Shown here piece after piece: positions 1-64,000 of a stretch of 64,000 nt of DNA. The notes under the pieces were generated by a model. It made no database searches, was not told where the DNA came from, and saw only the letters and a program-made list of their open reading frames with translations. How positions within the stretch are numbered: position 1 is the first letter of the stretch; the number at the start of each line of letters is the position of its first letter. The DNA lies in assembly GCA_003148945.1 (NCBI GenBank), contig QGGY01000010.1:95336-159335 (forward strand), read 5' to 3'. Both the position numbers and the translations under genes were made by a program. Source of the DNA: Murimonas intestini. GTDB taxonomy: Bacteria; Bacillota; Clostridia; Lachnospirales; Lachnospiraceae.

Positions 1-1
1 A

Positions 2-58
2 GGTGCAGACGAGGCTAAAGAGACAGATGTTTCGGAAGACAAAGAACATCCTTTCTGA
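2..58 (+). CDS. possible 3' end of a truncated upstream gene
   Basis: Reading from base 2 gives a short acidic, lysine-rich tail (GADEAKETDVSEDKEHPF) that ends in TGA at 56-58, inside the left arm of a strong hairpin. An intrinsic terminator overlapping the last codons is common at gene ends, so this may be the C-terminus of a gene entering from the left. The piece is too short to name. Confidence 0.3.
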   Translation, partial: GADEAKETDVSEDKEHPF

Positions 59-99
59 GTTTCTATGGTCTAAAGCCATGAACTCAGAAAGGATGTTTT
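45..99. terminator. strong hairpin terminator, probably bidirectional
   Basis: A 17-bp perfect stem (45-61 with 81-97) has a further ATGG/CCAT pairing in its loop. A short T-run follows on the plus side (GTTTTGCC) and a weaker one on the minus side. It sits between the end of the arabinofuranosidase gene (minus strand) and whatever lies to the left, so it probably ends transcription from both sides. Confidence 0.7.
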
Positions 100-115
100 G
101 CCAAACTGCGGACCA

Positions 116-2486
<2,371 letters not shown>

Positions 2487-2487
<1 letters not shown>

Positions 2488-3395
2488 TATTTATCCCCTC
2501 CTTTTCCCATTGTTCCGTTGAGCCTAAGCTGAATAAAGTTGATTCCAAGAACTATGAGCAGGAAAATAACGCCGATGGCGCTGGCGATTCCAAAATTGTT
2601 CTGCTCCAGTCCAAGTCTGTAAAGAAAGCCCACCAGTGTGGTTCCAATATTGTTCGGTGATTTGTTTCCATTGAACAGAATGTATGATTCCGAGAACATT
2701 GCCATACCGCCGAAAATGGAGATGGTCAGTACATAGATTGTTGTGGGCTTCAAAAGCGGTATCGTTATGTAACGAAGCTGCTGCAGGGAGGTTGCACCGT
2801 CGATGGATGCAGATTCGTATAAATCACCGGGAATCTGCTGAAGTCCGGATAGATAGTACATCATATTGACCCCGGTCCAGCGCCACAGGCACAGAAGGAA
2901 CATTGCTGTCCACGCAGTCACCGGCTTTCTCAGCCAGACGACAGGTTCTTTTCCAAACACGCTCAGCACCTGGTTCATAAAGGAATTATCCAGCTCTCCA
3001 AACATCAGCCGGAAGACAACACCTGCCACAACGATGGAAGTCAGTGCAGGAATAAACAATATGCTTCGGAAGGTGGTTTTCGCACGCATATGTTTGCTGT
3101 TCAGCATTGCAGCAAGTACCATAGGAATAGGGATCATCAGTATGCAGCTGCCTATTGTATAAAAGATACTGTTTTTCAGACTTTTTATAAAAACAGCGTT
3201 TTTTAAAATATTATAATTTTCAAATCCCACAAAGGTTGTATTCGGTCCCGCTACTTTCTGGAAACTCATAATGATCATGCTGACTATGGAGTAAGCAAAA
3301 AATACCAGAAATGTGATGATGAACGGGGAGATAAATACATATGGGGCGGCTTTCCGTGAATATATAAATTTTTTAAATACGCTCTTTTTCTTCAT
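2487..3395 (-). CDS. sugar ABC transporter permease, MalF type
   Basis: A permease of about 302 residues with six membrane segments and an EAA loop (ESASIDGATSLQQLRYITIP), the partner of the following MalG-type permease. A longer reading frame opens upstream, but the ATG at 3395 has the ribosome binding site AAAAAGGAGGCGCTT directly before it, and the extra codons fall in an intergenic hairpin, so 3395 is chosen. The N-terminus is basic (MKKKSVFKKF), as expected for a permease. It is second in the operon after the binding protein, separated from it by a stem-loop that probably lowers permease expression relative to the binding protein. Confidence 0.92.
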
Positions 3396-3417
3396 AAGCG
3401 CCTCCTTTTTAAAATAA

Positions 3418-3441
3418 GAGTGCCGTGAAGTCACGGCACTC
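3418..3441 (-). terminator. intercistronic stem-loop (attenuator or mRNA stabiliser)
   Basis: A perfect 11-bp stem (GAGTGCCGTGA with TCACGGCACTC) and a 2-nt loop lie between the binding protein and the permeases. On the minus strand a TTATTTTAAAAA stretch follows. Such structures commonly protect the binding-protein mRNA or partly terminate transcription, giving more binding protein than permease. Confidence 0.65.
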
Positions 3442-3467
3442 CCATTCATTACTTTTCAACGCAGTGC

Positions 3468-4787
3468 TTAGTAAATAATAGAGTCCTGTTCGCTCTGCAG
3501 TAATTCCATTGCGTCCTGATCTGCTGAAATTTCAAATGCATTTGCATAAGTTGTGGATACTAAGCTGCCATATACTGCTGAATAAGCGCCTGCAATGTTT
3601 GGTGCAATAATATCTGTTCCATTTGCTTTCAGAACGTCAAACGGGTTTGTAGTGAAATAGCTCAGGAATTTATTATCCTTATTTTCTGTGATGGCCGGGT
3701 CATCCCATAATTCAGTACGAATGGGGTCAAATCCCAGAACGTCCCATTCATAAGTACAGCCTTCTTTGGAAAGCTTTGCAAATGCGAGGAAGTCTTTCGC
3801 AAGCTGTTCATGTTCTGTTCCTTTGATTACAGATGTGCCGGTACCGCCCTGAAGAACTGCACGAACATCGCCTTCGTTCCATACAGGAATGGGATAGATG
3901 GCAATTTTGCCCTTCAGATCTGAACAGTAGTCTGTAAATCTTCCCATGTACCACAGAGGCATTGTGAGAGATGCCACGCCGCCGCTGTTTAAGTGGCCGT
4001 ACCACTCTTCTTTATGAACACCGCCGCCGGGAGCGATTTCACAAACGCCTTCATCTAAAAGACCTCTGATGAAATTGATAACATCTGCATGTTCCTGAGT
4101 GGCGAGATTCGGATTTCCTTCTTCATCCACATACTGACCGCCTTTTTCAAGGAGCATTGCCTGTGGAAGGAAGAGGTCATTTGTCTCTACTGCAAACATT
4201 GGTTTGCCTGTAGCTTCCAGTACTTTTCTTCCTGCTTCTGCGTAGTCATCCCATGTCACGATTTCTGCCGGATCTACGCCGGCTTCATTCATAATGTCCA
4301 TATTGTAGTAAGTAACTGTTTCACCAAGATGGAAGTCTACTCCATAGTAATTGCCTTCTGTGTCGCCGTACATGCTGACACGGGAGAAAACAATGTCATC
4401 TTTATAAGGTTCTACTGCTTCGTTGATGGGGAGCAGATATCCGTCTTTCAAGAATGAGCCGTAATATCCGATCTCTACGTCTGCCAGATCCGGAGCACCG
4501 CTGCCGGACTGACATGCAATTAAAAGTTTACTGTGCATAGGCTGAGATTCTCCTGATGTAACAGTAAGGTTAATTGCTCTGTCCGGATTCTGTTCATTCC
4601 AGACATCCGCCATTGTTGTCCAGAAACCTACGTGCAGCTCCTGAAAAGTCCAGAAATTCAAATCAGTAGCTCCGTCAACAAATGTGTTTTTTCCCTGTGT
4701 GGATGCATCTTCTGCGGCACTTACGTTCAGCGCCGTTCCCAATACTATTACAGATGCAAGTGTTCCAGCAAGCAACTTTTTCATCAT
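3468..4787 (-). CDS. extracellular sugar-binding protein of ABC importer
   Basis: A 439-residue family 1 solute-binding protein (MalE-like), the first gene of the arabino-oligosaccharide operon. The N-terminus is a clear Sec signal (MMKKLLAGTLASVIVLGTA, then NVSAAED), giving an Ala-X-Ala cleavage site. It has no cysteine at the cleavage point, hence no lipobox, which is odd for a Gram-positive binding protein because these are normally lipid-anchored. The frame also permits a TTG six bases upstream, but GGAGGA lies at ideal distance from the ATG at 4787. The ligand is inferred to be an arabinose-containing oligosaccharide from the adjacent GH51 enzyme; the sequence does not fix it. Confidence 0.88.
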   Translation of the reverse strand: MMKKLLAGTLASVIVLGTALNVSAAEDASTQGKNTFVDGATDLNFWTFQELHVGFWTTMADVWNEQNPDRAINLTVTSGESQPMHSKLLIACQSGSGAPDLADVEIGYYGSFLKDGYLLPINEAVEPYKDDIVFSRVSMYGDTEGNYYGVDFHLGETVTYYNMDIMNEAGVDPAEIVTWDDYAEAGRKVLEATGKPMFAVETNDLFLPQAMLLEKGGQYVDEEGNPNLATQEHADVINFIRGLLDEGVCEIAPGGGVHKEEWYGHLNSGGVASLTMPLWYMGRFTDYCSDLKGKIAIYPIPVWNEGDVRAVLQGGTGTSVIKGTEHEQLAKDFLAFAKLSKEGCTYEWDVLGFDPIRTELWDDPAITENKDNKFLSYFTTNPFDVLKANGTDIIAPNIAGAYSAVYGSLVSTTYANAFEISADQDAMELLQSEQDSIIY

Positions 4788-4856
4788 GTTCAATTCCTCC
4801 TTTGATTTTGATACTGCGGTAACTGTTTGCAGTGTTTCACGATGTTTTGTATCTCT

Positions 4857-4885
4857 AGATTAACGTTAATCTTATAATTTGTCAA
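4857..4885 (-). promoter_or_regulatory. promoter with 16-bp palindromic LacI-type operator
   Basis: On the minus strand TTGACA (4885-4880), a 17-bp spacer and TAATCT (4862-4857) form a promoter for the binding-protein operon. A perfect palindrome with central CG, AGATTAACGTTAATCT at 4857-4872, covers the -10 box. This is the layout expected for repression by the divergent LacI-family regulator at 5090. Confidence 0.72.
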
Positions 4886-4963
4886 TACTAATTTTAAAGT
4901 TTTTCGTTATTTTGTTGGAAATTTACAATAGTGCATTCTTGTTTTTGTGCATTGTGTTATCTC

Positions 4964-4992
4964 TTGCTTTTTAATGCTTCCTCAGGTAAAAT
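4964..4992 (+). promoter_or_regulatory. candidate promoter of the LacI regulator
   Basis: TTGCTT (4964-4969), a 17-bp spacer and TAAAAT (4987-4992) stand about 100 nt before the regulator start. The -10 box is good and the -35 box weak. The rest of the 4788-5089 gap holds the divergent promoter and operator and the small inverted repeat at 5025. Confidence 0.4.
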
Positions 4993-5024
4993 ATAAATAC
5001 AATAGATGAATAGATACATAAAAT

Positions 5025-5051
5025 GTAACTGTGAAGGTATTGAACAGTTAC
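5025..5051 (+). repeat. 27-bp inverted-repeat element, copy 1
   Basis: GTAACTG and CAGTTAC flank TGAAGGTATTGAA. The same 27 bases occur at 12874-12900 with one difference, and a degenerate copy lies on the other strand at 8071-8097. Here it sits in the 5' leader of the LacI gene. It may be a dispersed intergenic repeat of this genome or a leader element. Confidence 0.7.
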
Positions 5052-5089
5052 CAAAAATATTACAAAAAATAATACAAGGAGATGGACAC

Positions 5090-6136
5090 ATGGAGTCTAA
5101 GAACAAACGTGTCACATTGAAGGATATCGCTGATGTGTGCGGATATTCCGTAAACACTATATCCCGGGCGCTTCGAAACGATACGCGGCTTCCGGCTGAT
5201 ACTATTTCCAGAATACAGACTGCTGCCACAGAACTTGGCTATATCCGCAATGTCGCAGCCTCCTCTCTTCGCTGCGGACAAACTAACCTGATCGTGGCCA
5301 TTATCGATGATATTCAGAACCCGTACTATTCTGAGATGCTGGCGCAGATTGCACGGAAGCTCCAAGCGTTTAATTATCATCTTTTTATTTTGTGCGCGCA
5401 GTTTCAGGGGATGCACGATGCAGATGCACTTTCCCTTGTCATTTCCTATAATGTCAGCGGTATTTTTCTCTTTCCGAGAGCAGAGAGCCATTATATGATC
5501 CAAACCATTAACCAGAATCAAATTCCCCTGGTTTTCATCGGCCGTGAGCTTCCTAACCGGACAAACGATGTTGTTCGGTGCAATGATTATCAGGGCGGAT
5601 ATCTGGCGGGCAAGTCTCTCATCAGGCAGGGGCACCGCAAGTTCGCCTTTCTGTCAGGTCCGTGGAACAGTGCTTCCCAGGTGCTTCGTTACAATGGCTT
5701 TATGCAGGCTCTGGCTGAATCCAGTATAAGCGCCGATAGCGTCAGAGAAGTATCGTACAAAGATTTTCAGGATGCTATCGTCTCCCAATCACTGAAAAAA
5801 CTTCTGATTCCGGTGGACTACACTGCCATCTGCGCATTCAGTGACCTGGTTGCCTATTCCGCAATGAATACACTTCAGGAAGAAGGATACCGTATCCCGG
5901 AAGATGTTTCTATCGTAGGCTTCGACCATCTGCGCCAAAGCCTTCCTCATCTTCTTCCGCTGTCCAGTATTTCCTATACTGCAAACGAACCAATCGCTGA
6001 TGAAGCCGTAGATCTTATGATCAGCCGGATAAAGGATCCGGCACAGGATATCCGGTCAAAGATCCTTTCTGTCAAGCTTTATGACGAAGGAACAATTGGG
6101 GCAGTGCCTAAAGAAACAAATTTTAATAGAATTTAA
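5090..6136 (+). CDS. LacI-family regulator of the arabino-oligosaccharide operon
   Basis: A 348-residue repressor with an N-terminal helix-turn-helix (about residues 7-28: TLKDIADVCGYSVNTISRAL) and a periplasmic-binding-like effector domain (about 60-340). Longer in-frame starts exist, but AAGGAG at 5076-5081 is correctly spaced from the ATG at 5090, and the helix-turn-helix then begins at the usual distance. It is divergent from the transport/GH51 operon, whose promoter carries a perfect palindrome, so control of that operon by an arabinose-type inducer is likely (inference from position). Its own leader holds the 27-bp repeat. Confidence 0.9.
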   Translation: MESKNKRVTLKDIADVCGYSVNTISRALRNDTRLPADTISRIQTAATELGYIRNVAASSLRCGQTNLIVAIIDDIQNPYYSEMLAQIARKLQAFNYHLFILCAQFQGMHDADALSLVISYNVSGIFLFPRAESHYMIQTINQNQIPLVFIGRELPNRTNDVVRCNDYQGGYLAGKSLIRQGHRKFAFLSGPWNSASQVLRYNGFMQALAESSISADSVREVSYKDFQDAIVSQSLKKLLIPVDYTAICAFSDLVAYSAMNTLQEEGYRIPEDVSIVGFDHLRQSLPHLLPLSSISYTANEPIADEAVDLMISRIKDPAQDIRSKILSVKLYDEGTIGAVPKETNFNRI

Positions 6137-6145
6137 TGCAAGAAA

Positions 6146-6188
6146 AAACAGCGGAAAGGTCACCGGTAAGGTGTCATTTCCGCTGTTT
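6146..6188. terminator. hairpin between convergent genes
   Basis: The stem AAACAGCGGAAA (6146-6157) pairs with TTTCCGCTGTTT (6177-6188), with an inner CACC/GGTG pairing. On the minus strand it is followed by a run of T, so it certainly suits the aldo/keto reductase gene that ends at 6204. It may also serve the regulator gene from the other side. Confidence 0.75.
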
Positions 6189-6203
6189 GAATCCATATAT
6201 TAC

Positions 6204-7175
6204 CTACAGATCAGAATAATCACTCTTTTCAAAAGGTATCTCAAAGGTCTTCATTACTTCTGAGAGATTTTCCATGTTCCTGGGACCGTACAGAGGCAGG
6301 CACGGGAACTCCTGCTGTGTGAAAAAGCCGAGGACCGCCTGGGAGACTGTTATGCCATATTTCTCAGTGAGTTCTTTGATCCTGGCGGCTGTCCTTATAT
6401 TCCCCTCTGTATAGTAGGGGCTGTCTTTTACGCTGTCCTCCCCTTTTTCCAGGAAGTGGTGGAAGAATCCCCCGCAGATACCCATATAGGGGATCAGGAG
6501 GTTTCGGGAATTATTTTTATGATATTCCTGCATTTCACTGTCTGCATAGCAGAGCGTGTCGTCAGCCAGAGGATTCATATATTTGTATCCGATATTAAGA
6601 AGCGCCTCATTACCCACAAAGCTTCTGTATCCCATGCGGCGGCAGTATTCATCAGCTTCCTTCATGCGTGAGGAAGTCCAGTTAGAACAGCCGTAATAGC
6701 GGATCTTTCCTTCCTTCACAAAAGATTGAAGTGTCTCAATTAATTCAGAGACAGGTATGGATTTATCATCTCTGTGATAAAAGTAGATATCAATGTAATC
6801 TGTGCGGAGGGCCTTCAGAGAAGCCTCCACATCATAAACCATATCCTGGCGTGACAGCCTGTTTAAATGAAGGTCCGGGACAGGGATATTCATATCAGGA
6901 TGGCCTCCCTTGGTAAACAGGATAACATGGTTTCTCTTTTTAGAACGGGAAAACCAGTCGCCCAGCACGCGTTCACTGCGGCCAATCTCAGGCTTCACCC
7001 AGTCTGAATAGACTCGTGCTGTATCAATGACGTTTCCTCCGAAAGAGAGGAAGGCATCAAACAGCCTGTCGGCATCTGCGCCGTCCCACTTAAGCCCCGC
7101 CTGTGCAGCGCCCAGCCCCAGAGGGAACATGGGGCCAAGGTCTGTGTCTGGAATAATAATCTGTTGTCTCATCAT
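6204..7175 (-). CDS. aldo/keto reductase
   Basis: A 323-residue NAD(P)H-dependent oxidoreductase with the TIM-barrel fold of the AKR superfamily. The catalytic tetrad is readable: D51 and Y56 (DTARVYSDW), K89 (LFTKGG) and H134 (YFYHRDD). It ends with the usual C-terminal cofactor-binding helices (LPLYGPRNMENLSEVM). The start is an ATG behind GAGAGGAGCTTT. It converges on the LacI gene across a shared terminator and lies 25 nt from the zinc-ribbon gene behind it. Substrate unknown; sugar-aldehyde reduction or oxidation of a cyclic hemiacetal are typical for this branch. Confidence 0.88.
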   Translation of the reverse strand: MMRQQIIIPDTDLGPMFPLGLGAAQAGLKWDGADADRLFDAFLSFGGNVIDTARVYSDWVKPEIGRSERVLGDWFSRSKKRNHVILFTKGGHPDMNIPVPDLHLNRLSRQDMVYDVEASLKALRTDYIDIYFYHRDDKSIPVSELIETLQSFVKEGKIRYYGCSNWTSSRMKEADEYCRRMGYRSFVGNEALLNIGYKYMNPLADDTLCYADSEMQEYHKNNSRNLLIPYMGICGGFFHHFLEKGEDSVKDSPYYTEGNIRTAARIKELTEKYGITVSQAVLGFFTQQEFPCLPLYGPRNMENLSEVMKTFEIPFEKSDYSDL

Positions 7176-7200
7176 AAAGCTCCTCTCTTAAATACCATGG

Positions 7201-7926
7201 TTATCTCACCTTGCGTCCGCAGTTCGGACAGTAGACAGTATCTTTTGTCAGCGGAAGATGACAGCCAGGACAGAAGGCCGGGCCGCAGTCACCGATCTCG
7301 TCCAGCGGAATACCTGTGTCACTGCCTGAAAAACCTGCGCCTCCCATCAGCAGAGTATCACCTGTATCCTGGCCGCTGCCCGGGGCGTCAGGTCCGGGTA
7401 CCGGCACGGATGGGGGAACAGGCGGCTTGGCGGCGGGAGTGTTGTCTTTGGCTGCCGGGTTATCTGAAGCAGAGGCGCCAGGCCTGATGTCAGGAGCTGC
7501 AGCAAAATCACGTGCAAATTCAGCAGAAAAATCGGCCTCCTGTTTTGGAGCTGCCTGTCCGTAAAAGTTCTGGACGGGAGCCGTATAAGAGGCGGCCGTT
7601 CCCGGCCTCTGCCAGCCATACTGTCCCGGATCATCATAAGGGGCAGCGGAGGCAGGATTTTGAGGTGCGCGTCCATACATATCTTTGCCGGAATAGCGGG
7701 GATCCTGCTGGGGGACATGGCTGCCGCAGATCATATCCAGCTTGCGGTTAAGCTCCTCTAACAGTTCATTTGTGCGCTGCTGTTCTTTCAGGCGGTGATT
7801 GATCTTGAAGTACCAGCAGTTGATCAGCCGGAACAGGAAAAACAGAAGTACAAACACGGCAATTCCAACTACGATATAAAGTGCCAGAGTTGCCGGCTCA
7901 GGGATCTTGAATCCATAAAAATACAT
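7201..7926 (-). CDS. membrane-anchored zinc-ribbon protein
   Basis: A 241-residue protein of unknown function. It has one membrane helix near residues 14-36, then a charged coiled stretch (HRLKEQQRTNELLEELNRKLD) and a long low-complexity region rich in Pro, Ala, Gly and Asp. It ends in a zinc ribbon with two Cys pairs (CPGC and CPNC) and a basic tail. The frame extends upstream, but GAGAGG is spaced for the ATG at 7926. Such DUF-type proteins are common in Lachnospiraceae; the ribbon faces the cytoplasm if the N-terminus is out. Neighbours give no clue beyond possible co-transcription with the downstream reductase. Confidence 0.72.
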   Translation of the reverse strand: MYFYGFKIPEPATLALYIVVGIAVFVLLFFLFRLINCWYFKINHRLKEQQRTNELLEELNRKLDMICGSHVPQQDPRYSGKDMYGRAPQNPASAAPYDDPGQYGWQRPGTAASYTAPVQNFYGQAAPKQEADFSAEFARDFAAAPDIRPGASASDNPAAKDNTPAAKPPVPPSVPVPGPDAPGSGQDTGDTLLMGGAGFSGSDTGIPLDEIGDCGPAFCPGCHLPLTKDTVYCPNCGRKVR

Positions 7927-8070
7927 TATTATCATTCCTCTCTTAATATTATTTGAAGTATTCCCATGTTCTGCCATATAAATACAGCTTTCAGCCAAGA
8001 ATCAGCCTCTGCTTTTACACAGAAACGAAAAAATGCCCTTTTACAGTGGCTGTGAATAATAACTTTCTTC

Positions 8071-8097
8071 ATGGCTGTTAAGCATCTTCACAGTTAT
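8071..8097 (-). repeat. 27-bp inverted-repeat element, degenerate copy
   Basis: On the minus strand this reads ATAACTGTGAAGATGCTTAA then CAGCCAT. It matches the copies at 5025 and 12874 at 20 of 27 positions. It lies in the leader of the zinc-ribbon gene. Each of the three copies thus lies upstream of a gene and reads in that gene's direction. Confidence 0.45.
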
Positions 8098-8138
8098 TTT
8101 TATTCTATCACCGGACCAGAAAAATAACAATAAATTTC

Positions 8139-8196
8139 TTGACAAGTTTGGACATGAGTTGTATTATGTAGGCAGATGGAGCGAAACGGTTCGCTC
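8139..8196 (+). promoter_or_regulatory. promoter and operator of second LacI gene
   Basis: TTGACA (8139-8144), exactly 17 bases, then TATTAT (8162-8167) form a near-consensus promoter. Just downstream, 8179-8196 reads GAGCGAAACGGTTCGCTC, an almost perfect palindrome. Its core CGAAACGGTTCG recurs at 9280-9291 before the aldolase gene. A repressor bound here would block elongation from its own promoter, implying autoregulation. Confidence 0.82.
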
Positions 8197-8227
8197 TGCG
8201 CGGCCCGGTCAGGATGGAGGTGGTAAA

Positions 8228-9241
8228 TTGGCTGCTACAATACGTGACATTAAGAAGATGACGGGGCTGTCTCTGGCTACGGTATCTAAATATTTAAACG
8301 GCGGGAATGTACTGCCGGAGAACAGGCTGGCTATAGAGCATGCCATTGAAGTCCTCCACTATGAAGTAAACGAGGTAGCCAGAGGACTGGCAACAAATAA
8401 GACGAAGACCGTGGGAGTGCTGATAGAGCGGTTTGACAATATTTTCGCAGGGACAGTGATCTCGGAAATAGAGGATATCCTCAGGGCACATGATTATGGG
8501 ACGATAGTATGTGACTGCAGGGGAGATGAAAAGCTGGAGGAAGAGTCCATAAAGTTCCTTCTGGGAAAAAGAGTGGACGGGATACTTACGATACCAACTT
8601 CCAGGTCATCTAAATATCTTCAGGCAGCATCAGACAGAGAGGTTCCTGTGGTGCTGGTGGACAGGGCCTTTGAGGACAGGGACTGGGACAGTGTGCTGGT
8701 GGATAATACAGCAGCCTCTTATGAGGCCGTAAAGAGCCTGATACAGCGCGGACACAGGAAAATAGCCATAATATGCGGGGAAGATAAGTTCTATACTGCT
8801 AGGATGAGGCTCCAGGGGTATTTTAAGGCTATGGAAGAGGCAGACCTGCCGATCTATCCCAGATATATAAAGAGGGGCAGACTGGAGGTGGAGCACGGCT
8901 ACCATTCCATAACAGAGCTTCTGAAAATGGAGGATTCCCCCACGGCGGTATTTCTTTCCAACTATGAGATCACACTTGGGGCGGTAATAGCGCTGAATGA
9001 GAAAGGTGTGAGATTTCCTGATGATATCTCGATCATTGGGTTTGACAATATGATGCTGTCACAGGTGGTGAAGCCAAATCTCTGGATGGTGGTGCAGCCC
9101 ATGCAGGAGATCGCCAGGCATGCGGCACAGATGCTGCTGGATCGAATGGCTGGCCGGGTGCCGGAGACGACAGAGAAGATAACACTAAAAACAAGCCTGC
9201 TGCCGGGTGATTCGGTTGCCGACTTAAGTATAAAACCCTGA
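8228..9241 (+). CDS. LacI-family regulator of the polyol/ketose gene set
   Basis: A 337-residue repressor with an N-terminal helix-turn-helix (about residues 5-26: IRDIKKMTGLSLATVSKYLN) and a sugar-binding-protein-like effector domain. The only start that fits the upstream promoter and GGAGGT box is TTG at 8228; the earlier ATG in frame lies inside the promoter itself. It is followed after 71 nt by the aldolase gene, and an operator identical in core to its own stands in that gap. It therefore most likely represses itself and the downstream catabolic genes. The inducer would be a sugar or sugar phosphate of that pathway (inference). Confidence 0.9.
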   Translation: MAATIRDIKKMTGLSLATVSKYLNGGNVLPENRLAIEHAIEVLHYEVNEVARGLATNKTKTVGVLIERFDNIFAGTVISEIEDILRAHDYGTIVCDCRGDEKLEEESIKFLLGKRVDGILTIPTSRSSKYLQAASDREVPVVLVDRAFEDRDWDSVLVDNTAASYEAVKSLIQRGHRKIAIICGEDKFYTARMRLQGYFKAMEEADLPIYPRYIKRGRLEVEHGYHSITELLKMEDSPTAVFLSNYEITLGAVIALNEKGVRFPDDISIIGFDNMMLSQVVKPNLWMVVQPMQEIARHAAQMLLDRMAGRVPETTEKITLKTSLLPGDSVADLSIKP

Positions 9242-9276
9242 GGCAGGTCCGCGGGGAAACCTACAAATCAAAGAGA

Positions 9277-9294
9277 GAACGAAACGGTTCGTTC
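9277..9294 (+). promoter_or_regulatory. second LacI operator, before the aldolase operon
   Basis: GAACGAAACGGTTCGTTC is a near-perfect palindrome sharing the core CGAAACGGTTCG with the site at 8179-8196. No convincing separate promoter is visible between 9241 and 9313, so it may act as a roadblock to transcription arriving from the regulator gene, or the promoter is weak. Confidence 0.75.
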
Positions 9295-9312
9295 ACAGAA
9301 AGAGAGGTCAAT

Positions 9313-10161
9313 ATGTCTTTTGTAACGAGTAAACAGATGCTGCTTGACGCACAGGCAGGAGGATATGCTGTAGGAGCCTTTAACGCAGAAAATATGGAAA
9401 TGGTGCAGGCAATCATAGCGGCGGCAGAAGAGGTCAAGGCTCCTGTCATGATCCAGACAACACCTTCCACAGTAAAATATGCCAGCCTTGCCCTTTATCT
9501 GGCAAATGTGAAGGCTGAGGCAGAGAAAGCAAGCGTGCCGGTATGTATCCATCTGGACCACGGCAGCAGTTTTGAACTGGCTATGCAGGCGCTGAGGACA
9601 GGATACACTTCAATCATGATCGACGGTTCACACAGTGTCTTTGAAGAAAATATTGCACTTACGAAAAGAGTTGTGGACGCCTGTGCGCCTTCCGGCGTGC
9701 CGGTGGAGGCGGAGCTTGGCAAGGTGGGCGGCAAAGAGGATGACCTGGACGGAGGCGCAGGCGGTTATACTGTACCTGAGGAAGCGAAGGAGTTCGCTGA
9801 AAAGACAGGCGTTGATTCACTGGCAGTGGCTATTGGCACAGCGCACGGTGTCTACAGCGGAGTGCCTAAGCTGGATCTGGACAGGCTGACAGAGATAAGA
9901 AAGCTTGTTGATATCCCTCTCGTGCTCCATGGGGCTTCCGGGCTTTCTGATGATGCTGTGAGAGAAAGCATCAGGAGAGGAATCTGCAAGGTGAATTTTG
10001 CTACAGAGCTGAGGATCGCATATTCTGACGGGGTCAAAAAGGTGCTTTCTGAAAATCCTGAAGTATTTGATCCTAAGAAATACGGGGCAGTGGGACGTGA
10101 GAATGTAAAACAGCTGGTCATGAACAGAATGAAGGTCTGCGGCTGTGACGGCAGGGCCTGA
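9313..10161 (+). CDS. class II ketose-bisphosphate aldolase (Fba/GatY-like)
   Basis: A 282-residue zinc-dependent aldolase that cleaves fructose- or tagatose-1,6-bisphosphate to dihydroxyacetone phosphate and glyceraldehyde-3-phosphate. The metal and active-site motifs are in place: HLDHG (80-84), GTAHG near 179, VLHGASG near 208, and the phosphate-binding NFATE. The short length and sequence style are those of the GatY/KbaY group. The start is an ATG behind AGAGAGG, 18 nt after the operator. It heads a gene set with an FGGY kinase, a polyol dehydrogenase and a PfkB kinase, so it probably serves a dedicated sugar route rather than central glycolysis. Whether it prefers fructose or tagatose bisphosphate cannot be decided from sequence. 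Confidence 0.9.
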   Translation: MSFVTSKQMLLDAQAGGYAVGAFNAENMEMVQAIIAAAEEVKAPVMIQTTPSTVKYASLALYLANVKAEAEKASVPVCIHLDHGSSFELAMQALRTGYTSIMIDGSHSVFEENIALTKRVVDACAPSGVPVEAELGKVGGKEDDLDGGAGGYTVPEEAKEFAEKTGVDSLAVAIGTAHGVYSGVPKLDLDRLTEIRKLVDIPLVLHGASGLSDDAVRESIRRGICKVNFATELRIAYSDGVKKVLSENPEVFDPKKYGAVGRENVKQLVMNRMKVCGCDGRA

Positions 10162-10186
10162 TAAAGGCGGAACAGGTGGTACATAG

Positions 10187-11671
10187 ATGGAACAGTTGTT
10201 ATTAGGGATCGATATTGGGACTTCAGCCTGCAAGGTGGCTCTCTTTAACAGGAGGGGCGAGGTGCTCTCCCAGTCAAACAAGGGGTATCCCCTCTACTAT
10301 CCCCAGCCCGGGTGGGTGGAGCAGGACCCTGATGAGTGGTGGGAAGCAATCTGTGCAGGAATCAGAGAAGTTCTGGATAATTCCGGCGTAAGACCGGAGG
10401 ATATAGCAGGAATAGGGATAGACGGCCAGAGCTGGTCCGCCATTCCGGTGGACAGGGACGGGAACTGTCTGGCAAAGACGCCCATATGGATGGATACAAG
10501 GGCAAGGGATATCTGTGAACGTGTGAAAGAGGAAGTGGGTTTTGACAGGATATTTGCAGTGGCGGGAAATGATTTTCTTCCATCTTATTCCACGCCTAAG
10601 ATGCTCTGGTTTAAGGAAGAGCGTCCTGAAATCTTTGAAAAGACATACAAATTCCTCCAGAGCAACAGTTATATCGTCTATAAACTCACAGGAGTGATGT
10701 CCCAGGATATGTCCCAGGGATACGGGATCCATTTCTTTTGTAACAAGACATGTACATATGATGCAGAACTGGCAGAGGAGCTGGGCCTCTCAGCTGACCT
10801 TGTACCTGACATTCTGCCATGTCATGCAGTGGCAGGGACTGTCACGGAGGAAGCGGCGCAGGCAACAGGGCTGGCCCCAGGCACAAGAGTGGTGGCAGGC
10901 GGTCTGGATGCGGCCTGCGGGACGCTTGGCGCAGGTGTTATCAAGAAAGGCCAGACACAGGAACAGGGAGGACAGGCGGGAGGCATGAGCATCTGCCTGG
11001 AGGAAGCTCTGGCACATCCAAAGCTGATACTCAGCCCCCATGTAGTGCCTGACAAGTGGCTGCTTCAGGGAGGAACAGTGGGCGGAGGAGGAGTCCTGCG
11101 CTGGATGAAGCTGGAGTTCGGAGAGGGAGTTTCCTTTGATGAACTGACTTCCCTGGCAGAGAAGATACCGGCGGGAAGTGACGGCGTTATATTTCTTCCC
11201 TACATGTCGGGAGAGCGTTCGCCAATCTGGGATCCTGATGCAAAAGGAGTATTCTATGGCTTGAGCTTTGACAAGACAAAGGGGCATTTTATAAGGGCAG
11301 CGCTGGAAGGCGTGGCATATGCCCTGGAGCATAATCTGAGGACGGCTGCCGAGGCAGGCGTGGAGGCGGATGAGCTCATTGCCATGGGAGGAGCTTCCAA
11401 CAGCATCCTCTGGACTCAGATCAAAGCCGATGTGACAGGCAGGAAGATCAAGGTCCCCACATCAGACACGGCTACTACCCTGGGGGCATGTATCCTGGCG
11501 GGAGTGGGAGTAGGCGTGTATGACAGCTTTGAGCAGGCAGCAGAGGAGACTATCGTGATCACCAGGGAGCAGCAGCCGGATGAAAATGCACATGAGCAGT
11601 ATAAGAAATCAATGGAGCTGTATCTGGAGCTGTATGATGACCTGAAGGATACCTTCAGGAGGTTCAGATAA
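10187..11671 (+). CDS. FGGY-family carbohydrate kinase (xylulokinase-like)
   Basis: A 494-residue cytoplasmic kinase with the two-domain actin-like fold. The N-terminal phosphate loop is GIDIGTSACK, the catalytic Asp lies in GIGIDGQSW, and the second ATP-binding motif is GGASNSILW near residue 403. It resembles XylB most, but the family includes ketose kinases of many specificities. The position between a bisphosphate aldolase and a polyol dehydrogenase suggests it phosphorylates the ketose made by that dehydrogenase. The start is an ATG behind AGGTGG. It lies 25 nt downstream of the aldolase gene and is co-transcribed with it. Substrate is open: xylulose, tagatose and other ketoses are possible. 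Confidence 0.86.
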   Translation: MEQLLLGIDIGTSACKVALFNRRGEVLSQSNKGYPLYYPQPGWVEQDPDEWWEAICAGIREVLDNSGVRPEDIAGIGIDGQSWSAIPVDRDGNCLAKTPIWMDTRARDICERVKEEVGFDRIFAVAGNDFLPSYSTPKMLWFKEERPEIFEKTYKFLQSNSYIVYKLTGVMSQDMSQGYGIHFFCNKTCTYDAELAEELGLSADLVPDILPCHAVAGTVTEEAAQATGLAPGTRVVAGGLDAACGTLGAGVIKKGQTQEQGGQAGGMSICLEEALAHPKLILSPHVVPDKWLLQGGTVGGGGVLRWMKLEFGEGVSFDELTSLAEKIPAGSDGVIFLPYMSGERSPIWDPDAKGVFYGLSFDKTKGHFIRAALEGVAYALEHNLRTAAEAGVEADELIAMGGASNSILWTQIKADVTGRKIKVPTSDTATTLGACILAGVGVGVYDSFEQAAEETIVITREQQPDENAHEQYKKSMELYLELYDDLKDTFRRFR

Positions 11672-11705
11672 GAATCAAAAAAGAGGTAAGAAGGAGAGAC
11701 AGGAC

Positions 11706-12764
11706 ATGAGCAAAATGAAAGCGGGCGTAGTCTATGGGATGAATGATATACGCTATGACGATATCGAAAAGCCTCAGGCAGGCCCGGGAAAAGTACTGAT
11801 CAAGGTAAAGTATACAGGGATCTGCGGCTCTGATGTGCCAAGGGTGAACGGAGATGCATGTCATTTCTTCCCGAATGTGCTGGGCCATGAGTTCTCCGGC
11901 ACCGTGGAAGAGGCCGGGGAAGGAGTAACCTCCCTGAAGCCGGGAGACAGGGTTGCGGGAGTTCCTCTTGTGCCGTGTATGGAATGTGAGGACTGCCAGA
12001 AAGGAAACTATTCTCTGTGCAAGCACTACAGCTTTATTGGCTCCAGGGAATTTGGAAGTTTTGCAGAATATGTGGTGGTTCCCGAAAAAAATGCAGTAAA
12101 ATTTGATGATTCTGTCAGCTTTGAGCAGGGCGCGTTCTTCGAGCCTGCCACTGTGGCGCTGCACGGGCTTCAGAGATGCGATTACACGGGCGGAAAGACC
12201 GTGGCTGTCTTAGGCGGCGGTACAATCGGCATGATGACTATGCAGTGGGCAAAGATATTCGGGGCACGGGAAGTAGTTGTATTCGATATTGTGGAAGAAA
12301 GGCTTGAGCTTGGCAGGCGCCTTGGGGCAACTGCATGCATAAACACTCTGGAAGAAGGCTTCATGGACAAAGCCATGGCCCTCACAGGCGGAAGAGGCTT
12401 TGACTATGTATACGAGACAGCAGGCAATACCATTACTATGAAAATGGCATTTAAACTGGCAGCCAATAAGGCTGAGGTATGTTTTATCGGGACACCTGTA
12501 AAGGAATTGTCCTTTAGCGTATCCGAGTGGGAGAACATGAACAGGAAAGAATTCAAGCTTACAGGTTCATGGATGTCATACAGCGCGCCCTTCCCCGGTA
12601 AGGAATGGGAGCTGGCGGCACATTATTTTAAGACAGGGGATCTTAAATTCGATGATTCCTTTATCTTTTGCAAAATGCCCCTCAGCAGGATAGCTGATGC
12701 ATTTGAGATGTATAAGACACCTGGTACTGTAAAAGGGAAGATTTTAATCGACAGTGAGAAATAA
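11706..12764 (+). CDS. zinc-dependent polyol dehydrogenase (GatD/sorbitol dehydrogenase type)
   Basis: A 352-residue medium-chain dehydrogenase that oxidises a sugar alcohol, or its phosphate, to the ketose. Catalytic zinc ligands are C40 and H61 with E62 beside it (GHEFSG). Structural zinc cysteines are C91, C94, C97 and C105. A Rossmann motif (VLGGGTIG) lies near 170. It resembles galactitol-1-phosphate 5-dehydrogenase and sorbitol dehydrogenases. The start is an ATG after AAGGAGAG. It is third in the aldolase-kinase operon. The operon probably ends here, because a structured 132-bp element begins 4 nt after the stop. Confidence 0.88.
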   Translation: MSKMKAGVVYGMNDIRYDDIEKPQAGPGKVLIKVKYTGICGSDVPRVNGDACHFFPNVLGHEFSGTVEEAGEGVTSLKPGDRVAGVPLVPCMECEDCQKGNYSLCKHYSFIGSREFGSFAEYVVVPEKNAVKFDDSVSFEQGAFFEPATVALHGLQRCDYTGGKTVAVLGGGTIGMMTMQWAKIFGAREVVVFDIVEERLELGRRLGATACINTLEEGFMDKAMALTGGRGFDYVYETAGNTITMKMAFKLAANKAEVCFIGTPVKELSFSVSEWENMNRKEFKLTGSWMSYSAPFPGKEWELAAHYFKTGDLKFDDSFIFCKMPLSRIADAFEMYKTPGTVKGKILIDSEK

Positions 12765-12768
12765 AATA

Positions 12769-12900
12769 GTAACTATTCAGCAGGTCTGTGCATTTACTGC
12801 ACAGACCGTGAGAAAATGATTCAAGGGTGCAAAAATCCCATTGCCGGAGGCGATTTTAAATGGATTTTTGCATGTAACTGTGAAGGTACTGAACAGTTAC
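12769..12900 (+). repeat. 132-bp structured intergenic element with terminal inverted repeats
   Basis: The ends match as imperfect inverted repeats: GTAACTATTCAG (12769-12780) and CTGAACAGTTAC (12889-12900), 11 of 12. Inside lie a perfect 10-bp hairpin (12783-12792 with 12798-12807) and a second stem (TGCAAAAATCC at 12828 with GGATTTTTGCA at 12862-12872). The last 27 bases are the repeat also found at 5025. It resembles a small non-coding mobile or REP-like element that also may terminate transcription of the dehydrogenase operon. Confidence 0.6.
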
Positions 12901-12933
12901 ATAAAATTAATATAGAATATAGGAGGAGTCAAA

Positions 12934-13950
12934 ATGACAACCGTAGATTTAACTAAAGTGCCTGTAAGAAAATTATATACAGGTGAAGAGATTCCATGTA
13001 TTGGAATGGGAACCTTCGGTTCCGACCGTTTCACGGCAGAGCAGGTATCGGCAGCAGTTGCAGGCGCTATCCGCGCGGGTTACCGTATGTTCGACTGTGC
13101 AGCATGTTATGAAAATGAGGATATGATCGGTGATGTTTTCAAAGCGGCTTTTGATGAAGGTGTGGTAGAAAGAAAAGACATGTTCATCATGACAAAGGTA
13201 TGGAACGATATGCACAGAAAAGTCAGGGAAGCGCTTGAAAAAAGCTTAAGTGACCTGAAGCTGAAATATGTGGATATGTACTTTATCCACTGGCCGTTCC
13301 CGAATTACCATGCGCCAGGTTGTGATGTGGATTCACGCAACCCGGATTCAAGGCCGTTTTCTGTGGAAGAGTTTCTTGATACATACAGGCAGTGCGAGGA
13401 ATTAGTTGATGAAGGAAAGATCCGCTATATTGGAATCTCCAATATGACGATCCCGAAGCTTGAGGCTGTTCTCCCTAAAATGCGTATCAAACCGGCAGCC
13501 TGCGAGATGGAGCTTCATCCGTGCTTCCAGCAGCAGGAACTGTTTGACTACCTTGCGGCAAGAGACATTCAGCCTGTAGGGTTCATGCCTATCGGTTCCC
13601 CCACAAGGCCGGAGAGGGATATGATGCCTGAGGATATCGCGGATATCCAGACACCCGAGATGCAGGCCATCGCTAAGGCACATGGCGTACACCCGGCAGT
13701 TATCTCCCTGAAATGGGCAGTGCAGAGGGGCCAGATCCCAATTCCGTTTTCTATCCATGAAAATGAATATGTGAGCAATCTGCAGTGTACAACAGAGGAT
13801 CCTCTGACAGAAGAAGAGATGGCGTCTATTGCAACTCTCGAGAGGAATAACCGCCTTGTAAAAGGACAGGTTTTCTTATGGGAAGGTGCAAACGACTGGC
13901 ATGATCTGTGGGATGAAGATGGAAAGATCGTAGACTGTACAGACTGCTGA
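12934..13950 (+). CDS. aldo/keto reductase (aldose reductase-like)
   Basis: A 338-residue NAD(P)H-dependent reductase with the catalytic tetrad D54 and Y59 (FDCAACYENED), K88 (MTKVW) and H119 (FIHWPFP). Unlike the reductase at 6204 it has the HWP motif of the aldose/xylose reductase branch, so reduction of an aldose to its polyol is plausible. The start is an ATG behind ATAGGAGGAG. It follows the 132-bp element rather than the dehydrogenase directly and ends at a strong terminator, so it may be transcribed by readthrough or from a promoter in that element. A reductase producing a polyol next to a dehydrogenase that oxidises one suggests an oxidoreductive sugar isomerisation (inference). Confidence 0.88.
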   Translation: MTTVDLTKVPVRKLYTGEEIPCIGMGTFGSDRFTAEQVSAAVAGAIRAGYRMFDCAACYENEDMIGDVFKAAFDEGVVERKDMFIMTKVWNDMHRKVREALEKSLSDLKLKYVDMYFIHWPFPNYHAPGCDVDSRNPDSRPFSVEEFLDTYRQCEELVDEGKIRYIGISNMTIPKLEAVLPKMRIKPAACEMELHPCFQQQELFDYLAARDIQPVGFMPIGSPTRPERDMMPEDIADIQTPEMQAIAKAHGVHPAVISLKWAVQRGQIPIPFSIHENEYVSNLQCTTEDPLTEEEMASIATLERNNRLVKGQVFLWEGANDWHDLWDEDGKIVDCTDC

Positions 13951-13992
13951 TCAGTGGAAGTGAGCTGCTGACCATGTTCTGACAGGCAGAAG

Positions 13993-14040
13993 TGCCGGTT
14001 CCCGGGGATGTGTCCCCGCACAGGGAACCGGCATTTTAAA
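13993..14040 (+). terminator. intrinsic terminator after aldo/keto reductase
   Basis: TGCCGGTTCCC (13993-14003) pairs with GGGAACCGGCA (14023-14033), with an inner GGGGA/TCCCC pairing, followed by TTTTAAA. Confidence 0.8.
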
Positions 14041-14101
14041 TGCTGTATCCGGAGAAAAGAATATATTCCGGAAGTCAGAGTATAGATTTGGAGGAAAGAA
14101 A

Positions 14102-15028
14102 ATGATAACAACAGTGACCTTAAATGTAGCGGTCGATAAAGCTTATACTGTAAAAGAACTGAACAAAGGTGAGGTAATGCGTGTTCTCCAATGCTCCAAC
14201 ACGGCAGGGGGAAAAGGCCTGAATGTGGCTAAGGTGGTAAAGCTATGCGGTGAGGAAGTGCTTGCAACCGGATTTGTGGGAGGACATAATGGCGCCTATG
14301 TAGAGGATCTTTTAAAAGAGAAGATGGTTCCCAGCCGTTTTGTACATGTACCGGGTGAGACCAGAAGCTGTATCAATGTTCTGGCAGAAGACGGAAGCTC
14401 AACGGAATTTCTGGAACCGGGTGAGCCTGTAAGACCCGAAGACGTACAAAATTTTCTGGACCAGTTTGATGAGATCATACGGGAAAGCAATGTGGTGACC
14501 ATTTCCGGAAGTATTCCCAGGGGAGTCCCGTCAGATATCTACGGGAGTCTGATAACCAAGATTAAAGGAGCCGGAAAGCAGGTGATCCTGGATACCAGCG
14601 GAAAGCTTCTGGAAGAGGGCGTAAAATCCCGCCCTACAATGATCAAGCCGAACGATGATGAGATAGAAGCCCTGCTTGGGGTACCTGTCACAAACAGGGA
14701 AGAGATCATAGAAGGAGCCGGGAAGCTTCAGAAGATGGGGATAGAAATAGTAGTAGTATCCCTTGGCAGTGACGGTGCTCTGGTGGTGACAGAAGATGGT
14801 GTGTTACAGGGAAAACCTCCTAAGATCGAAGTTGTAAATACTGTGGGATGCGGTGATTCAATGACAGCAGCTTTTGCAGTGGGACTCTCAAGAGGGTATT
14901 CTATAGAAGAGACGCTCCGCTATGCAGTAGCTGTATCAGCGGCCAATGCCATGACTATGCAGACAGGAAATTTCAGGCAGAAAGATATGGAAAGAATTCT
15001 TCCCGAGGTGGAAATCAAACGGATCTGA
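14102..15028 (+). CDS. PfkB-family ketose-phosphate kinase (1-phosphofructokinase/tagatose-6-P kinase)
   Basis: A 308-residue ribokinase-fold enzyme of the FruK/LacC group that makes a ketose 1,6-bisphosphate. N-terminal substrate motif NTAGGKGLNVAK (about 33-44) and C-terminal anion hole and catalytic Asp NTVGCGDSMTAAF (D252); the usual GAGD is GCGD here. The start is an ATG after GGAGG. It is separated from the aldo/keto reductase by a terminator and from the recombinase gene by another, so it is probably a single-gene unit. Its product is the substrate of the class II aldolase at 9313, which ties it to the same route. Confidence 0.87.
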   Translation: MITTVTLNVAVDKAYTVKELNKGEVMRVLQCSNTAGGKGLNVAKVVKLCGEEVLATGFVGGHNGAYVEDLLKEKMVPSRFVHVPGETRSCINVLAEDGSSTEFLEPGEPVRPEDVQNFLDQFDEIIRESNVVTISGSIPRGVPSDIYGSLITKIKGAGKQVILDTSGKLLEEGVKSRPTMIKPNDDEIEALLGVPVTNREEIIEGAGKLQKMGIEIVVVSLGSDGALVVTEDGVLQGKPPKIEVVNTVGCGDSMTAAFAVGLSRGYSIEETLRYAVAVSAANAMTMQTGNFRQKDMERILPEVEIKRI

Positions 15029-15066
15029 GAAAGGTATACCTCAAGGATAAGTATATTTTTAAATAT

Positions 15067-15130
15067 AAACTTCTGACATATGTATCAAATTTTAATTAAA
15101 GTTTGATACTATTTGTCAGAAGTTTTTTTT
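15067..15130 (+). terminator. long intrinsic terminator
   Basis: AAACTTCTGACA (15067-15078) pairs with TGTCAGAAGTTT (15114-15125). An inner GTATCAAA/TTTGATAC stem extends it, and eight T follow. It isolates the recombinase and polysaccharide region from upstream metabolism genes. Confidence 0.88.
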
Positions 15131-15157
15131 GACCAAAAACCTCATTCCCTATAGTAT
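15129..15157 (+). promoter_or_regulatory. candidate promoter of the recombinase gene
   Basis: TTGACC (15129-15134), 17 bases, TAGTAT (15152-15157). It starts in the T-run of the preceding terminator and lies about 40 nt before the recombinase start. Confidence 0.5.
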
Positions 15158-15195
15158 GTGAATATTTTGCAACATTATTTTATGGAGGAGAATTG

Positions 15196-16041
15196 ATGAT
15201 GGAGAAAGAAAAATCATATGCATCTCACTTGGAAGGATTTAAAGACAGCCTGCACAGAAATGAGAAATCACAGGCAACTATTAAAAAATATACAAGAGAA
15301 ATTGGACAACTTATTGATTATCTGAACGGCAGGAAAATCACAAAAGATCTGCTGATTGATTACAGGGAGTATCTTCAGAACCTGAATCTTGTCCAGACAG
15401 TGAATGGAAAGCTGTCAGCTATTAATGCGTTTTTAGAATATATGGGGCTGCAGTGCTGCAAATTAAAATTATTCCGGGTCCAGCGGGCGGCATTTGTAGA
15501 TGAGAAGAGAGAATTGACGGAGCAGGAGTATAAACGTTTGCTGGATGCCGCTAAGAAGCAGGACGATGACCGCCTGTACCATCTGATGCTGACTATCGCG
15601 GGAACAGGCATACGTATCAGCGAGCTGAAGTTTATTACCATAGATGCCCTTGAAAAGGGGCAGGCCAAAATATATCTGAAAGGGAAAGGCAGGACTATCC
15701 TTCTGCAAAAAAGCCTCAGGACACGGCTGATGAAATATGTAAAAGGGCAGGGGATCAGGGAGGGATATGTTTTTCAGACAAAGAGCGGAAAGCCTCTCGA
15801 CAGGTCTAATATATGTCATGACATGAAGAAACTCTGTAAGCTGGCAGAAGTGGAACCAGGCAAAGTATTTCCCCACAACTTCCGCCATTTGTTTGCCCGT
15901 ACTTTTTATGCCATCGAGAAAAACCTGGCTCATCTGGCAGATATTCTGGGTCACAGCAGCATAGAGACAACGCGTATTTATGTGGCGGCCAGCGCCAAAG
16001 CATATGAAGAAACTTTAGATAAGATGTGTCTGCTTTTATAA
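15196..16041 (+). CDS. tyrosine recombinase, predicted invertase of the adjacent promoter
   Basis: A 281-residue site-specific recombinase of the XerC/D-like tyrosine family. The N-terminal SAM-like core-binding domain covers about residues 5-90, the catalytic domain about 105-275. Catalytic residues are R140 (GTGIRISEL), a lysine in the LKGKGR hairpin (161-166), H227 and R230 (HNFRH), H253 (LGHSS) and the nucleophile Y262 (TTRIYVAA), so it is complete. GGAGGAG stands before ATGATG; 15196 or 15199 could be the start. The stop is only 4 nt from one of two inverted 24-bp repeats with a recombinase-site layout that bound a promoter segment. This makes a local inversion switch far more likely than a phage integrase role: no phage genes adjoin it. 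Confidence 0.9.
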   Translation: MMEKEKSYASHLEGFKDSLHRNEKSQATIKKYTREIGQLIDYLNGRKITKDLLIDYREYLQNLNLVQTVNGKLSAINAFLEYMGLQCCKLKLFRVQRAAFVDEKRELTEQEYKRLLDAAKKQDDDRLYHLMLTIAGTGIRISELKFITIDALEKGQAKIYLKGKGRTILLQKSLRTRLMKYVKGQGIREGYVFQTKSGKPLDRSNICHDMKKLCKLAEVEPGKVFPHNFRHLFARTFYAIEKNLAHLADILGHSSIETTRIYVAASAKAYEETLDKMCLLL

Positions 16042-16045
16042 AAAA

Positions 16046-16069
16046 ACCACAGAATTCTCATTCTGTGGT
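16046..16069 (+). repeat. left inverted repeat / recombination site IRL
   Basis: The arm ACCACAGAAT, spacer TCTC and arm ATTCTGTGGT form two inverted recombinase-binding arms around an asymmetric 4-bp spacer. On the minus strand this hairpin is followed at once by seven T (16046-16040), so it is also an intrinsic terminator for transcripts running leftwards from the segment. Confidence 0.85.
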
Positions 16070-16102
16070 AGTTCCGCATCAATTAAATGGATACATAAAA
16101 TC

Positions 16103-16131
16103 ATTATAAAAGATTTTAAGATAGAATACAA
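16103..16131 (-). promoter_or_regulatory. promoter inside invertible segment, facing left (OFF)
   Basis: On the minus strand TTGTAT (16131-16126), a 17-bp spacer and a perfect TATAAT (16108-16103). A second candidate upstream on the same strand is TTGGCA with TATAAT at 15 bp. Transcripts would meet the IRL hairpin and T7 tract within about 60 nt. Confidence 0.75.
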
Positions 16132-16233
16132 GAATTATTTGTCGAAAAATTATATTTTCATAACAGTTTTGCCAAGATTATGTCATAAATACTTTTCCAG
16201 AAGATCCCAATCCGGTCTGAATATAGCACGAGC

Positions 16234-16265
16234 AGGCCTATAGAAATTTTTATTTCTGTAGGCCT
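16234..16265 (+). terminator. hairpin shielding the operon in the OFF orientation
   Basis: AGGCCTATAGAAAT (16234-16247) pairs with ATTTCTGTAGGCCT (16252-16265) around TTTT, with one G-T wobble. The T-tract after it (TTTC) is weak. In the present orientation it lies between the recombinase and the operon and would reduce readthrough; after inversion it would lie upstream of the promoter. Confidence 0.6.
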
Positions 16266-16326
16266 TTCTGCAGATACGCAAAAATGACATTTATAACCGG
16301 CTCTCAGGAAAATAATTCAGGCGCTT

Positions 16327-16350
16327 ACCACAGAATGAGAATTATGTGGT
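16327..16350 (-). repeat. right inverted repeat / recombination site IRR
   Basis: The arm ACCACAGAAT, spacer GAGA and arm ATTATGTGGT. The spacer is the reverse complement of that of IRL, so the two sites are in inverted orientation and recombination would invert, not delete. Unlike IRL it has no T-tract next to it, so a rightward transcript would pass. Confidence 0.85.
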
Positions 16351-16408
16351 AGGGCAGATAAAACAAGGTTCCAGATAAGCTGCAGACGCTGTAGGGAGAT
16401 GATATATA

Positions 16409-17962
16409 ATGACAGGATTAAAGGTAAGAAGAAAAGATATTTATACTGCCCTGCTCACTGTTTTAGAAGCAGTTAAAAATAAACGCCGCAGCCTGAACAA
16501 AAGGATGGAGCAGCATTATTCTCCGGTACGGCTCGCATTTGCGTCGGCTGTAGTATGCATGCTGATCATGGTGCTTATGCTCTTTATTTCACCGTATCTG
16601 GGAGTTGCCAACGACAGCATGGCAAATCAGAAGATGAAGGGGTTTGGCCTGGATTACCTTGAGAAAGATACAGCACGGGAAGACAGCTTTCAGTCAAATG
16701 AATATTTTATTAAAACTTATGAATCCGTACATGCGGACGGGCAGGAATTTACAGTACATACATTATTTGTAACAGCTGCCAAAGCTGTTGATTCTTTTTT
16801 TACAGGAGACAATCTTTTTGATATCCGCTTTTTAGGCGCTCTTTATGGGATATGCTGGCTGCCGGGAGTATTTTTGCTTATAAAGTCAGCCCTGGAGAGG
16901 GTGAAGTACTTTTCTGAGGGAGTGGTTCTCTCAGTAGCCGGAGTACTAATATTTGCGGATGTAAGTTATCTGACATATTTCAATTCTCTATATACAGATG
17001 CGTTGATTTATATATGCATTCTGTATGCTGCAGGCGCTTCACTGGCCCTGCATAAAAACAGCAGATGGAGTCCTGCGTACATATTGATATTGACAATCTC
17101 AGGGACTGTCTTTTGCTTCATCAGCAGAAGATGCTTCCTGGCAGGAATACTTTTAGCTTTCTTTTGTATCCTTCAGATCAGAGTTTTTCAAGAATACCGT
17201 TTTAAGAAGATGCTCATCATGGCGGCAGCCGTCCTTTTAGCAGGTTCAGTTGTGAGTTTTTTTCAGTGTACGGAAGAATTTGACGAAACTGGCAAATTCC
17301 ATGCCATGACAAGAGGAGTTCTGCTCCAGTCCCCCAACCCTGTGGAAACGCTGGACAGTTTTGGGATAGATGCTTCGTATGCTGTTCTGGCTGACTGCTC
17401 CCTGTATGATTATTATCCTGTGTCAGAGATAGAGAATCCGCTGTTGCATGAGGAATTTATGGATAAATATACTACGGGAGAGATTGCGCTATATTACATT
17501 AAGCACCCCGGTGCCATGCTTTCCATGTGGGATCTGGGCGTTAAATCTGCCTTTAACCTTCGCAGGAGTTACTGCGGCAACTATGAGAGCAGTACAGGAA
17601 TGCCTGCTATGGGAAAAAGTATTTTCTGGTCGGCATGGAGCATCTTCAAGGAGAGATCCGCGCCAAAGACTATAGGTTATCTGGCCTTGCTTGTTGTCGT
17701 ATTTTCTGCAATGTCGGGGAGAAAAGTATTTAATAAAAGAGTAGTCAGGAGATGGGACTATGTCTATTTTACAGTAATGGTTATCTTTTTATTGATTGGA
17801 GTAGTGGACATCACTTATGTAATGTTAAAGAGTGGTGACACGCAGCTGGTACAGTTTAATATGGTCATGGGAGTGAGCATGGACATTTTATTTTACTATG
17901 TACTGGCTGAAATCCTGCACAAATTAAATATACTGGAGGCCAGAAATGAAGAAAAAAGATGA
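16409..17962 (+). CDS. GT-C-like polytopic membrane protein, first gene of polysaccharide operon
   Basis: A 517-residue membrane protein with about 10-11 membrane segments and a long loop after the first. I do not recognise a named gene. It has the look of a GT-C glycosyltransferase that uses a lipid-phosphate sugar. It is homologous to each half of the 1046-residue protein at 31509: shared signatures are YFNSLYTDALIY (compare FFNSLYSTGTMI and WFNSLFGEGCIF) and the loop NPVETLDSFGIDASY (compare DPAGDLKDFGLDEDY and DPVGDMEELGIDPRM). The start is an ATG with AGGGAG about 10 nt before, about 60 nt after IRR, so it is the first gene controlled by the invertible promoter. It overlaps the next gene by 17 nt. 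Confidence 0.72.
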   Translation: MTGLKVRRKDIYTALLTVLEAVKNKRRSLNKRMEQHYSPVRLAFASAVVCMLIMVLMLFISPYLGVANDSMANQKMKGFGLDYLEKDTAREDSFQSNEYFIKTYESVHADGQEFTVHTLFVTAAKAVDSFFTGDNLFDIRFLGALYGICWLPGVFLLIKSALERVKYFSEGVVLSVAGVLIFADVSYLTYFNSLYTDALIYICILYAAGASLALHKNSRWSPAYILILTISGTVFCFISRRCFLAGILLAFFCILQIRVFQEYRFKKMLIMAAAVLLAGSVVSFFQCTEEFDETGKFHAMTRGVLLQSPNPVETLDSFGIDASYAVLADCSLYDYYPVSEIENPLLHEEFMDKYTTGEIALYYIKHPGAMLSMWDLGVKSAFNLRRSYCGNYESSTGMPAMGKSIFWSAWSIFKERSAPKTIGYLALLVVVFSAMSGRKVFNKRVVRRWDYVYFTVMVIFLLIGVVDITYVMLKSGDTQLVQFNMVMGVSMDILFYYVLAEILHKLNILEARNEEKR

Positions 17963-18839
17963 AAATCAGGCAAATTTGATCATCAGGACAAAACAGGCGG
18001 AATCAGTGCTCCAGGATGTGGGCCTGCTGGTATTTCTGGGAGGAATACTGGCCGGAGCGCTTGTGATCGCCGCATCTGAAGGAGATGCCAGGATAGAAAA
18101 TGTGGTGATGTTCTTTGTGCTGGGAGCGGGCATCCTTCTGGCATCTTATAAAGCCAGGTACATAGCTGTCGTGCTGGGATCTGTACAGACTTTATTTTAT
18201 ACAGTCTACAAAATTTATCAGGCTGTTGCAAACGGTGTGGAGATTACATGGATGTCATATATATGGCTGGTACTTCCGCTTTTATGCATTGCCGCCATGC
18301 TGGTGTTTATGCAGACAACTTATAAGACTGAGGTAATGACGGAAATGCTGGAGGAGCAGCTCAGAAATATGGTCCTGGTGGACGTTGTGACAGGGCTGTA
18401 TAACCTGAAAAGTATGTACATGGATTTGGAAAGACAGATGGCTTACAGCAGAAGGAATCAGCTTAAGCTGTCCCTGATGATCGTGGAGCTGCGGTATGTC
18501 CAGGAACTGCGGTCTATATTAAATGCCGGACAATTTGATGAACTGAAACGGAGGATGGCGGAGGCAATAGAAGATTCCGTCAGGCTGGAAGACCGTCTGT
18601 ATGCCATTGATGCTTCCGGCTCCATCGGGATCATCTGTACATGTGACAGGGGCGGCACTGAAATTATGAAAAGCAGGATATTGAAGAAGATGGGAGACAG
18701 GGAAACTTTTGAAGATATTCTGGACAGGGCGATCAAGGTGGAAATTAAGACAGGGTGTTTTGAATATGACGAAGAGAAGGTATCTAATGCGATTGAATTT
18801 AAGCAGAAGGCAGAAAATGAACTGCAGTACGATGTTTAA
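17946..18839 (+). CDS. membrane protein with degenerate GGDEF domain, predicted c-di-GMP receptor (YdaK/PssE-like)
   Basis: A 297-residue protein with four membrane helices (about 23-43, 53-69, 72-92, 103-122) and a cytoplasmic GGDEF-type domain (about 140-260). The start of the domain is canonical (VDVVTGLYNLKSMYMDLERQ), but the active-site GGDEF is replaced by DASGS (222-226), so it cannot make c-di-GMP. The inhibitory-site motif RxxD is kept as R213-L-E-D216 at the normal distance before it. Bacillus YdaK and Listeria PssE have the same design, sit in equivalent operons, and bind c-di-GMP to activate the synthase. ATG at 17946 has GGAGG before it and overlaps the preceding gene. Role as receptor is inference from these features. 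Confidence 0.82.
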   Translation: MKKKDENQANLIIRTKQAESVLQDVGLLVFLGGILAGALVIAASEGDARIENVVMFFVLGAGILLASYKARYIAVVLGSVQTLFYTVYKIYQAVANGVEITWMSYIWLVLPLLCIAAMLVFMQTTYKTEVMTEMLEEQLRNMVLVDVVTGLYNLKSMYMDLERQMAYSRRNQLKLSLMIVELRYVQELRSILNAGQFDELKRRMAEAIEDSVRLEDRLYAIDASGSIGIICTCDRGGTEIMKSRILKKMGDRETFEDILDRAIKVEIKTGCFEYDEEKVSNAIEFKQKAENELQYDV

Positions 18840-20391
18840 GAGGTTACCTGTACTGGCGGTGCTGCTGTGGCTGATATCAGCTGTGCTGGTACAGGCAGAG
18901 GAGGAGCGGGAGTATCTGCCGGCCGGTGAAGCTGAGATACTTCTTGTGCATAATGAATCCCCTTCAGATGATGAAGCGGAAGACATTGAATATATCAGCA
19001 TGCTAGCCAATGCATTGAACAGGAGCCTTGATTTTGGAACACCAGAGCAGTGTGCGGATATTGTCTCCAAATACAGTTATATCATCTGCTATGGTCTGGA
19101 TGAGGTTCCCGGGAAATTTATGGAAGAGTTAGGGGACTATGATGGCAGTCTGATGGTACTGGGCAGCGCCTTCATGGAAAAATATCTGACAGAGACAGGA
19201 CAGGCAGCGTTTTGCGCAGGCAGGGAGACTCAGGAAAAGGGAAAGCTGGAATACTGCTTCTCCGAAGAGAACAGATTTGAAGAGCTTGTGGAGATCAGGG
19301 GCATGAGAAAATTTTTGGAAGAAGGCTACACAAATGGTGAGATTACAGCAGGAAATAAGTCCTACCCATTTTGTTCCCAGGTGGGAAATGTAAGGTTTAT
19401 ACCTGTCACTGATTTTTCAGGAAGTCTTGCCAGGGCGGCCCTTATGCAGGAAATCGTACAGTGGATGTGGCCCTATCTGGATTCTCCGCCGGATTATGCC
19501 CAGTATTTTGTACTTGACAAGGTTTATCCGTTTATGAGTGCAGAAAAATTAAAGGAGAGGGTTGATATCCTGATTGAGTCGGGCATACCTTTTGTGATTT
19601 CTGTTATGCCGGTCTTGCAGAATACGGAATTTCCCTCCATGAAGCAATTCTGCCAGGTGCTGAGCTATGCCCAGGCAAACGGCGGAGCAGTTATCTTAAA
19701 TGCGCCTGTGATACATAAAGCAGATACAGATATTGATGAACTTTATGAAAAGCTCACTGATATGACTGTGGCATATACGGATTATGGAGTATATCCTCTT
19801 GGGATTGAAGTACCTTTAAGCTGGACAAATGATGAGACATATCTGAAAGTCCTGCAGAGATACAGGACGGTATTTGTCTGTGATGACGGCAGCAGCAGCG
19901 GATTTGACCTGGATTCCCATAAGAATTCTCTTTATTACAATTATCACCAGCTGGTACTGCCTCTGATCGGGCTGGACAAGACTGGGACTTCCTATCTAAA
20001 ATGTTACTCTTCTGCCCTGTATCTGGATTCCTGTGAAGAGACAGGGGTCCTGGAAGAAAAAATAAAAAACTGCAGGGAATCTTCAGTACCGTTTAAAAAT
20101 CTGTGGGATATGAACCACAGTGTATGGGCGAATGATTTTTGGATGAATTATGAAGACCGTATCCTGAGCATCAATGGAAAGGAGGCTGTCATTGAATTTC
20201 AGCCGGAGGCATTTGATGAGGATTTTGATTATGGAAGGAATATCATACAGAGGATAACAGTCAGCCTTCAGAACCAGAATAAGATCCTGATGGTTTTAGT
20301 CGCGGCAATAGTAGTGATATTTGTATCATTTATTATATATGCAAGAAAGAGGAACAGAAGGAATTTTTTCTTTGATGATAAGAGAGAGTAG
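18817..20391 (+). CDS. secreted/membrane DUF2334-like protein (YdaL-like)
   Basis: A protein of about 524 residues with an N-terminal signal or anchor (MFKRLPVLAVLLWLISAVLV) and a C-terminal membrane helix near 488-506 followed by a basic tail (ARKRNRRN). The extracytoplasmic part resembles the DUF2334 / deacetylase-like barrel of Bacillus YdaL (YFVLDKVYPFMSAEKLKERV, FVISVMPVL). The expected metal-binding DD is not obvious: the motif here is LDKVYP, so catalysis is doubtful. A longer frame opens inside the GGDEF gene; the ATG at 18817 has AGAAGG 6 nt before it and is preferred, overlapping the previous gene by 23 nt. It probably helps assemble or modify the polymer at the outer face. Confidence 0.7.
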   Translation: MNCSTMFKRLPVLAVLLWLISAVLVQAEEEREYLPAGEAEILLVHNESPSDDEAEDIEYISMLANALNRSLDFGTPEQCADIVSKYSYIICYGLDEVPGKFMEELGDYDGSLMVLGSAFMEKYLTETGQAAFCAGRETQEKGKLEYCFSEENRFEELVEIRGMRKFLEEGYTNGEITAGNKSYPFCSQVGNVRFIPVTDFSGSLARAALMQEIVQWMWPYLDSPPDYAQYFVLDKVYPFMSAEKLKERVDILIESGIPFVISVMPVLQNTEFPSMKQFCQVLSYAQANGGAVILNAPVIHKADTDIDELYEKLTDMTVAYTDYGVYPLGIEVPLSWTNDETYLKVLQRYRTVFVCDDGSSSGFDLDSHKNSLYYNYHQLVLPLIGLDKTGTSYLKCYSSALYLDSCEETGVLEEKIKNCRESSVPFKNLWDMNHSVWANDFWMNYEDRILSINGKEAVIEFQPEAFDEDFDYGRNIIQRITVSLQNQNKILMVLVAAIVVIFVSFIIYARKRNRRNFFFDDKRE

Positions 20392-20399
20392 GGAAGGAT

Positions 20400-21737
20400 A
20401 TGTCATTTATAGATTTATTATCACTTTTTGCAATTATTGCGATCTGGCTCTTAATGATCATGAATGTGATCCTGTCAGTAGGAGGCTTTATCTACTATAT
20501 GCAGGTAGGAAAAGGCGACGGCAGGATACCCCTGGAAAAATATCCAATGGTAAGCGTCCTTGTTCCTGCCCACAATGAGAGTATTGTCATTATGCGAACA
20601 GTCAGATCCCTGCTGAGATTTACTTATCCGAAAGAGCTTTATGAGATCATTGTGATCAATGATAATTCAAATGATAATACGTCTGAAATGCTTAAAGGGC
20701 TTCAGAGGGAATTTCCGGGGCATAAGCTGATCGTTATCAACACAGGCCCTGAGGTGGGAGGAACAGGTAAATCAAATGCGCTGAACATTGGGTTTTCCAT
20801 GGCAAGAGGTGAGGTGATCGCAATATATGATGCCGATAACACGCCGGAACCAGATGCATTGACAATATTGGTGGAAAACCTGATGTCTGATGATAAGCTG
20901 GGGGCTGTCATAGGAAAATTCAGGACCAGGAATAAATATGCATCACTTCTCAGCCGTTTTGTGAATATTGAGACACTGGCATATCAGTGCATGAATCAGG
21001 CGGGCAGGTATTTTTTCTTTAAGCTTTGTACGATACCCGGTACGAATTATGTAATACGCAGGAGCATTATTGAAGAAATCGGAGGCTGGGACACCAAGGC
21101 GCTTTCGGAAGATACGGAGATCAGCTTCCGTCTGTACAGGATGGGATACTACATTAAGCAGATGCCGCTGGCGGTCACATGGGAGCAGGAACCTCATCTG
21201 ATGAAAGTTTGGTTCAAACAGAGGACAAGATGGGCCAAAGGCAATATCTACGTGCTGCTGAAAAATTTCAGATATGGCTTTGACAAAACTGCCGGCCCCA
21301 TGAGACTTGATGTCTTCTATTACACGATCGTATATGTACTGATGCTGTCTTCACTGATCATATCAGACATTATATTTTTCAGCGGCATACTGGGGTTTGT
21401 CCATATTACGCTGGGAGGATTTTCCTCTTTACTGTGGGGGATGGCTATCCTTGTTTTTGTAGTAAATATTATGCTCACCCTTGTAACAGAAAAAAATGAA
21501 TTTTCACTGGAGTCGGTGATCCTGTCATTTTTAATGCTTTTTACATATGCAAAGCTTTGGGTATTTGTAGTGCTCAAGGCGGTCTGGCTGAGTATCACAG
21601 ATCAGGTATTCCATAAAGAAGTGATGTGGGACAAGACAGTGAGGTATGTGGAGATGGCAGCGTCAAAGGAAGATGACCAGGACATGGAAGATTTTTTGGA
21701 TAAGAAATCAAGGAGGAAGAAAAATGGCAAGAAGTAA
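20400..21737 (+). CDS. processive GT2 polysaccharide synthase (BcsA/YdaM/PssC-like)
   Basis: A 445-residue inner-membrane family 2 glycosyltransferase, the polymerase of the operon. An N-terminal membrane helix (about 7-33) precedes a GT-A domain with N87-D88, the metal-binding DAD (144-146), the catalytic ED (237-238) and QRTRW (274-278), the hallmark of processive synthases. Four C-terminal membrane segments follow. It has no PilZ domain, so c-di-GMP must act through another subunit, fitting the degenerate GGDEF protein two genes upstream. In Listeria the homologous PssC makes a ManNAc polymer, and a UDP-ManNAc-forming epimerase lies at the end of this operon. Start ATG behind GGGAAGG. It overlaps the BcsB-like gene by 14 nt. 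Confidence 0.9.
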   Translation: MSFIDLLSLFAIIAIWLLMIMNVILSVGGFIYYMQVGKGDGRIPLEKYPMVSVLVPAHNESIVIMRTVRSLLRFTYPKELYEIIVINDNSNDNTSEMLKGLQREFPGHKLIVINTGPEVGGTGKSNALNIGFSMARGEVIAIYDADNTPEPDALTILVENLMSDDKLGAVIGKFRTRNKYASLLSRFVNIETLAYQCMNQAGRYFFFKLCTIPGTNYVIRRSIIEEIGGWDTKALSEDTEISFRLYRMGYYIKQMPLAVTWEQEPHLMKVWFKQRTRWAKGNIYVLLKNFRYGFDKTAGPMRLDVFYYTIVYVLMLSSLIISDIIFFSGILGFVHITLGGFSSLLWGMAILVFVVNIMLTLVTEKNEFSLESVILSFLMLFTYAKLWVFVVLKAVWLSITDQVFHKEVMWDKTVRYVEMAASKEDDQDMEDFLDKKSRRKKNGKK

Positions 21738-23931
21738 AAGCGGTTTCGCCATAGCAGCAGTGCTTTTCCTTTTATCAGTAATACTGGTATCGGGAAGAGA
21801 TGTATATGCGGCAGCCCAGGATACGCCCACAAAGGAAGAGGCGCTGGGGGATATTATGGATTCAGATCCGGAGGATGCTTTAGAGGCGAACACTAAGGAA
21901 CCCGATGTGAGCGCTGAAAACCATAAGGATTTTGAATACAGCGATGATATTGTTCTGAGCGGTATATTTCAGACGAACACTTATTATTTCCAGGTCCCGG
22001 ATTACTGGGACAGCGAATACGCATATGCCAGGATACAGGTAGAACTTAGCCAGATGATACAGGACGTCCCGGCTTCCCTGACGTTTATGGTCAACAATGT
22101 CCCTGTCACTTCTTATAAAATGGATTACCAAAATGGGAAGACACAGACGCTGTATGTGGAGATCCCCATTGAAATGATAAAGGAAGGCTATAACAGCTTC
22201 GATGTGACAGGGTATGCCAGGATCTATGATGAGGAAGGATGTATTGATGATTTTTCAGGGGCTAACTGGATAAGCATCCGCAAGGAATCTTTTATTCAGG
22301 TAGGATATAGCTTAAAGGATCATGATCAGATGATATCTTACTATCCGTACCCGTTTATATCTACAGTTGATGAGTCGGGAAGTTTGGCATATATTGCCGT
22401 ATCTGACGCAAAAGATGAGAAAGAGCTGGAAGCGGCGCTGATGGTGAGGGCCGGTCTGGGAAGCAGGACTGATATGGAGGATGATATTTCACTCGTCACT
22501 TATTCTTCGCTTCCGTGGGATGAGGGAAATAAAATCATCATATCACTTTTTGACAGCCTGGACGGGGAACTGAAGCAGGCTGTGCAGGAAGGGCTGAATG
22601 GCAGAGATCTGAAAGAGCAGGCGATGGTGAAATTCATGGCGGATAAAAACGGCAATCCGCTTCTACTCATCACATCGGAAGACGGTGACTGCCTTGTGGA
22701 GGCAGTCACCATGCTGCTGGATGAAGAACGTGTGTCACAGGAAAAAACAAGCCAGACATTTGTTAAAAAGGGGAGTGCGCAGATCATCAGGGAATCTTCG
22801 GCAAAGAGTGATATGATAGCCGGCAGGTATACGCTGGATGCACTGACTGAAGAAGGATTGAATTTTATAGGGCCATTTCATCAGACAGCTGATATTTATC
22901 TGCCGTTTTCAGGCGGATATGTGCTGGCGGATTCAGGAAAAGTAGTGCTGAAATTCCGCTATAGTGAGAATCTGGATTTCCGCCGTTCTATGGTGACTGT
23001 TTATTGGGGAGACGTGCCGGTTGCCAGCAAGAAACTGACGCAAGAGAACGCGGACGGCGATGAACTTTCCTTTACTATGCCCGAAGATGTGATTGGCACA
23101 TATGCCGGCAAGATATCAGTGGCATTTGATCTGGAACTGCCGGAACTGTTCTGTACTCCAAGGATGGACCAGATGCCGTGGGCGTATGTGACAGAGGATT
23201 CTGTTTTCTATCTTCCTGTCGGTGTGGAAAGTAATTATTCATTATCCACCAGGCCGTATCCTTTTGAGATATCCTCTATGTTTAATGATCTTCTTGTTGT
23301 GATCCCGGATGAGATAACAGAGGAGGAATTAGATACATTAGGCCATATCATAGCTCTGTATGGGGAAAGCATCACTCCATATGGGGATATACAGGTAAAA
23401 AGGGCAGGGGAATTAGGTACCGGGGAGGAGAAATCCCATAACATCATTACAGTTGGAAATTACAATGATAACAGTCTTATACAGGAACTCAACGGTCAGC
23501 TGTATTTTAAATACAATGAAGATGGGACAGCTTTCCAAAGTAATGGCCGGCTGGTGCTTTCAGATGATTATGCCGGGAAGATAGCTTCTCTGCAGCTGCT
23601 CTATTCACCGTATGCGGACAACAAGGCCATACTTGTGGCAGGGGCATTAAATGATGAGACCTTGTCAAATATAAAATCCTTTATCAGTAAAGATGAAAAT
23701 GTGTGGAAGCTGGAAAAGGATACAGTGCTTATAGATGATGAACTGGAAATCAAGACATTTGAAATGGCAGCTGTTGAAAAGAACAGAAAGCAGCCTGTTC
23801 TGAAGACGATTTTTGAGAATAACAGGGATTCTGTGATTTTCGCTGTTGCAGCCACATCTGTTATGCTTCTGCTTCTGCTGGCAGTAGTCTTAATACTCAT
23901 ACGTATATACTGGAGGCAGAGAAAGAAATAG
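21724..23931 (+). CDS. BcsB-like synthase partner (YdaN-like)
   Basis: A 735-residue secreted, C-terminally anchored protein of the cellulose-synthase-B family. Signal sequence MARSKSGFAIAAVLFLLSVI, then repeated BcsB carbohydrate-binding and flavodoxin-like modules (VPDYWDSEYAYARIQVELS; FTMPEDVIGTYAGKISVAFD), and a C-terminal helix near 710-730 with a basic tail. In cellulose synthase the C-terminal helix of BcsB docks on BcsA, so this should form a complex with the synthase encoded just before it and guide the chain outside. The ATG at 21724 is preceded by AGGAGGAAGAAA; a longer frame inside the synthase gene is ignored. The overlap suggests translational coupling of the two subunits. Confidence 0.85.
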   Translation: MARSKSGFAIAAVLFLLSVILVSGRDVYAAAQDTPTKEEALGDIMDSDPEDALEANTKEPDVSAENHKDFEYSDDIVLSGIFQTNTYYFQVPDYWDSEYAYARIQVELSQMIQDVPASLTFMVNNVPVTSYKMDYQNGKTQTLYVEIPIEMIKEGYNSFDVTGYARIYDEEGCIDDFSGANWISIRKESFIQVGYSLKDHDQMISYYPYPFISTVDESGSLAYIAVSDAKDEKELEAALMVRAGLGSRTDMEDDISLVTYSSLPWDEGNKIIISLFDSLDGELKQAVQEGLNGRDLKEQAMVKFMADKNGNPLLLITSEDGDCLVEAVTMLLDEERVSQEKTSQTFVKKGSAQIIRESSAKSDMIAGRYTLDALTEEGLNFIGPFHQTADIYLPFSGGYVLADSGKVVLKFRYSENLDFRRSMVTVYWGDVPVASKKLTQENADGDELSFTMPEDVIGTYAGKISVAFDLELPELFCTPRMDQMPWAYVTEDSVFYLPVGVESNYSLSTRPYPFEISSMFNDLLVVIPDEITEEELDTLGHIIALYGESITPYGDIQVKRAGELGTGEEKSHNIITVGNYNDNSLIQELNGQLYFKYNEDGTAFQSNGRLVLSDDYAGKIASLQLLYSPYADNKAILVAGALNDETLSNIKSFISKDENVWKLEKDTVLIDDELEIKTFEMAAVEKNRKQPVLKTIFENNRDSVIFAVAATSVMLLLLLAVVLILIRIYWRQRKK

Positions 23932-23969
23932 CATACACCAAGCTAAAAGTAAGAAAGGTCAGGTTGCAT

Positions 23970-25781
23970 ATGGAACCCAGAAAAAATGTATTCAGCTATT
24001 TTGTGATCATCCTTTATATAACGGCGGTATTATACACCTTGATCAGCGGAGTGACTGCGCTGGGGGAAGGGCAGGAATATCCCTATCTGCTCCAGGGGGT
24101 ATTTCTTGTGATGCTTCTGGCAGTGTGGCTGGCCCTGAACGGGATCACGGGGATGCTGGCCAGATTTGATATAGGTAACCGCCTGAAAGCCAGGGAGCAG
24201 GTTCTTAAATATGCGGAGGCGGCTGTAGTAATTCTTGTGCTGGCGGCGGGGTTTATCATCCGTATAAGATATCTGCAGTCAATGCCTATGGAGCCGGAAT
24301 CAGATTATAAGACTTATTATGAGATTGCTGATTTGATAAACAGAGGGACTTTGTTAAAGGAAGGGCCGGGATACTGTGACTATATAGCTATGTTTCCACA
24401 TGTGTTCGGCTATCCGTATGTGCTGGCAGTTTTATTCAGGATATTCGGGACAAGTGTACAGACCGCCCAGTATTTTAATGTGGTTCTGGCCATGGGTACT
24501 GTATTTCTGGCATACAGGACAGGAAAAGCTGCGGGAGGAAGGATATGCGGTTTGTCTGCCCTTTTCCTGACAGCATTCTGGCCGTCTCAGATCCTTTACA
24601 TCAATATGGTTGCAAGTGAATATTTATTTTCATTTTTGCTCATGCTGTGTCTTTATCTTTTTGTGAAAACAATAAAAGAATATCCGCCTGATACAAAGAA
24701 GCCCGTGAGAGGCGTACTCCTGCACTTTGCAATTGGGGTATTGCTGGCTGTGACGGCAGCGGTCCGCCCCATGGCGCTGATCCTTCTGATAACGATCGTG
24801 ATCTGCATACTTCCGCAGAAAATGCGCCTTCCGGTAAAATTGCCCAGCGATCAGCCACTGTCACTTCGGATACTGGGAAAAGGGTGGATGAGATGCCTTG
24901 TTATTGTTATTACATATTTCTGTGTCTCTAATTTCTTTTCCATGGGTATTTCTTATACCATAGATCAGAAGACCGCCTCCGGGACGTCCTCCTTTGGCTA
25001 TAACCTCCTGGTCGGATTGAATGAAGAGTCATATGGAGGCTGGAACCAGGAAGATGCTGATTATCTGTATGGCGCCATGGAACAGACGGGCAGCGCCACC
25101 CAGGCCCATATAGCCTGCCGGGACCTGGCTCTGGAAAGGCTTAAAAACCCAAAGGGAATATTTAACCTTTTCGTACATAAATTCCAGGCATTGTGGGCTA
25201 ATGATGACTATGGGAGCACCTGGAATATTTTATTTATGGACCAGCAGGGAACACTCACCCCTGCCCGGGAAAAATTTCTCTATGGAGTCCGTGATATAAG
25301 CAACTTATTTTATTTAACATTAGTGGCGCTGGCCGGGGTAGAAGGGATATTTTTGTGGAAGCGGGGAAACGGCATCACTTTTCCGTTCATCCTGATCTTT
25401 GTGGGAACTGCGGGGATGCATCTGTTTGTTGAGAGCCAGAACCGTTATCACTATCACGCGCTGTTTATGTTTGTGCTGCTGGCAGGATTTACGATAAAAG
25501 AAGTCTATGAAATGAACCGCTGCAAAGTGCTGGCTTCCCGGGAAGAAAAGGAACGCTGTCTTCTGGAAAAGCAGGAAGATGAGAAAAAGATGGAAGTTCT
25601 CTTAAATGAGGAAGAGGAATTGAAAAAGCGCAGGGAAGAAGCTATGAGATGCGGTTTTGATATGATGGATGCATTGAAAAAGGGATATGTCACTGTCAGC
25701 GTATCTGAGGCATATGAAAAGGATGGGACGCCTGACCCGTCAGAGCCGGATAAGGAAAAGGAAGATGGACAAAAAGGTTAG
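23970..25781 (+). CDS. GT39/GT-C-type membrane glycosyltransferase
   Basis: A protein of about 603 residues with roughly 11 membrane helices. After the second or third helix it has an acidic motif (MEPESDYKTYYEIA) where GT39/PMT-type GT-C enzymes carry the catalytic Asp, followed by FGYPYVLAVLFRIFG, also typical. Such enzymes move a sugar from polyprenyl phosphate to an acceptor outside the membrane. The C-terminal 100 residues form a charged cytoplasmic coiled coil (CLLEKQEDEKKMEVLLNEEE). A TTG six bases upstream could also be the start. The lipid-linked sugar donor could be supplied by the GtrB-like enzyme at 35751. It overlaps the next gene by 17 nt. Confidence 0.78.
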   Translation: MEPRKNVFSYFVIILYITAVLYTLISGVTALGEGQEYPYLLQGVFLVMLLAVWLALNGITGMLARFDIGNRLKAREQVLKYAEAAVVILVLAAGFIIRIRYLQSMPMEPESDYKTYYEIADLINRGTLLKEGPGYCDYIAMFPHVFGYPYVLAVLFRIFGTSVQTAQYFNVVLAMGTVFLAYRTGKAAGGRICGLSALFLTAFWPSQILYINMVASEYLFSFLLMLCLYLFVKTIKEYPPDTKKPVRGVLLHFAIGVLLAVTAAVRPMALILLITIVICILPQKMRLPVKLPSDQPLSLRILGKGWMRCLVIVITYFCVSNFFSMGISYTIDQKTASGTSSFGYNLLVGLNEESYGGWNQEDADYLYGAMEQTGSATQAHIACRDLALERLKNPKGIFNLFVHKFQALWANDDYGSTWNILFMDQQGTLTPAREKFLYGVRDISNLFYLTLVALAGVEGIFLWKRGNGITFPFILIFVGTAGMHLFVESQNRYHYHALFMFVLLAGFTIKEVYEMNRCKVLASREEKERCLLEKQEDEKKMEVLLNEEEELKKRREEAMRCGFDMMDALKKGYVTVSVSEAYEKDGTPDPSEPDKEKEDGQKG

Positions 25782-27402
25782 ATCAGCGGAAAAAATATGT
25801 ATAGCAGCCATTATTGTTTTAGCAGTTATTGCGCTTGCATGTATTGCCATTTTACTTACAGGCAGAGAAGAACAGCCCACAGAGACGGAGAAAACAGTAC
25901 AGAAAGAGACAGAAGGGGAAAAGAAACTGACAGAGGAGAATGATTTTCTGCCTTCTGGTGTACTGTACGGGGAAAGATTGCCGGTCACTGAATTCACAGA
26001 TGGGACGGGAGAAAAGAAAGAGCTGTCAGAATACCAGGGGAAAATGCTTGTTATAGCTTTCTGGGGGAGCTGGTGCAAATATTGTGAGCAGTTCCTGGAG
26101 CATTCTGAAGAATTCAGGGAACTGCTTGAGGAGCGAAAAGATACAAATATGGTATTGATCGATAAACTGGACCAGGATAAAGGTGAGAGCAGAGAAAAAG
26201 TCCGGGCCCTGCTGAGTGAGAAAAAGGTTGGGCTTGAGTGTCTGTATGACGAAGGGCTGAAAGCTTATAAGGCATATGGAGTTAAAAGAATTCCCACTGT
26301 GATCGTGCTGGATGATGAGGGTATCGTGAGATATGCAGCAGCAGATGTGCCAGAGAGCAGGGAAGCTCTGGATTCAGTACTGGATTATGTAAAATATGGG
26401 GGGAGTGAAGCAGCAGAAAAGTTTATAGCCAGCCAATTGTCCGGGAGCGAAGGCGGAATCTATACAAATTACAAGGGAAAATCAGGTACTCACCCCACAG
26501 GACATGATGTCCTGAGTGAATCCCAGGGGCTGATGATGGAATATGCTGTCTTAGCGGATGATCAGGGAGCTTTTGACAGGGCGTATGATTTTCTGAAAGC
26601 AAATATGTATGAACAGGGGATATTTTCGTGGTATGTGACTGCAGATGGAAAAAAGGCAGGAGCGAATGCGCTGCTGGATGATCTGAGGATCTGCAGGACA
26701 CTGTGCATGGCAGAAGAGCAGTGGGGAGGCTACATCAAAGAGGCAGAAGAGCTGGCGGATGCCATACTTAAATACAATGTGTACGGGGACAGCATGAGCA
26801 GTTTTTATGATTTTTCCCAGGAAAGCCCGGGGAGTGTTATCTCCCTGTGTTATGGGGAATTGGATGCTCTGGGGAGGCTTCAGGAGCAGAATAATAAATG
26901 GGGGGAGCTTAAGGATAGGATGGCTGCTATTGTGCAGGACGGATATATCGGTGATGGATTTCCTCTGTATTTTTCCAGCTATGACTATGACAAAAAGAAA
27001 TACAGCCAGGACAGCATAAATACAGCTGAGGCACTGATGACCCTGTATCATCTGGCAAAAGCCGGGCTTTTAAAGGAGACTTCGGAGGAATGGCTCCTGG
27101 AACAGCTGGAAGGAGACGGGCTGGCTGCCAGATACAATGTGGATGGTACAGTGGTCCCGGGATATGACTATGAAACGACAGCTGTCTACGCAATTGCAGG
27201 GCTGATTGGATATGAAAGCGGGAATGCCGGGATATATACAAGAGCGCTGCAGAAAATAGAGCAGAACCGGGTATGGGATACAGGAAGCAGTTTTTATGGA
27301 AGCTTTATGAACCAGGAAGCCGGTGACGATGTTATCGCATTTGACCAGTTAATGCCATTGATTTTATATGGATATTCTAAAGACGTATTATTCGGAAGCT
27401 AA
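25765..27402 (+). CDS. thioredoxin-GH8 fusion protein (YdaJ/PssZ-related hydrolase)
   Basis: A 545-residue protein with an N-terminal membrane anchor (about 11-31), a TlpA-like thioredoxin domain (about 62-210) with active site W103-C-K-Y-C107 and cis-proline loop RIPT, then a GH8-like (alpha/alpha)6 domain (about 225-545). The GH8 acid motif is SESQGLMMEY with E252 (canonical SEGQGYGM), and NALLDDLRI (about 301-309) matches the family's NATDADLDIA with D306. Bacillus YdaJ and Listeria PssZ are GH8 enzymes tied to the same kind of operon, but without a thioredoxin domain as far as I know. The ATG at 25765 follows AAGGAAAAGGA. It probably trims or releases the polymer outside the cell; the redox domain's role is unknown. 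Confidence 0.8.
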   Translation: MDKKVRSAEKICIAAIIVLAVIALACIAILLTGREEQPTETEKTVQKETEGEKKLTEENDFLPSGVLYGERLPVTEFTDGTGEKKELSEYQGKMLVIAFWGSWCKYCEQFLEHSEEFRELLEERKDTNMVLIDKLDQDKGESREKVRALLSEKKVGLECLYDEGLKAYKAYGVKRIPTVIVLDDEGIVRYAAADVPESREALDSVLDYVKYGGSEAAEKFIASQLSGSEGGIYTNYKGKSGTHPTGHDVLSESQGLMMEYAVLADDQGAFDRAYDFLKANMYEQGIFSWYVTADGKKAGANALLDDLRICRTLCMAEEQWGGYIKEAEELADAILKYNVYGDSMSSFYDFSQESPGSVISLCYGELDALGRLQEQNNKWGELKDRMAAIVQDGYIGDGFPLYFSSYDYDKKKYSQDSINTAEALMTLYHLAKAGLLKETSEEWLLEQLEGDGLAARYNVDGTVVPGYDYETTAVYAIAGLIGYESGNAGIYTRALQKIEQNRVWDTGSSFYGSFMNQEAGDDVIAFDQLMPLILYGYSKDVLFGS

Positions 27403-27413
27403 GGAGGGGGCAT

Positions 27414-28907
27414 ATGTTATTCAATTCCCTGGATTTTTTGATATTTTTTCCTGTTGTTACTTTGATCTACTTTTTGATACCGCATAAAATACGGTATATC
27501 TGGCTTCTGATCTGCAGCTATTATTTTTATATGTGCTGGAATGCGGCTTATGCTTTACTGTTATTTACATCTACAGCCATAACATATGCCAGCGGCCTGG
27601 CTATACAGGCAGCCGGAAAACATGAGGAAAATGATCCGGAACGGCTGAAAAGCAAAGGGTTTGTGGCAATTTCCTTTATATTAAATCTTACAATCTTAAT
27701 ATTTTTTAAGTACACAGGCTTTATTATTGATAATTTAAATCTGCTGTTTGGCAGGTTCGGTATGGAACTTGTTATTCCGAAGTTCGATATCCTTCTTCCG
27801 GTGGGAATCTCCTTTTATATTTTTCAGGCATTGAGCTATACGGTGGATGCCTACAGGGGAGATGTGAAGGTAGAGAGGAATTTCCTTAAATATGCAGTTT
27901 TTGTCTCTTTTTTCCCTCAGCTTGTTGCAGGACCGATTGAGAGGTCATCACGTCTGCTGAACCAGTTTAATGACAGGCACAAGTTTGATTATGACCGCGT
28001 CTGCAAGGGCCTGATGATGATGGTATGGGGATTCTTTCAGAAAATGGTGATCGCGGACAGGGTGGCAGTGTTTGTGAACCAGATATTCAACTATTACAAT
28101 TATTATTCAGGACTGGAGATTTTCATAGGAATGCTGTTTTTTGCAGTCCAGATATACTGCGATTTTGCAGGTTACTCTAATATTGCATTGGGCGCAGCGC
28201 AGGTGATGGGATTTGATTTGATGCAGAATTTTACACAGCCGTATCTGGCCCGTTCAGTAGCTGAATTCTGGAAGCGATGGCACATTTCCCTCACCAGCTG
28301 GTTCAGGGATTATCTCTACATTCCTTTGGGGGGAAACAGAAAAGGAAAGTGGATAAAATACAGAAATATTATGATCATATTTTTGACCAGCGGGCTGTGG
28401 CATGGGGCCAGCTGGACATATGTGATCTGGGGAGGGCTGAATGGAGCGTTTCAGATAGTTGGAGCCCAGACACTGAATCTGAGGAAGAGGATAAAAAAAG
28501 CAGCAGGCATACGGGAAGAAAGCTGGAGCTATAAAATGCTGGCCACAGTAATCACATTTCTGCTTGTGGATTTTACATGGATATTCTTCCGGGCAGATAA
28601 TATAGAGGCGGCATTTTCACTGATCAGGCAGATGTTTTCCGGGTTCAGGCCATGGATCTTGATCGACGGGAGCCTGTATGCAATGGGACTGTCATTCATA
28701 GATTTCTGGATTGGGATGATCGCCATAGCTGTACTGCTGGCTGTTGATATATTGCACAGCAGGAATATACATATACGTGAATGGATCGTAAAACAGAACC
28801 TGTGGTTCCGCTGGGGCATTTATCTGCTGGCTGTGTATTCCATTTTGATTTTTGGGTATTACGGTCCAAATTTTGATGCCACACAGTTTATTTATTTCCA
28901 GTTTTAA
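27414..28907 (+). CDS. MBOAT O-acyltransferase (AlgI/DltB-like)
   Basis: A 497-residue membrane-bound O-acyltransferase with about 11 helices. The family signature is clear: LPVGISFYIFQALSYTVD, FFPQLVAGPIER, and the catalytic His H330 in GLWHGASWTYVIWG. These proteins pass an acyl group, usually acetyl, across the membrane to an extracytoplasmic acceptor, working with an SGNH-type partner; such a protein is encoded 11 nt downstream. The pair is therefore likely to O-acetylate the exopolysaccharide. The start is an ATG behind AGGAGGGGG. Confidence 0.92.
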   Translation: MLFNSLDFLIFFPVVTLIYFLIPHKIRYIWLLICSYYFYMCWNAAYALLLFTSTAITYASGLAIQAAGKHEENDPERLKSKGFVAISFILNLTILIFFKYTGFIIDNLNLLFGRFGMELVIPKFDILLPVGISFYIFQALSYTVDAYRGDVKVERNFLKYAVFVSFFPQLVAGPIERSSRLLNQFNDRHKFDYDRVCKGLMMMVWGFFQKMVIADRVAVFVNQIFNYYNYYSGLEIFIGMLFFAVQIYCDFAGYSNIALGAAQVMGFDLMQNFTQPYLARSVAEFWKRWHISLTSWFRDYLYIPLGGNRKGKWIKYRNIMIIFLTSGLWHGASWTYVIWGGLNGAFQIVGAQTLNLRKRIKKAAGIREESWSYKMLATVITFLLVDFTWIFFRADNIEAAFSLIRQMFSGFRPWILIDGSLYAMGLSFIDFWIGMIAIAVLLAVDILHSRNIHIREWIVKQNLWFRWGIYLLAVYSILIFGYYGPNFDATQFIYFQF

Positions 28908-28918
28908 GAGGATGCCAT

Positions 28919-31471
28919 ATGAAAGACAAAATAAAGAAAATTGTAAAAACCATAGTATTTCTGGGATGTTTTCTGGTTGGACTGTATTTTATCTGCAGTA
29001 TATTAAAGTTTAAATATGCTGATGGTGTGAAGCCCATGGAAAATTTCTATGACCTGCCGGAGGATACTGTGGATGTACTCCTGCTTGGCAGCAGCCATAT
29101 GGGGATGAATGTAGATCCAAGTATCCTCTGGGACGAGCAGGGTATAGCCGCTTATGCCTGCTGGGGCGGTATGCAGCCCACATGGAATACTTATTACTTC
29201 CTGAAAGAATGCCTGAAATACCAGACTCCCAAACTTGTTGTGATGGACACGTATCTGGCAGTAAATGATTTAGAGTACAGCGCCTATGAGAATTCTGTAA
29301 AAAATGTCCAGGGTATGCGTTTCTCAGAAGATAAGCTGGAAGCTATAGAAGCAGGGGTGGAACCAGAATACAGAGACAGTGTACTGCTGGGGCTGCCTAC
29401 CTATCATTATAGATATGGAAGCCTGACCGCCGAAGATTTCAGCAGCTTTTTCTGGAATAAAAATACAGACATACAGACGATTGAATCTTCCGGCGGCATC
29501 GTACAGCCAATCTCTATCCGTGACACGTCGGCAGTCACTGAAAAAGCAGAGCTGTCAGAAAAATTGGGCAGATACTTTTATATGATCATTGATTACTGCC
29601 GGGAAAAGGATATCCCCCTGATGCTGGTTACTTCCCCCTATGATGTCCAGGAGATTGAACAGAAACGCTATAATAAGATTTCTGAGATAGCAATGGAGAA
29701 CGGGATTGAGTTTTTAAATTTCAATAATTTTTATCAGGAGGCGGGGATCAATCCTGAAACAGATTTCAGGGATCCGGGGCATTTGAACGACAGCGGGATA
29801 CTGAGATATTCCACTTATCTGGCAAATTATCTAAGACAAAATTATGAACTCCCTGACAGAAGAAAAGATGAGAGCCACATATGGGCACAGAAGAAGGAGA
29901 CATCCGAAAATATTGTTTTTGCTCTGGATGAACAGTTTGTGGGCGGCGGCTTAAATTATAGGGATACAGAAGTGAAGTTATATGATAATCCGCTGGCTTC
30001 TTATACTCTGTTAACAGAAATATCTACAGAATGTGACAGTGAAGACCAGGTATGGATGTCATGCTTTAGTGAGGAGCCTGATAATTATACAGGCCTGCTG
30101 ATAAATAAAAAAGATGGAAAAATATATGTAATTTTTAATGCCATCAGCAGGATAGAGATCACCGAATTTGGCGAAACTTTGAAGCTTGCGGTTGTGAAAA
30201 ACGGTCTTAATTATAAAGTTTACGCAGACGGTTCACTGGCAGGAGAATTAACAATGGATAAGATCAGTCCATATGAGGGAACGCTGCTGCTGGGGTGCCA
30301 GGCGGATGCCGAAGGCAGGAGGTTCAGGTACAGCGATACGGATGTGAAAGACCTGGAAGTGTATGATATCAGCCTGGATGAGCAGGAAGTGCGCGAGTGG
30401 GAGCCAAGGGAACTGCCCAGGCCGCAGGAGTATCAGGCGCCTGCTGCCGGCTCAGAAGCTGATTATGAACTGGCACAACAGTTTGCCGGCGACGGTGCAG
30501 AAAAGTATCTGGACACGGGCATTCCTCTGTACCAGGATCCGGGGGCATCCTGGACGGTCATGGCACAGTTTGGTGAGACGTCAGAAATAGGGGCCGGAGT
30601 TTATTTTTCATGTTTCTGTGAGGAAGAAAGCAATTACAGAGGGCTGCTGGTAAGGAGGCTGGAACCAGGAAACATTAATATAATGTTTGGAAACCACAGC
30701 ACGAATGTCCAGGTAGAGAAGGACTCTGTTATCCGCCTTGTGATTACAAAGGAACAGGCGTCTTACAATATTTATCTGAATGGAAAGAAGATCATAAGTG
30801 ATGAGATGTCAGCAGTGGATGAATACAAGGGTAATCTGCTCATTGGCTGCCAGGAGACGGCAGAAGGCGAGAAATTCAGATTCAGTGATATTAAAGTCTA
30901 TAACTTTGAAGTGTACGACGGGATCGTGGGAGAGAGCCGGATAATGGAATGGAATCCTGACTATAAAGAGGAGCAGCCCGGTAAAGAGCCTTCACCAGTT
31001 GATTATGTCCTGCCTCATCCATTCCTGGGCGACGGTATTTCTGAATTTGTGGATACTGGAATACAGCTGTATGATACAGCAGATAAAAACTGGACGCTGA
31101 AATTAAAATTCAGGAAGGGGGAGGCTGGACAGATGCTGGCCACGTGTTTTGCGGAGGAGCCTGTAAATTACAGGGGGCTGATCATCAATGTTCTGGATGA
31201 GTCTACCTTAAGCCTGACACTTGGACAGACTGCAAAGGAGGTAGAACTGCCGCCGCAGCCGGAGTCAGAACTGGAGATCATCAAGTCAGGGTATATGTAT
31301 ACCGTGATTCTGAATGGTGAAAAAGTGCTGGAAAATGTAGAAAGCAGGACATCTGAATATGATGGGACGCTGCATCTTGGATGTGCTGTAGATATTGACG
31401 GAAATGAATTCAGATTCTCCAAGGCTGAGATTCTGGAAATGACAGTATCAGATGTTCTCCAAAATGAGTGA
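28919..31471 (+). CDS. SGNH/DltD-like protein with three LamG-like repeats
   Basis: An 850-residue membrane-anchored extracytoplasmic protein: helix 9-30, then an SGNH-hydrolase-like domain (about 50-315) with the serine motif GSSHMG (57-62) and D285-P-G-H288. Three concanavalin-like (LamG-type) repeats follow, starting near residues 339, 521 and 700. Each carries a similar core: CFSEEPDNYTGLLI, CFCEEESNYRGLLV, CFAEEPVNYRGLII. It is the probable partner of the MBOAT protein, taking the acyl group to the polymer. The repeats may hold the enzyme on the glycan. The tandem addition of three LamG-like domains to such an acyltransferase is unusual to my knowledge. The ATG follows AAGAGGATGCCAT. Confidence 0.8.
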   Translation: MKDKIKKIVKTIVFLGCFLVGLYFICSILKFKYADGVKPMENFYDLPEDTVDVLLLGSSHMGMNVDPSILWDEQGIAAYACWGGMQPTWNTYYFLKECLKYQTPKLVVMDTYLAVNDLEYSAYENSVKNVQGMRFSEDKLEAIEAGVEPEYRDSVLLGLPTYHYRYGSLTAEDFSSFFWNKNTDIQTIESSGGIVQPISIRDTSAVTEKAELSEKLGRYFYMIIDYCREKDIPLMLVTSPYDVQEIEQKRYNKISEIAMENGIEFLNFNNFYQEAGINPETDFRDPGHLNDSGILRYSTYLANYLRQNYELPDRRKDESHIWAQKKETSENIVFALDEQFVGGGLNYRDTEVKLYDNPLASYTLLTEISTECDSEDQVWMSCFSEEPDNYTGLLINKKDGKIYVIFNAISRIEITEFGETLKLAVVKNGLNYKVYADGSLAGELTMDKISPYEGTLLLGCQADAEGRRFRYSDTDVKDLEVYDISLDEQEVREWEPRELPRPQEYQAPAAGSEADYELAQQFAGDGAEKYLDTGIPLYQDPGASWTVMAQFGETSEIGAGVYFSCFCEEESNYRGLLVRRLEPGNINIMFGNHSTNVQVEKDSVIRLVITKEQASYNIYLNGKKIISDEMSAVDEYKGNLLIGCQETAEGEKFRFSDIKVYNFEVYDGIVGESRIMEWNPDYKEEQPGKEPSPVDYVLPHPFLGDGISEFVDTGIQLYDTADKNWTLKLKFRKGEAGQMLATCFAEEPVNYRGLIINVLDESTLSLTLGQTAKEVELPPQPESELEIIKSGYMYTVILNGEKVLENVESRTSEYDGTLHLGCAVDIDGNEFRFSKAEILEMTVSDVLQNE

Positions 31472-31508
31472 GAGAAATCAGGCTGAAAGAACCCGGGGGG
31501 ATATATGG

Positions 31509-34500
31509 ATGAAAAAAGTATTGATCTTTTTAAAGAAGATATTGGATAACGATGCAAGAGCCATGGGACTGCTGTTTGGAATCCTGGCATTCGTGGTGAC
31601 TGTTTCCGGGCTTGCCTCATCTCCCAGGCTGGGGACAGTTGATTCAGGAAAATACGAAAACGTGATGGCCAAAGCAGGTCTTGTCTATACCCCCGGGGAT
31701 CAGGCAGAGGAGAGTACCCTGACGTATACCAGGGTGATCGAAAACTATGGATACGGACATTTTTCTTATGCGAAGCTGCTGGCCCCCAGCGGGTGCGGAA
31801 GCCTGATATACCCGGTGGCCCTCATACGTCTGGTGACAGAACCTTTCGGACTGGATTTTTCTACTATATATTTGTACATGATCTATGCAGCTGCGGCAGC
31901 TTACAGTGTATATGCGCTGGTACGGGGAACCGCATATCTGGCAGGGAGAGCCGCCTGGCTGCCGGGGGCATTGCTGCTTCTGCTCCTCTCTGACAGGAAT
32001 CTGACAGTATTTTTTAATTCCCTGTACAGCACAGGTACTATGATCATAGGATTTTTACTGGCATCCTCAATGTTGTTAAGAGCGTTGACTTACAGGAAGG
32101 GAAGAGGCGGTTATGCCCTTTTCCCTCTTGCAGGCGCATTAGTATTTCTTATTAATGCATCGCCGGTGATGGTAGTTTTTATACCATTTGCTATTGCCGC
32201 CGCCGGGGTATTTGTGTGTGAACAGAAGAATTTTTCACGGAAAGTGATCTGCGGAGTGATATTGGCGGGAATCCTGGTGACAGGGATCAGCTCCGGTGTA
32301 CGGCAGTATCAGAGCGACCCGGATATGAATTCTGAGACATCCGCCTACCATGCAGCCTTCCAGGGATTTCTGGAGGCATCGGCTGACCCGGCCGGGGATC
32401 TTAAGGATTTTGGTCTTGATGAAGATTATATATCTGATATCGGCAATTCATACTATCAGGATGCGGGCACTTATGTACATAATCCCAGAGATGAGGAAGA
32501 AGCAGAGATGCTATTTTCCAAGCTGAACCAAAAGACAATTTTCACATGGTATTTAAATCATCCCGGGAGGATTTTAAAAACACTCATTTGCCAGGAAGAA
32601 CCTTTTAACAGTTTTGAGACAGAATGGGTCTTGGGTGTAGGACAGTTCAGTTCACAGCAGGATAAAGTGACAAAGAGCTGGTCGTTGGCAGATACACTTC
32701 TGAAAATGCTGTTTCCGGAAAATTGTGCCATGCTGCTGATCTTATTTTTACTTTTTGCTGCCGGAGCAGTTCTGATATTTATAAAAGGAATAAGAAATAA
32801 AAAACGGGGCGCCTGGGTATTGCCGGCAGTGATCCTTACATGGGCGCTGGGAGCAGCCAGCAGCCTGCCTTTGTACATTATGGCTGAGGGCAGGGCATCA
32901 ATGGTATTTATGAGAGTTTTTGCCGTCTTCGTCATTGCATTACAGGCAGCAGGGGTCCTGACCTGTTTATACATAGGGGCGGTTAAGGCTTCCGGGTGGT
33001 TTCGCAGGATATACAGCGAGCTGCCGGAGCAGGACAGCGGATTGCTGATCAGCGGGGAAATCACTGGGGATGAAAATGAAAACGTCTTTTTGTACAGCTG
33101 GATAGCCGGGAAAGCCGGGAAGCTGTATAAGCTGGTCATGAAAGCTGCAGGAAACAGGAAGTATGTAATGACAGCAGTATCCGCCGCCGCTGTGTGCATG
33201 ACTGCAGTCATACTGCTGGCAGACCCAAGGGCAGGGTGTGTAAATAACGGCGATTTTGGACGTATGATGGAACAGACAGGCCTTATATGGACTGGTGATA
33301 TCTTCTATGATACTAACGCACAGCTGGGAAACAGGGTGATCGAGGAATATGCATACCGCTCTGCTTTTGATTTCAGGACGCTTACTCTTATAAAGCCTAC
33401 ATACAGCCTGATCTATCCTGTAGCAATTGTAAGAGGGATCTGCTATATCCTGCAGCAGCCATTCAGCACCTATTATGTAAGCATTGTCATGAGTATCATA
33501 TTGCTGCTGTGCATTTTGTCAATTGTGAGGGATATGTTTCCTTATTTAAAAAAATACACGCTTTTATTTGGTATAGGGATGTGTGTTGTTTTTCTGTGTG
33601 AAAGCTATCTTGTATGGTTCAATTCCCTGTTCGGTGAAGGATGTATTTTTCTGGGCGTCTTTATGGTGGCGGCCTGCTGTGTGCATTTAGCTGTAATACC
33701 CCAGGGAAAGGGCATGCTGCATGTATTCCTTCTGCTGCTTGCCTGCAGGTTCCTTTTGTGCGCAAAGGCGCAGATGCTTGTTGCCCTGCCTGTGCTGGGA
33801 ATCCTTTTGATCGTATTCGCCCTGTATCACAGGCCGCTAAAGCTGAAAAAATTAATTCCCTATACAATCCTGTTTATGATACTGTTCGCCGGGATGACAT
33901 ATGAGGGAATACGCATCTATCAGGACAATGGCAATATTTCAGAAAGGCAGACTGTATGGCAGTCCGTATTCTATGGAGCGCTGATGGTTTCTGATGATCC
34001 TGTGGGGGATATGGAAGAACTGGGAATAGATCCCAGGATGGCGGCTGACATAGGAAAAGATGCCTACCAGCCTGATGCAGATTATGTGATCAGCCCTAAT
34101 TCACCAGAAGCAGATGAAGCATTCTATGATCATGTGAATACCTTCACCATGGTTAAATATTATTTGAAAAGGCCTCTGCAGCTGCTGAAAATGCTGGACT
34201 ACTCAGCGGCAGAGTCAAGGGAACTGTACAATGGGTTTAGGGCTTATAAAGGCCAGAACTATGGAGGGGAGCATGATCCTGTTGACAGGCTGGGACTTTG
34301 GCTGTATTGGAGGCCGTTCTTCTCCTTTGGCGCCTTTTGGGAATATGCGGCTGTCTATGGAGTTTTGCTGTGGTACTGCATCAGCTGTATCAGAAAACGT
34401 GATAACCCGGCACAGAAGAAGCTTTTATGTGTTGTTTATATGGGAATCATGCTCATTGGATGTCTGCAGTACCCTCTGTCTGTGATTGGAAACGGGTTTG

Positions 34501-34649
34501 CGGACAATCAGAAGCAGATGTTTGGATTTATGGTATGCCACGATTTGCTCACAGTGATCACAGTGGTTCAATTGATAAGCTGGCTGAGAAGGGGGAAAAA
34601 GGATGAAAAAAGTAGCAGTAGTATTCGGGACACGGCCGGAAGCAATTAA
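31509..34649 (+). CDS. tandem-duplicated GT-C-like membrane protein
   Basis: A 1046-residue polytopic protein made of two homologous halves (about 20-500 and 560-1040). The halves share FFNSLYSTGTMI / WFNSLFGEGCIF, LIYPVALIRLVTEPF / LIYPVAIVRGICYIL, and DPAGDLKDFGLDEDYISDIG / DPVGDMEELGIDPRMAADIG. Each half also resembles the single-domain 517-residue protein that opens the operon. After the first helix of each half a conserved loop (GTVDSGKYENVMAKAGL, CVNNGDFGRMMEQTGL) carries an Asp that could be the GT-C catalytic residue. A fused two-active-site glycosyltransferase or flippase-linked transferase is the likely role; no gene name is recognised. The start at 31509 follows GGGGGG. Its end overlaps the epimerase gene by 47 nt. 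Confidence 0.72.
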   Translation: MKKVLIFLKKILDNDARAMGLLFGILAFVVTVSGLASSPRLGTVDSGKYENVMAKAGLVYTPGDQAEESTLTYTRVIENYGYGHFSYAKLLAPSGCGSLIYPVALIRLVTEPFGLDFSTIYLYMIYAAAAAYSVYALVRGTAYLAGRAAWLPGALLLLLLSDRNLTVFFNSLYSTGTMIIGFLLASSMLLRALTYRKGRGGYALFPLAGALVFLINASPVMVVFIPFAIAAAGVFVCEQKNFSRKVICGVILAGILVTGISSGVRQYQSDPDMNSETSAYHAAFQGFLEASADPAGDLKDFGLDEDYISDIGNSYYQDAGTYVHNPRDEEEAEMLFSKLNQKTIFTWYLNHPGRILKTLICQEEPFNSFETEWVLGVGQFSSQQDKVTKSWSLADTLLKMLFPENCAMLLILFLLFAAGAVLIFIKGIRNKKRGAWVLPAVILTWALGAASSLPLYIMAEGRASMVFMRVFAVFVIALQAAGVLTCLYIGAVKASGWFRRIYSELPEQDSGLLISGEITGDENENVFLYSWIAGKAGKLYKLVMKAAGNRKYVMTAVSAAAVCMTAVILLADPRAGCVNNGDFGRMMEQTGLIWTGDIFYDTNAQLGNRVIEEYAYRSAFDFRTLTLIKPTYSLIYPVAIVRGICYILQQPFSTYYVSIVMSIILLLCILSIVRDMFPYLKKYTLLFGIGMCVVFLCESYLVWFNSLFGEGCIFLGVFMVAACCVHLAVIPQGKGMLHVFLLLLACRFLLCAKAQMLVALPVLGILLIVFALYHRPLKLKKLIPYTILFMILFAGMTYEGIRIYQDNGNISERQTVWQSVFYGALMVSDDPVGDMEELGIDPRMAADIGKDAYQPDADYVISPNSPEADEAFYDHVNTFTMVKYYLKRPLQLLKMLDYSAAESRELYNGFRAYKGQNYGGEHDPVDRLGLWLYWRPFFSFGAFWEYAAVYGVLLWYCISCIRKRDNPAQKKLLCVVYMGIMLIGCLQYPLSVIGNGFADNQKQMFGFMVCHDLLTVITVVQLISWLRRGKKDEKSSSSIRDTAGSN

Positions 34650-35718
34650 AATGTGCCCCCTTGTACTGGAACTGAAAAAGAGGCACGGGATCCAGACTAT
34701 AGTGTGTGTGACAGGACAGCACCGCCAGATGCTGGACAGTGTCCTGGGGGTATTTGACGTACACCCTGATTATGACCTGAACATCATGAAAGAAAACCAG
34801 ACACTTTTTGACGTGACGGTCCTGGTGATGACCAGGATGAAAGAGGTGCTGGAAAAGGAAAGACCGGATGTGGTACTTGTACACGGAGATACCACGACTG
34901 CTTACGCGTCAGCTCTTGCCGGCTTTTATCTCAGGATACCTGTTGGACATGTGGAGGCCGGGCTGAGGACCTACAACATATTCAGCCCCTTCCCGGAAGA
35001 GATGAACAGAAGATCAATAGGGATCATGGCAAGTTATCATTTTGCCCCCACGGCAGCGGCCAGGGAGCATCTGCTGAGAGAAGGGACAGCGCCGGAAAGG
35101 GTATTTATTACAGGGAACACGGCAATCGACGCCATGAAGACAACGGTCAGGAAAAATTATTCTCATGACCAGCTTAAATGGGCCCGGGGAAGCAGGTGTA
35201 TCCTGATCACAGCCCACCGGCGTGAAAACCTGGGAAGGCCGATGGAGCAGATGTTCAGGGCAATCCGGCGGATCGTTGATGAGTTTGAGGATGTGAAAGT
35301 GATCTATCCTGTGCATTTAAACCCGCTTGTACAGAAATGTGCAAAGAGATATCTGGGAGATTCTGACAGGATCCATCTGATAGAACCTCTGGATGTAATG
35401 GATTTCCATAATCTCATGGCGCGCTGCTATCTGGTGCTGACGGACAGCGGCGGAATACAGGAGGAGGCTCCCGGCCTGGGAAAGCCCGTCCTGGTAATGC
35501 GTGACACTACTGAGAGGCCGGAGGGAGTTGAGGCGGGAACGCTGAAGCTTGTAGGAACGGAAGAAGAAAGAATATATCAGGTATTCAGACAGCTGCTCAC
35601 GGATAAAAACGAGTATGATAAAATGAGCCGGGCATCCAATCCATATGGAGACGGGAATGCATGCATCAGGATAGCAGATATTTTAGAGAAGGATACAGGC
35701 GGGCAGCCAGCTGTCTGA
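34603..35718 (+). CDS. wecB: UDP-N-acetylglucosamine 2-epimerase (non-hydrolysing)
   Basis: A 371-residue cytoplasmic enzyme that interconverts UDP-GlcNAc and UDP-ManNAc; also called MnaA. Motifs: GTRPEAIKM at the N-terminus, VTGQHRQMLD, HGDTTTA, GHVEAGLRT, NRRSIG, TAHRRENLG and TDSGGIQEE. Length and all key residues are normal. Its placement at the end of the synthase operon, overlapping the preceding gene by 47 nt, argues that the polymer or its branches contain ManNAc, as in the Listeria Pss polysaccharide. The start is an ATG behind GGGGGAAAAAGG. Confidence 0.95.
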   Translation: MKKVAVVFGTRPEAIKMCPLVLELKKRHGIQTIVCVTGQHRQMLDSVLGVFDVHPDYDLNIMKENQTLFDVTVLVMTRMKEVLEKERPDVVLVHGDTTTAYASALAGFYLRIPVGHVEAGLRTYNIFSPFPEEMNRRSIGIMASYHFAPTAAAREHLLREGTAPERVFITGNTAIDAMKTTVRKNYSHDQLKWARGSRCILITAHRRENLGRPMEQMFRAIRRIVDEFEDVKVIYPVHLNPLVQKCAKRYLGDSDRIHLIEPLDVMDFHNLMARCYLVLTDSGGIQEEAPGLGKPVLVMRDTTERPEGVEAGTLKLVGTEEERIYQVFRQLLTDKNEYDKMSRASNPYGDGNACIRIADILEKDTGGQPAV

Positions 35719-35750
35719 AGGACCTGGTTTAATAGAAAGGGGCAGGGCAT

Positions 35751-36719
35751 ATGGGATGTGGATTATATTTGGTGGTACCATGCTATAACGAGGAGGAAGT
35801 ACTTCCGGAAACTACAAAACGCCTGAATGATAAGATGGAGCGCATGTGCAGGGAGGGGCTTATCGATGACGGCAGGAGTAAGGTACTCTATGTAAATGAT
35901 GGTTCAAAGGACAGGACATGGGAGCTCATACAGCAGATACACAGAGAAAATCCGCGGTTTACAGGCATCAGCCTGGCCCATAATATGGGACACCAGAATG
36001 CACTGCTGGCCGGGCTGATGACAGCCAAAGACTATGCAGATGCAGTGATCTCCATGGATGCGGATCTTCAGGATGACGTGGAGGTTCTGGATGAAATGAT
36101 CAAAAAGTATATGGATGGGAATGATATAGTCTATGGAGTGAGGTCCTCCAGAAAAAAAGATACATTTTTCAAACGTTTTTCTGCGGAGAGTTTCTACAGG
36201 GTCATGTCTGCCATGGGGGTGAAGACAGTATTTAACCATGCTGATTACCGCCTGACAAGTAAAAGAGTCCTGGAAAGCCTGAAAGATTTCCGGGAAGTAA
36301 ACCTGTTTTTAAGAGGGATATTTCCGCTGATCGGTTATACCTCCGATGTGGTCCTGTACGAAAGAAACGAGCGCTTTGCAGGAGAATCCAAGTATCCTTT
36401 TAAAAAGATGCTTGCTTTTGCCTGGGACGGCATTACTTCTTTTACAGTAAAGCCATTGAAGGCCATATCCGTGATCGGTATCCTTATTTCATTTATCAGC
36501 CTTCTTTTTTTACTGCATTTCCTGCTGACTAAATTATTAGGGTATACTGTTCAGGGATGGACAAGCGTTATCTGTTCCATCTGGCTGGTAGGAGGGCTGC
36601 AGCTGTTCTGCCTGGGAATCATCGGTGAATATATAGGAAAAATTTATGGGGAAGTAAAACAGAGGCCCCGGTATATCATAGAAGAAAATCTGCTGGATGC
36701 AGCGGAGCAGGAAATTTAA
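35751..36719 (+). CDS. polyprenyl-phosphate glycosyltransferase (GtrB/ArnC-like GT2)
   Basis: A 322-residue GT2 enzyme with an N-terminal GT-A domain (VVPCYNEEEVL; NDGSKDRTWE; metal-binding DADLQDD) and two C-terminal membrane helices (about 240-262 and 275-298), ending in GEYIGKIYGEVKQRPRY. This is the signature of enzymes that put a sugar on undecaprenyl phosphate. The donor it makes suits the GT-C-type proteins encoded at 16409, 23970 and 31509, so together they could decorate the main chain with a side sugar outside the membrane. A 20-residue insertion (CREGLIDDGRSK) follows the first strand. Last gene of the operon; the start is an ATG with AAAGGGGCAGGGCAT before it. Confidence 0.9.
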   Translation: MGCGLYLVVPCYNEEEVLPETTKRLNDKMERMCREGLIDDGRSKVLYVNDGSKDRTWELIQQIHRENPRFTGISLAHNMGHQNALLAGLMTAKDYADAVISMDADLQDDVEVLDEMIKKYMDGNDIVYGVRSSRKKDTFFKRFSAESFYRVMSAMGVKTVFNHADYRLTSKRVLESLKDFREVNLFLRGIFPLIGYTSDVVLYERNERFAGESKYPFKKMLAFAWDGITSFTVKPLKAISVIGILISFISLLFLLHFLLTKLLGYTVQGWTSVICSIWLVGGLQLFCLGIIGEYIGKIYGEVKQRPRYIIEENLLDAAEQEI

Positions 36720-36731
36720 GGCAGTCTTACT

Positions 36732-36761
36732 TTGTAGTTTTTTTATAGATAATTGTATGTT
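36732..36761 (+). promoter_or_regulatory. weak candidate promoter before the two-component genes
   Basis: TTGTAG (36732-36737), 18 bases, TATGTT (36756-36761). No terminator is visible after the polysaccharide operon, so the two-component genes may also be reached by readthrough. Confidence 0.3.
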
Positions 36762-36829
36762 ACACTAATAAAATGTGGATTACTTCCGGGGCAGGTGAAA
36801 AGTATGTGGATAAGGGAGGAAGAAAAAGA

Positions 36830-37504
36830 ATGCAGTATAAAATATTGGCTGTGGATGATGAAGAACCTATCCGCAGGCTGCTGAAGGATTTTTTTAATAT
36901 GCAGGGATATCTTGTCTATACGGCTGCTGACGGCAGAGAGGCTATAGAACTGCTGGAAAAAGGGCCGGACCTGATTTTGCTGGATATCAATATGCCGGAT
37001 ATGGATGGCTTTGAAGTATGCAGGAAAATAAGGAACCATGTGAACTGTCCTATCATTTTCCTGACAGCAAAGGTGGAGGAAAGAGACAGGGTAAACGGGC
37101 TGATGATCGGCGGAGACGACTATGTAGTAAAGCCGTTTTCCATGGAGGAACTTTCCGCAAGGGTAAAGGCGCATCTGAGACGCGAGGAACGAAGTGGTTC
37201 AAAGGAGAAATTGAAATTTTCCGATGAGCTGGTCATTAATTATACTGAGCGGACTGTTTTTTATCAGGATAAAGAGATTCCTCTCACAAGAATGGAATTT
37301 GACATCGTAGAACTGCTGTCTATGCACAGAGGGCAGATCTTCAGCAAGGAAAAGATATATGAGACCCTAAGAGGCTTTGAAGAAGAAGGTGACAGCAGCA
37401 CTATTGCTGAGCATGTGCGCAGGATCAGGCTGAAAATAGGAAAATTTTCAGACAAGGTTTATGTAGACACAGTGTGGGGAGTTGGATATAAGTGGATTGG
37501 ATAG
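36830..37504 (+). CDS. OmpR-family response regulator
   Basis: A 224-residue two-component regulator: receiver domain (about 3-115) with acidic pocket D9-D10-E11, phospho-acceptor D52 (LLLDINMPD) and K in VVKPFS, then a winged-helix DNA-binding domain (about 125-222; TVWGVGYKW at the end). The start at 36830 is chosen by GGGAGGA nine nt before; a longer frame lacks one. It overlaps the histidine kinase gene by 13 nt. Likely targets are its own operon with the ABC exporter, and possibly the polysaccharide genes upstream (inference). Confidence 0.92.
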   Translation: MQYKILAVDDEEPIRRLLKDFFNMQGYLVYTAADGREAIELLEKGPDLILLDINMPDMDGFEVCRKIRNHVNCPIIFLTAKVEERDRVNGLMIGGDDYVVKPFSMEELSARVKAHLRREERSGSKEKLKFSDELVINYTERTVFYQDKEIPLTRMEFDIVELLSMHRGQIFSKEKIYETLRGFEEEGDSSTIAEHVRRIRLKIGKFSDKVYVDTVWGVGYKWIG

Positions 37505-38712
37505 AAGAGATCATTGAAAAGATCCGGAAAAAACTGCTGGATGCTTCTCTGAAGAAGTCGCTGGCCGTCTATATAGCAGTGGCAGCTGCTGCAGTTATCT
37601 GCCTGTCCGTTGGCACAGGCATGTTGTGTGAAGGCTGGCGTAAGCTTATAAATATGAGATATGCGCCCATGGACACGGCATACGAGTGGGAACGGGAAGC
37701 GGAAGAGGATATGTACAGGATCCTGGTAAGCGGAGAGTATTACAGTGTAATGAGCGGAACAGATAAAATCATATATTCTGTATTCTGGTATATAGAAAAC
37801 TGGTGTGTTTTATTCTACTCAATTGGCGCTATTATCCTTGTGTCCTGGATGTTTTACAGGAATAAACTGGAGGAACCCATTACGATCATCCAGGACGGAG
37901 CCATGCATGTAAGCCGGGGAGAACTGGACTTTGACTGTACTTACACTGCACTGGACGAAATGGGTGAGCTGTGCGGCGCGTTTGATGCCATGAGGCGCAG
38001 GCTGATTGATAATTACCAGACTACATGGAATCTGATGGAAGAACAGAGATGTCTGAATGCGGCATTTGCCCACGACCTGCGGACGCCGCTGACTGTGATC
38101 CGCGGTTACACTGAATTTCTGAGGACATATTACCCGACAGGAAAAGTCAGTGAGGAGAGCCTGACAGAATACCTGACATTGATTGATGACCAGGTGATAC
38201 GCCTCAGGGATTTTTCTAATACTATGAAAGAAATCAATACCATGGAAGAGCTGGAGCCAAAGCTGAAAAAGCAGGATATACTGGCCCTGGTAAAAAAGCT
38301 GAAGGAAACTGTACTGATCCTGGACGGCATGGAAGGCATATCATTTACATTCGAATATGCAGTAAAAGAGGGAAAGGAAGTATATGCGGATGAGGCCATG
38401 ATCATGGAAGTGGCGGAGAATCTGATCTCAAATGCCATGCGCTACGCGAAAGAGCACATAGAGTTATATGCGGATATCAGTGAGGACGGGGATTATCTCC
38501 AGGTTTACGTCCAAGATGACGGGCCGGGCTTCACGAGGGAGGGCCTTGAGAAAGCCTCCAAGCCATACTTTGGGGAAAAAGGAAAGGGCGGGCACTTTGG
38601 TATCGGCCTGTTTATCTGCAAGGTATTGTGTGAAAAACACAGAGGACGGCTGGATCTGTCAAACAGTATAGAGGGCGGGGCTATCTGCTGCGCCAGTTTC
38701 TATATAATCTGA
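37492..38712 (+). CDS. sensor histidine kinase
   Basis: A 406-residue membrane kinase. Two membrane helices (about 20-42 and 103-123) enclose a short extracellular loop of about 60 residues. Then come a HAMP-like linker (EEPITIIQDGAMHVSRGELD), the HisKA domain with H194 (FAHDLRTPL) and the ATPase domain with N box (NLISNAMRYA), G1 (DDGPGF) and G2 (GGHFGIGLFICK). The start is GTG at 37492, within the end of the response-regulator gene. The short sensor loop resembles kinases that sense cell-envelope stress or peptides through a partner transporter, which is encoded directly downstream. Confidence 0.92.
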   Translation: MDWIEEIIEKIRKKLLDASLKKSLAVYIAVAAAAVICLSVGTGMLCEGWRKLINMRYAPMDTAYEWEREAEEDMYRILVSGEYYSVMSGTDKIIYSVFWYIENWCVLFYSIGAIILVSWMFYRNKLEEPITIIQDGAMHVSRGELDFDCTYTALDEMGELCGAFDAMRRRLIDNYQTTWNLMEEQRCLNAAFAHDLRTPLTVIRGYTEFLRTYYPTGKVSEESLTEYLTLIDDQVIRLRDFSNTMKEINTMEELEPKLKKQDILALVKKLKETVLILDGMEGISFTFEYAVKEGKEVYADEAMIMEVAENLISNAMRYAKEHIELYADISEDGDYLQVYVQDDGPGFTREGLEKASKPYFGEKGKGGHFGIGLFICKVLCEKHRGRLDLSNSIEGGAICCASFYII

Positions 38713-38715
38713 TTC

Positions 38716-38785
38716 AAAATGCATTTTCAGGGATGCCGGAATTTACAAGCCGGCCCGGCATTCCTGGAGATGCATTTTCTTTGTT
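38716..38785 (+). terminator. long hairpin terminator between kinase and ABC genes
   Basis: AAAATGCAT (38716-38724) pairs with ATGCATTTT (38770-38778), with inner CAGGGATGCCGG/CCGGCATTCCTG pairing, then TTCTTTGTT. It separates the two-component pair from the ABC genes, which may have their own promoter (TATACT near 38815 is a possible -10). Confidence 0.7.
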
Positions 38786-38873
38786 CTGTAGGAAAAGTAT
38801 AGAAATTTTCTGTTTATACTTTGCTTATAACAACAGGGAAGTACCTGAAGATATTAAGAAAGAAGGAGAAAAC

Positions 38874-39752
38874 ATGTCTACTGAAATAGTTATTCAGAAT
38901 CTGGATAAAACATATGGAAAAAAGCAGGCTTTAAAAAATGTGAACCTGACAATAGGGAGCGGGATGTTCGGGCTGCTGGGACCAAACGGAGCGGGGAAGA
39001 CAACGCTGATGAAAATCCTGTCCACACTTCTTCCAAAAACAGGGGGAGAGGTCAGAATATGCGGTACAGACATTGGGCATTCCAGGGAAATAAGAAAGAT
39101 GACAGGGTATCTGCCCCAGGATTTTTCAATGTATGGAAACATGTCATCGTATGAGGCTATGGATTACCTGGGAGTACTCTCAGGCCTGCCAAAGTCCGTC
39201 CGTAAAGAACGTATACCGGATCTTCTGGAAAAGGTAAACCTCCAGAATAATAAAAGGACAAAAGTAAAAGCCATGTCAGGCGGTATGCGCAGACGCCTGG
39301 GAATTGCCCAGGCCATCCTGCATGACCCCAAGGTGCTTATTGTAGATGAGCCTACTGCAGGCCTGGACCCGGAAGAGAGGGTGCGCTTCAGAAACCTTCT
39401 TTGTGAGATCGCAGAAGACAGGATCGTTATCCTGTCTACGCATATAGTGGGAGATATCGAAGCTACCTGTGAAAATATTGGGATACTTAACGAAGGCAGG
39501 CTCATTTACAGGGGATCGGTAGAAGGCCTGCTGGGTGAAGCCTATGGGAAAATCTATACTGCCAGGGTGTCTAAGAAAGAACTGCCCAGAATAAAGGAAG
39601 AATATATTGTGACCGGAATGATGGTCAGTGCAGCTCACGCAGATGTGCGTCTTGTATCGGAAAAACTTCCTTTCCAGGGAGCAGCCCTCTGCGAGGCAAA
39701 TGTCGAAGATGCTTATATGTATCTGATGCAGAAGGAAAGGAGAGTACGATAA
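38874..39752 (+). CDS. ABC transporter ATP-binding protein
   Basis: A 292-residue ATPase of the ABC-2 exporter type: Walker A GPNGAGKTT, Q-loop YLPQDFSMYG, signature MSGGMRRRLGIAQ, Walker B VLIVDEPTAGLD, H-loop STHIVGD. A C-terminal extension of about 80 residues follows. The ATG at 38874 has AAGGAG before it; the longer frame starts in the terminator region and is rejected. It overlaps the next gene by one base (TAATG). Together with the two permease genes it forms an exporter or immunity pump of the BcrA/lantibiotic-immunity style; the substrate is unknown. Confidence 0.92.
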   Translation: MSTEIVIQNLDKTYGKKQALKNVNLTIGSGMFGLLGPNGAGKTTLMKILSTLLPKTGGEVRICGTDIGHSREIRKMTGYLPQDFSMYGNMSSYEAMDYLGVLSGLPKSVRKERIPDLLEKVNLQNNKRTKVKAMSGGMRRRLGIAQAILHDPKVLIVDEPTAGLDPEERVRFRNLLCEIAEDRIVILSTHIVGDIEATCENIGILNEGRLIYRGSVEGLLGEAYGKIYTARVSKKELPRIKEEYIVTGMMVSAAHADVRLVSEKLPFQGAALCEANVEDAYMYLMQKERRVR

Positions 39753-41098
39753 TGTTTCTGTCATTATTTTGGAAAGAATGCAGGCAGCTTTTAAGAAGCA
39801 TTACATTTTACCTGTACCTGGTCATACTTGTCCTTTTCTACTTTTCACAGCTTTCTACATTTACCCCGCTGGTGAAACCCCAGCCGGGCATGAAGAGCTA
39901 CGGTGCAGATTATGCAGTCGATAAAAAGGACATTATGGATGGCACTTTGGGAAAGCTGGCTTATTGTTTTTACACTAATAGTTATACTGCCTATCCGATG
40001 GGATTTTACAAAAGTGTAAAGCTGGATGAAGATGAGGCCGCCCGTGTAGCAGAGATCATTGAAAAAGACACGGGCATGGATAAAAATGAAATTACTCAAT
40101 TCATGCAGAAATATTTTAATGCAGAGGCAGATGTGAATGAAGGGCCTGAAGTTTTCACAGAAAATTATGGTCCGGACAATTATGATATGGAGAGTTATGA
40201 TCCTGAAAATTTTGATGATGAATCATATGAGGCCCAGCCATCTGATGATTTTGAGAGGCGCATGCAGTTCTGGCCTGATATTCCGGCAGTGGAAGGACTG
40301 ACATATGATGAGTTTGAAAAGCAGATGAAAGAAATAGACGGCCTTATCGGGGGCGGATCTGATTTTGCCCCGTCGAGACTCTATATGAACGCTGAGAAGG
40401 AACTGACATTTGAGGATCTGCAGAAAGAATATGAAGATACCTTGTACAAAGATAAGATATCAAACGCATATGCAAGAGAATTCTGTGATTATCTGGGGCT
40501 CATGCTGGCTATCCTCCCGGTATTTCTCTCGGCGACGAGAGCGCTCAGGGACAGGAGGGCAAAAGCAGCCGAAGTTATCTATGCAAGGAAAGTATCATCT
40601 GCAGCGGTCATCCTCTCAAGATACCTGGCTACACTTTTATTTGCGCTTCTTCCTGTCATAGTTCTGGGTGCGATGGTCACGGTACAGTGTATATATTATG
40701 GCAGGGGCCTTGGCGTGGATGTGGATGCCTTCGCATTCCTGAAACATATTTTCGGCTGGCTGATGCCCACCGCCATGACAGCCCTGTCTGTAGGATTTTT
40801 CTTTACCGAGCTGACAGATTCTCCGATTGCAGTCCTGGTTCAGGGAATATGGTGGATGGCAAGCAATTTCATGGCGTTCGGAAAAGGAACCCTGGAAGGG
40901 AGCTTTGGACTGAACCTTATACCAAGATGGAATACCTGCGGTAAATATGAAAAATTCACAGAACAGCTGCCTGACCTTATCACAAACAGGATATTCTATG
41001 CAGCAATAGCCCTGCTGCTGCTGGCGGGAACAATTATCGTCTATGAACTGAAAAGGAAAGGAAAGTGGGAAGTGCCATGGAAACGTGCGTCGAAATAG
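39752..41098 (+). CDS. ABC-2 type permease with large acidic extracellular loop
   Basis: A 448-residue membrane protein. The first helix (about 17-33) is followed by about 200 extracytoplasmic residues and then five or six more helices (from about 245). The loop holds a low-complexity acidic stretch rich in Tyr, Asn, Asp and Glu (DNYDMESYDPENFDDESYEA, about 145-165) with an internal near-repeat. The start codon overlaps the stop of the ATPase gene. It is one half of the exporter membrane domain. The function of the acidic loop is unknown; it could bind a cationic peptide or metal (inference). Confidence 0.82.
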   Translation: MFLSLFWKECRQLLRSITFYLYLVILVLFYFSQLSTFTPLVKPQPGMKSYGADYAVDKKDIMDGTLGKLAYCFYTNSYTAYPMGFYKSVKLDEDEAARVAEIIEKDTGMDKNEITQFMQKYFNAEADVNEGPEVFTENYGPDNYDMESYDPENFDDESYEAQPSDDFERRMQFWPDIPAVEGLTYDEFEKQMKEIDGLIGGGSDFAPSRLYMNAEKELTFEDLQKEYEDTLYKDKISNAYAREFCDYLGLMLAILPVFLSATRALRDRRAKAAEVIYARKVSSAAVILSRYLATLLFALLPVIVLGAMVTVQCIYYGRGLGVDVDAFAFLKHIFGWLMPTAMTALSVGFFFTELTDSPIAVLVQGIWWMASNFMAFGKGTLEGSFGLNLIPRWNTCGKYEKFTEQLPDLITNRIFYAAIALLLLAGTIIVYELKRKGKWEVPWKRASK

Positions 41099-41694
41099 GA
41101 AAGGTAAATTTAAAATATCATCTGTCACGCCATCTGCTGATAGCGGCGGCTTTCCTGGTAATGTCTCCGCTTCTGATCAGCGTGAGAAACCTGGAGCCGG
41201 CCCAGACCGCCCAGTCGCTTGAGATGTATGCAGCCCTTATAGGCATCATCCTCCTGGTACCCATATTTCTTCCAGACCAGGACAAAAATATCCGGGACCT
41301 GACAGCGGCAAAATATACCCCGGCCCTGAAAGTCCAGATGGTCAGACTGGCAGAGAGCTTTATATTTCTTGTATTACTCCTGGGGGCCTTCACATTGTAT
41401 CTGAAGACAGGCGGCTGTGAGTTTCCGGTCCTTGAAATGTATGCAGGCGTCCTGTCAGAAGCCTTCTTCCTGGGAGGCCTGGGGATAGCGGCATACGGCC
41501 TGTCTGACAATGTGATCATTGGATACATGATCCCCATAGTCTATTATGCTACCAACTTCAGCGGGGATAAATACCTGAAAAATTTCTATCTGTTTTCCAT
41601 GATGCAGGACAGATATGAACCTAAGATCTGGCTGGCCTGCGCAGGCGTTGTGCTTATATGCGCGGGATTGGGGGTCAGACAGATCAAGAGATGA
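41077..41694 (+). CDS. second ABC exporter membrane protein
   Basis: A protein of about 205 residues with six predicted helices and short loops; no soluble domain. A GTG at 41065 in frame is also possible, but GGGA is spaced for the ATG at 41077. It overlaps the previous permease by 22 nt, so it belongs to the same transporter. Such small ABC-2 partners are common in bacteriocin-immunity type exporters. It ends the operon just before an intrinsic terminator. Confidence 0.75.
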   Translation: METCVEIGKVNLKYHLSRHLLIAAAFLVMSPLLISVRNLEPAQTAQSLEMYAALIGIILLVPIFLPDQDKNIRDLTAAKYTPALKVQMVRLAESFIFLVLLLGAFTLYLKTGGCEFPVLEMYAGVLSEAFFLGGLGIAAYGLSDNVIIGYMIPIVYYATNFSGDKYLKNFYLFSMMQDRYEPKIWLACAGVVLICAGLGVRQIKR

Positions 41695-41709
41695 GATAGT
41701 TAAAGAGAG

Positions 41710-41747
41710 TGCCTGGAGAGCTGCTGCCCTCCGGGCATTTATTTTTT
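41710..41747 (+). terminator. terminator of ABC operon, at the prophage edge
   Basis: TGCCTGGAG (41710-41718) pairs with CTCCGGGCA (41729-41737), then TTTATTTTTT. The T-run overlaps the end of the convergent holin gene. The bacterial-prophage boundary must lie close to here; no attachment-site repeat can be identified without the other end. Confidence 0.8.
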
Positions 41748-42068
41748 AGAACTGCCGTTTTTTTCTATCAGACTGCTGATCCCCATGATCTTGGCCAGGT
41801 TTGTTATGCCCTTTGTGGCATATGTTATGATTGAGACCTGCATGACAAGTAGCGGGGTGATGCCTGCAGACGATAAGTCGATCATAGAAAATACGTAGGC
41901 AAAGCCAATAAATGAACCTGCCACGATCAACGCTTTTAAAATCCCGTTTAACAGTTTTTCTTTACTGAAACGGAAGTTTTCGATTTTTATAGAATTGTAT
42001 ATGCCAAGCAGAATATTTAAGGTGATCACCACTGCAAGAACAGGCATCAGCCGGAATATTTCACTCAT
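41739..42068 (-). CDS. phage holin
   Basis: A 109-residue protein with three or four hydrophobic segments (about 5-25, 43-64, 70-90) and a basic, Ser/Lys-rich C-terminus. Size, topology and position as the last gene of the late operon match small phage holins, which open the membrane for the amidase encoded upstream. The start is an ATG behind GGAGAGGAGG; it overlaps the preceding gene by 8 nt. Confidence 0.8.
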   Translation of the reverse strand: MSEIFRLMPVLAVVITLNILLGIYNSIKIENFRFSKEKLLNGILKALIVAGSFIGFAYVFSMIDLSSAGITPLLVMQVSIITYATKGITNLAKIMGISSLIEKNGSSKK

Positions 42069-42510
42069 TTTTTACCTCCTCTCCAATCAGGTCTTCCTCT
42101 ACAAGTACAGGAAGCTCCATACATTTCTTAAATTTGGCATCTCCCGTATGGTTGCCGTCCACTCCATTATAGGCGTCATGGAGATTTACAAATTCTTCGA
42201 ATTCATCTTCAGGGATATACCCTTTTCGCATATAGATCTTATATTTCTGATTGATCCTGTCAGCAAGGGCCTCCCGGTTAGCTGCGCAGAGGCAGTTCAG
42301 AGTCCGGTCGATCCTGTTGAAGTTTTCCTCATGCTGAAGGATCATCTCTTTTTCTGTTTTTTCCTCAAGAGAATACCTGGACTGGATGCCGAAGCGCGTC
42401 AGTATCCAGTCAATCAGCCGGATAATCTCCTGAAAGGCGAACAGCACGCCCAGGAGGATCATGATGACTGATGGGAGTCCAAGGTTCAGGAGTTCTTTGA
42501 TGTGGTCCAT
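42061..42510 (-). CDS. small phage membrane protein, lysis-module partner
   Basis: A 149-residue protein with one N-terminal hydrophobic helix (about 10-40) and a charged helical cytoplasmic domain (EEKTEKEMILQHEENFNRID). It sits between the fibre gene and the holin and overlaps the holin, as such proteins often do in Clostridia prophages. A role as second holin, spanin-like factor or holin regulator is possible; I do not recognise a characterised homologue. The ATG follows AAAGGACGG. Confidence 0.65.
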   Translation of the reverse strand: MDHIKELLNLGLPSVIMILLGVLFAFQEIIRLIDWILTRFGIQSRYSLEEKTEKEMILQHEENFNRIDRTLNCLCAANREALADRINQKYKIYMRKGYIPEDEFEEFVNLHDAYNGVDGNHTGDAKFKKCMELPVLVEEDLIGEEVKNE

Positions 42511-42523
42511 GGGTCACCGTCCT

Positions 42524-43486
42524 TTAGGCCTTACGTTTCCAGATATAGCAGGTCTGGTAAGGCGGCAGGATACTCTGGGCAGCGCTTAGCTGAGAATTAG
42601 TGCCAGGAGCAGAACTGCCAGTATTAAACGCGGTGCTGTTATTTGTAGTAAGACCGACGCTGTTAGTTCCGGGAGCAGTGTTTCCTGTATTTCCCGAAAA
42701 CGCAGATGTTCCAGGCGCTGAACCGTCTGTATTAAGTGCAGTAGCTGACGTACCTGGAGCTACTGAAGACGTATAATCAAATGCTCCGGCCCTGGACGCC
42801 GCTGATTTTACATCCCAGTAGCCAACAGTACCATTTTGGTTCAGCTGGCCATTAGGAGCATCACATCTAAAGTAAAAATAAGATGAATTAGATCCCATAG
42901 TCTGAAGGTGTTTATGACTATTAACTGTATGGCTGTGTCCCTGGACATAATGAGTATGATTATTTACTGTATGACTGTGTGAACCCATAGAATGCCCGTG
43001 ATTATTTACTGTATGGCTATGCCCGTTTATAGAATGGGCGTGGCCGCCAACAGAATGGGCATGGCTTGTAACCGTATGACTGTGGGAAAGGCTGACAGTC
43101 TTGGCACCGCCAGTCTTAGCCGGGGTATTAAATTCTGTCTGGTTTTCATCAACGCCCATAAGAACCTTTCCATTTCCATATCTTTCCCATGTGCCCCCTA
43201 ATAGAGTGCCTGGATTAGTGTTAGTCACAGTCAGATAAAGACTTCCCACAGGATGGAAACGGTTTAGTGTCTGCTGCATAATTCTGTCTGAGAATTTTTC
43301 CAGCAGCTGGGAAATCTGGCCATATTGTGTTGTAGTGCTGTTTTGGACTAAAAATATATCGGAATCGTTAATGGAGGCGGCTTTTGGAAGTTCCGCCAGT
43401 GTTTTTACCGGAACAGTATCAGAAGCAGGGGCGGCTGCATGTGATGCTGTATTTTGTGTTTGGCTTAAAAGTATATCGTCAGGCAT
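42524..43486 (-). CDS. phage tail fibre/collar protein with histidine-rich HxH tract
   Basis: A 320-residue receptor-binding type protein. Residues about 20-70 (LAELPKAASINDSDIFLVQN) match the N-terminus of the fibre at 44641 and are probably the shared virion anchor. A collar motif follows (HPVGSLYLTVTNTNPGTLLG). Then about 60 residues (about 135-195) hold a run of HxH pairs (GHAHSINGHSHTVNNHGHSM), as in metal-binding trimeric fibre shafts such as T4 gp12. The C-terminal part has loose repeats around SAPGTS/TAPGTN and ends in LPPYQTCYIWKRKA. The start is an ATG with AAGGAGGATC. Confidence 0.82.
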   Translation of the reverse strand: MPDDILLSQTQNTASHAAAPASDTVPVKTLAELPKAASINDSDIFLVQNSTTTQYGQISQLLEKFSDRIMQQTLNRFHPVGSLYLTVTNTNPGTLLGGTWERYGNGKVLMGVDENQTEFNTPAKTGGAKTVSLSHSHTVTSHAHSVGGHAHSINGHSHTVNNHGHSMGSHSHTVNNHTHYVQGHSHTVNSHKHLQTMGSNSSYFYFRCDAPNGQLNQNGTVGYWDVKSAASRAGAFDYTSSVAPGTSATALNTDGSAPGTSAFSGNTGNTAPGTNSVGLTTNNSTAFNTGSSAPGTNSQLSAAQSILPPYQTCYIWKRKA

Positions 43487-43506
43487 TTAGATCCTCCTTA
43501 TAATTG

Positions 43507-44547
43507 TTAATGTATATCGGTTTTGTTTACACAGGAAAGCCATAGTGCAACCCAGCCATCTTTCAATTTTTCATAAGACTTTAAAAGTCCCCAGAGTTGG
43601 CTGCTGGCATCTCTGGCTTCATCTACTATAGTGAATGTCCCAATCCCAGTAAACCCTGTTGGATGATAAGATATCCCAGGGCCTGAGCGTATATAGACAT
43701 CGGGGGCAGATATTTTCACTGTATAAGGTTTGAAAGAAGTTGGCGGTGATATTTTATCTTCTGTATATGTATGAACAATTTCTCCATCAGATCTATATAC
43801 GTTATATGAGCTTCCGCATGCAGATGCAAAAGATCTTGCATTATCCAATATGGTAAATGCTCCTTTTTGGTTTACACAGCGGCCATTCTGCCATCCTGTC
43901 CCTACACGGTATAGATTATCATATGCAGAGCTGCCAGAGTGGTTATTTTCAAGTCCGGGGGCTGAATCATTGCCTGAGCCAGCATTTGCGTCAGAGGTAT
44001 TAAGATATGATAATACTTTTTTTAAGAATCCATCCCAGGTAATTTTACCAGTATTATAGACAAATGGGTTTGGACAAATTTTAGCGTTGACGTCATAATG
44101 GCGTATAACGTGATCAATATTAATATTTAGCTCGTTCATGAGCTGGGCGGTTAACTTTGCCGAGGATTCGATTGTTGCATCCTCAAAGTACCAGTCTTTG
44201 TCAGTAGCATTCATGGTTGCTGTGTTCCTCTTACGGACGCACATCTCTATACTGACGGAATTACTGTTTAATGCTATCTGATACCATGGGTGGGGGCCGG
44301 AGCCCTGCAGACCACCGCCGATGGCCCAGGAATAATAGTTATGGTAGTCATTACCCTGCCACACATCCCCGTTAAAGCCAACCCAGAAATCCGCAGAAGC
44401 TCCTACATACTGGCTTTTATAGTAGTCAGTGTTTGCTTTTGCATCACCCAGGGCACCTACGTAATGGATGACGATAAACTGGATGTCGGATTTGCTGCGT
44501 TTTAAAGGGGTGTGATTGAGGGACATGAGGTTTTTGTTAATAGTCAT
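43507..44547 (-). CDS. phage endolysin, N-acetylmuramoyl-L-alanine amidase
   Basis: A 346-residue lysin. The N-terminal amidase-2 domain (about 15-175) shows the zinc His in FIVIHYVG, a second site HYDVNAK and the Cys of KICPNP, so it cuts the bond between MurNAc and the stem peptide. A linker rich in Gly, Ser and Asn follows, then two wall-binding-like parts: a repeat near 210-260 (NLYRVGTGWQNGRCVNQKGA) and an SH3-like domain (about 275-345; VYIRSGPGISYHPTG). No signal peptide, so release depends on the holin. The start is an ATG behind AAAGGAGGTC. Confidence 0.9.
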   Translation of the reverse strand: MTINKNLMSLNHTPLKRSKSDIQFIVIHYVGALGDAKANTDYYKSQYVGASADFWVGFNGDVWQGNDYHNYYSWAIGGGLQGSGPHPWYQIALNSNSVSIEMCVRKRNTATMNATDKDWYFEDATIESSAKLTAQLMNELNINIDHVIRHYDVNAKICPNPFVYNTGKITWDGFLKKVLSYLNTSDANAGSGNDSAPGLENNHSGSSAYDNLYRVGTGWQNGRCVNQKGAFTILDNARSFASACGSSYNVYRSDGEIVHTYTEDKISPPTSFKPYTVKISAPDVYIRSGPGISYHPTGFTGIGTFTIVDEARDASSQLWGLLKSYEKLKDGWVALWLSCVNKTDIH

Positions 44548-44640
44548 TATTTGACCTCCTTTGTCTTCAAAATGTTAAATAGTCATTCATTTGCTTATGA
44601 AGCAGCAACGACTTTGCGATTATGTTGAACTATGTAAGTA

Positions 44641-45537
44641 TCAGAGAATTTCATTGCTGTTCCAAAAGCCTTTGATTATTATGCATCCGCTCATTTTTCC
44701 AACATTTCCATACAGATTCATGTTTCCGTCTGTTCGGATAAAGACTGCGCTGGTTACATCTGTATCGGTACACAAAACGTGTACAAATTCATTTCCATCG
44801 TTTGGACGGTAAGGTGAGGGGATGTTGGCAATAACGACCCCTTCTGTTTTGGTACCGGGAATAAATTGAGCGTTGATAAAAACCATATGTCCTAAGCGGC
44901 GTAAACAAAAATAAGAAACAGCATTGTTTTCACGAATCGTCCATCCATTACGCATATAACTGCTCTGTCCAACAAGTGAATGGGTTGTAAGATTTGCTAT
45001 ATCTACATTTCCGTCAATATGAAATGCTATAGGGGTTTTGTGGGGATACACCCCGTCTTTGTAGGAATGGAACCATGCATTATCACTGTTATAATGAAGC
45101 CGAAACCCTCTTGTTTTTTCTGCATTATAAAAGAAGATGCCACAATCATTTTTTTGGACAGTTAAGTCACCAGTTAATAATCCTCCAGATTTATCTAATT
45201 TATTGCTGGATAAGCTGGTGATTGATGCAGACATTGGTGACAATTTATTGTTGATTTCACTTTCTGTAAAATAACGGTCATCATGTGTGTGGGTTGAAGC
45301 AGCTTTGCCATTAGATAAATCGTTGATCTGCGTTTGGATGTTTTTATTAACAGAAGATAAGTAGCTAAAAGGACTGATGGTTAACAGCCAGGATTTGATT
45401 TTATTTAACAGAAGAGATATGGTGGCTTTCTGAGTTCTGGGAGTACTGCCGGCAGTTTGAACAATAACAAGATCCGATTCATTGATGGCGGAAGAATCAG
45501 TTAATTCATTTATTTTTTTTGTTGGTAATTCTGACAT
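44641..45537 (-). CDS. phage tail fibre protein
   Basis: A 298-residue protein. The N-terminus (LPTKKINELTDSSAINESDL) resembles the anchor of the fibre at 42524. A short His motif (ASTHTHDDRYFTESEINNKL) follows, common at fibre shaft starts, then a collagen-free shaft and a C-terminal beta-rich head domain (GNMNLYGNVGKMSGCIIIKG). It is most likely a receptor-binding fibre. ATG behind GAAAGGAC. The 90 nt to the amidase gene hold nothing obvious. Confidence 0.75.
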   Translation of the reverse strand: MSELPTKKINELTDSSAINESDLVIVQTAGSTPRTQKATISLLLNKIKSWLLTISPFSYLSSVNKNIQTQINDLSNGKAASTHTHDDRYFTESEINNKLSPMSASITSLSSNKLDKSGGLLTGDLTVQKNDCGIFFYNAEKTRGFRLHYNSDNAWFHSYKDGVYPHKTPIAFHIDGNVDIANLTTHSLVGQSSYMRNGWTIRENNAVSYFCLRRLGHMVFINAQFIPGTKTEGVVIANIPSPYRPNDGNEFVHVLCTDTDVTSAVFIRTDGNMNLYGNVGKMSGCIIIKGFWNSNEIL

Positions 45538-45580
45538 TTTAATGTCCTTTCTATATGTGTATCAGACCCCTGATGACTGT

Positions 45581-45760
45581 TTACAATTTTTCTTCATAGA
45601 CTATGTGGTTTCCTTCTGTATCTGTAATGATGTACCCATCGGAAGTCATAATATGGATCTTTTCAGGTTTTAAAGATACACTGATGATAAATTTTTCTTC
45701 TGCTGCAACAGGATTTCTGCTATAGGAGACATCTTCTATTCTGATATTAGCGGCGGCCAT
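45581..45760 (-). CDS. small phage tail accessory protein
   Basis: A 59-residue protein (MAAANIRIEDVSYSRNPVAA...), translationally coupled to the upstream gene by TGATG. The RNPVAAEEKFIISV stretch resembles the linker before Ig-like strands in the neighbouring proteins (ITPNPVPTGTIFKITV at 46424), so it may be a small beta-sandwich fragment. Function unknown. Confidence 0.6.
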   Translation of the reverse strand: MAAANIRIEDVSYSRNPVAAEEKFIISVSLKPEKIHIMTSDGYIITDTEGNHIVYEEKL

Positions 45761-46038
45761 CAGCTGACCACCACCCTTACAGGATCTACCCATGTCTCGT
45801 CAGCAACTTCATATATGAATCGGAGCGTATAATCGCCGGTTCCTTTTGGAGCAATAAAGACATCCAGTTCATGGGTATCGATGTGGCAGTTACCGGAAGC
45901 CTCCAGCCTTCCGCTGCCGTCAAGGAGTTCATAAGTGGCATTTAGTATTTTAAAGGGCAGGTCTTCACCATCCTTGATTTGTACCTGGGTTCTGACATGC
46001 CTTTTTTCCCCTTTGTCAAATTTAATTTTCTGAGCCAT
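45760..46038 (-). CDS. small phage protein, beta-rich, unknown
   Basis: A 92-residue protein with alternating beta-type pattern (LNATYELLDGSGRLEASGNC, DYTLRFIYEVADETWVDPVR), a likely Ig-like or baseplate-decoration fold. A GTG three codons upstream is possible, but GGAAGG is spaced for the ATG at 46038. It lies in a cluster of Ig-like tail genes and overlaps the next gene by one base. Confidence 0.65.
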   Translation of the reverse strand: MAQKIKFDKGEKRHVRTQVQIKDGEDLPFKILNATYELLDGSGRLEASGNCHIDTHELDVFIAPKGTGDYTLRFIYEVADETWVDPVRVVVS

Positions 46039-46061
46039 AATATTCACCTTCCTTTCAAAAT

Positions 46062-46409
46062 TTAGTGTGTCATGAGGGCATGTTCAGCCATATATGACTG
46101 ATATGAATCAGACTGAAGTATGGCGGTAAACTCACCTGATTTGAGATAAGCATAGTATTCTGTATACTTGTCCATACTGAGCGATGCCGCATATCCAAAC
46201 GGGATCAATATTGCCTGCATAGTATGTTTACTCACCATATATAACATTTTAGTAATATAGCTTATATTATCGGCATCATCATGGGCATAAAGTTCCAGGA
46301 CATATTCCCCCCATGTGTCAGGTGGGACAGTAGCTTCCCACCTGTTTTCACCAGTTTTTTCAAAAACCAGTTCAAATTTATCTGCCTTTCCAATTACTTT
46401 AACAACCAT
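46062..46409 (-). CDS. phage protein with Ig-like domain
   Basis: A 115-residue protein whose first 60 residues form a bacterial Ig-like domain (KTGENRWEATVPPDTWGEYV, LYAHDDADN). A helical C-terminal part rich in Tyr and Ser follows (YTEYYAYLKSGEFTAILQSD). It probably decorates the tail. The start is an ATG behind AAGGAGTG; it lies 14 nt after the multi-Ig gene and is co-transcribed. Confidence 0.68.
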   Translation of the reverse strand: MVVKVIGKADKFELVFEKTGENRWEATVPPDTWGEYVLELYAHDDADNISYITKMLYMVSKHTMQAILIPFGYAASLSMDKYTEYYAYLKSGEFTAILQSDSYQSYMAEHALMTH

Positions 46410-46423
46410 TATGTAATCACTCC

Positions 46424-47332
46424 TTAGGCATCGGTAACATTTACAGTAATTTTGAAAATAGTTCCTGTTGGCACTGGATTTGGAGTAATAACGATATCAC
46501 CAAAAACAGGCGGTATAGTATCCAGGGTGACTTCTCTGGAGACAACAGTGATTTTTCCGGCTACATCTGTTGCCTGGATCGTAATAGTGTTTTTACCGTC
46601 AGCCAGGGTGACTTCTTTACTAAAATTGCCATCTATTACTTCTGCTTCCTGAGCAATACCAGAGTTTACTTTTATAGTAAGAGAAGCAAGTCCACTGGTA
46701 ACGTCACTTGTGGTACCCGATACGAGGCAGCTGATCTTGTTTGTAATAAATCCTACAGCAGGTGTTGTTACAGAAAGTGTGGGAGGAACAGTATCGATAG
46801 TAAAAGTGCTTGATGAGGCAGCGGCGGCATTTCCATCAAAATCTGCAGCGGCAAGTCTGATAGTATGAATTCCGTCATCTAAAGCTGATGTAATTGTATA
46901 AGAACAATTGTAGCCGTTTGAGGTGGCTGTTTTGGTGATACCTGATGTCACAGGTGTATTATTATCAATAGTAAGGCTGATAGTATCAGGATTTACACCG
47001 GAATCATTGTCTGTAATAGTCCAGGTGATAACAGGAGTACTGTTAGTTATCAGGGCATTAGCAGTAGGTGCGGTCACTGTTGCAACCGGTGCCACCTTCT
47101 CTTGGACAATAAGGCGCAGTTTAGCACCAAGTGCGGCGTCGGAAGCATCTTTAACAGTAGAATTGCCGGCATCATCGACAGCTGTTATCTTAACATTATA
47201 ATAATGGCCATCTAAAGTATAACTGGATTTAGATGGTGCAGTGACAGATGCCTCATATTTTCCGGTAGTGTTATTTAAGGCCAGATCATAGGTCTGCCCG
47301 TTAATAGTAGCCTGTACAGTTTTTACACTCAT
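46424..47332 (-). CDS. phage protein with tandem Ig-like (Big) domains
   Basis: A 302-residue protein of about three Ig-like repeats. The recurring signature is an AVDDAGN / AADFDGN / ATDVAGK strand followed by VxLDTIPP or FTIDTVPP linkers. This repeat type occurs in bacterial adhesins and in exposed phage proteins that bind cell-surface or mucus glycans. The first 80 residues (GQTYDLALNNTTGKYEASVT) form another beta domain. The start is an ATG with GAGGTAAAACA. It follows a terminator and a long inverted repeat, so it may have its own transcription unit. Confidence 0.75.
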   Translation of the reverse strand: MSVKTVQATINGQTYDLALNNTTGKYEASVTAPSKSSYTLDGHYYNVKITAVDDAGNSTVKDASDAALGAKLRLIVQEKVAPVATVTAPTANALITNSTPVITWTITDNDSGVNPDTISLTIDNNTPVTSGITKTATSNGYNCSYTITSALDDGIHTIRLAAADFDGNAAAASSSTFTIDTVPPTLSVTTPAVGFITNKISCLVSGTTSDVTSGLASLTIKVNSGIAQEAEVIDGNFSKEVTLADGKNTITIQATDVAGKITVVSREVTLDTIPPVFGDIVITPNPVPTGTIFKITVNVTDA

Positions 47333-47379
47333 TGTTTTACCTCATTTCTTATATGTTTTTTTAATAGATAATATATAAA

Positions 47380-47456
47380 TGCCTGTAGGGAATATTTAGG
47401 TTTAGTGAAGTGGTCCAGATGCATCACATTTTACAATTTAATATTCCATACAGGCA
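47380..47456. repeat. 17-bp inverted repeat in a phage intergenic region
   Basis: TGCCTGTAGGGAATATT (47380-47396) is inverted at 47440-47456 with one mismatch, 43 nt apart. It lies between the terminator of the upstream gene and the Ig-domain gene and could form a leader stem-loop or bind a protein. The rest of the 47333-47532 gap holds that terminator only. Confidence 0.6.
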
Positions 47457-47464
47457 GAAAATAG

Positions 47465-47502
47465 AAAAAAGCAGCTTACCCATAAGTGAAAGGGAAAGCT
47501 GC
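47465..47502 (-). terminator. minus-strand intrinsic terminator
   Basis: On the minus strand GCAGCTTTCCC pairs with GGGTAAGCTGC and is followed by six T. It ends the transcript of the genes at 47533-49173. Confidence 0.78.
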
Positions 47503-47532
47503 AGAGACTGAAGCAGTTATGAATCTGGACGA

Positions 47533-47961
47533 TCAGAACCATTTATAGTGAGGTTTATCTCCATGGAAGAACCAATAGCGGAGATAGTCGTCCAGAACGA
47601 TTGCTCCTAAACAAAGCGGCAGGAATAAAAGCGCAAATGGAAGGCAGACCTGTCCCGCTACATTTGCAGGCATATTGGAGTAGTCCCAGACGTTCCACTT
47701 AAGCCATAAATTTACAATGCAGCCGGTAAGGAATTCACCCATGAGGACAAATAGTTCTACCTGTATAACCTGTAATATCAGCGGCTTATCCCAGTTTGTA
47801 AATTCGTTTTGGAGACCGGCATACAGAAAGCACAGACCTCCAAGCAGAAACATTGACCAGTGGCTATAGCCCCGGAAGAGTATTTCACCTGTATAATAAA
47901 GGGCGCCGCCTATGGCGAAGAGGAATAGATATTTACTGGTCAGCTGTAAAGTCCTTATCAT
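47533..47961 (-). CDS. phage-encoded four-helix membrane protein (putative ABC transporter type IV-like)
   Basis: A 142-residue membrane protein with four helices. The stretch WDYSNMPANVAGQVCLPFAL and the end LGAIVLDDYLRYWFF match a small family often annotated as putative ABC-transporter type IV (CmpB-like), found in Clostridia genomes and prophages. It has no role in virion assembly and may be a cargo gene expressed in the lysogen. Start ATG behind AAAGGAGC, overlapping the previous gene by 4 nt, so it is translated from the late operon. Function unknown. Confidence 0.7.
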   Translation of the reverse strand: MIRTLQLTSKYLFLFAIGGALYYTGEILFRGYSHWSMFLLGGLCFLYAGLQNEFTNWDKPLILQVIQVELFVLMGEFLTGCIVNLWLKWNVWDYSNMPANVAGQVCLPFALLFLPLCLGAIVLDDYLRYWFFHGDKPHYKWF

Positions 47962-48776
47962 TTTATGCTCCTTTTGACTTGCTGGATAACGGTCTGTCCA
48001 TTTTCCAGAACAGAATTCATCTCATCAAGATATTTCTTTGGTAAAGTAGTTTTTCCATAAGAGACAGACTTTATAACGTCCAGGTCTGATAAATCTTCAA
48101 TATATCTATTCAGCGCATTGATATAAGTAGTATGGTAGAGTTTATGATTTTGAAGAGATGTATAAATATGGATAATATCGCTGGAAGGATAGAGTGTACA
48201 GCTTTCACCGTCAGCGTGATATGGTATATCAAGTCCTGTGAGGATAGCGATATTGAAGAGTGATTCAAGGTTTCTTTGGTCTTCGGCGGTGTAGCTGAAA
48301 TGCTGGGAACCAATAGAAGTCTTGATTATAATCCCCTCGTAAATAGATTTTTTACACTCAGCCTGTAAAACAGATTTTTTATAAGTTTTTAATTCAGAGG
48401 CAGACATCATATCCATATCTTCTTCTATAGGCAAGTCTGATTCCAGTCTTGAAACTTTTGTGGTTAATGTGTTGATCTGATGTTGTAAAGAGTCGCTTTC
48501 AACTAGATTTACCAGAATCTGTTCTTTTTCATTAGAAAGCTTAAGCTGAATATCATAAAGCGAATAATTATTAATCACCCTGACGAGTTCGCCCTCTTCA
48601 TTTATAAGTTTTATTGAATTAATAGATGAAGGACTGGTGAATGCTGATTTAATGGAATCAAACGAATAATCTTGGAATGTTATTGTGAATCCACGTTTGT
48701 TTGTTCCAATTATGGGATCTTCTACTGCTTTTATAACGTAGAATTCTGTTGCATCTGTTAAAATAATTTTTCTCAC
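47958..48776 (-). CDS. phage tail accessory protein with coiled coil (DUF4376-like)
   Basis: A 272-residue protein. An N-terminal beta domain (about 1-75) is followed by a predicted coiled coil (about 85-115; LQHQINTLTTKVSRLESDLP) and a helical C-terminal domain with FSYTAEDQRNLESLFNIAIL. That pattern recalls DUF4376-type tail-fibre assembly proteins. Start is GTG behind GGGGGTACTAA. It probably belongs to the baseplate or is a fibre chaperone. Confidence 0.6.
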   Translation of the reverse strand: MRKIILTDATEFYVIKAVEDPIIGTNKRGFTITFQDYSFDSIKSAFTSPSSINSIKLINEEGELVRVINNYSLYDIQLKLSNEKEQILVNLVESDSLQHQINTLTTKVSRLESDLPIEEDMDMMSASELKTYKKSVLQAECKKSIYEGIIIKTSIGSQHFSYTAEDQRNLESLFNIAILTGLDIPYHADGESCTLYPSSDIIHIYTSLQNHKLYHTTYINALNRYIEDLSDLDVIKSVSYGKTTLPKKYLDEMNSVLENGQTVIQQVKRSIK

Positions 48777-48786
48777 TTAGTACCCC

Positions 48787-49173
48787 CTACTTATCTGTCA
48801 TGAATGATAGTGCTTTTACATCAAGTACTGATAAAATGTCAAGTTTCCGAAATTCTTCAATTGGTATTAATTGAATATCAACTTCCCTCATAATTTCCAG
48901 AAGTTCCTGAATAGATGATGCATATTCAGAGAAAAATTCTGGCATTATTTCAACATTTCCGTCTTTCGTTGTGGTGGTTTTACCTGCATCAATAAATTTT
49001 TGGCCTATAAGTGCTTGTTTTTGGCGGAACTTATCAGTTACTTTTTTTAATTCATCAAAGTTATCACTGATAATCCAGGAAAGTCTGCCGGGCATAGATA
49101 AATCTTTTTTGATTAAATTGTCTAATAATTCCGTCCTTTGTAGTATCTCTTCAATGGACATGTTGATTTTCAT
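48787..49173 (-). CDS. small helical phage protein, unknown
   Basis: A 128-residue, mostly helical, acidic protein (SIEEILQRTELLDNLIKKDL; FRQKQALIGQKFIDAGKTTT) with no membrane helix or recognised motif. ATG behind AAGGAGAAGAAGAAT. It lies between the tail-associated protein and the coiled-coil protein, so a chaperone or baseplate role is a guess from position. Confidence 0.55.
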   Translation of the reverse strand: MKINMSIEEILQRTELLDNLIKKDLSMPGRLSWIISDNFDELKKVTDKFRQKQALIGQKFIDAGKTTTTKDGNVEIMPEFFSEYASSIQELLEIMREVDIQLIPIEEFRKLDILSVLDVKALSFMTDK

Positions 49174-49208
49174 ATTCTTCTTCTCCTTTTGCTAAATTGC
49201 TTAAAATA

Positions 49209-52200
49209 CTAATTAATACAACTGTTTTGCTTTAAGTCAGCTATTTGGGCTTTTAAAGATTCAACTGCAGCTAATAATTCTTGATATTTTAATTCCAGGG
49301 AATCCGTTTCACAATATAATTCCTGTATTCCCTTACAAAGAAATGCGTCGATATTATAACCCAGGACACCTTCACCCGATTCGGAAATAAATTTTTCTGA
49401 AATAGAGTATCCTCCTCCAATGATAAAACCATAATTTTTCTGATAAATGCCATCCTTTAAATCACATTTTAGATTATAACTGCAGACATCCGTTTTCATG
49501 ATTTCTTCCCGGGCGGATTTAAGTTTTTCAATATTAGTTTTGAGGTCATAAACTGATGATGTGTCAACACCTTTAAGTGTCCAAACTTTATGGATTCTAA
49601 AAGAGGCGCTGCCGTATGAGAAACCAGCATTGTCACCGGCAGGTTGAGTGGGTCGCAGATAACCGGCTCCATCAACCATTATGCTGCCGTAATCAGTATC
49701 CACAGGATTAGGGCGTAATATAAGATTATTCATACTACTAATTTGACCACCATTAGAAGCGTTAATCCCTAAACCTTCACTGGTACACATTATGGAACCT
49801 GCACTTAAACTATTACAAGTAATAATTGGTGTATTTACGCCACTCAATATAGTAGTATACTTTCTTAGTTCAATATGCCCAGCTTCACTTAGGCCTTCAC
49901 CAATATAAAGCATATCATAGGTACTAACGGGTACAAGACGTAGCATAGAACTATTTCTTTGGGTATAGTTTGAATACATTGATATTTTATCTTTTATATT
50001 TATGGAAGTAGCGTCAATTGTACCTGTAATGGTAGCGTTTGTTGCTATAAGGGTACCTGATTGATTTACAGAAAATCTCCCATTACCCGCCCAAAAAGCC
50101 CATCCACCACCATAAGCACCCATTCCAGTGGAGTTATTGTTTTTAGCACCTGTATAAGCAATACCGTTATAGATATGGTCACCATCAATGGTCCAAGTTG
50201 CAATTTTTCCACTGCTTGCAGTGATATTTCCAGAAATTGTAGCGTTAGTAGCAGTTAAGACGCCAGCATTTGTTACTTTGAAGGCAGTACCGCAGCTAAT
50301 GCCATTATTTCCTAAGTACACACTATTATTTGTACCTCCCAGAGAGGTGGTATTTTGGGCTATATAAGTACTGTTAATATTAAAACCAGCTATCTTTCCG
50401 GCTGTAGCAGTTACTGTACCATTTATGCTTAACGTACTTCCGTTCCATGATAATTTGCCAGAACCATAGTTAAAAGTTCCGCTATGCAAATTGATCCATC
50501 CGTTTGTACCAGCTATATTTCCAGTGGTTATTTGGGCAGCAGTAATGGCGTTAGTTTTTATTCGGTCAGCAGTTATACTGTTAGTTTTTATCCTGTTGGC
50601 ATCAATGCTTCCTGTTTTTATTGCCCCACCATCTATCACGGTGGAACTTCCACTCTGTGATGCATTCATAAAGGTAGTCAGTGCACTGATCTTAAGATCC
50701 CTGGTAGCTACGGCAATCATTTGATCCGTAAGAGCCAGATTGGAGGCACCTGTATTTGATTTAACAACTAAATCTATTCTCTTGGCGGTCTGCTCGATAC
50801 TTGAAATATGCGAATAAACAGAGGTGCCACTGGTGGGATCCCCCGGATTTCCAATTTTGGAATCTGTTTCTGACACTGTCTGGCTTATCTTTTCAAAATC
50901 CTGATGGATCAGTGAACCCAGATTTTTTAGCTCGTGCTTAACGGGATCTCCATTTTCATCATAATAATCAATTGTGGTATTCAGCCATACGGAATTATCG
51001 ATGGAATTCTGAACCTCATCTACTTTGGTGGAGACTCCGGAAACAGTATTTTTCAGTGTTATCAGTTCGCCTTCAAGCTCAGCCGCATCTGCCAGTTTGC
51101 ACCAGCTGAATTCTTTTATATATTCAGACGTGCTATCGGAGGAATCTGACGGCCTCACGGGAATAGTCAGTACACCGCTGCTGCCGGTAAGAGATGGAAT
51201 AACATCTATCTGTAGATATGAGGTCATGCTGTCATTATTCTTTACTGTAACAGTCATGCCGGGAGGAATATTTCCAATTTTGCCCACTGTGCATGCCACG
51301 GCTTTAGTTCCTTTATAGCAGCTTATGCTGACTATGATACTGGTTGGAACGGCCAGTCCGTTTGCGGCTGCCAGGAATGAATGGCTGTCTCTTGAGAGGA
51401 ATACTAAGACAGGTGATTCACCGGGTTTCCCCTGCCTGACACAGTAAATTGTGTGTTCGTCATATAAAGTTTTATCCTGATTTTCACAGCGGATATGCAG
51501 TGACTGTTTATTTGTGATAGCAGAGGAGGGAATGGTAATGGAAGATTTGTCTTCAGAAATACCGGATGAAGTTTCTATGCCATCCAGCAGCCATCTGGAG
51601 ATAACGGCATTATTTCTTGCTATTGCATGTACAGTTATAGATGAAGGGGTGATGATATTATCTGCCTCCGTAAATACCTGGCCTCCGACTATTGTGATAG
51701 AGTCTGTCATATATGAAAGGTGTTCTATTTCCTGTTTTTGTGTTTCGTACATAACTGAAAACTCTTGATCGTTAAATTTCATTTTACTGACATCAAATAT
51801 TGTATTGCCGTCTTCATCAAGCCACTCCCGTATCCCGGTGGTGTCGATATTGCGCTGTTTAATCTCGCCGTCACCTACCATGTCAGATTTTATAAAATCT
51901 TTTGGTACTATTGAGTCGTGCAGTCCGGAAGCGTCCAGCATTATATTTCCTGTGGAATCACAGATCAGCAGGCTGGGATGCCCTGCAGCATCATATCCTA
52001 TCTGAATTCCTACTTTGCCCAGACTGTCATAGAACTGCAGAGTATTACCAGCCAGCTTCATTCCTGCGTCACCTTCATCAGACTGTATGAGCAGATCATT
52101 TGAAGTGATTTTAGCTGATGTGAGTACTAAGGCAGTAATTTTGCTGGCTACAAATTCGCGGATAAAGGCTTCATCCAGATGAGCATTTTTGGCGGTAAAA

Positions 52201-54524
52201 TTGAATACATAACCATCTTCTACCAGAATATTCCCTGCAACCATATCCTTAAATTTCGCAATCTCAGCAGAAAGATCCTGGAATACAGCAGAATCCGCTG
52301 TAAGGAACTGGGCAGTCAGATATTTAATAAAAGCACTGTCAGCCTCAAGTTTTCCCACCTTGGCGATTTCCGCCGCAAGTTCCTCTGTCTTTAAATAATT
52401 TGTCTCGATATTGGCGAATTGGCGGAGGGTATCGGAGTTTATACTGCTGATCTGGGAATTGAGTGCATTTTCACCAGAATACCGGTCAAATACTGTCCGC
52501 AGGAATTTTTGTATAGCTGAATCAGTGGCAGTACTGGCTGCGGCCTTTATGGTATTTTTGCCGGAACTGGAGATTTTGTCCACCAGGTTCAGAAAATCAC
52601 TTTTTTTCCCATAAGAGGTAGTGACTGTGGAGAATTTAATATCCAGGTCTTTGTCCCACTCAAGGATTGAAAATGTCATTTCTGATATCCGGGCTTTTTC
52701 ATAATAGTCTGGAGCTGTCTCCACATAGATGAAGTTTCCAATGTCCATTTCTTCACGCAGATGGGAGAATTCTTCCATATAAAAGGGATTATCTGTACTG
52801 ATGGAAAACTGCAGCTGCGGCTGGGATTCAATTTCCAGCTGGTCCTGTGCCGACTGCAGAAGCTCTTTTTGTTTTTCAAGCCTGCCATTCACACCGTCAA
52901 AATCAGATAAAATGATATTGCTGTCTGTATAATCCGTATGACGATAAAGTGCTTTGATTGCTGCGAGTTCTTCTTTTGAAAAGCCGTAATCAGGGTGATC
53001 AGGACGGCCTTTTTTTGATAAAGTGTCCATTTCACGTTCGCTGGCATCCATAATTGATTTCCAGGAATCCGCCTGTGCCTGGCGGTTCTTAAGCGCAGCC
53101 TGCGCCTGTTTCAGGTAATCCTTGTATTTCTTATAGGATTGCTGACGGGATTTCCAGAGGGCTTCTGTACCTGTCCCTGTACCTCCTGGCCAGGGCTTGT
53201 CATAGCCATTTTGCTGGTAGGAGGCGATCAGCTGTTCATAGTTACTGATTTTAGCTTCCAATTCATTGACACCGTAGAGATCCCACATGATTTCATAATC
53301 AGTTTTTGGGGCTTCCTCCACAGCCCCGGATTCTTTTCTTGTGATCTCCGCCTGAATATCTGGAATAACTACATTTTTAAAACTCAGATACATACCCAGA
53401 TCAGGGGAATTTGACATGTCCAGGGTTCCGTCCGGCTTCTTGTTCCGCTCCTCAATTTTCACAATAAGCTTTTTATAGATATCCAGTTCCGTGTAGAGCT
53501 GGGGAAGGTCATAGGCTGCCCAGTTGTTTGTGACAGCATCTTCAGGCACCCGGTTCAGGATTTCTGACTGTCGTTCAAGTGCATCGGCGTATTTTTTATA
53601 GGGTACCAGATACTGGGCGGCGAGAGAGCTGCGGGCAGCCAGATATGCATCATATTTGTCTATTACTGACTGTGGAAACTGCCGGTGGAGGAAATAATTG
53701 ATATTGACAATATCAGAGCTTCCGAGATTTACAGGATTAATAAGCAGGTCATCCTCCCCTTCTACTGTAAATACAGTATAAATCTCGTCAGAATCTGACT
53801 GTATGGAACAGTTATTCAGGATGGTATCATATGTGAGGCAGATGTTTGTATTTTGGCCGTAGGTACTAAGATCGTAAGCATTTACCTCCATGTGTTCGGA
53901 ATCAAACTGAAAGATACAGCGGAACGCTTTGCTCATTTTCTGAAAAAATGACAGGACATCCACAGAGTCTTCCTCGAAGGAACGCCGCAGAGATCTCAGA
54001 GAAGTATCTATGTGGCCAGGTTTCCAGGTACGGCTGACATTGGACAAGACCAGATTGATGAGGCTTAAGGAAGGCTTGTCAGGATTGTACAGGACAATCT
54101 GTTCTTTCGGAATTCCATCCACGTCTGTATTTTCCTCATACATCTCAAGGGAGCCTTCTGTACCGCAGTTAATTTTGAAACCAACCAGGTCATCATTTTT
54201 TAAGGTATATTCATAGGACATGGCTGTAAGGGATTTTATTTCCTGGCTGGCCTCTTTTTGTATGCGTGGAGGTTCTTCGATATAAAACCAGCCAAATTCC
54301 GGGATATAGAGTTCCATAAAGGAGTCTATCTCATCATAAAAATTTGAAACTTCCCCACCCTCTATACGGGCAACTTCCAGCTCCAGGGTGGAGGGTTCGC
54401 ACATTCTGGGGGTGAGATCGGCGCGCTGCACGCCATTTAATGCTCCCAGGATCCGCTTGCCGGAACGTGCCAGATAAATATCACAAGGCCGGGTCCTGTC
54501 CCAGTAATCATATTTTAATTTCAT
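49209..54524 (-). CDS. phage tail-associated protein (Tal/tail spike) with C-terminal S74-like chaperone
   Basis: A 1771-residue protein. The N-terminal about 400 residues match the prophage tail protein/Tal family (RADLTPRMCEPSTLELEVAR, FGWFYIEEPPRIQKEASQEI) that forms the tail tip. The middle has long helical sections (about 330-640), a phage minor-structural section, beta-rich modules and glycine-rich spike repeats (NATISGNITASSGKIATW, KTNSITADRIKTNAITAAQI). The C-terminus resembles an intramolecular chaperone of endosialidase/S74 type (SSVYDLKTNIEKLKSAREEI, about 1650) and ends in a coiled coil. It would be cut off after trimer folding. The tip binds the host surface and may open the wall; no enzymatic site is certain. 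Start ATG 2 nt from the Dit stop. Confidence 0.85.
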   Translation of the reverse strand: MKLKYDYWDRTRPCDIYLARSGKRILGALNGVQRADLTPRMCEPSTLELEVARIEGGEVSNFYDEIDSFMELYIPEFGWFYIEEPPRIQKEASQEIKSLTAMSYEYTLKNDDLVGFKINCGTEGSLEMYEENTDVDGIPKEQIVLYNPDKPSLSLINLVLSNVSRTWKPGHIDTSLRSLRRSFEEDSVDVLSFFQKMSKAFRCIFQFDSEHMEVNAYDLSTYGQNTNICLTYDTILNNCSIQSDSDEIYTVFTVEGEDDLLINPVNLGSSDIVNINYFLHRQFPQSVIDKYDAYLAARSSLAAQYLVPYKKYADALERQSEILNRVPEDAVTNNWAAYDLPQLYTELDIYKKLIVKIEERNKKPDGTLDMSNSPDLGMYLSFKNVVIPDIQAEITRKESGAVEEAPKTDYEIMWDLYGVNELEAKISNYEQLIASYQQNGYDKPWPGGTGTGTEALWKSRQQSYKKYKDYLKQAQAALKNRQAQADSWKSIMDASEREMDTLSKKGRPDHPDYGFSKEELAAIKALYRHTDYTDSNIILSDFDGVNGRLEKQKELLQSAQDQLEIESQPQLQFSISTDNPFYMEEFSHLREEMDIGNFIYVETAPDYYEKARISEMTFSILEWDKDLDIKFSTVTTSYGKKSDFLNLVDKISSSGKNTIKAAASTATDSAIQKFLRTVFDRYSGENALNSQISSINSDTLRQFANIETNYLKTEELAAEIAKVGKLEADSAFIKYLTAQFLTADSAVFQDLSAEIAKFKDMVAGNILVEDGYVFNFTAKNAHLDEAFIREFVASKITALVLTSAKITSNDLLIQSDEGDAGMKLAGNTLQFYDSLGKVGIQIGYDAAGHPSLLICDSTGNIMLDASGLHDSIVPKDFIKSDMVGDGEIKQRNIDTTGIREWLDEDGNTIFDVSKMKFNDQEFSVMYETQKQEIEHLSYMTDSITIVGGQVFTEADNIITPSSITVHAIARNNAVISRWLLDGIETSSGISEDKSSITIPSSAITNKQSLHIRCENQDKTLYDEHTIYCVRQGKPGESPVLVFLSRDSHSFLAAANGLAVPTSIIVSISCYKGTKAVACTVGKIGNIPPGMTVTVKNNDSMTSYLQIDVIPSLTGSSGVLTIPVRPSDSSDSTSEYIKEFSWCKLADAAELEGELITLKNTVSGVSTKVDEVQNSIDNSVWLNTTIDYYDENGDPVKHELKNLGSLIHQDFEKISQTVSETDSKIGNPGDPTSGTSVYSHISSIEQTAKRIDLVVKSNTGASNLALTDQMIAVATRDLKISALTTFMNASQSGSSTVIDGGAIKTGSIDANRIKTNSITADRIKTNAITAAQITTGNIAGTNGWINLHSGTFNYGSGKLSWNGSTLSINGTVTATAGKIAGFNINSTYIAQNTTSLGGTNNSVYLGNNGISCGTAFKVTNAGVLTATNATISGNITASSGKIATWTIDGDHIYNGIAYTGAKNNNSTGMGAYGGGWAFWAGNGRFSVNQSGTLIATNATITGTIDATSINIKDKISMYSNYTQRNSSMLRLVPVSTYDMLYIGEGLSEAGHIELRKYTTILSGVNTPIITCNSLSAGSIMCTSEGLGINASNGGQISSMNNLILRPNPVDTDYGSIMVDGAGYLRPTQPAGDNAGFSYGSASFRIHKVWTLKGVDTSSVYDLKTNIEKLKSAREEIMKTDVCSYNLKCDLKDGIYQKNYGFIIGGGYSISEKFISESGEGVLGYNIDAFLCKGIQELYCETDSLELKYQELLAAVESLKAQIADLKQNSCIN

Positions 54525-54525
54525 A

Positions 54526-55332
54526 TCAGATACCTACCTTTCGCGGAAATTCACATCGAATCTCCAGGTCAAAATTTCCGGAGAGCAGCAGTTTATTCTT
54601 GCCTGGGATAAGCCGGGGCCACGTCAGGTTAAAATATTCAAAGGAATATGGCTTTCCGTTAATATCTGTAAGCTTTTTTCTGCGGCTGTCCAGAGTGATA
54701 ACGTTATTTGCTATACAATTCAGAGTACATGGGCCTTGAGTGGTATCTGTCTGATTGTCTATGGATATAAGACCGGATGAATGGGGAGTGATCCTCAGAA
54801 CTGGACTTAATGACATTTCCAATTCATCACTGGTATTATCTATAGTGACAACAGCAGTTGTCTGACAGGCAAAGCTGGCAGTATATGGTTCAAAGGGGTA
54901 GGGAGCATTGCAGGTAAAAGTAGCAGTAAATCCACATTTAACCCCGCCATATTCAAAATAACTGAACTCATCATCAAATACCCCGTAATAAACCAGGTTT
55001 TCATAGACTTGTTCATCATCCCCGGCCAGGCCTTCTATGGAGAAGGCCCTGGGAAAACTGGGGCTTGTCAGTACAGCAGTGATCTGGCGGATCTCGTCAC
55101 GTGTAAGGCGTCCGGCATCTGCCTTCATGAAGGAAACAGGAAAACGCAGAACGTCTGTGTATTCCATTCCTTTATAATTCTGATAGGGGCGGTATTGGTT
55201 CATCTCACTTGTGATCCCCTGCCGTTTTACTATGGCAGGGGAGTTGTTTTCAGAACCAAAGGCGCACAATACCAGATCTAAATCTTCAGAGGAAAAACCA
55301 TTATAGATAAAGGAGTTTCCAAAAGCTTGCAT
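54526..55332 (-). CDS. phage distal tail protein (Dit)
   Basis: A 268-residue protein of the siphovirus tail-component family: N-terminal SFIYNGFSSEDLDLVLCAFG, a belt domain (RFPVSFMKADAGRLTRDEIR) and a C-terminal galectin-like beta domain. It forms the hexameric hub joining the tube end to the Tal protein. Position directly between tape measure and Tal is canonical. The start is an ATG behind AGAAGGTGATTAC. Confidence 0.9.
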   Translation of the reverse strand: MQAFGNSFIYNGFSSEDLDLVLCAFGSENNSPAIVKRQGITSEMNQYRPYQNYKGMEYTDVLRFPVSFMKADAGRLTRDEIRQITAVLTSPSFPRAFSIEGLAGDDEQVYENLVYYGVFDDEFSYFEYGGVKCGFTATFTCNAPYPFEPYTASFACQTTAVVTIDNTSDELEMSLSPVLRITPHSSGLISIDNQTDTTQGPCTLNCIANNVITLDSRRKKLTDINGKPYSFEYFNLTWPRLIPGKNKLLLSGNFDLEIRCEFPRKVGI

Positions 55333-55351
55333 GTAATCACCTTCTCTTTCT

Positions 55352-58300
55352 TTAGCGTTTCAGGCCAGTCAAGGACTGCAGGCCCTGATACATATTTTTT
55401 TCAAAGGACTTCAATTTCTGGTCCATTATTTTTTCAAGCCCGGGCAGGGCATCTTTTGTTACGTTGCCTTCTACTGTAATTAAACTGCCGAAGTTCTGGG
55501 ATATACTGACTGCTTTTTGAGAAGGCAGAGCGGCAGCGGGAAGAGAACTTGCGGCAGCGGACAGGGAGAGGGGAGCACTCAGCTGGCTCAGCTCCCAGAG
55601 ACGTTTTGTCTGTTCATTGCTGAATATCATTTTTGCATCATCAAGTCTCACAAGCTGTCCGCCTTTAGTAGCAACAAGCTCGTCGCGGCCCCCCTCACCA
55701 ATGACACCGTAGCCGGTAAGGGAAGAGATATCTCTGGCGCCTCTGGCAAAGTAACCCAGCCAGCGTCCATTTCCGTCAAAACGTGAATTCTTTCCGTCTA
55801 TGACGGCATTCATATTTGCGTACATGATACCGTCCGGCCCCACATAATACCAGTCTTTTCCATTGGCTCCTTTGATCCACTGGTTTTTCTGGACGGCACC
55901 GCTGGCATTGGCGTAGTACCAGGTGGCTCCAAGTTTAAACCATCCTGTCTTCATTTTTCCGCCGGCAGCCAAATAGTAATCTTTACCGTTGGAATTAATC
56001 ATCCCGTTTTCTACCATTTTGCCGTCGCTGCCCAGATAGTACCAGTCTTTGCCATTAGCGGCTTTGATCCATTTGTTGACTGCCATATCTCCGCCCGGAT
56101 TCAGATAATACCATGTCTGTCCGTCTTTGACCCAGCCCTTCTGCATGTAACCTTTTCCGTCAAAATGATACCATTTGCCGTCTATCTGTTCCCAGCCGTT
56201 TTTTGTATAGGAACCGCCGTCATGTTCATACCACCAGCCTGTGTTGTTCTTTTTCCACTGTCCGCCGGCTTTGGCCGCGGCAGTTTCTTTGGCAGGCGGC
56301 ACGGATGCAGAATTATTTGTGGCCTGCTTCTGGGCATTTGTATTAATATCAGCCACATTGCTGCCAACGGCTGATTGTCCGGCTGCAGTCTGGGAGGCTG
56401 CTGCTGCCGCTTTTTTGTAAGTCTCTATGGCAGTGACAGCGTTTTTCCAGGGATCGGATAATTCAGATGACAGGTGGATCCCGTAGGCTTCCGCCATACT
56501 TCCAAGCTCTTCATAGACAGCTGCATAATTATCCTGTGCCCCGGCGAGCATTCCTGCAATGGCTTCTGACTGCGCTGTAAGGTCAGTATCGAGAAGTTCT
56601 TTCTCTTTATCTGCTTTTTCCTTTAAAGCATCCAGCTCTTCATCATATGCCTCTTTGAGCATATCGGTTTTATGATCCTTCTGATCTTTAGCCAGTTTAT
56701 CTTCCAGCTTCAGAAGTTCATCATTCAGAGACTGGCGTTTTGCTTTTGCAGAACCGGAATCATCCCCGGACATGGAAGCCAGCTGTGCCCGGATAGAGTT
56801 GATCTGTTTCTGAGTTTCATTAACCCTTTCCAGATAATCTTCGTACCGTTCTTCCTGAGATATGGCCTCCTTCTGGGCCTTGATATATTTTTCCATTGCA
56901 TCGGTCTGTTTATCGATGCCTTCTTTTACAACATCTATGACTGCCTTTTTATATTTTGACAACTCATTAGATGCCTTTCGCTGCTGTTCTTTATACTCTC
57001 CAAGCTCCTCATTATACTGGCTTTGGGAAATTACTCCATTTGCAAGCTCACGGTCCAGGGCCTTAATAGCCATATCATAATCAGCCACTTTAGTCCGTGC
57101 GTTAACCATCTGCATGGAGAGCAGAGCAATTTTTGTACTGCCTGCGGATGTGAGTTTGCCGTCCTCCGAGAAGAGAGCAGAATCTTCGATTTTATCGGAA
57201 AGAAAATCTAATTCATCATTCAGGTCATCCAGTTTATCGATGCCGTTGTTGAAGCCCTGCCACCGTATATCACGGATTGAGTCATTCAGGTCTTCTATAT
57301 CAGACCTGGCACTGTTCAGCTCCTTCTGGATGGATTCTATATTTCCTTTCCACTCCCACCAGTCATCTGTATTTTCAACAAGAACACCACTGCTGGTCAG
57401 AGAATCAAACTGATTCTGCAGCTCCTGTCGTTTTCCATTCAAGTAAGAAATGATCTGGTTTTGGGCGTCAATCATCCCGTCATAATCAGAGACAGAGGCG
57501 GAGCCGCCTTTGGCATCCTGCAGATCAATAAAACTTTTCTGATTGCTGATGAGCTTTTCCTGATAGGAGATGAGGTTGTCAAAATCATCTTCGATATTAT
57601 CGAGTTTTGATTTATTCAGCTCAATAAGTTCCATCTGCAGATCTCTTGCTTTGTCAGAGCAGTCCTGGGCTTTTTCGTAGAGATCCTGGAATTCCTTTAT
57701 TTTTTCACGAAGGTCTTCATCCTCTATATCTTCAATGTACAGCTGGCCCTCACGGATTTTCTTCTGCAGACTATTATCGATCCCGACAGCAGATGCTTTT
57801 TTTGTATAATACACAGAGGCGTCCCGGAATGTCTTAACGTCTTTATTGCCCTTTGCCAGGGCAGTATCTATAGCTGCGTTTTGGTTCTGGTAAGTCTGAT
57901 ATAAGTCCTCCGCATAAGATTTCAGAGCGTCAAACATCCGCTCCAGGCTCTTTGTCAGGCGTTCTATCCAGTCAATTGTGGTGTCGGCCTTTTTAGAAGA
58001 ATCGGAATTGCCATCGGCCAGGGCGGTGCCGGAGACGAAAGCGTTGCCAGAGTTAGTCTGTGTATTTTTAGGGATTAGAGCAGTACCATTTACCATAGCA
58101 GCCCCTCTGCCCGCTACGAATCCTCTTTCTAACAGAGCCTCTGTTTGTTTGTGATTAAAGACAATTGCACCAAAAGGCAAGTTTATAAATTCAGCGCCAT
58201 TGTCACCATAAGTTCGCCACTTTCCAGTATTGGGATTTACCACGATTTCTCGTCCAAGCTCACCAATTAATGTTGTCCCAGACCTTCTGGATGCCCAATT

Positions 58301-61300
58301 ACCAGTTGCATAAGCTAAACCGGTATAAGCGGAGGCCCATAATGTACCATTAACATGAGCAGTACCATTAACGGTATGTATACCAGAAATCGACGGTTTT
58401 GAATCATTACCAGAAGTAGTATTACCTATTGAAGGCAGATTGAGGGTAGAATTGACTGTTGTTATATAGACAGTTTTACTTTTAATAGCATCTAATTCTC
58501 TGCGAATATTATACAACTGCTGCCTTGCATCCCAGACTTCTGCCGAAACAGTAATTCTCTTAGGCGTAAAGCTATCATTTTCTATAGTATTCTTTTTTTC
58601 AGTATAAGTATTAGAATTTAATTCCACAGTACAAGATAGTTTTGCGGTCTCTTTATCAGCTTCAGCATTGGAGATTAATTGTTTTAATTCACTTATACGC
58701 TCTTCAGTTCCAGGTTCAATAGCAACGCCTAAATGCATTTTTTTCTGCTCTAAAGTACTTAATTCTTGCTGATAAATTTCAATCTGACTATCTAGTTCCC
58801 CTATGTATGTTTCAATTTGTATTTGAGTGGGAACTCCTAACTGTTCTTTTTGTGCTATTAGATTTGCAATTTGGGCTTCCGCTTGAGCGATTTCATCTTC
58901 ACTAATTATACCATCTTGTTTGTAAGCATTTAAAATAGATGTTCTTGAACCTATTTCCTGCTCAAGGCCAACGTATTCAGATACTTTTTGGGAACCAAGG
59001 TTGTTTTGTAATTCATAAGCCATCTGAAGATCTTCAAGAAGCTGATGTAATTCTTCACTTTCTACTTTCGTATGATACGGCTTTTCATTTAATTCATCAA
59101 TTCGTGCTTGGATGATATCTATATTCTCTTGTGTAGAAATTATCTCATCATTAATAGAACCAGTATTGTAATTTTCAAATTGTAAATCTATCCCAAAATC
59201 TTTTTGAATACCGAACATCGCCTGTATTGTTTCAGGTTTCCAATTAAATGCAGCAGCATAGTCCTCCATAGTTTTCCCGGCTGCAATTTGTAAAGTGCCG
59301 TTATCTGGGGAATACTCCATTAAACCTTTGTCAAGAGCCTCTTCGATAAATTTTTCTGCGCCTGCTTTATCTTTAAAATAAGTTTGGAGATTCTCCACAT
59401 ATGACTGAACTTCTTCTTCAGGTATTGTGTCAGGGACAATAAATTCCATAGCTGCTTTATACTTATTTGTACCTATTCGGCCATAACTATCAGAATTTTC
59501 GTCAGCGACATCCCGTATAGCAGTAATAGCATTTTCTACATCAGTTCCCATATCGCCGGCCTCAGGTCCGTTTTGGTTATCCAGCCATTCCTGGTATGCA
59601 CCTGTTGCTTGCCTGATAGTATCTGCCATAATTTGATATTGCTGAGAGTTTGATGAAATAAGCGATTGTTGTGATTCTAAAAATTCAAGACGAGTTTTCT
59701 GGGCTTCTGTTAATTCAAGATCCGAATTGCGCAGCTGTTCTATTTCTTCCATATTCCGAATATATTGATTCTTAGCCTGCGCGTCATTTGCTTCTAATGT
59801 TGTGAGGGTCTCTTTTGCTTTAGCTTTTGAAAGTTCTTCTACTTTATCTTTATTTAACTGAATAACCCCATTAACATTCTCAAGGGCAGAACGATAATCA
59901 TTAAGACCTTCAGTATTATATATATCCATTGAAATTCCGGTTCCAGCTGATTGGGATGACAAAATATCAGAGATAGATGAGAAGGATGACATAAATGAAT
60001 TAAAGCCTGATTCAGCATCATCAAATTTGGCTGAGATTTTGATGGTGGATTGTTGTGTAATGGCATCGACCTGGTTGAGTACATTGCTAAAAGTGTCAGA
60101 GAAGTTATCTTGGGCAGTTATCTTATAGATAAGTTGTATCTCTTCATCGGAAAATGTATTTAATATATTATTATTAAACGAAGTGTCCTTTGAAAAGGTG
60201 GCGCTGATTGAATCGCGCATAGACTGGATAAGGGAATCAGTTTCCCTGACATTAGCGATTGTGGGTTCGAATATGACGGATATTTTGTTTGCCTCTTCTT
60301 CGCCGAATTGCTTCTGTATATCTGCTATCATATTATCGTAGATATCCATATAAGCTTTGGAACTAAGAGAAGATGGGTCAACCTGGAGGAAATCCAGCAG
60401 CATGGATTGCATTGAACCTCCGCTGTCGCTCAGTACTGTTTCTTTAAAAAGAGGAATAATGTTGTCCTGGATATATAACTTTGCATCACTGAAGTCAGAT
60501 ACTCCGTCAACTTTATCCCAGTTTGTATTTGCAATGATATTGTTGACTGCGTTTTTATCTTGATTGGTCATATAATTAAAGTCATCGGATTCTTGTTGGA
60601 GCCAGGTATAAAGTGAAGCATCCAGTTCTCCCCAGGATTCTTTATCCTGCTCAAGGACAGCTAACATATCCAATGTATTATTAACATAATCCCTCATGGT
60701 ATCTGTGTAAGCATCAGATGAAAATTTGGAATATACTTCTTGAAATAGCTGTCGGTTTTTATTTTGTTCTTCAGCATTAACGTCTACCTGTGCAAGCCAG
60801 GAAACAGAAGTATTGTCTAAAGAGGATATTTCCTGAAATTTGGGCTGTTCATATGTGATATTTGATTCATCTAATAACTGTTTAAAAGTATTGGCAAGAC
60901 TGGAGGCATCATCCCAACTGCTGCCAGAGAAAACAATGCTGCTGTTGTTGGAGAAGCTGTCTGCAATGCTAAGTGGATCGTGATTCAGCTGTGACATTAT
61001 CAGAGCTCTTTGATGCCTTAATTCCTCTAATTTATGGTTAGATTTATTGACCTCCTCAAGAGTACCATTAAAAGCATCCGGCAGTTTTTCTACAATTGCT
61101 TTACTGTTCTCCCTGCCCTGTAATTCTAAAATATTATTTAATGAATCAGATAGGGTTGAAGCATCCCCATTGAGACGTACCATGGCGTTTCCATTGCTGT
61201 CATATACGCGGTCAAGTGATGGGAAGAGTTCCAAAAGCTGCTGGTTGACAGAGAGGAATTGCCGGTAATCATCGTCATTGAGGGAAATGTTTTTTCCATT

Positions 61301-61843
61301 TAAGGTATCGACGCCCCTTGCAAGTGTGTCGTATTGAGAGGCTAAAGAATGTGCATTATCTACCTTAGATGAGAATTCTCTTTTAAGGTCATTAATTGTA
61401 GATTTAGCTTGTTTACCCTTTTCAATTAGGCGTTCACTTTTATGAATCTGGTCATCAATAAAACTTACGACACCAGAAACAGCTAGATTTGCAAGCGTCA
61501 TAATGCCAAAATTGACAAAAGAGCTGGCAATGCCGCTCAAGGCCGAACGGATGCTGGAACCGGCACCGGATGCCATAGCACCAAAGACAGACATTTCAGA
61601 GGCACTGTTCTGGATAAATTCAGAAAATTCATTTATATCCATATTTCCTTTATCGAGCTCAGTAAAAAATCCTTCTAGTTTATCTGAAGGAAGATTATTT
61701 AGAAAATTCTTTAAACCGAAAGGGTCACCAGAAGCTTTTATAGTCTGGTACCTACCATATAAATTTTTTATATCAAAACCATTTAAAGAATCTTGAAATG
61801 ATTTTTTTCTACTGCTTAATGATTTTATTATTGAATCTAGAAT
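55352..61843 (-). CDS. phage tape-measure protein, exon 2 (2163 codons)
   Basis: The main part of the tape-measure protein, which sets tail length. It opens without a ribosome binding site or proper start codon; the first in-frame TTG straddles the predicted intron 3' end. Residues about 100-165 hold a hydrophobic region, then long helical and coiled sections. NGTAHVNGT and GELGREIVVNP motifs typical of tape measures lie near 1170-1220. Unusually, about residues 1859-2032 (DNA 55750-56268) hold seven to nine choline-binding/wall-binding type repeats (GWVKDGQTWYYLNPGGDM, GWFKLGATWYYANASGAV). The C-terminus again looks tape-measure-like (VIGEGGRDELVATKGG). Splicing to exon 1 gives a 2252-residue protein in frame. 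Part of this gene (56790-57514) is duplicated at 63275-63999. Confidence 0.88.
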   Translation of the reverse strand: MLDSIIKSLSSRKKSFQDSLNGFDIKNLYGRYQTIKASGDPFGLKNFLNNLPSDKLEGFFTELDKGNMDINEFSEFIQNSASEMSVFGAMASGAGSSIRSALSGIASSFVNFGIMTLANLAVSGVVSFIDDQIHKSERLIEKGKQAKSTINDLKREFSSKVDNAHSLASQYDTLARGVDTLNGKNISLNDDDYRQFLSVNQQLLELFPSLDRVYDSNGNAMVRLNGDASTLSDSLNNILELQGRENSKAIVEKLPDAFNGTLEEVNKSNHKLEELRHQRALIMSQLNHDPLSIADSFSNNSSIVFSGSSWDDASSLANTFKQLLDESNITYEQPKFQEISSLDNTSVSWLAQVDVNAEEQNKNRQLFQEVYSKFSSDAYTDTMRDYVNNTLDMLAVLEQDKESWGELDASLYTWLQQESDDFNYMTNQDKNAVNNIIANTNWDKVDGVSDFSDAKLYIQDNIIPLFKETVLSDSGGSMQSMLLDFLQVDPSSLSSKAYMDIYDNMIADIQKQFGEEEANKISVIFEPTIANVRETDSLIQSMRDSISATFSKDTSFNNNILNTFSDEEIQLIYKITAQDNFSDTFSNVLNQVDAITQQSTIKISAKFDDAESGFNSFMSSFSSISDILSSQSAGTGISMDIYNTEGLNDYRSALENVNGVIQLNKDKVEELSKAKAKETLTTLEANDAQAKNQYIRNMEEIEQLRNSDLELTEAQKTRLEFLESQQSLISSNSQQYQIMADTIRQATGAYQEWLDNQNGPEAGDMGTDVENAITAIRDVADENSDSYGRIGTNKYKAAMEFIVPDTIPEEEVQSYVENLQTYFKDKAGAEKFIEEALDKGLMEYSPDNGTLQIAAGKTMEDYAAAFNWKPETIQAMFGIQKDFGIDLQFENYNTGSINDEIISTQENIDIIQARIDELNEKPYHTKVESEELHQLLEDLQMAYELQNNLGSQKVSEYVGLEQEIGSRTSILNAYKQDGIISEDEIAQAEAQIANLIAQKEQLGVPTQIQIETYIGELDSQIEIYQQELSTLEQKKMHLGVAIEPGTEERISELKQLISNAEADKETAKLSCTVELNSNTYTEKKNTIENDSFTPKRITVSAEVWDARQQLYNIRRELDAIKSKTVYITTVNSTLNLPSIGNTTSGNDSKPSISGIHTVNGTAHVNGTLWASAYTGLAYATGNWASRRSGTTLIGELGREIVVNPNTGKWRTYGDNGAEFINLPFGAIVFNHKQTEALLERGFVAGRGAAMVNGTALIPKNTQTNSGNAFVSGTALADGNSDSSKKADTTIDWIERLTKSLERMFDALKSYAEDLYQTYQNQNAAIDTALAKGNKDVKTFRDASVYYTKKASAVGIDNSLQKKIREGQLYIEDIEDEDLREKIKEFQDLYEKAQDCSDKARDLQMELIELNKSKLDNIEDDFDNLISYQEKLISNQKSFIDLQDAKGGSASVSDYDGMIDAQNQIISYLNGKRQELQNQFDSLTSSGVLVENTDDWWEWKGNIESIQKELNSARSDIEDLNDSIRDIRWQGFNNGIDKLDDLNDELDFLSDKIEDSALFSEDGKLTSAGSTKIALLSMQMVNARTKVADYDMAIKALDRELANGVISQSQYNEELGEYKEQQRKASNELSKYKKAVIDVVKEGIDKQTDAMEKYIKAQKEAISQEERYEDYLERVNETQKQINSIRAQLASMSGDDSGSAKAKRQSLNDELLKLEDKLAKDQKDHKTDMLKEAYDEELDALKEKADKEKELLDTDLTAQSEAIAGMLAGAQDNYAAVYEELGSMAEAYGIHLSSELSDPWKNAVTAIETYKKAAAAASQTAAGQSAVGSNVADINTNAQKQATNNSASVPPAKETAAAKAGGQWKKNNTGWWYEHDGGSYTKNGWEQIDGKWYHFDGKGYMQKGWVKDGQTWYYLNPGGDMAVNKWIKAANGKDWYYLGSDGKMVENGMINSNGKDYYLAAGGKMKTGWFKLGATWYYANASGAVQKNQWIKGANGKDWYYVGPDGIMYANMNAVIDGKNSRFDGNGRWLGYFARGARDISSLTGYGVIGEGGRDELVATKGGQLVRLDDAKMIFSNEQTKRLWELSQLSAPLSLSAAASSLPAAALPSQKAVSISQNFGSLITVEGNVTKDALPGLEKIMDQKLKSFEKNMYQGLQSLTGLKR

Positions 61844-61864
61844 CAAAACTATATTATTGGGAAG

Positions 61865-61893
61865 TTGATAGAATTAAAAAAAGATGTTAAAAT
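61865..61893 (+). promoter_or_regulatory. promoter of the intron-borne antisense gene
   Basis: TTGATA (61865-61870), 17 bases, TAAAAT (61888-61893), about 30 nt before the zinc-ribbon start codon. It lies inside the intron near its 3' end and points against the tape-measure transcript. Confidence 0.65.
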
Positions 61894-61924
61894 AAAAATA
61901 TATTAAATATGTAAGGAGATTAAT

Positions 61925-62362
61925 ATGTATAATTTTTTACAACCTAAAATTTTTCGCTACTGTAAACGTTGTGGATTTTCTCCTGATAATGGGAAAAAGG
62001 GTGGAAGCTGCAATTTCTGTAATATACCATTTAGTGAATATGAATTACAAAATTCACAAGAGGAAATAGACAGCTGGAGTTTTGAGGAATATAATAATGC
62101 GCGAAATGAAATAATAGAAAATATTATAAAAAAGTCCCCCGAATATAGCCAGGAGGCATACGATAGCCGAAAAATAAAGCAAAAAAAAATAATGAAGGAG
62201 GTTTTTAAGAATTCTAAGCCTAAAGTGACTTGCCCATATTGCCATAGTAATAATACGGGAAAGATTACAGGGGGAAGTATAGTATCTAATGAATTTTTTG
62301 GCATTTTTTCTAAGGGAATAGGTAAGCAGTGGCATTGTTATAATTGTAATAGTGATTTTTAA
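61925..62362 (+). CDS. zinc-ribbon protein encoded antisense inside the intron
   Basis: A 145-residue protein with two zinc ribbons: an N-terminal one (YCKRCGFSPDNG then SCNFCNIPF) and a C-terminal one (VTCPYCHSNN then WHCYNCNSDF), joined by a charged helical linker (about 45-95). The C-terminal ribbon type is common in small prophage genes. It has its own promoter, a strong AAGGAG ribosome binding site 7 nt before ATG and a terminator, so it is an independent cargo gene (moron) inserted in a peripheral loop of the group I intron, opposite to the phage late genes. DNA or RNA binding is plausible; function unknown. The low GC compared with flanking exons supports separate origin. Confidence 0.82.
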   Translation: MYNFLQPKIFRYCKRCGFSPDNGKKGGSCNFCNIPFSEYELQNSQEEIDSWSFEEYNNARNEIIENIIKKSPEYSQEAYDSRKIKQKKIMKEVFKNSKPKVTCPYCHSNNTGKITGGSIVSNEFFGIFSKGIGKQWHCYNCNSDF

Positions 62363-62378
62363 GTCCTATCATTTCCCA

Positions 62379-62411
62379 AACAACCGATAGGGGGTTGTTA
62401 TAACTTTTTCC
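62379..62411 (+). terminator. terminator of the intron-borne gene
   Basis: AACAACC (62379-62385) pairs with GGTTGTT (62393-62399), followed by ATAACTTTTT. On the minus strand the same hairpin could be a P9-type stem of the intron. Confidence 0.6.
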
Positions 62412-62803
62412 ATATAGACTTACATTTAAAATCTTATGGTTAGTTTTGGACTATCCCTTCATGATTTCTCCGTGCATTCATGTATTTTATGATATAGATA
62501 AAGAAACCATGCAGCCGTTATAGTCTCTGAACGTTCAGACCATTAAACTGTTTTAATACCTGATGATATGTACTATACTGTCATCAGGTTTTTATATGTA
62601 GTAAACGAAAACGCCGGTCTGCGTCGCTGCGGATTGGCTTTCGCTTTCCCGTGCAAGAGTTATATGAACTTGCAGCCGCAGATGCGGCCAGTTTAGGCTG
62701 TTTTTCTTAACCGTCCCTTACCAGTGTGAATCTAGCTGGTTCGTTCCGCGTCACCGCCGGACGGTTCGTGGGCATCCTGAGTGTCACCCTACATTTTGGG
62801 TCA

Positions 62804-63070
62804 ACCCACGCTGGGTATTACTGTTTTAGTTGAATAAGAAGAAGCTTCCGACAGGAAGGAGAGAAAGCCGTTTTTCTCGTTTGACGGAGGGGCAGGCGTT
62901 TTAAGTTCTATAGGTACCTTAACTGGGATTTTGAGAGCTGTCTGAAGCTGTCGCTGCAGTTCCGAAGAGTCAATATCAAGCTTGAGTTTGCCCGTGTAGT
63001 TCTGCAGCTGGGCAGTGAGGCTCTTGGTATCCAAATGAGGAATGACTGTTATATTCTGAGAATTTTCCAT
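62804..63070 (-). CDS. phage tape-measure protein, exon 1 (89 codons)
   Basis: The N-terminal 89 residues of the tape-measure protein: MENSQNITVIPHLDTKSLTA at the start, a beta/helical pattern with LDIDSSELQRQLQTALKIPV, ending in TKTVIPSVG. Without splicing the next codon is TGA, the first three bases of the intron. The start is an ATG behind AAAGAAAGGATATGTATA, a proper ribosome binding site that exon 2 lacks. Spliced to exon 2 it gives one continuous frame. The 63071-63246 gap before it contains no clear promoter or gene. Confidence 0.75.
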
Positions 63071-63246
63071 TATACATATCCTTTCTTTGTGATGGAAATC
63101 GGTTGATGGTTACTATATCTAAACCCTGCTTGTTAGAAAATTGCAAGGATAGAAATCGAAATAATAAAAGATAATATGGTTTTAATTTAATAAAATATTT
63201 GTTAAACTTGGTACTCCACTGTTTCAACGAACTAAAAATGGGCAGA

Positions 63247-64000
63247 TTACTCAGAGTTTTTTCTGCACAGCCCACGGATAGAGTTGATCTGTTTCTGAGT
63301 TTCATTAACCCTTTCCAGATAATCTTCGTACCGTTCTTCCTGAGATATGGCCTCCTTCTGGGCCTTGATATATTTTTCCATTGCATCGGTCTGTTTATCG
63401 ATGCCTTCTTTTACAACATCTATGACTGCCTTTTTATATTTTGACAACTCATTAGATGCCTTTCGCTGCTGTTCTTTATACTTTCCAAGCTCCTCATTAT
63501 ACTGGCTTTGGGAAATTACTCCATTTGCAAGCTCACGGTCCAGGGCCTTAATAGCCATATCATAATCAGCTACTTTAGTCCGTGCGTTAACCATCTGCAT
63601 GGAGAGCAGAGCAATTTTTGTACTGCCTGCGGATGTGAGTTTGCCGTCCTCCGAGAAGAGAGCAGAATCTTCAATTTTATCGGAAAGAAAATCTAATTCA
63701 TCATTCAGGTCATCCAGTTTATCGATGCCGTCGTTGAAGCCCTGCCACCGTATATCACGGATTGAGTCATTCAGGTCTTCTATATCAGACCTGGCACTGT
63801 TCAGCTCCTTCTGGATGGATTCTATATTTCCTTTCCACTCCCACCAGTCATCTGTATTTTCAACAAGAACACCACTGCTGGTCAGAGAATCAAACTGATT
63901 CTGCAGCTCCTGTCGTTTTCCATTCAAGTAAGAAATGATCTGGTTTTGGGCGTCAATCATCCCGTCATAATCAGAGACAGAGGCGGAGCCGCCTTTGGCT
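63247..64000 (-). pseudogene. truncated second copy of the tape-measure gene (partial)
   Basis: From 63275 to the window edge the DNA matches 56790-57514 with four differences in 725 bases (about 99.4% identity), same orientation, 6485 bp apart. The frame enters from the right edge, follows the tape-measure sequence to NSIR and then leaves homology to end GLCRKNSE and TGA/TAA-type stop at 63247. Two of the differences change residues (E to K, N to D). It lacks everything after that point, including the wall-binding repeats, Dit and so on. It is either a duplication remnant, part of a second prophage, or an assembly join; the window does not show its upstream part. Confidence 0.82.

What the first reader, a model, noticed from the sequence alone, without database searches (positions are those of the whole stretch)
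15196..16408. Recombinase-linked invertible promoter in front of a polysaccharide operon
Seen: a complete tyrosine recombinase ends 4 nt before a 24-bp repeat that recurs inverted 281 bp later. Each repeat is two 10-bp inverted arms around a 4-bp spacer, and the spacers (TCTC and GAGA) are reverse complements, which defines inverted crossover sites. Between them the best promoter (TTGTAT-17-TATAAT) points away from the operon. Known: tyrosine recombinases flip such promoters in other gut bacteria to phase-vary surface polysaccharides. Inference: this is an ON/OFF switch for the 20-kb operon at 16409-36719, assembled in the OFF state.
Basis: partly seen in the sequence, partly recalled or inferred. 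Interest (0 to 1): 0.95.

Follow-up and report, generated by a model that had tools for sequence, protein, structure and literature searches.

The report
Self-flipping promoter with dead-end site
Beside a recombinase gene in this Lachnospiraceae bacterium lies a 305-base DNA segment framed by mirror-image sites that likely flips a promoter between a predicted surface-polysaccharide operon (ON) and a predicted transcription stop (OFF, as assembled); related copies are found in both orientations, but flipping in this species is untested.

Summary
Observation confirmed. A tyrosine recombinase (15196-16041) ends 4 nt before a 24-bp site (16046-16069) that returns inverted (23/24) at 16327-16350: 0 of 2000 shuffles gave such a pair, and it is the window's only one.

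Interpretation supported by relatives. In a family survey, 85 of 104 usable copies carry an inverted pair just after the recombinase, against 1 of 99 upstream flanks and 0 of 520 shuffles. One ortholog pair with 3609/3609 identical flanks has the segment inverted (101/101); three diverged paralog pairs do too. Promoter-like sequences face either way (66 OFF, 13 ON, 21 unclear of 100); the window reads OFF.

Refinements. The exchange core is probably 6 bp, not 4: positions 10-15 never differ within 92 site pairs. The recombinase-side site is followed leftward by a T-tract, a predicted intrinsic terminator facing the OFF promoter (39 of 63 clusters, against 3-5 of 63 for the other three flanks).

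Flipping here, promoter activity and termination are unmeasured; the window's promoter is modest alone. Such invertons of Clostridia were reported in 2025; the dual-use site I did not find in my paper searches.

The parts
15070..15130 (+). Terminator-like hairpin with eight T between the pfkB-type gene and the recombinase (predicted)
   Evidence: read directly from the sequence (letters); inverted repeats I1 and I3 overlap it
15129..15157 (+). Promoter-like TTGACC-17-TAGTAT in front of the recombinase, outside the segment (predicted, 9 of 12)
   Evidence: promoter-like sites in that region number 6 against 3.9 expected, so weak
15196..16041 (+). Tyrosine recombinase, 281 aa (TTG start possible at 15193)
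16040..16045 (.). Six A outside the left site = T-tract when read leftward; with the site it forms a predicted intrinsic terminator (minus strand 16069-16036)
   Evidence: -14.3 kcal/mol; listed by the scanner; conserved on this flank
16046..16069 (.). Left (recombinase-side) crossover site, perfect palindromic arms, predicted core TTCTCA
16046..16350 (.). Predicted invertible segment, 305 bp
16103..16131 (-). Promoter-like TTGTAT-17-TATAAT, pointing at the left site (OFF)
   Evidence: modest score by itself
16234..16265 (.). Strong hairpin inside the segment (-23.5 kcal/mol in its context); only a weak T-tract follows, so its terminator role here is a guess
   Evidence: not called as a terminator by my rule or by the scanner
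16327..16350 (.). Right (operon-side) crossover site, one mismatch to the left site, no T-tract on its outer side
16409..36719 (+). Predicted exopolysaccharide operon of 12 ORFs: WsfD, GGDEF-domain protein, DUF2334, PgaC-like GT2, BcsB-like, PMT-like, thioredoxin/GH8, MBOAT, two large proteins, UDP-GlcNAc 2-epimerase, PgfS-like GT2

Best explanation
The tyrosine recombinase encoded at 15196-16041 likely inverts the 305-bp segment 16046-16350 at its two inverted sites, so that the promoter-like sequence inside would drive the predicted exopolysaccharide operon at 16409 in one orientation and, as assembled, faces the other way, toward a predicted terminator formed by the recombinase-side site itself. 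Shown by sequence: recombinase, sites, promoter-like sequence facing the recombinase, hairpin plus T-tract, the same layout in relatives, and inverted homologous segments in four pairs of relatives. Inferred: that this recombinase acts on these sites; exchange within the 6-bp core; that the OFF transcript ends after some 57 nt near 16040; that in ON the promoter would sit at about 16265-16293 and read through the right site, which lacks a T-tract, with a leader of about 109 nt (coordinates, start site assumed 7 nt past the -10); and that the result is ON/OFF phase variation of a surface polysaccharide.
For: Site pair beyond chance. Same pair after 20 of 23 named orthologs and 85 of 104 usable survey copies, against 1 of 99 upstream flanks and 0 of 520 shuffles. 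L007 and L008: 3609/3609 identical up to and including the left site, then 101/101 to the reverse complement and 28/101 to the forward segment; L007 keeps the flank's outer arm and position 9 of L008's left site, which places the exchange inward of position 9. Three paralog pairs in single genomes (L110/L147, L135/L148, L152/L163) also inverted, at 73-80% identity; the first two carry the promoter-like sequence OFF/ON as expected. Core positions 10-15: 0 mismatches in 92 pairs. Contig ends: 21 of 126 within 450 nt downstream against 4 of 126 upstream, p 0.0009, 14 against 4 genomes. Promoter-like sequence of 100 segments: 66 OFF, 13 ON, 21 unclear; -10 ends 30-64 nt from the site it faces in 62 of 66 and 11 of 13. 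T-tract: at least 5 T of 8 in 39 of 63 clusters on the recombinase-side outer flank, against 5, 3 and 3 of 63 on the others.
Against: No inversion was seen in this species: none of the other 97 genomes holds this segment, and the window's contig spans it in one orientation. The window's promoter scores below the 95th percentile of its shuffles. 19 of 104 survey copies showed no pair by my rule. L007's contig ends 101 nt into the segment, and the three other inverted pairs are diverged paralogs. The promoter matrix is approximate and recalled; 21 of 100 segments are unclear. The pair finder favours well-matched sites (exact 9-base seed), which helps the core result. 24 of 63 clusters lack the T-tract; the tract might serve recombinase binding instead. 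The paralog switch at C2 in this genome has no T-tract there.
Confidence: 0.85

Rival explanations
1. Frozen relic: the layout is inherited, but in this species the segment no longer flips and the operon is locked OFF or read from elsewhere.
For: No inverted copy of this very segment is available; the right site has one arm mismatch; the promoter is modest.
Against: The recombinase is intact with the expected residues; the core is identical in both sites; position-7 mismatches occur in 3 of 92 related pairs.
Confidence: 0.1
2. The segment flips, but the T-tract is not a terminator: it is part of the recombinase's binding or bending site, and the OFF promoter makes antisense RNA against the recombinase.
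For: 24 of 63 clusters lack the tract, and termination is not measured; A-tracts bend DNA (recalled).
Against: The tract is T-rich on one strand, starts at the hairpin and decays over about 10 bases, as in intrinsic terminators; it is missing on the other site's outer flank, where a binding role would also be expected; an independent scanner lists it.
Confidence: 0.25
3. The repeats are only two terminator hairpins bounding a gene gap, with no recombination.
For: Each site is itself a hairpin.
Against: Inverted segments between matching flanks in relatives; core matched within a locus but variable between loci; only the left site has a T-tract.
Confidence: 0.02
4. The segment is flipped by another recombinase of the genome (22 PF00589 matches in it), with the neighbour as a bystander.
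For: 22 matches to PF00589 in the genome; in C. difficile the unlinked RecV flips several switches (passages of PMC8844915 and PMC2784873).
Against: The pair sits directly after the orthologous recombinase in most relatives; the two nearest paralogs (42% identity) each lie beside their own pair, with different arms and core.
Confidence: 0.05

Closest known systems
Inverton group 139 with invertase group 35 of gut Clostridia (Jin et al. 2025, PMC11892184; outline, abstract, sections 6-8 and passages seen)
   Same: Invertons next to a tyrosine-type recombinase in Clostridia (32 of 33 invertons); two examples span about 205-228 bp between repeats; orientation shifts seen in cultures
   Different: Whether the repeats match this site motif could not be checked (supplement not available to me); the parts I read do not mention a terminator at the crossover site
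E. coli fimS switch with FimB/FimE (recalled, and a passage in PMC2784873)
   Same: Short segment with a promoter between inverted repeats, tyrosine recombinase genes in the same locus, surface structure as output
   Different: One recombinase here, not two; the recombinase's stop codon lies 4 nt from the site; the site itself is a predicted intrinsic terminator, whereas the passage describes a Rho-dependent terminator after fimE
C. difficile cwpV switch and RecV (PMC2784873; passages seen)
   Same: Tyrosine recombinase, short inverted repeats, intrinsic termination tied to the OFF state
   Different: There the promoter lies outside the segment and the recombinase is not beside it; here the promoter-like sequence is inside and termination would act away from the operon
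Mpi-controlled capsule promoters of Bacteroides fragilis (recalled; titles in the reference list of PMC11892184)
   Same: Invertible promoters in front of surface polysaccharide operons
   Different: One global recombinase for many loci there (recalled to be of the serine type); here a tyrosine recombinase beside its own switch
Clostridial cellulose synthase operon ccsZABHI (PMC7710045; passages seen)
   Same: Synthase-type exopolysaccharide operon with a hydrolase and an MBOAT acyltransferase
   Different: Here BcsB-like, GH8-type, WsfD, GGDEF-domain, DUF2334 and epimerase genes, and no GH5 match in the genes scanned

Membership tests
Promoter inverton linked to its recombinase | Inverted repeat pair bounding a short segment | tested here: met
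   conserved in relatives
Promoter inverton linked to its recombinase | Site-specific recombinase gene next to the segment | tested here: met
Promoter inverton linked to its recombinase | Promoter inside the segment | tested here: inconclusive
   Promoter-like sequences only; modest in the window, stronger across relatives
Promoter inverton linked to its recombinase | Both orientations occur | tested here: inconclusive
   Met in relatives; not seen in this species
Promoter inverton linked to its recombinase | Orientation changes transcription of the neighbour | not testable with these tools
   No expression data
Tyrosine recombinase superfamily | Phage_integrase domain with catalytic R, K, H, R, H and Y | tested here: met
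   (catalytic roles recalled)
Xer housekeeping recombinase (XerA/C/D/S) | Score over the NCBIfam cut-off | tested here: not met
   XerA 124.6 against 220, XerC 96.4 against 335.15, XerD 94.6 against 329.6 bits
Inverton group 139 / invertase group 35 (PMC11892184) | Same repeat motif | not testable with these tools
cwpV-type terminator switch | Promoter outside the segment, terminator formed in the OFF leader | tested here: inconclusive
   Only promoter-like sequences inside the segment were found near the operon; the 58 bases between right site and start codon show none by eye; transcription starts not mapped
ccs cellulose operon | GH5 hydrolase CcsZ with CcsA, CcsB and an MBOAT/DHHW pair | tested here: not met
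   GH8, BcsB and MBOAT matches, no GH5 match among the operon proteins scanned

The most novel reading that the evidence does not exclude
This is one of a large Lachnospiraceae family of one-recombinase-one-switch cassettes in which the crossover site beside the recombinase does two jobs: it is the recombination site and, through a T-tract kept outside the segment, an intrinsic terminator. The promoter is flipped between an open road into a surface operon and a built-in dead end that spares the recombinase gene from antisense transcription and releases a short OFF-state RNA.
Probability: 0.55. Interest if true: 0.65.

Novelty: new variant of a known kind. Interest (0 to 1): 0.56.

Why it matters
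Switchable surface polysaccharides affect how gut bacteria meet phages, antibodies and neighbours (general knowledge). The survey gives a simple rule for finding these switches in Lachnospiraceae and reading their state from an assembly: recombinase, site, segment of 145-603 nt between repeats (150-335 nt in 79 of 85 cases), site, target. The recombinase occurs in 70 of 397 genomes searched, 126 copies, a lower bound since at most 6 candidates a genome were scored. If the crossover site is also a terminator, it would explain how a promoter can be pointed at the recombinase gene without antisense transcription, and it is easy to test with a reporter.

Tried and rejected
Rejected or not supported. 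Chance repeat. Core as a barcode that keeps the switches of one genome apart: 41 of 43 within-genome pairs differ in the 8-bp core, but sharing (2 of 43) is not rarer than between genomes (22 of 2883). A hairpin inside the segment that terminates in one direction only: across relatives terminator-like hairpins read about equally both ways (OFF segments 46 and 44 of 66; shuffles 12 of 100, one strand); the window's own hairpin was not called. Known RNA family in the window: none at the gathering cut-offs. Relatives in viral contigs: none confirmed. The operon depending on the switch: 3 of the 396 other genomes hold its first five genes in the same order, with no recombinase match better than E 0.07 in the fetched 12-18 kb and no long repeat pair in the 900 nt upstream. 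Single site-like matches elsewhere in the genome are about as many as in the reversed-pattern control.

Rows dropped. Of 126 surveyed copies 22 had under 660 nt downstream and were left out of the repeat test; 19 of the remaining 104 showed no pair. The 100 segments are these 85 plus 15 of the 23 loci; left out were L006 and L011 (same loci as two survey copies), L014-L016 (nearly identical to L022), L007 (ends inside the segment), L017 and L020 (no pair found). The 100 are not independent; the 63 clusters are. The site profile uses 92 of 100. One search also lists the same locus fetched twice and close relatives.

From memory: the promoter matrix (approximate), the 1.5-bit ON/OFF margin (my choice), catalytic residue roles, Xer core size.

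Papers. Searches listed nothing whose title or abstract start describes a crossover site that doubles as an intrinsic terminator in a promoter inverton; I opened five papers in part (PMC11892184, PMC2784873, PMC7710045, PMC5903667, PMC8844915), none whole. Subscription papers are mostly absent from the library.

Odds: confidence in the best explanation is set at 0.85, after listing again what speaks against it (modest promoter, no inversion seen in this species).

Full report
OBSERVATION. The recombinase gene 15196-16041 ends 4 nt before a perfectly palindromic 24-mer at 16046-16069; its reverse complement with one change lies at 16327-16350. None of 2000 single-base shuffles of some 1.5 kb around it gave so good a pair, and it is the only one within 600 nt in the 64 kb. 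The protein matches Phage_integrase (1.3e-25), stays below the XerA/C/D cut-offs, and aligns over nearly its whole length with solved XerC-like and XerA proteins. A hairpin with eight T stands upstream (15070-15130) and a weak promoter-like pair follows (15129-15157), so the recombinase is probably a unit of its own.

FAMILY. Of 23 named relatives, 20 show a site like ACCACAGA-8-TCTGTGGT within some 25 nt of the recombinase's end and again inverted, mostly 240-291 bp on, start to start; of the other three, L007 and L020 end before a second site could be seen and L017 shows none. A survey of 397 genomes of the window's family found 70 with a match at E up to 1e-60, 126 copies, a lower bound. 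The family is Lachnospiraceae: survey contigs identical in sequence and length to named ones belong to Hungatella hathewayi and Frisingicoccus caecimuris (taxonomy). Of 104 copies with at least 660 nt downstream, 85 have an inverted pair there; the same rule gives 1 of 99 for upstream flanks and 0 of 520 for shuffled sequence. First downstream genes of named loci, where a Pfam family was found, include BspA-type leucine-rich repeats, SpaA-type and von Willebrand-type pilus proteins, a FIVAR/Rib-type protein, a sugar epimerase, a UDP-sugar dehydrogenase followed by a GT2 synthase, a GGDEF-EAL protein and one TnpB-like gene; several ORFs had no match.

INVERSION. L007 and L008 come from two metagenome bins; their recombinases are 62% identical to the window's. 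They agree over 3609 of 3609 bases through the left site; past it, L007 matches the reverse complement of L008's segment at 101 of 101 bases and the forward strand at 28 of 101. L007's contig ends there. L007's left site keeps the outer arm and position 9 of L008's left site, where L008's right site differs, so the exchange lay inward of position 9. Three pairs of paralogs within single genomes also show inverted segments, at 73-80% identity. In the other compared pairs (upstream identity at least 78%), segments were either colinear or not alignable. Contigs end within 450 nt downstream of the recombinase match in 21 of 126 copies against 4 of 126 upstream (p 0.0009; 14 against 4 genomes). That fits assemblies broken by mixed orientations, though other causes are possible.

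SITE ANATOMY. In 92 site pairs, positions 10-15 never differ between left site and mirrored right site, although positions 11-14 are among the most variable between loci (1.75-1.94 bits; 10 and 15 have 0.69 and 1.03). Positions 8, 19 and 20 also never differ but hardly vary at all. Outer arms (positions 1-9) collect 94 mismatches and inner arms (16-24) 37. The pair finder favours well-matched pairs, so this is support, not proof, for a 6-bp exchange core, the size usual for Xer-type sites (recalled).

PROMOTER. With an approximate matrix, 66 of 100 segments have the clearly better promoter-like sequence facing the recombinase, 13 facing the operon, and 21 are unclear; 45 score above 10.5, against 7% of shuffles. 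The -10 ends 30-64 nt from the site it faces in 62 of 66 and 11 of 13. The inverted paralog pairs L110/L147 and L135/L148 read OFF/ON. The window's TTGTAT-17-TATAAT fits in place and spacing but scores 10.0 against a 95th shuffle percentile of 10.9; the best sequence facing the operon scores 6.4. So the window's OFF reading rests on direction and on relatives.

TERMINATOR AT THE SITE. Read leftward, the left site is a 10-bp hairpin followed by TTTTTTATAA; it folds at -14.3 kcal/mol in its context and the scanner lists it among two terminator-like sites, where 1.1 are expected by chance. The weight comes from relatives: over 92 pairs T makes up 63-70% of bases 2-5 after the hairpin on this flank only, and in 63 clusters at 70% protein identity at least 5 T of 8 is met by 39 on this flank and by 5, 3 and 3 on the other three (Fisher 2.5e-12 against the operon-side outer flank). 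So the OFF promoter would meet a dead end beside the recombinase while the operon side stays open. 24 of 63 clusters lack the tract, the own-genome paralog at C2 among the copies without it, and a role in recombinase binding is not excluded.

TARGET. The 12 ORFs at 16409-36719 run in one direction with overlaps or gaps of at most 32 nt: WsfD, a membrane protein with a GGDEF-domain match that lacks the GGDEF letters, DUF2334, PgaC-like GT2, BcsB-like, PMT-like, thioredoxin/GH8, MBOAT, two large proteins without a strong family match, UDP-GlcNAc 2-epimerase and a PgfS-like GT2. It is predicted to make a synthase-type exopolysaccharide; the product is unknown. Terminator-like sites inside the stretch number 22 against 14.4 expected, and none lies between 36719 and the response regulator at 36773, so the true transcript ends are open. 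Three other genomes hold the first five genes in order without the switch.

OWN GENOME. Two paralogs at 42% identity have switches of their own: C13, before a 1053-aa ORF with a cadherin-like domain, and C2, before a capsule-type gene cluster, with TTGACA-17-TATTAT facing it and three sites on each side.

LITERATURE AND NOVELTY. Invertons of Clostridia tied to a tyrosine-type recombinase were reported in 2025 (group 139 with invertase group 35; PMC11892184), with orientation shifts in culture. I think it likely, but could not test, that this is the same family. The switch as such is therefore a new member of a known kind. The dual-use crossover site is the reason for rating it a variant; my searches listed no paper on it, within an open-access library only.

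Noticed in passing
L050 15887-16346 (G000:C2:187886-188345): A paralogous switch in the same genome has three crossover-like sites spaced 34 bp on each side of the segment, in mirror order, before a capsule-type gene cluster; promoter-like TTGACA-17-TATTAT faces the cluster.
   Followed up: partly
L050 and L051 (G000:C2 and G000:C13): The two paralogous switches share the same 8-bp core (ATAACAAT), so exchange between distant loci might be possible.
   Followed up: no
L014, L015, L016, L022: Switch loci from records named Diplocloster agilis, Intestinibacillus massiliensis, Oscillibacter sp. PC13 and Hungatella hathewayi are 97.7-100% identical around the recombinase: recent transfer or contaminated assemblies.
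   Followed up: no
L010 6161-7525: In Clostridium porci a TnpB-like gene (Cas12f1-like TNB domain) is the first ORF after the switch, whose promoter-like sequence at the usual place faces it.
   Followed up: no
window 17946-18839: Membrane protein with a GGDEF-domain match in which the GGDEF letters are absent; perhaps a c-di-GMP-related sensor or a degenerate domain.
   Followed up: partly
window 49209-61846, minus strand: Two very large ORFs (1771 and 2164 aa) with a 268-aa ORF between them; not examined.
   Followed up: no
L021 6112-6170: A second copy of the operon-side site lies 35 bp after the first, another multi-site switch.
   Followed up: no
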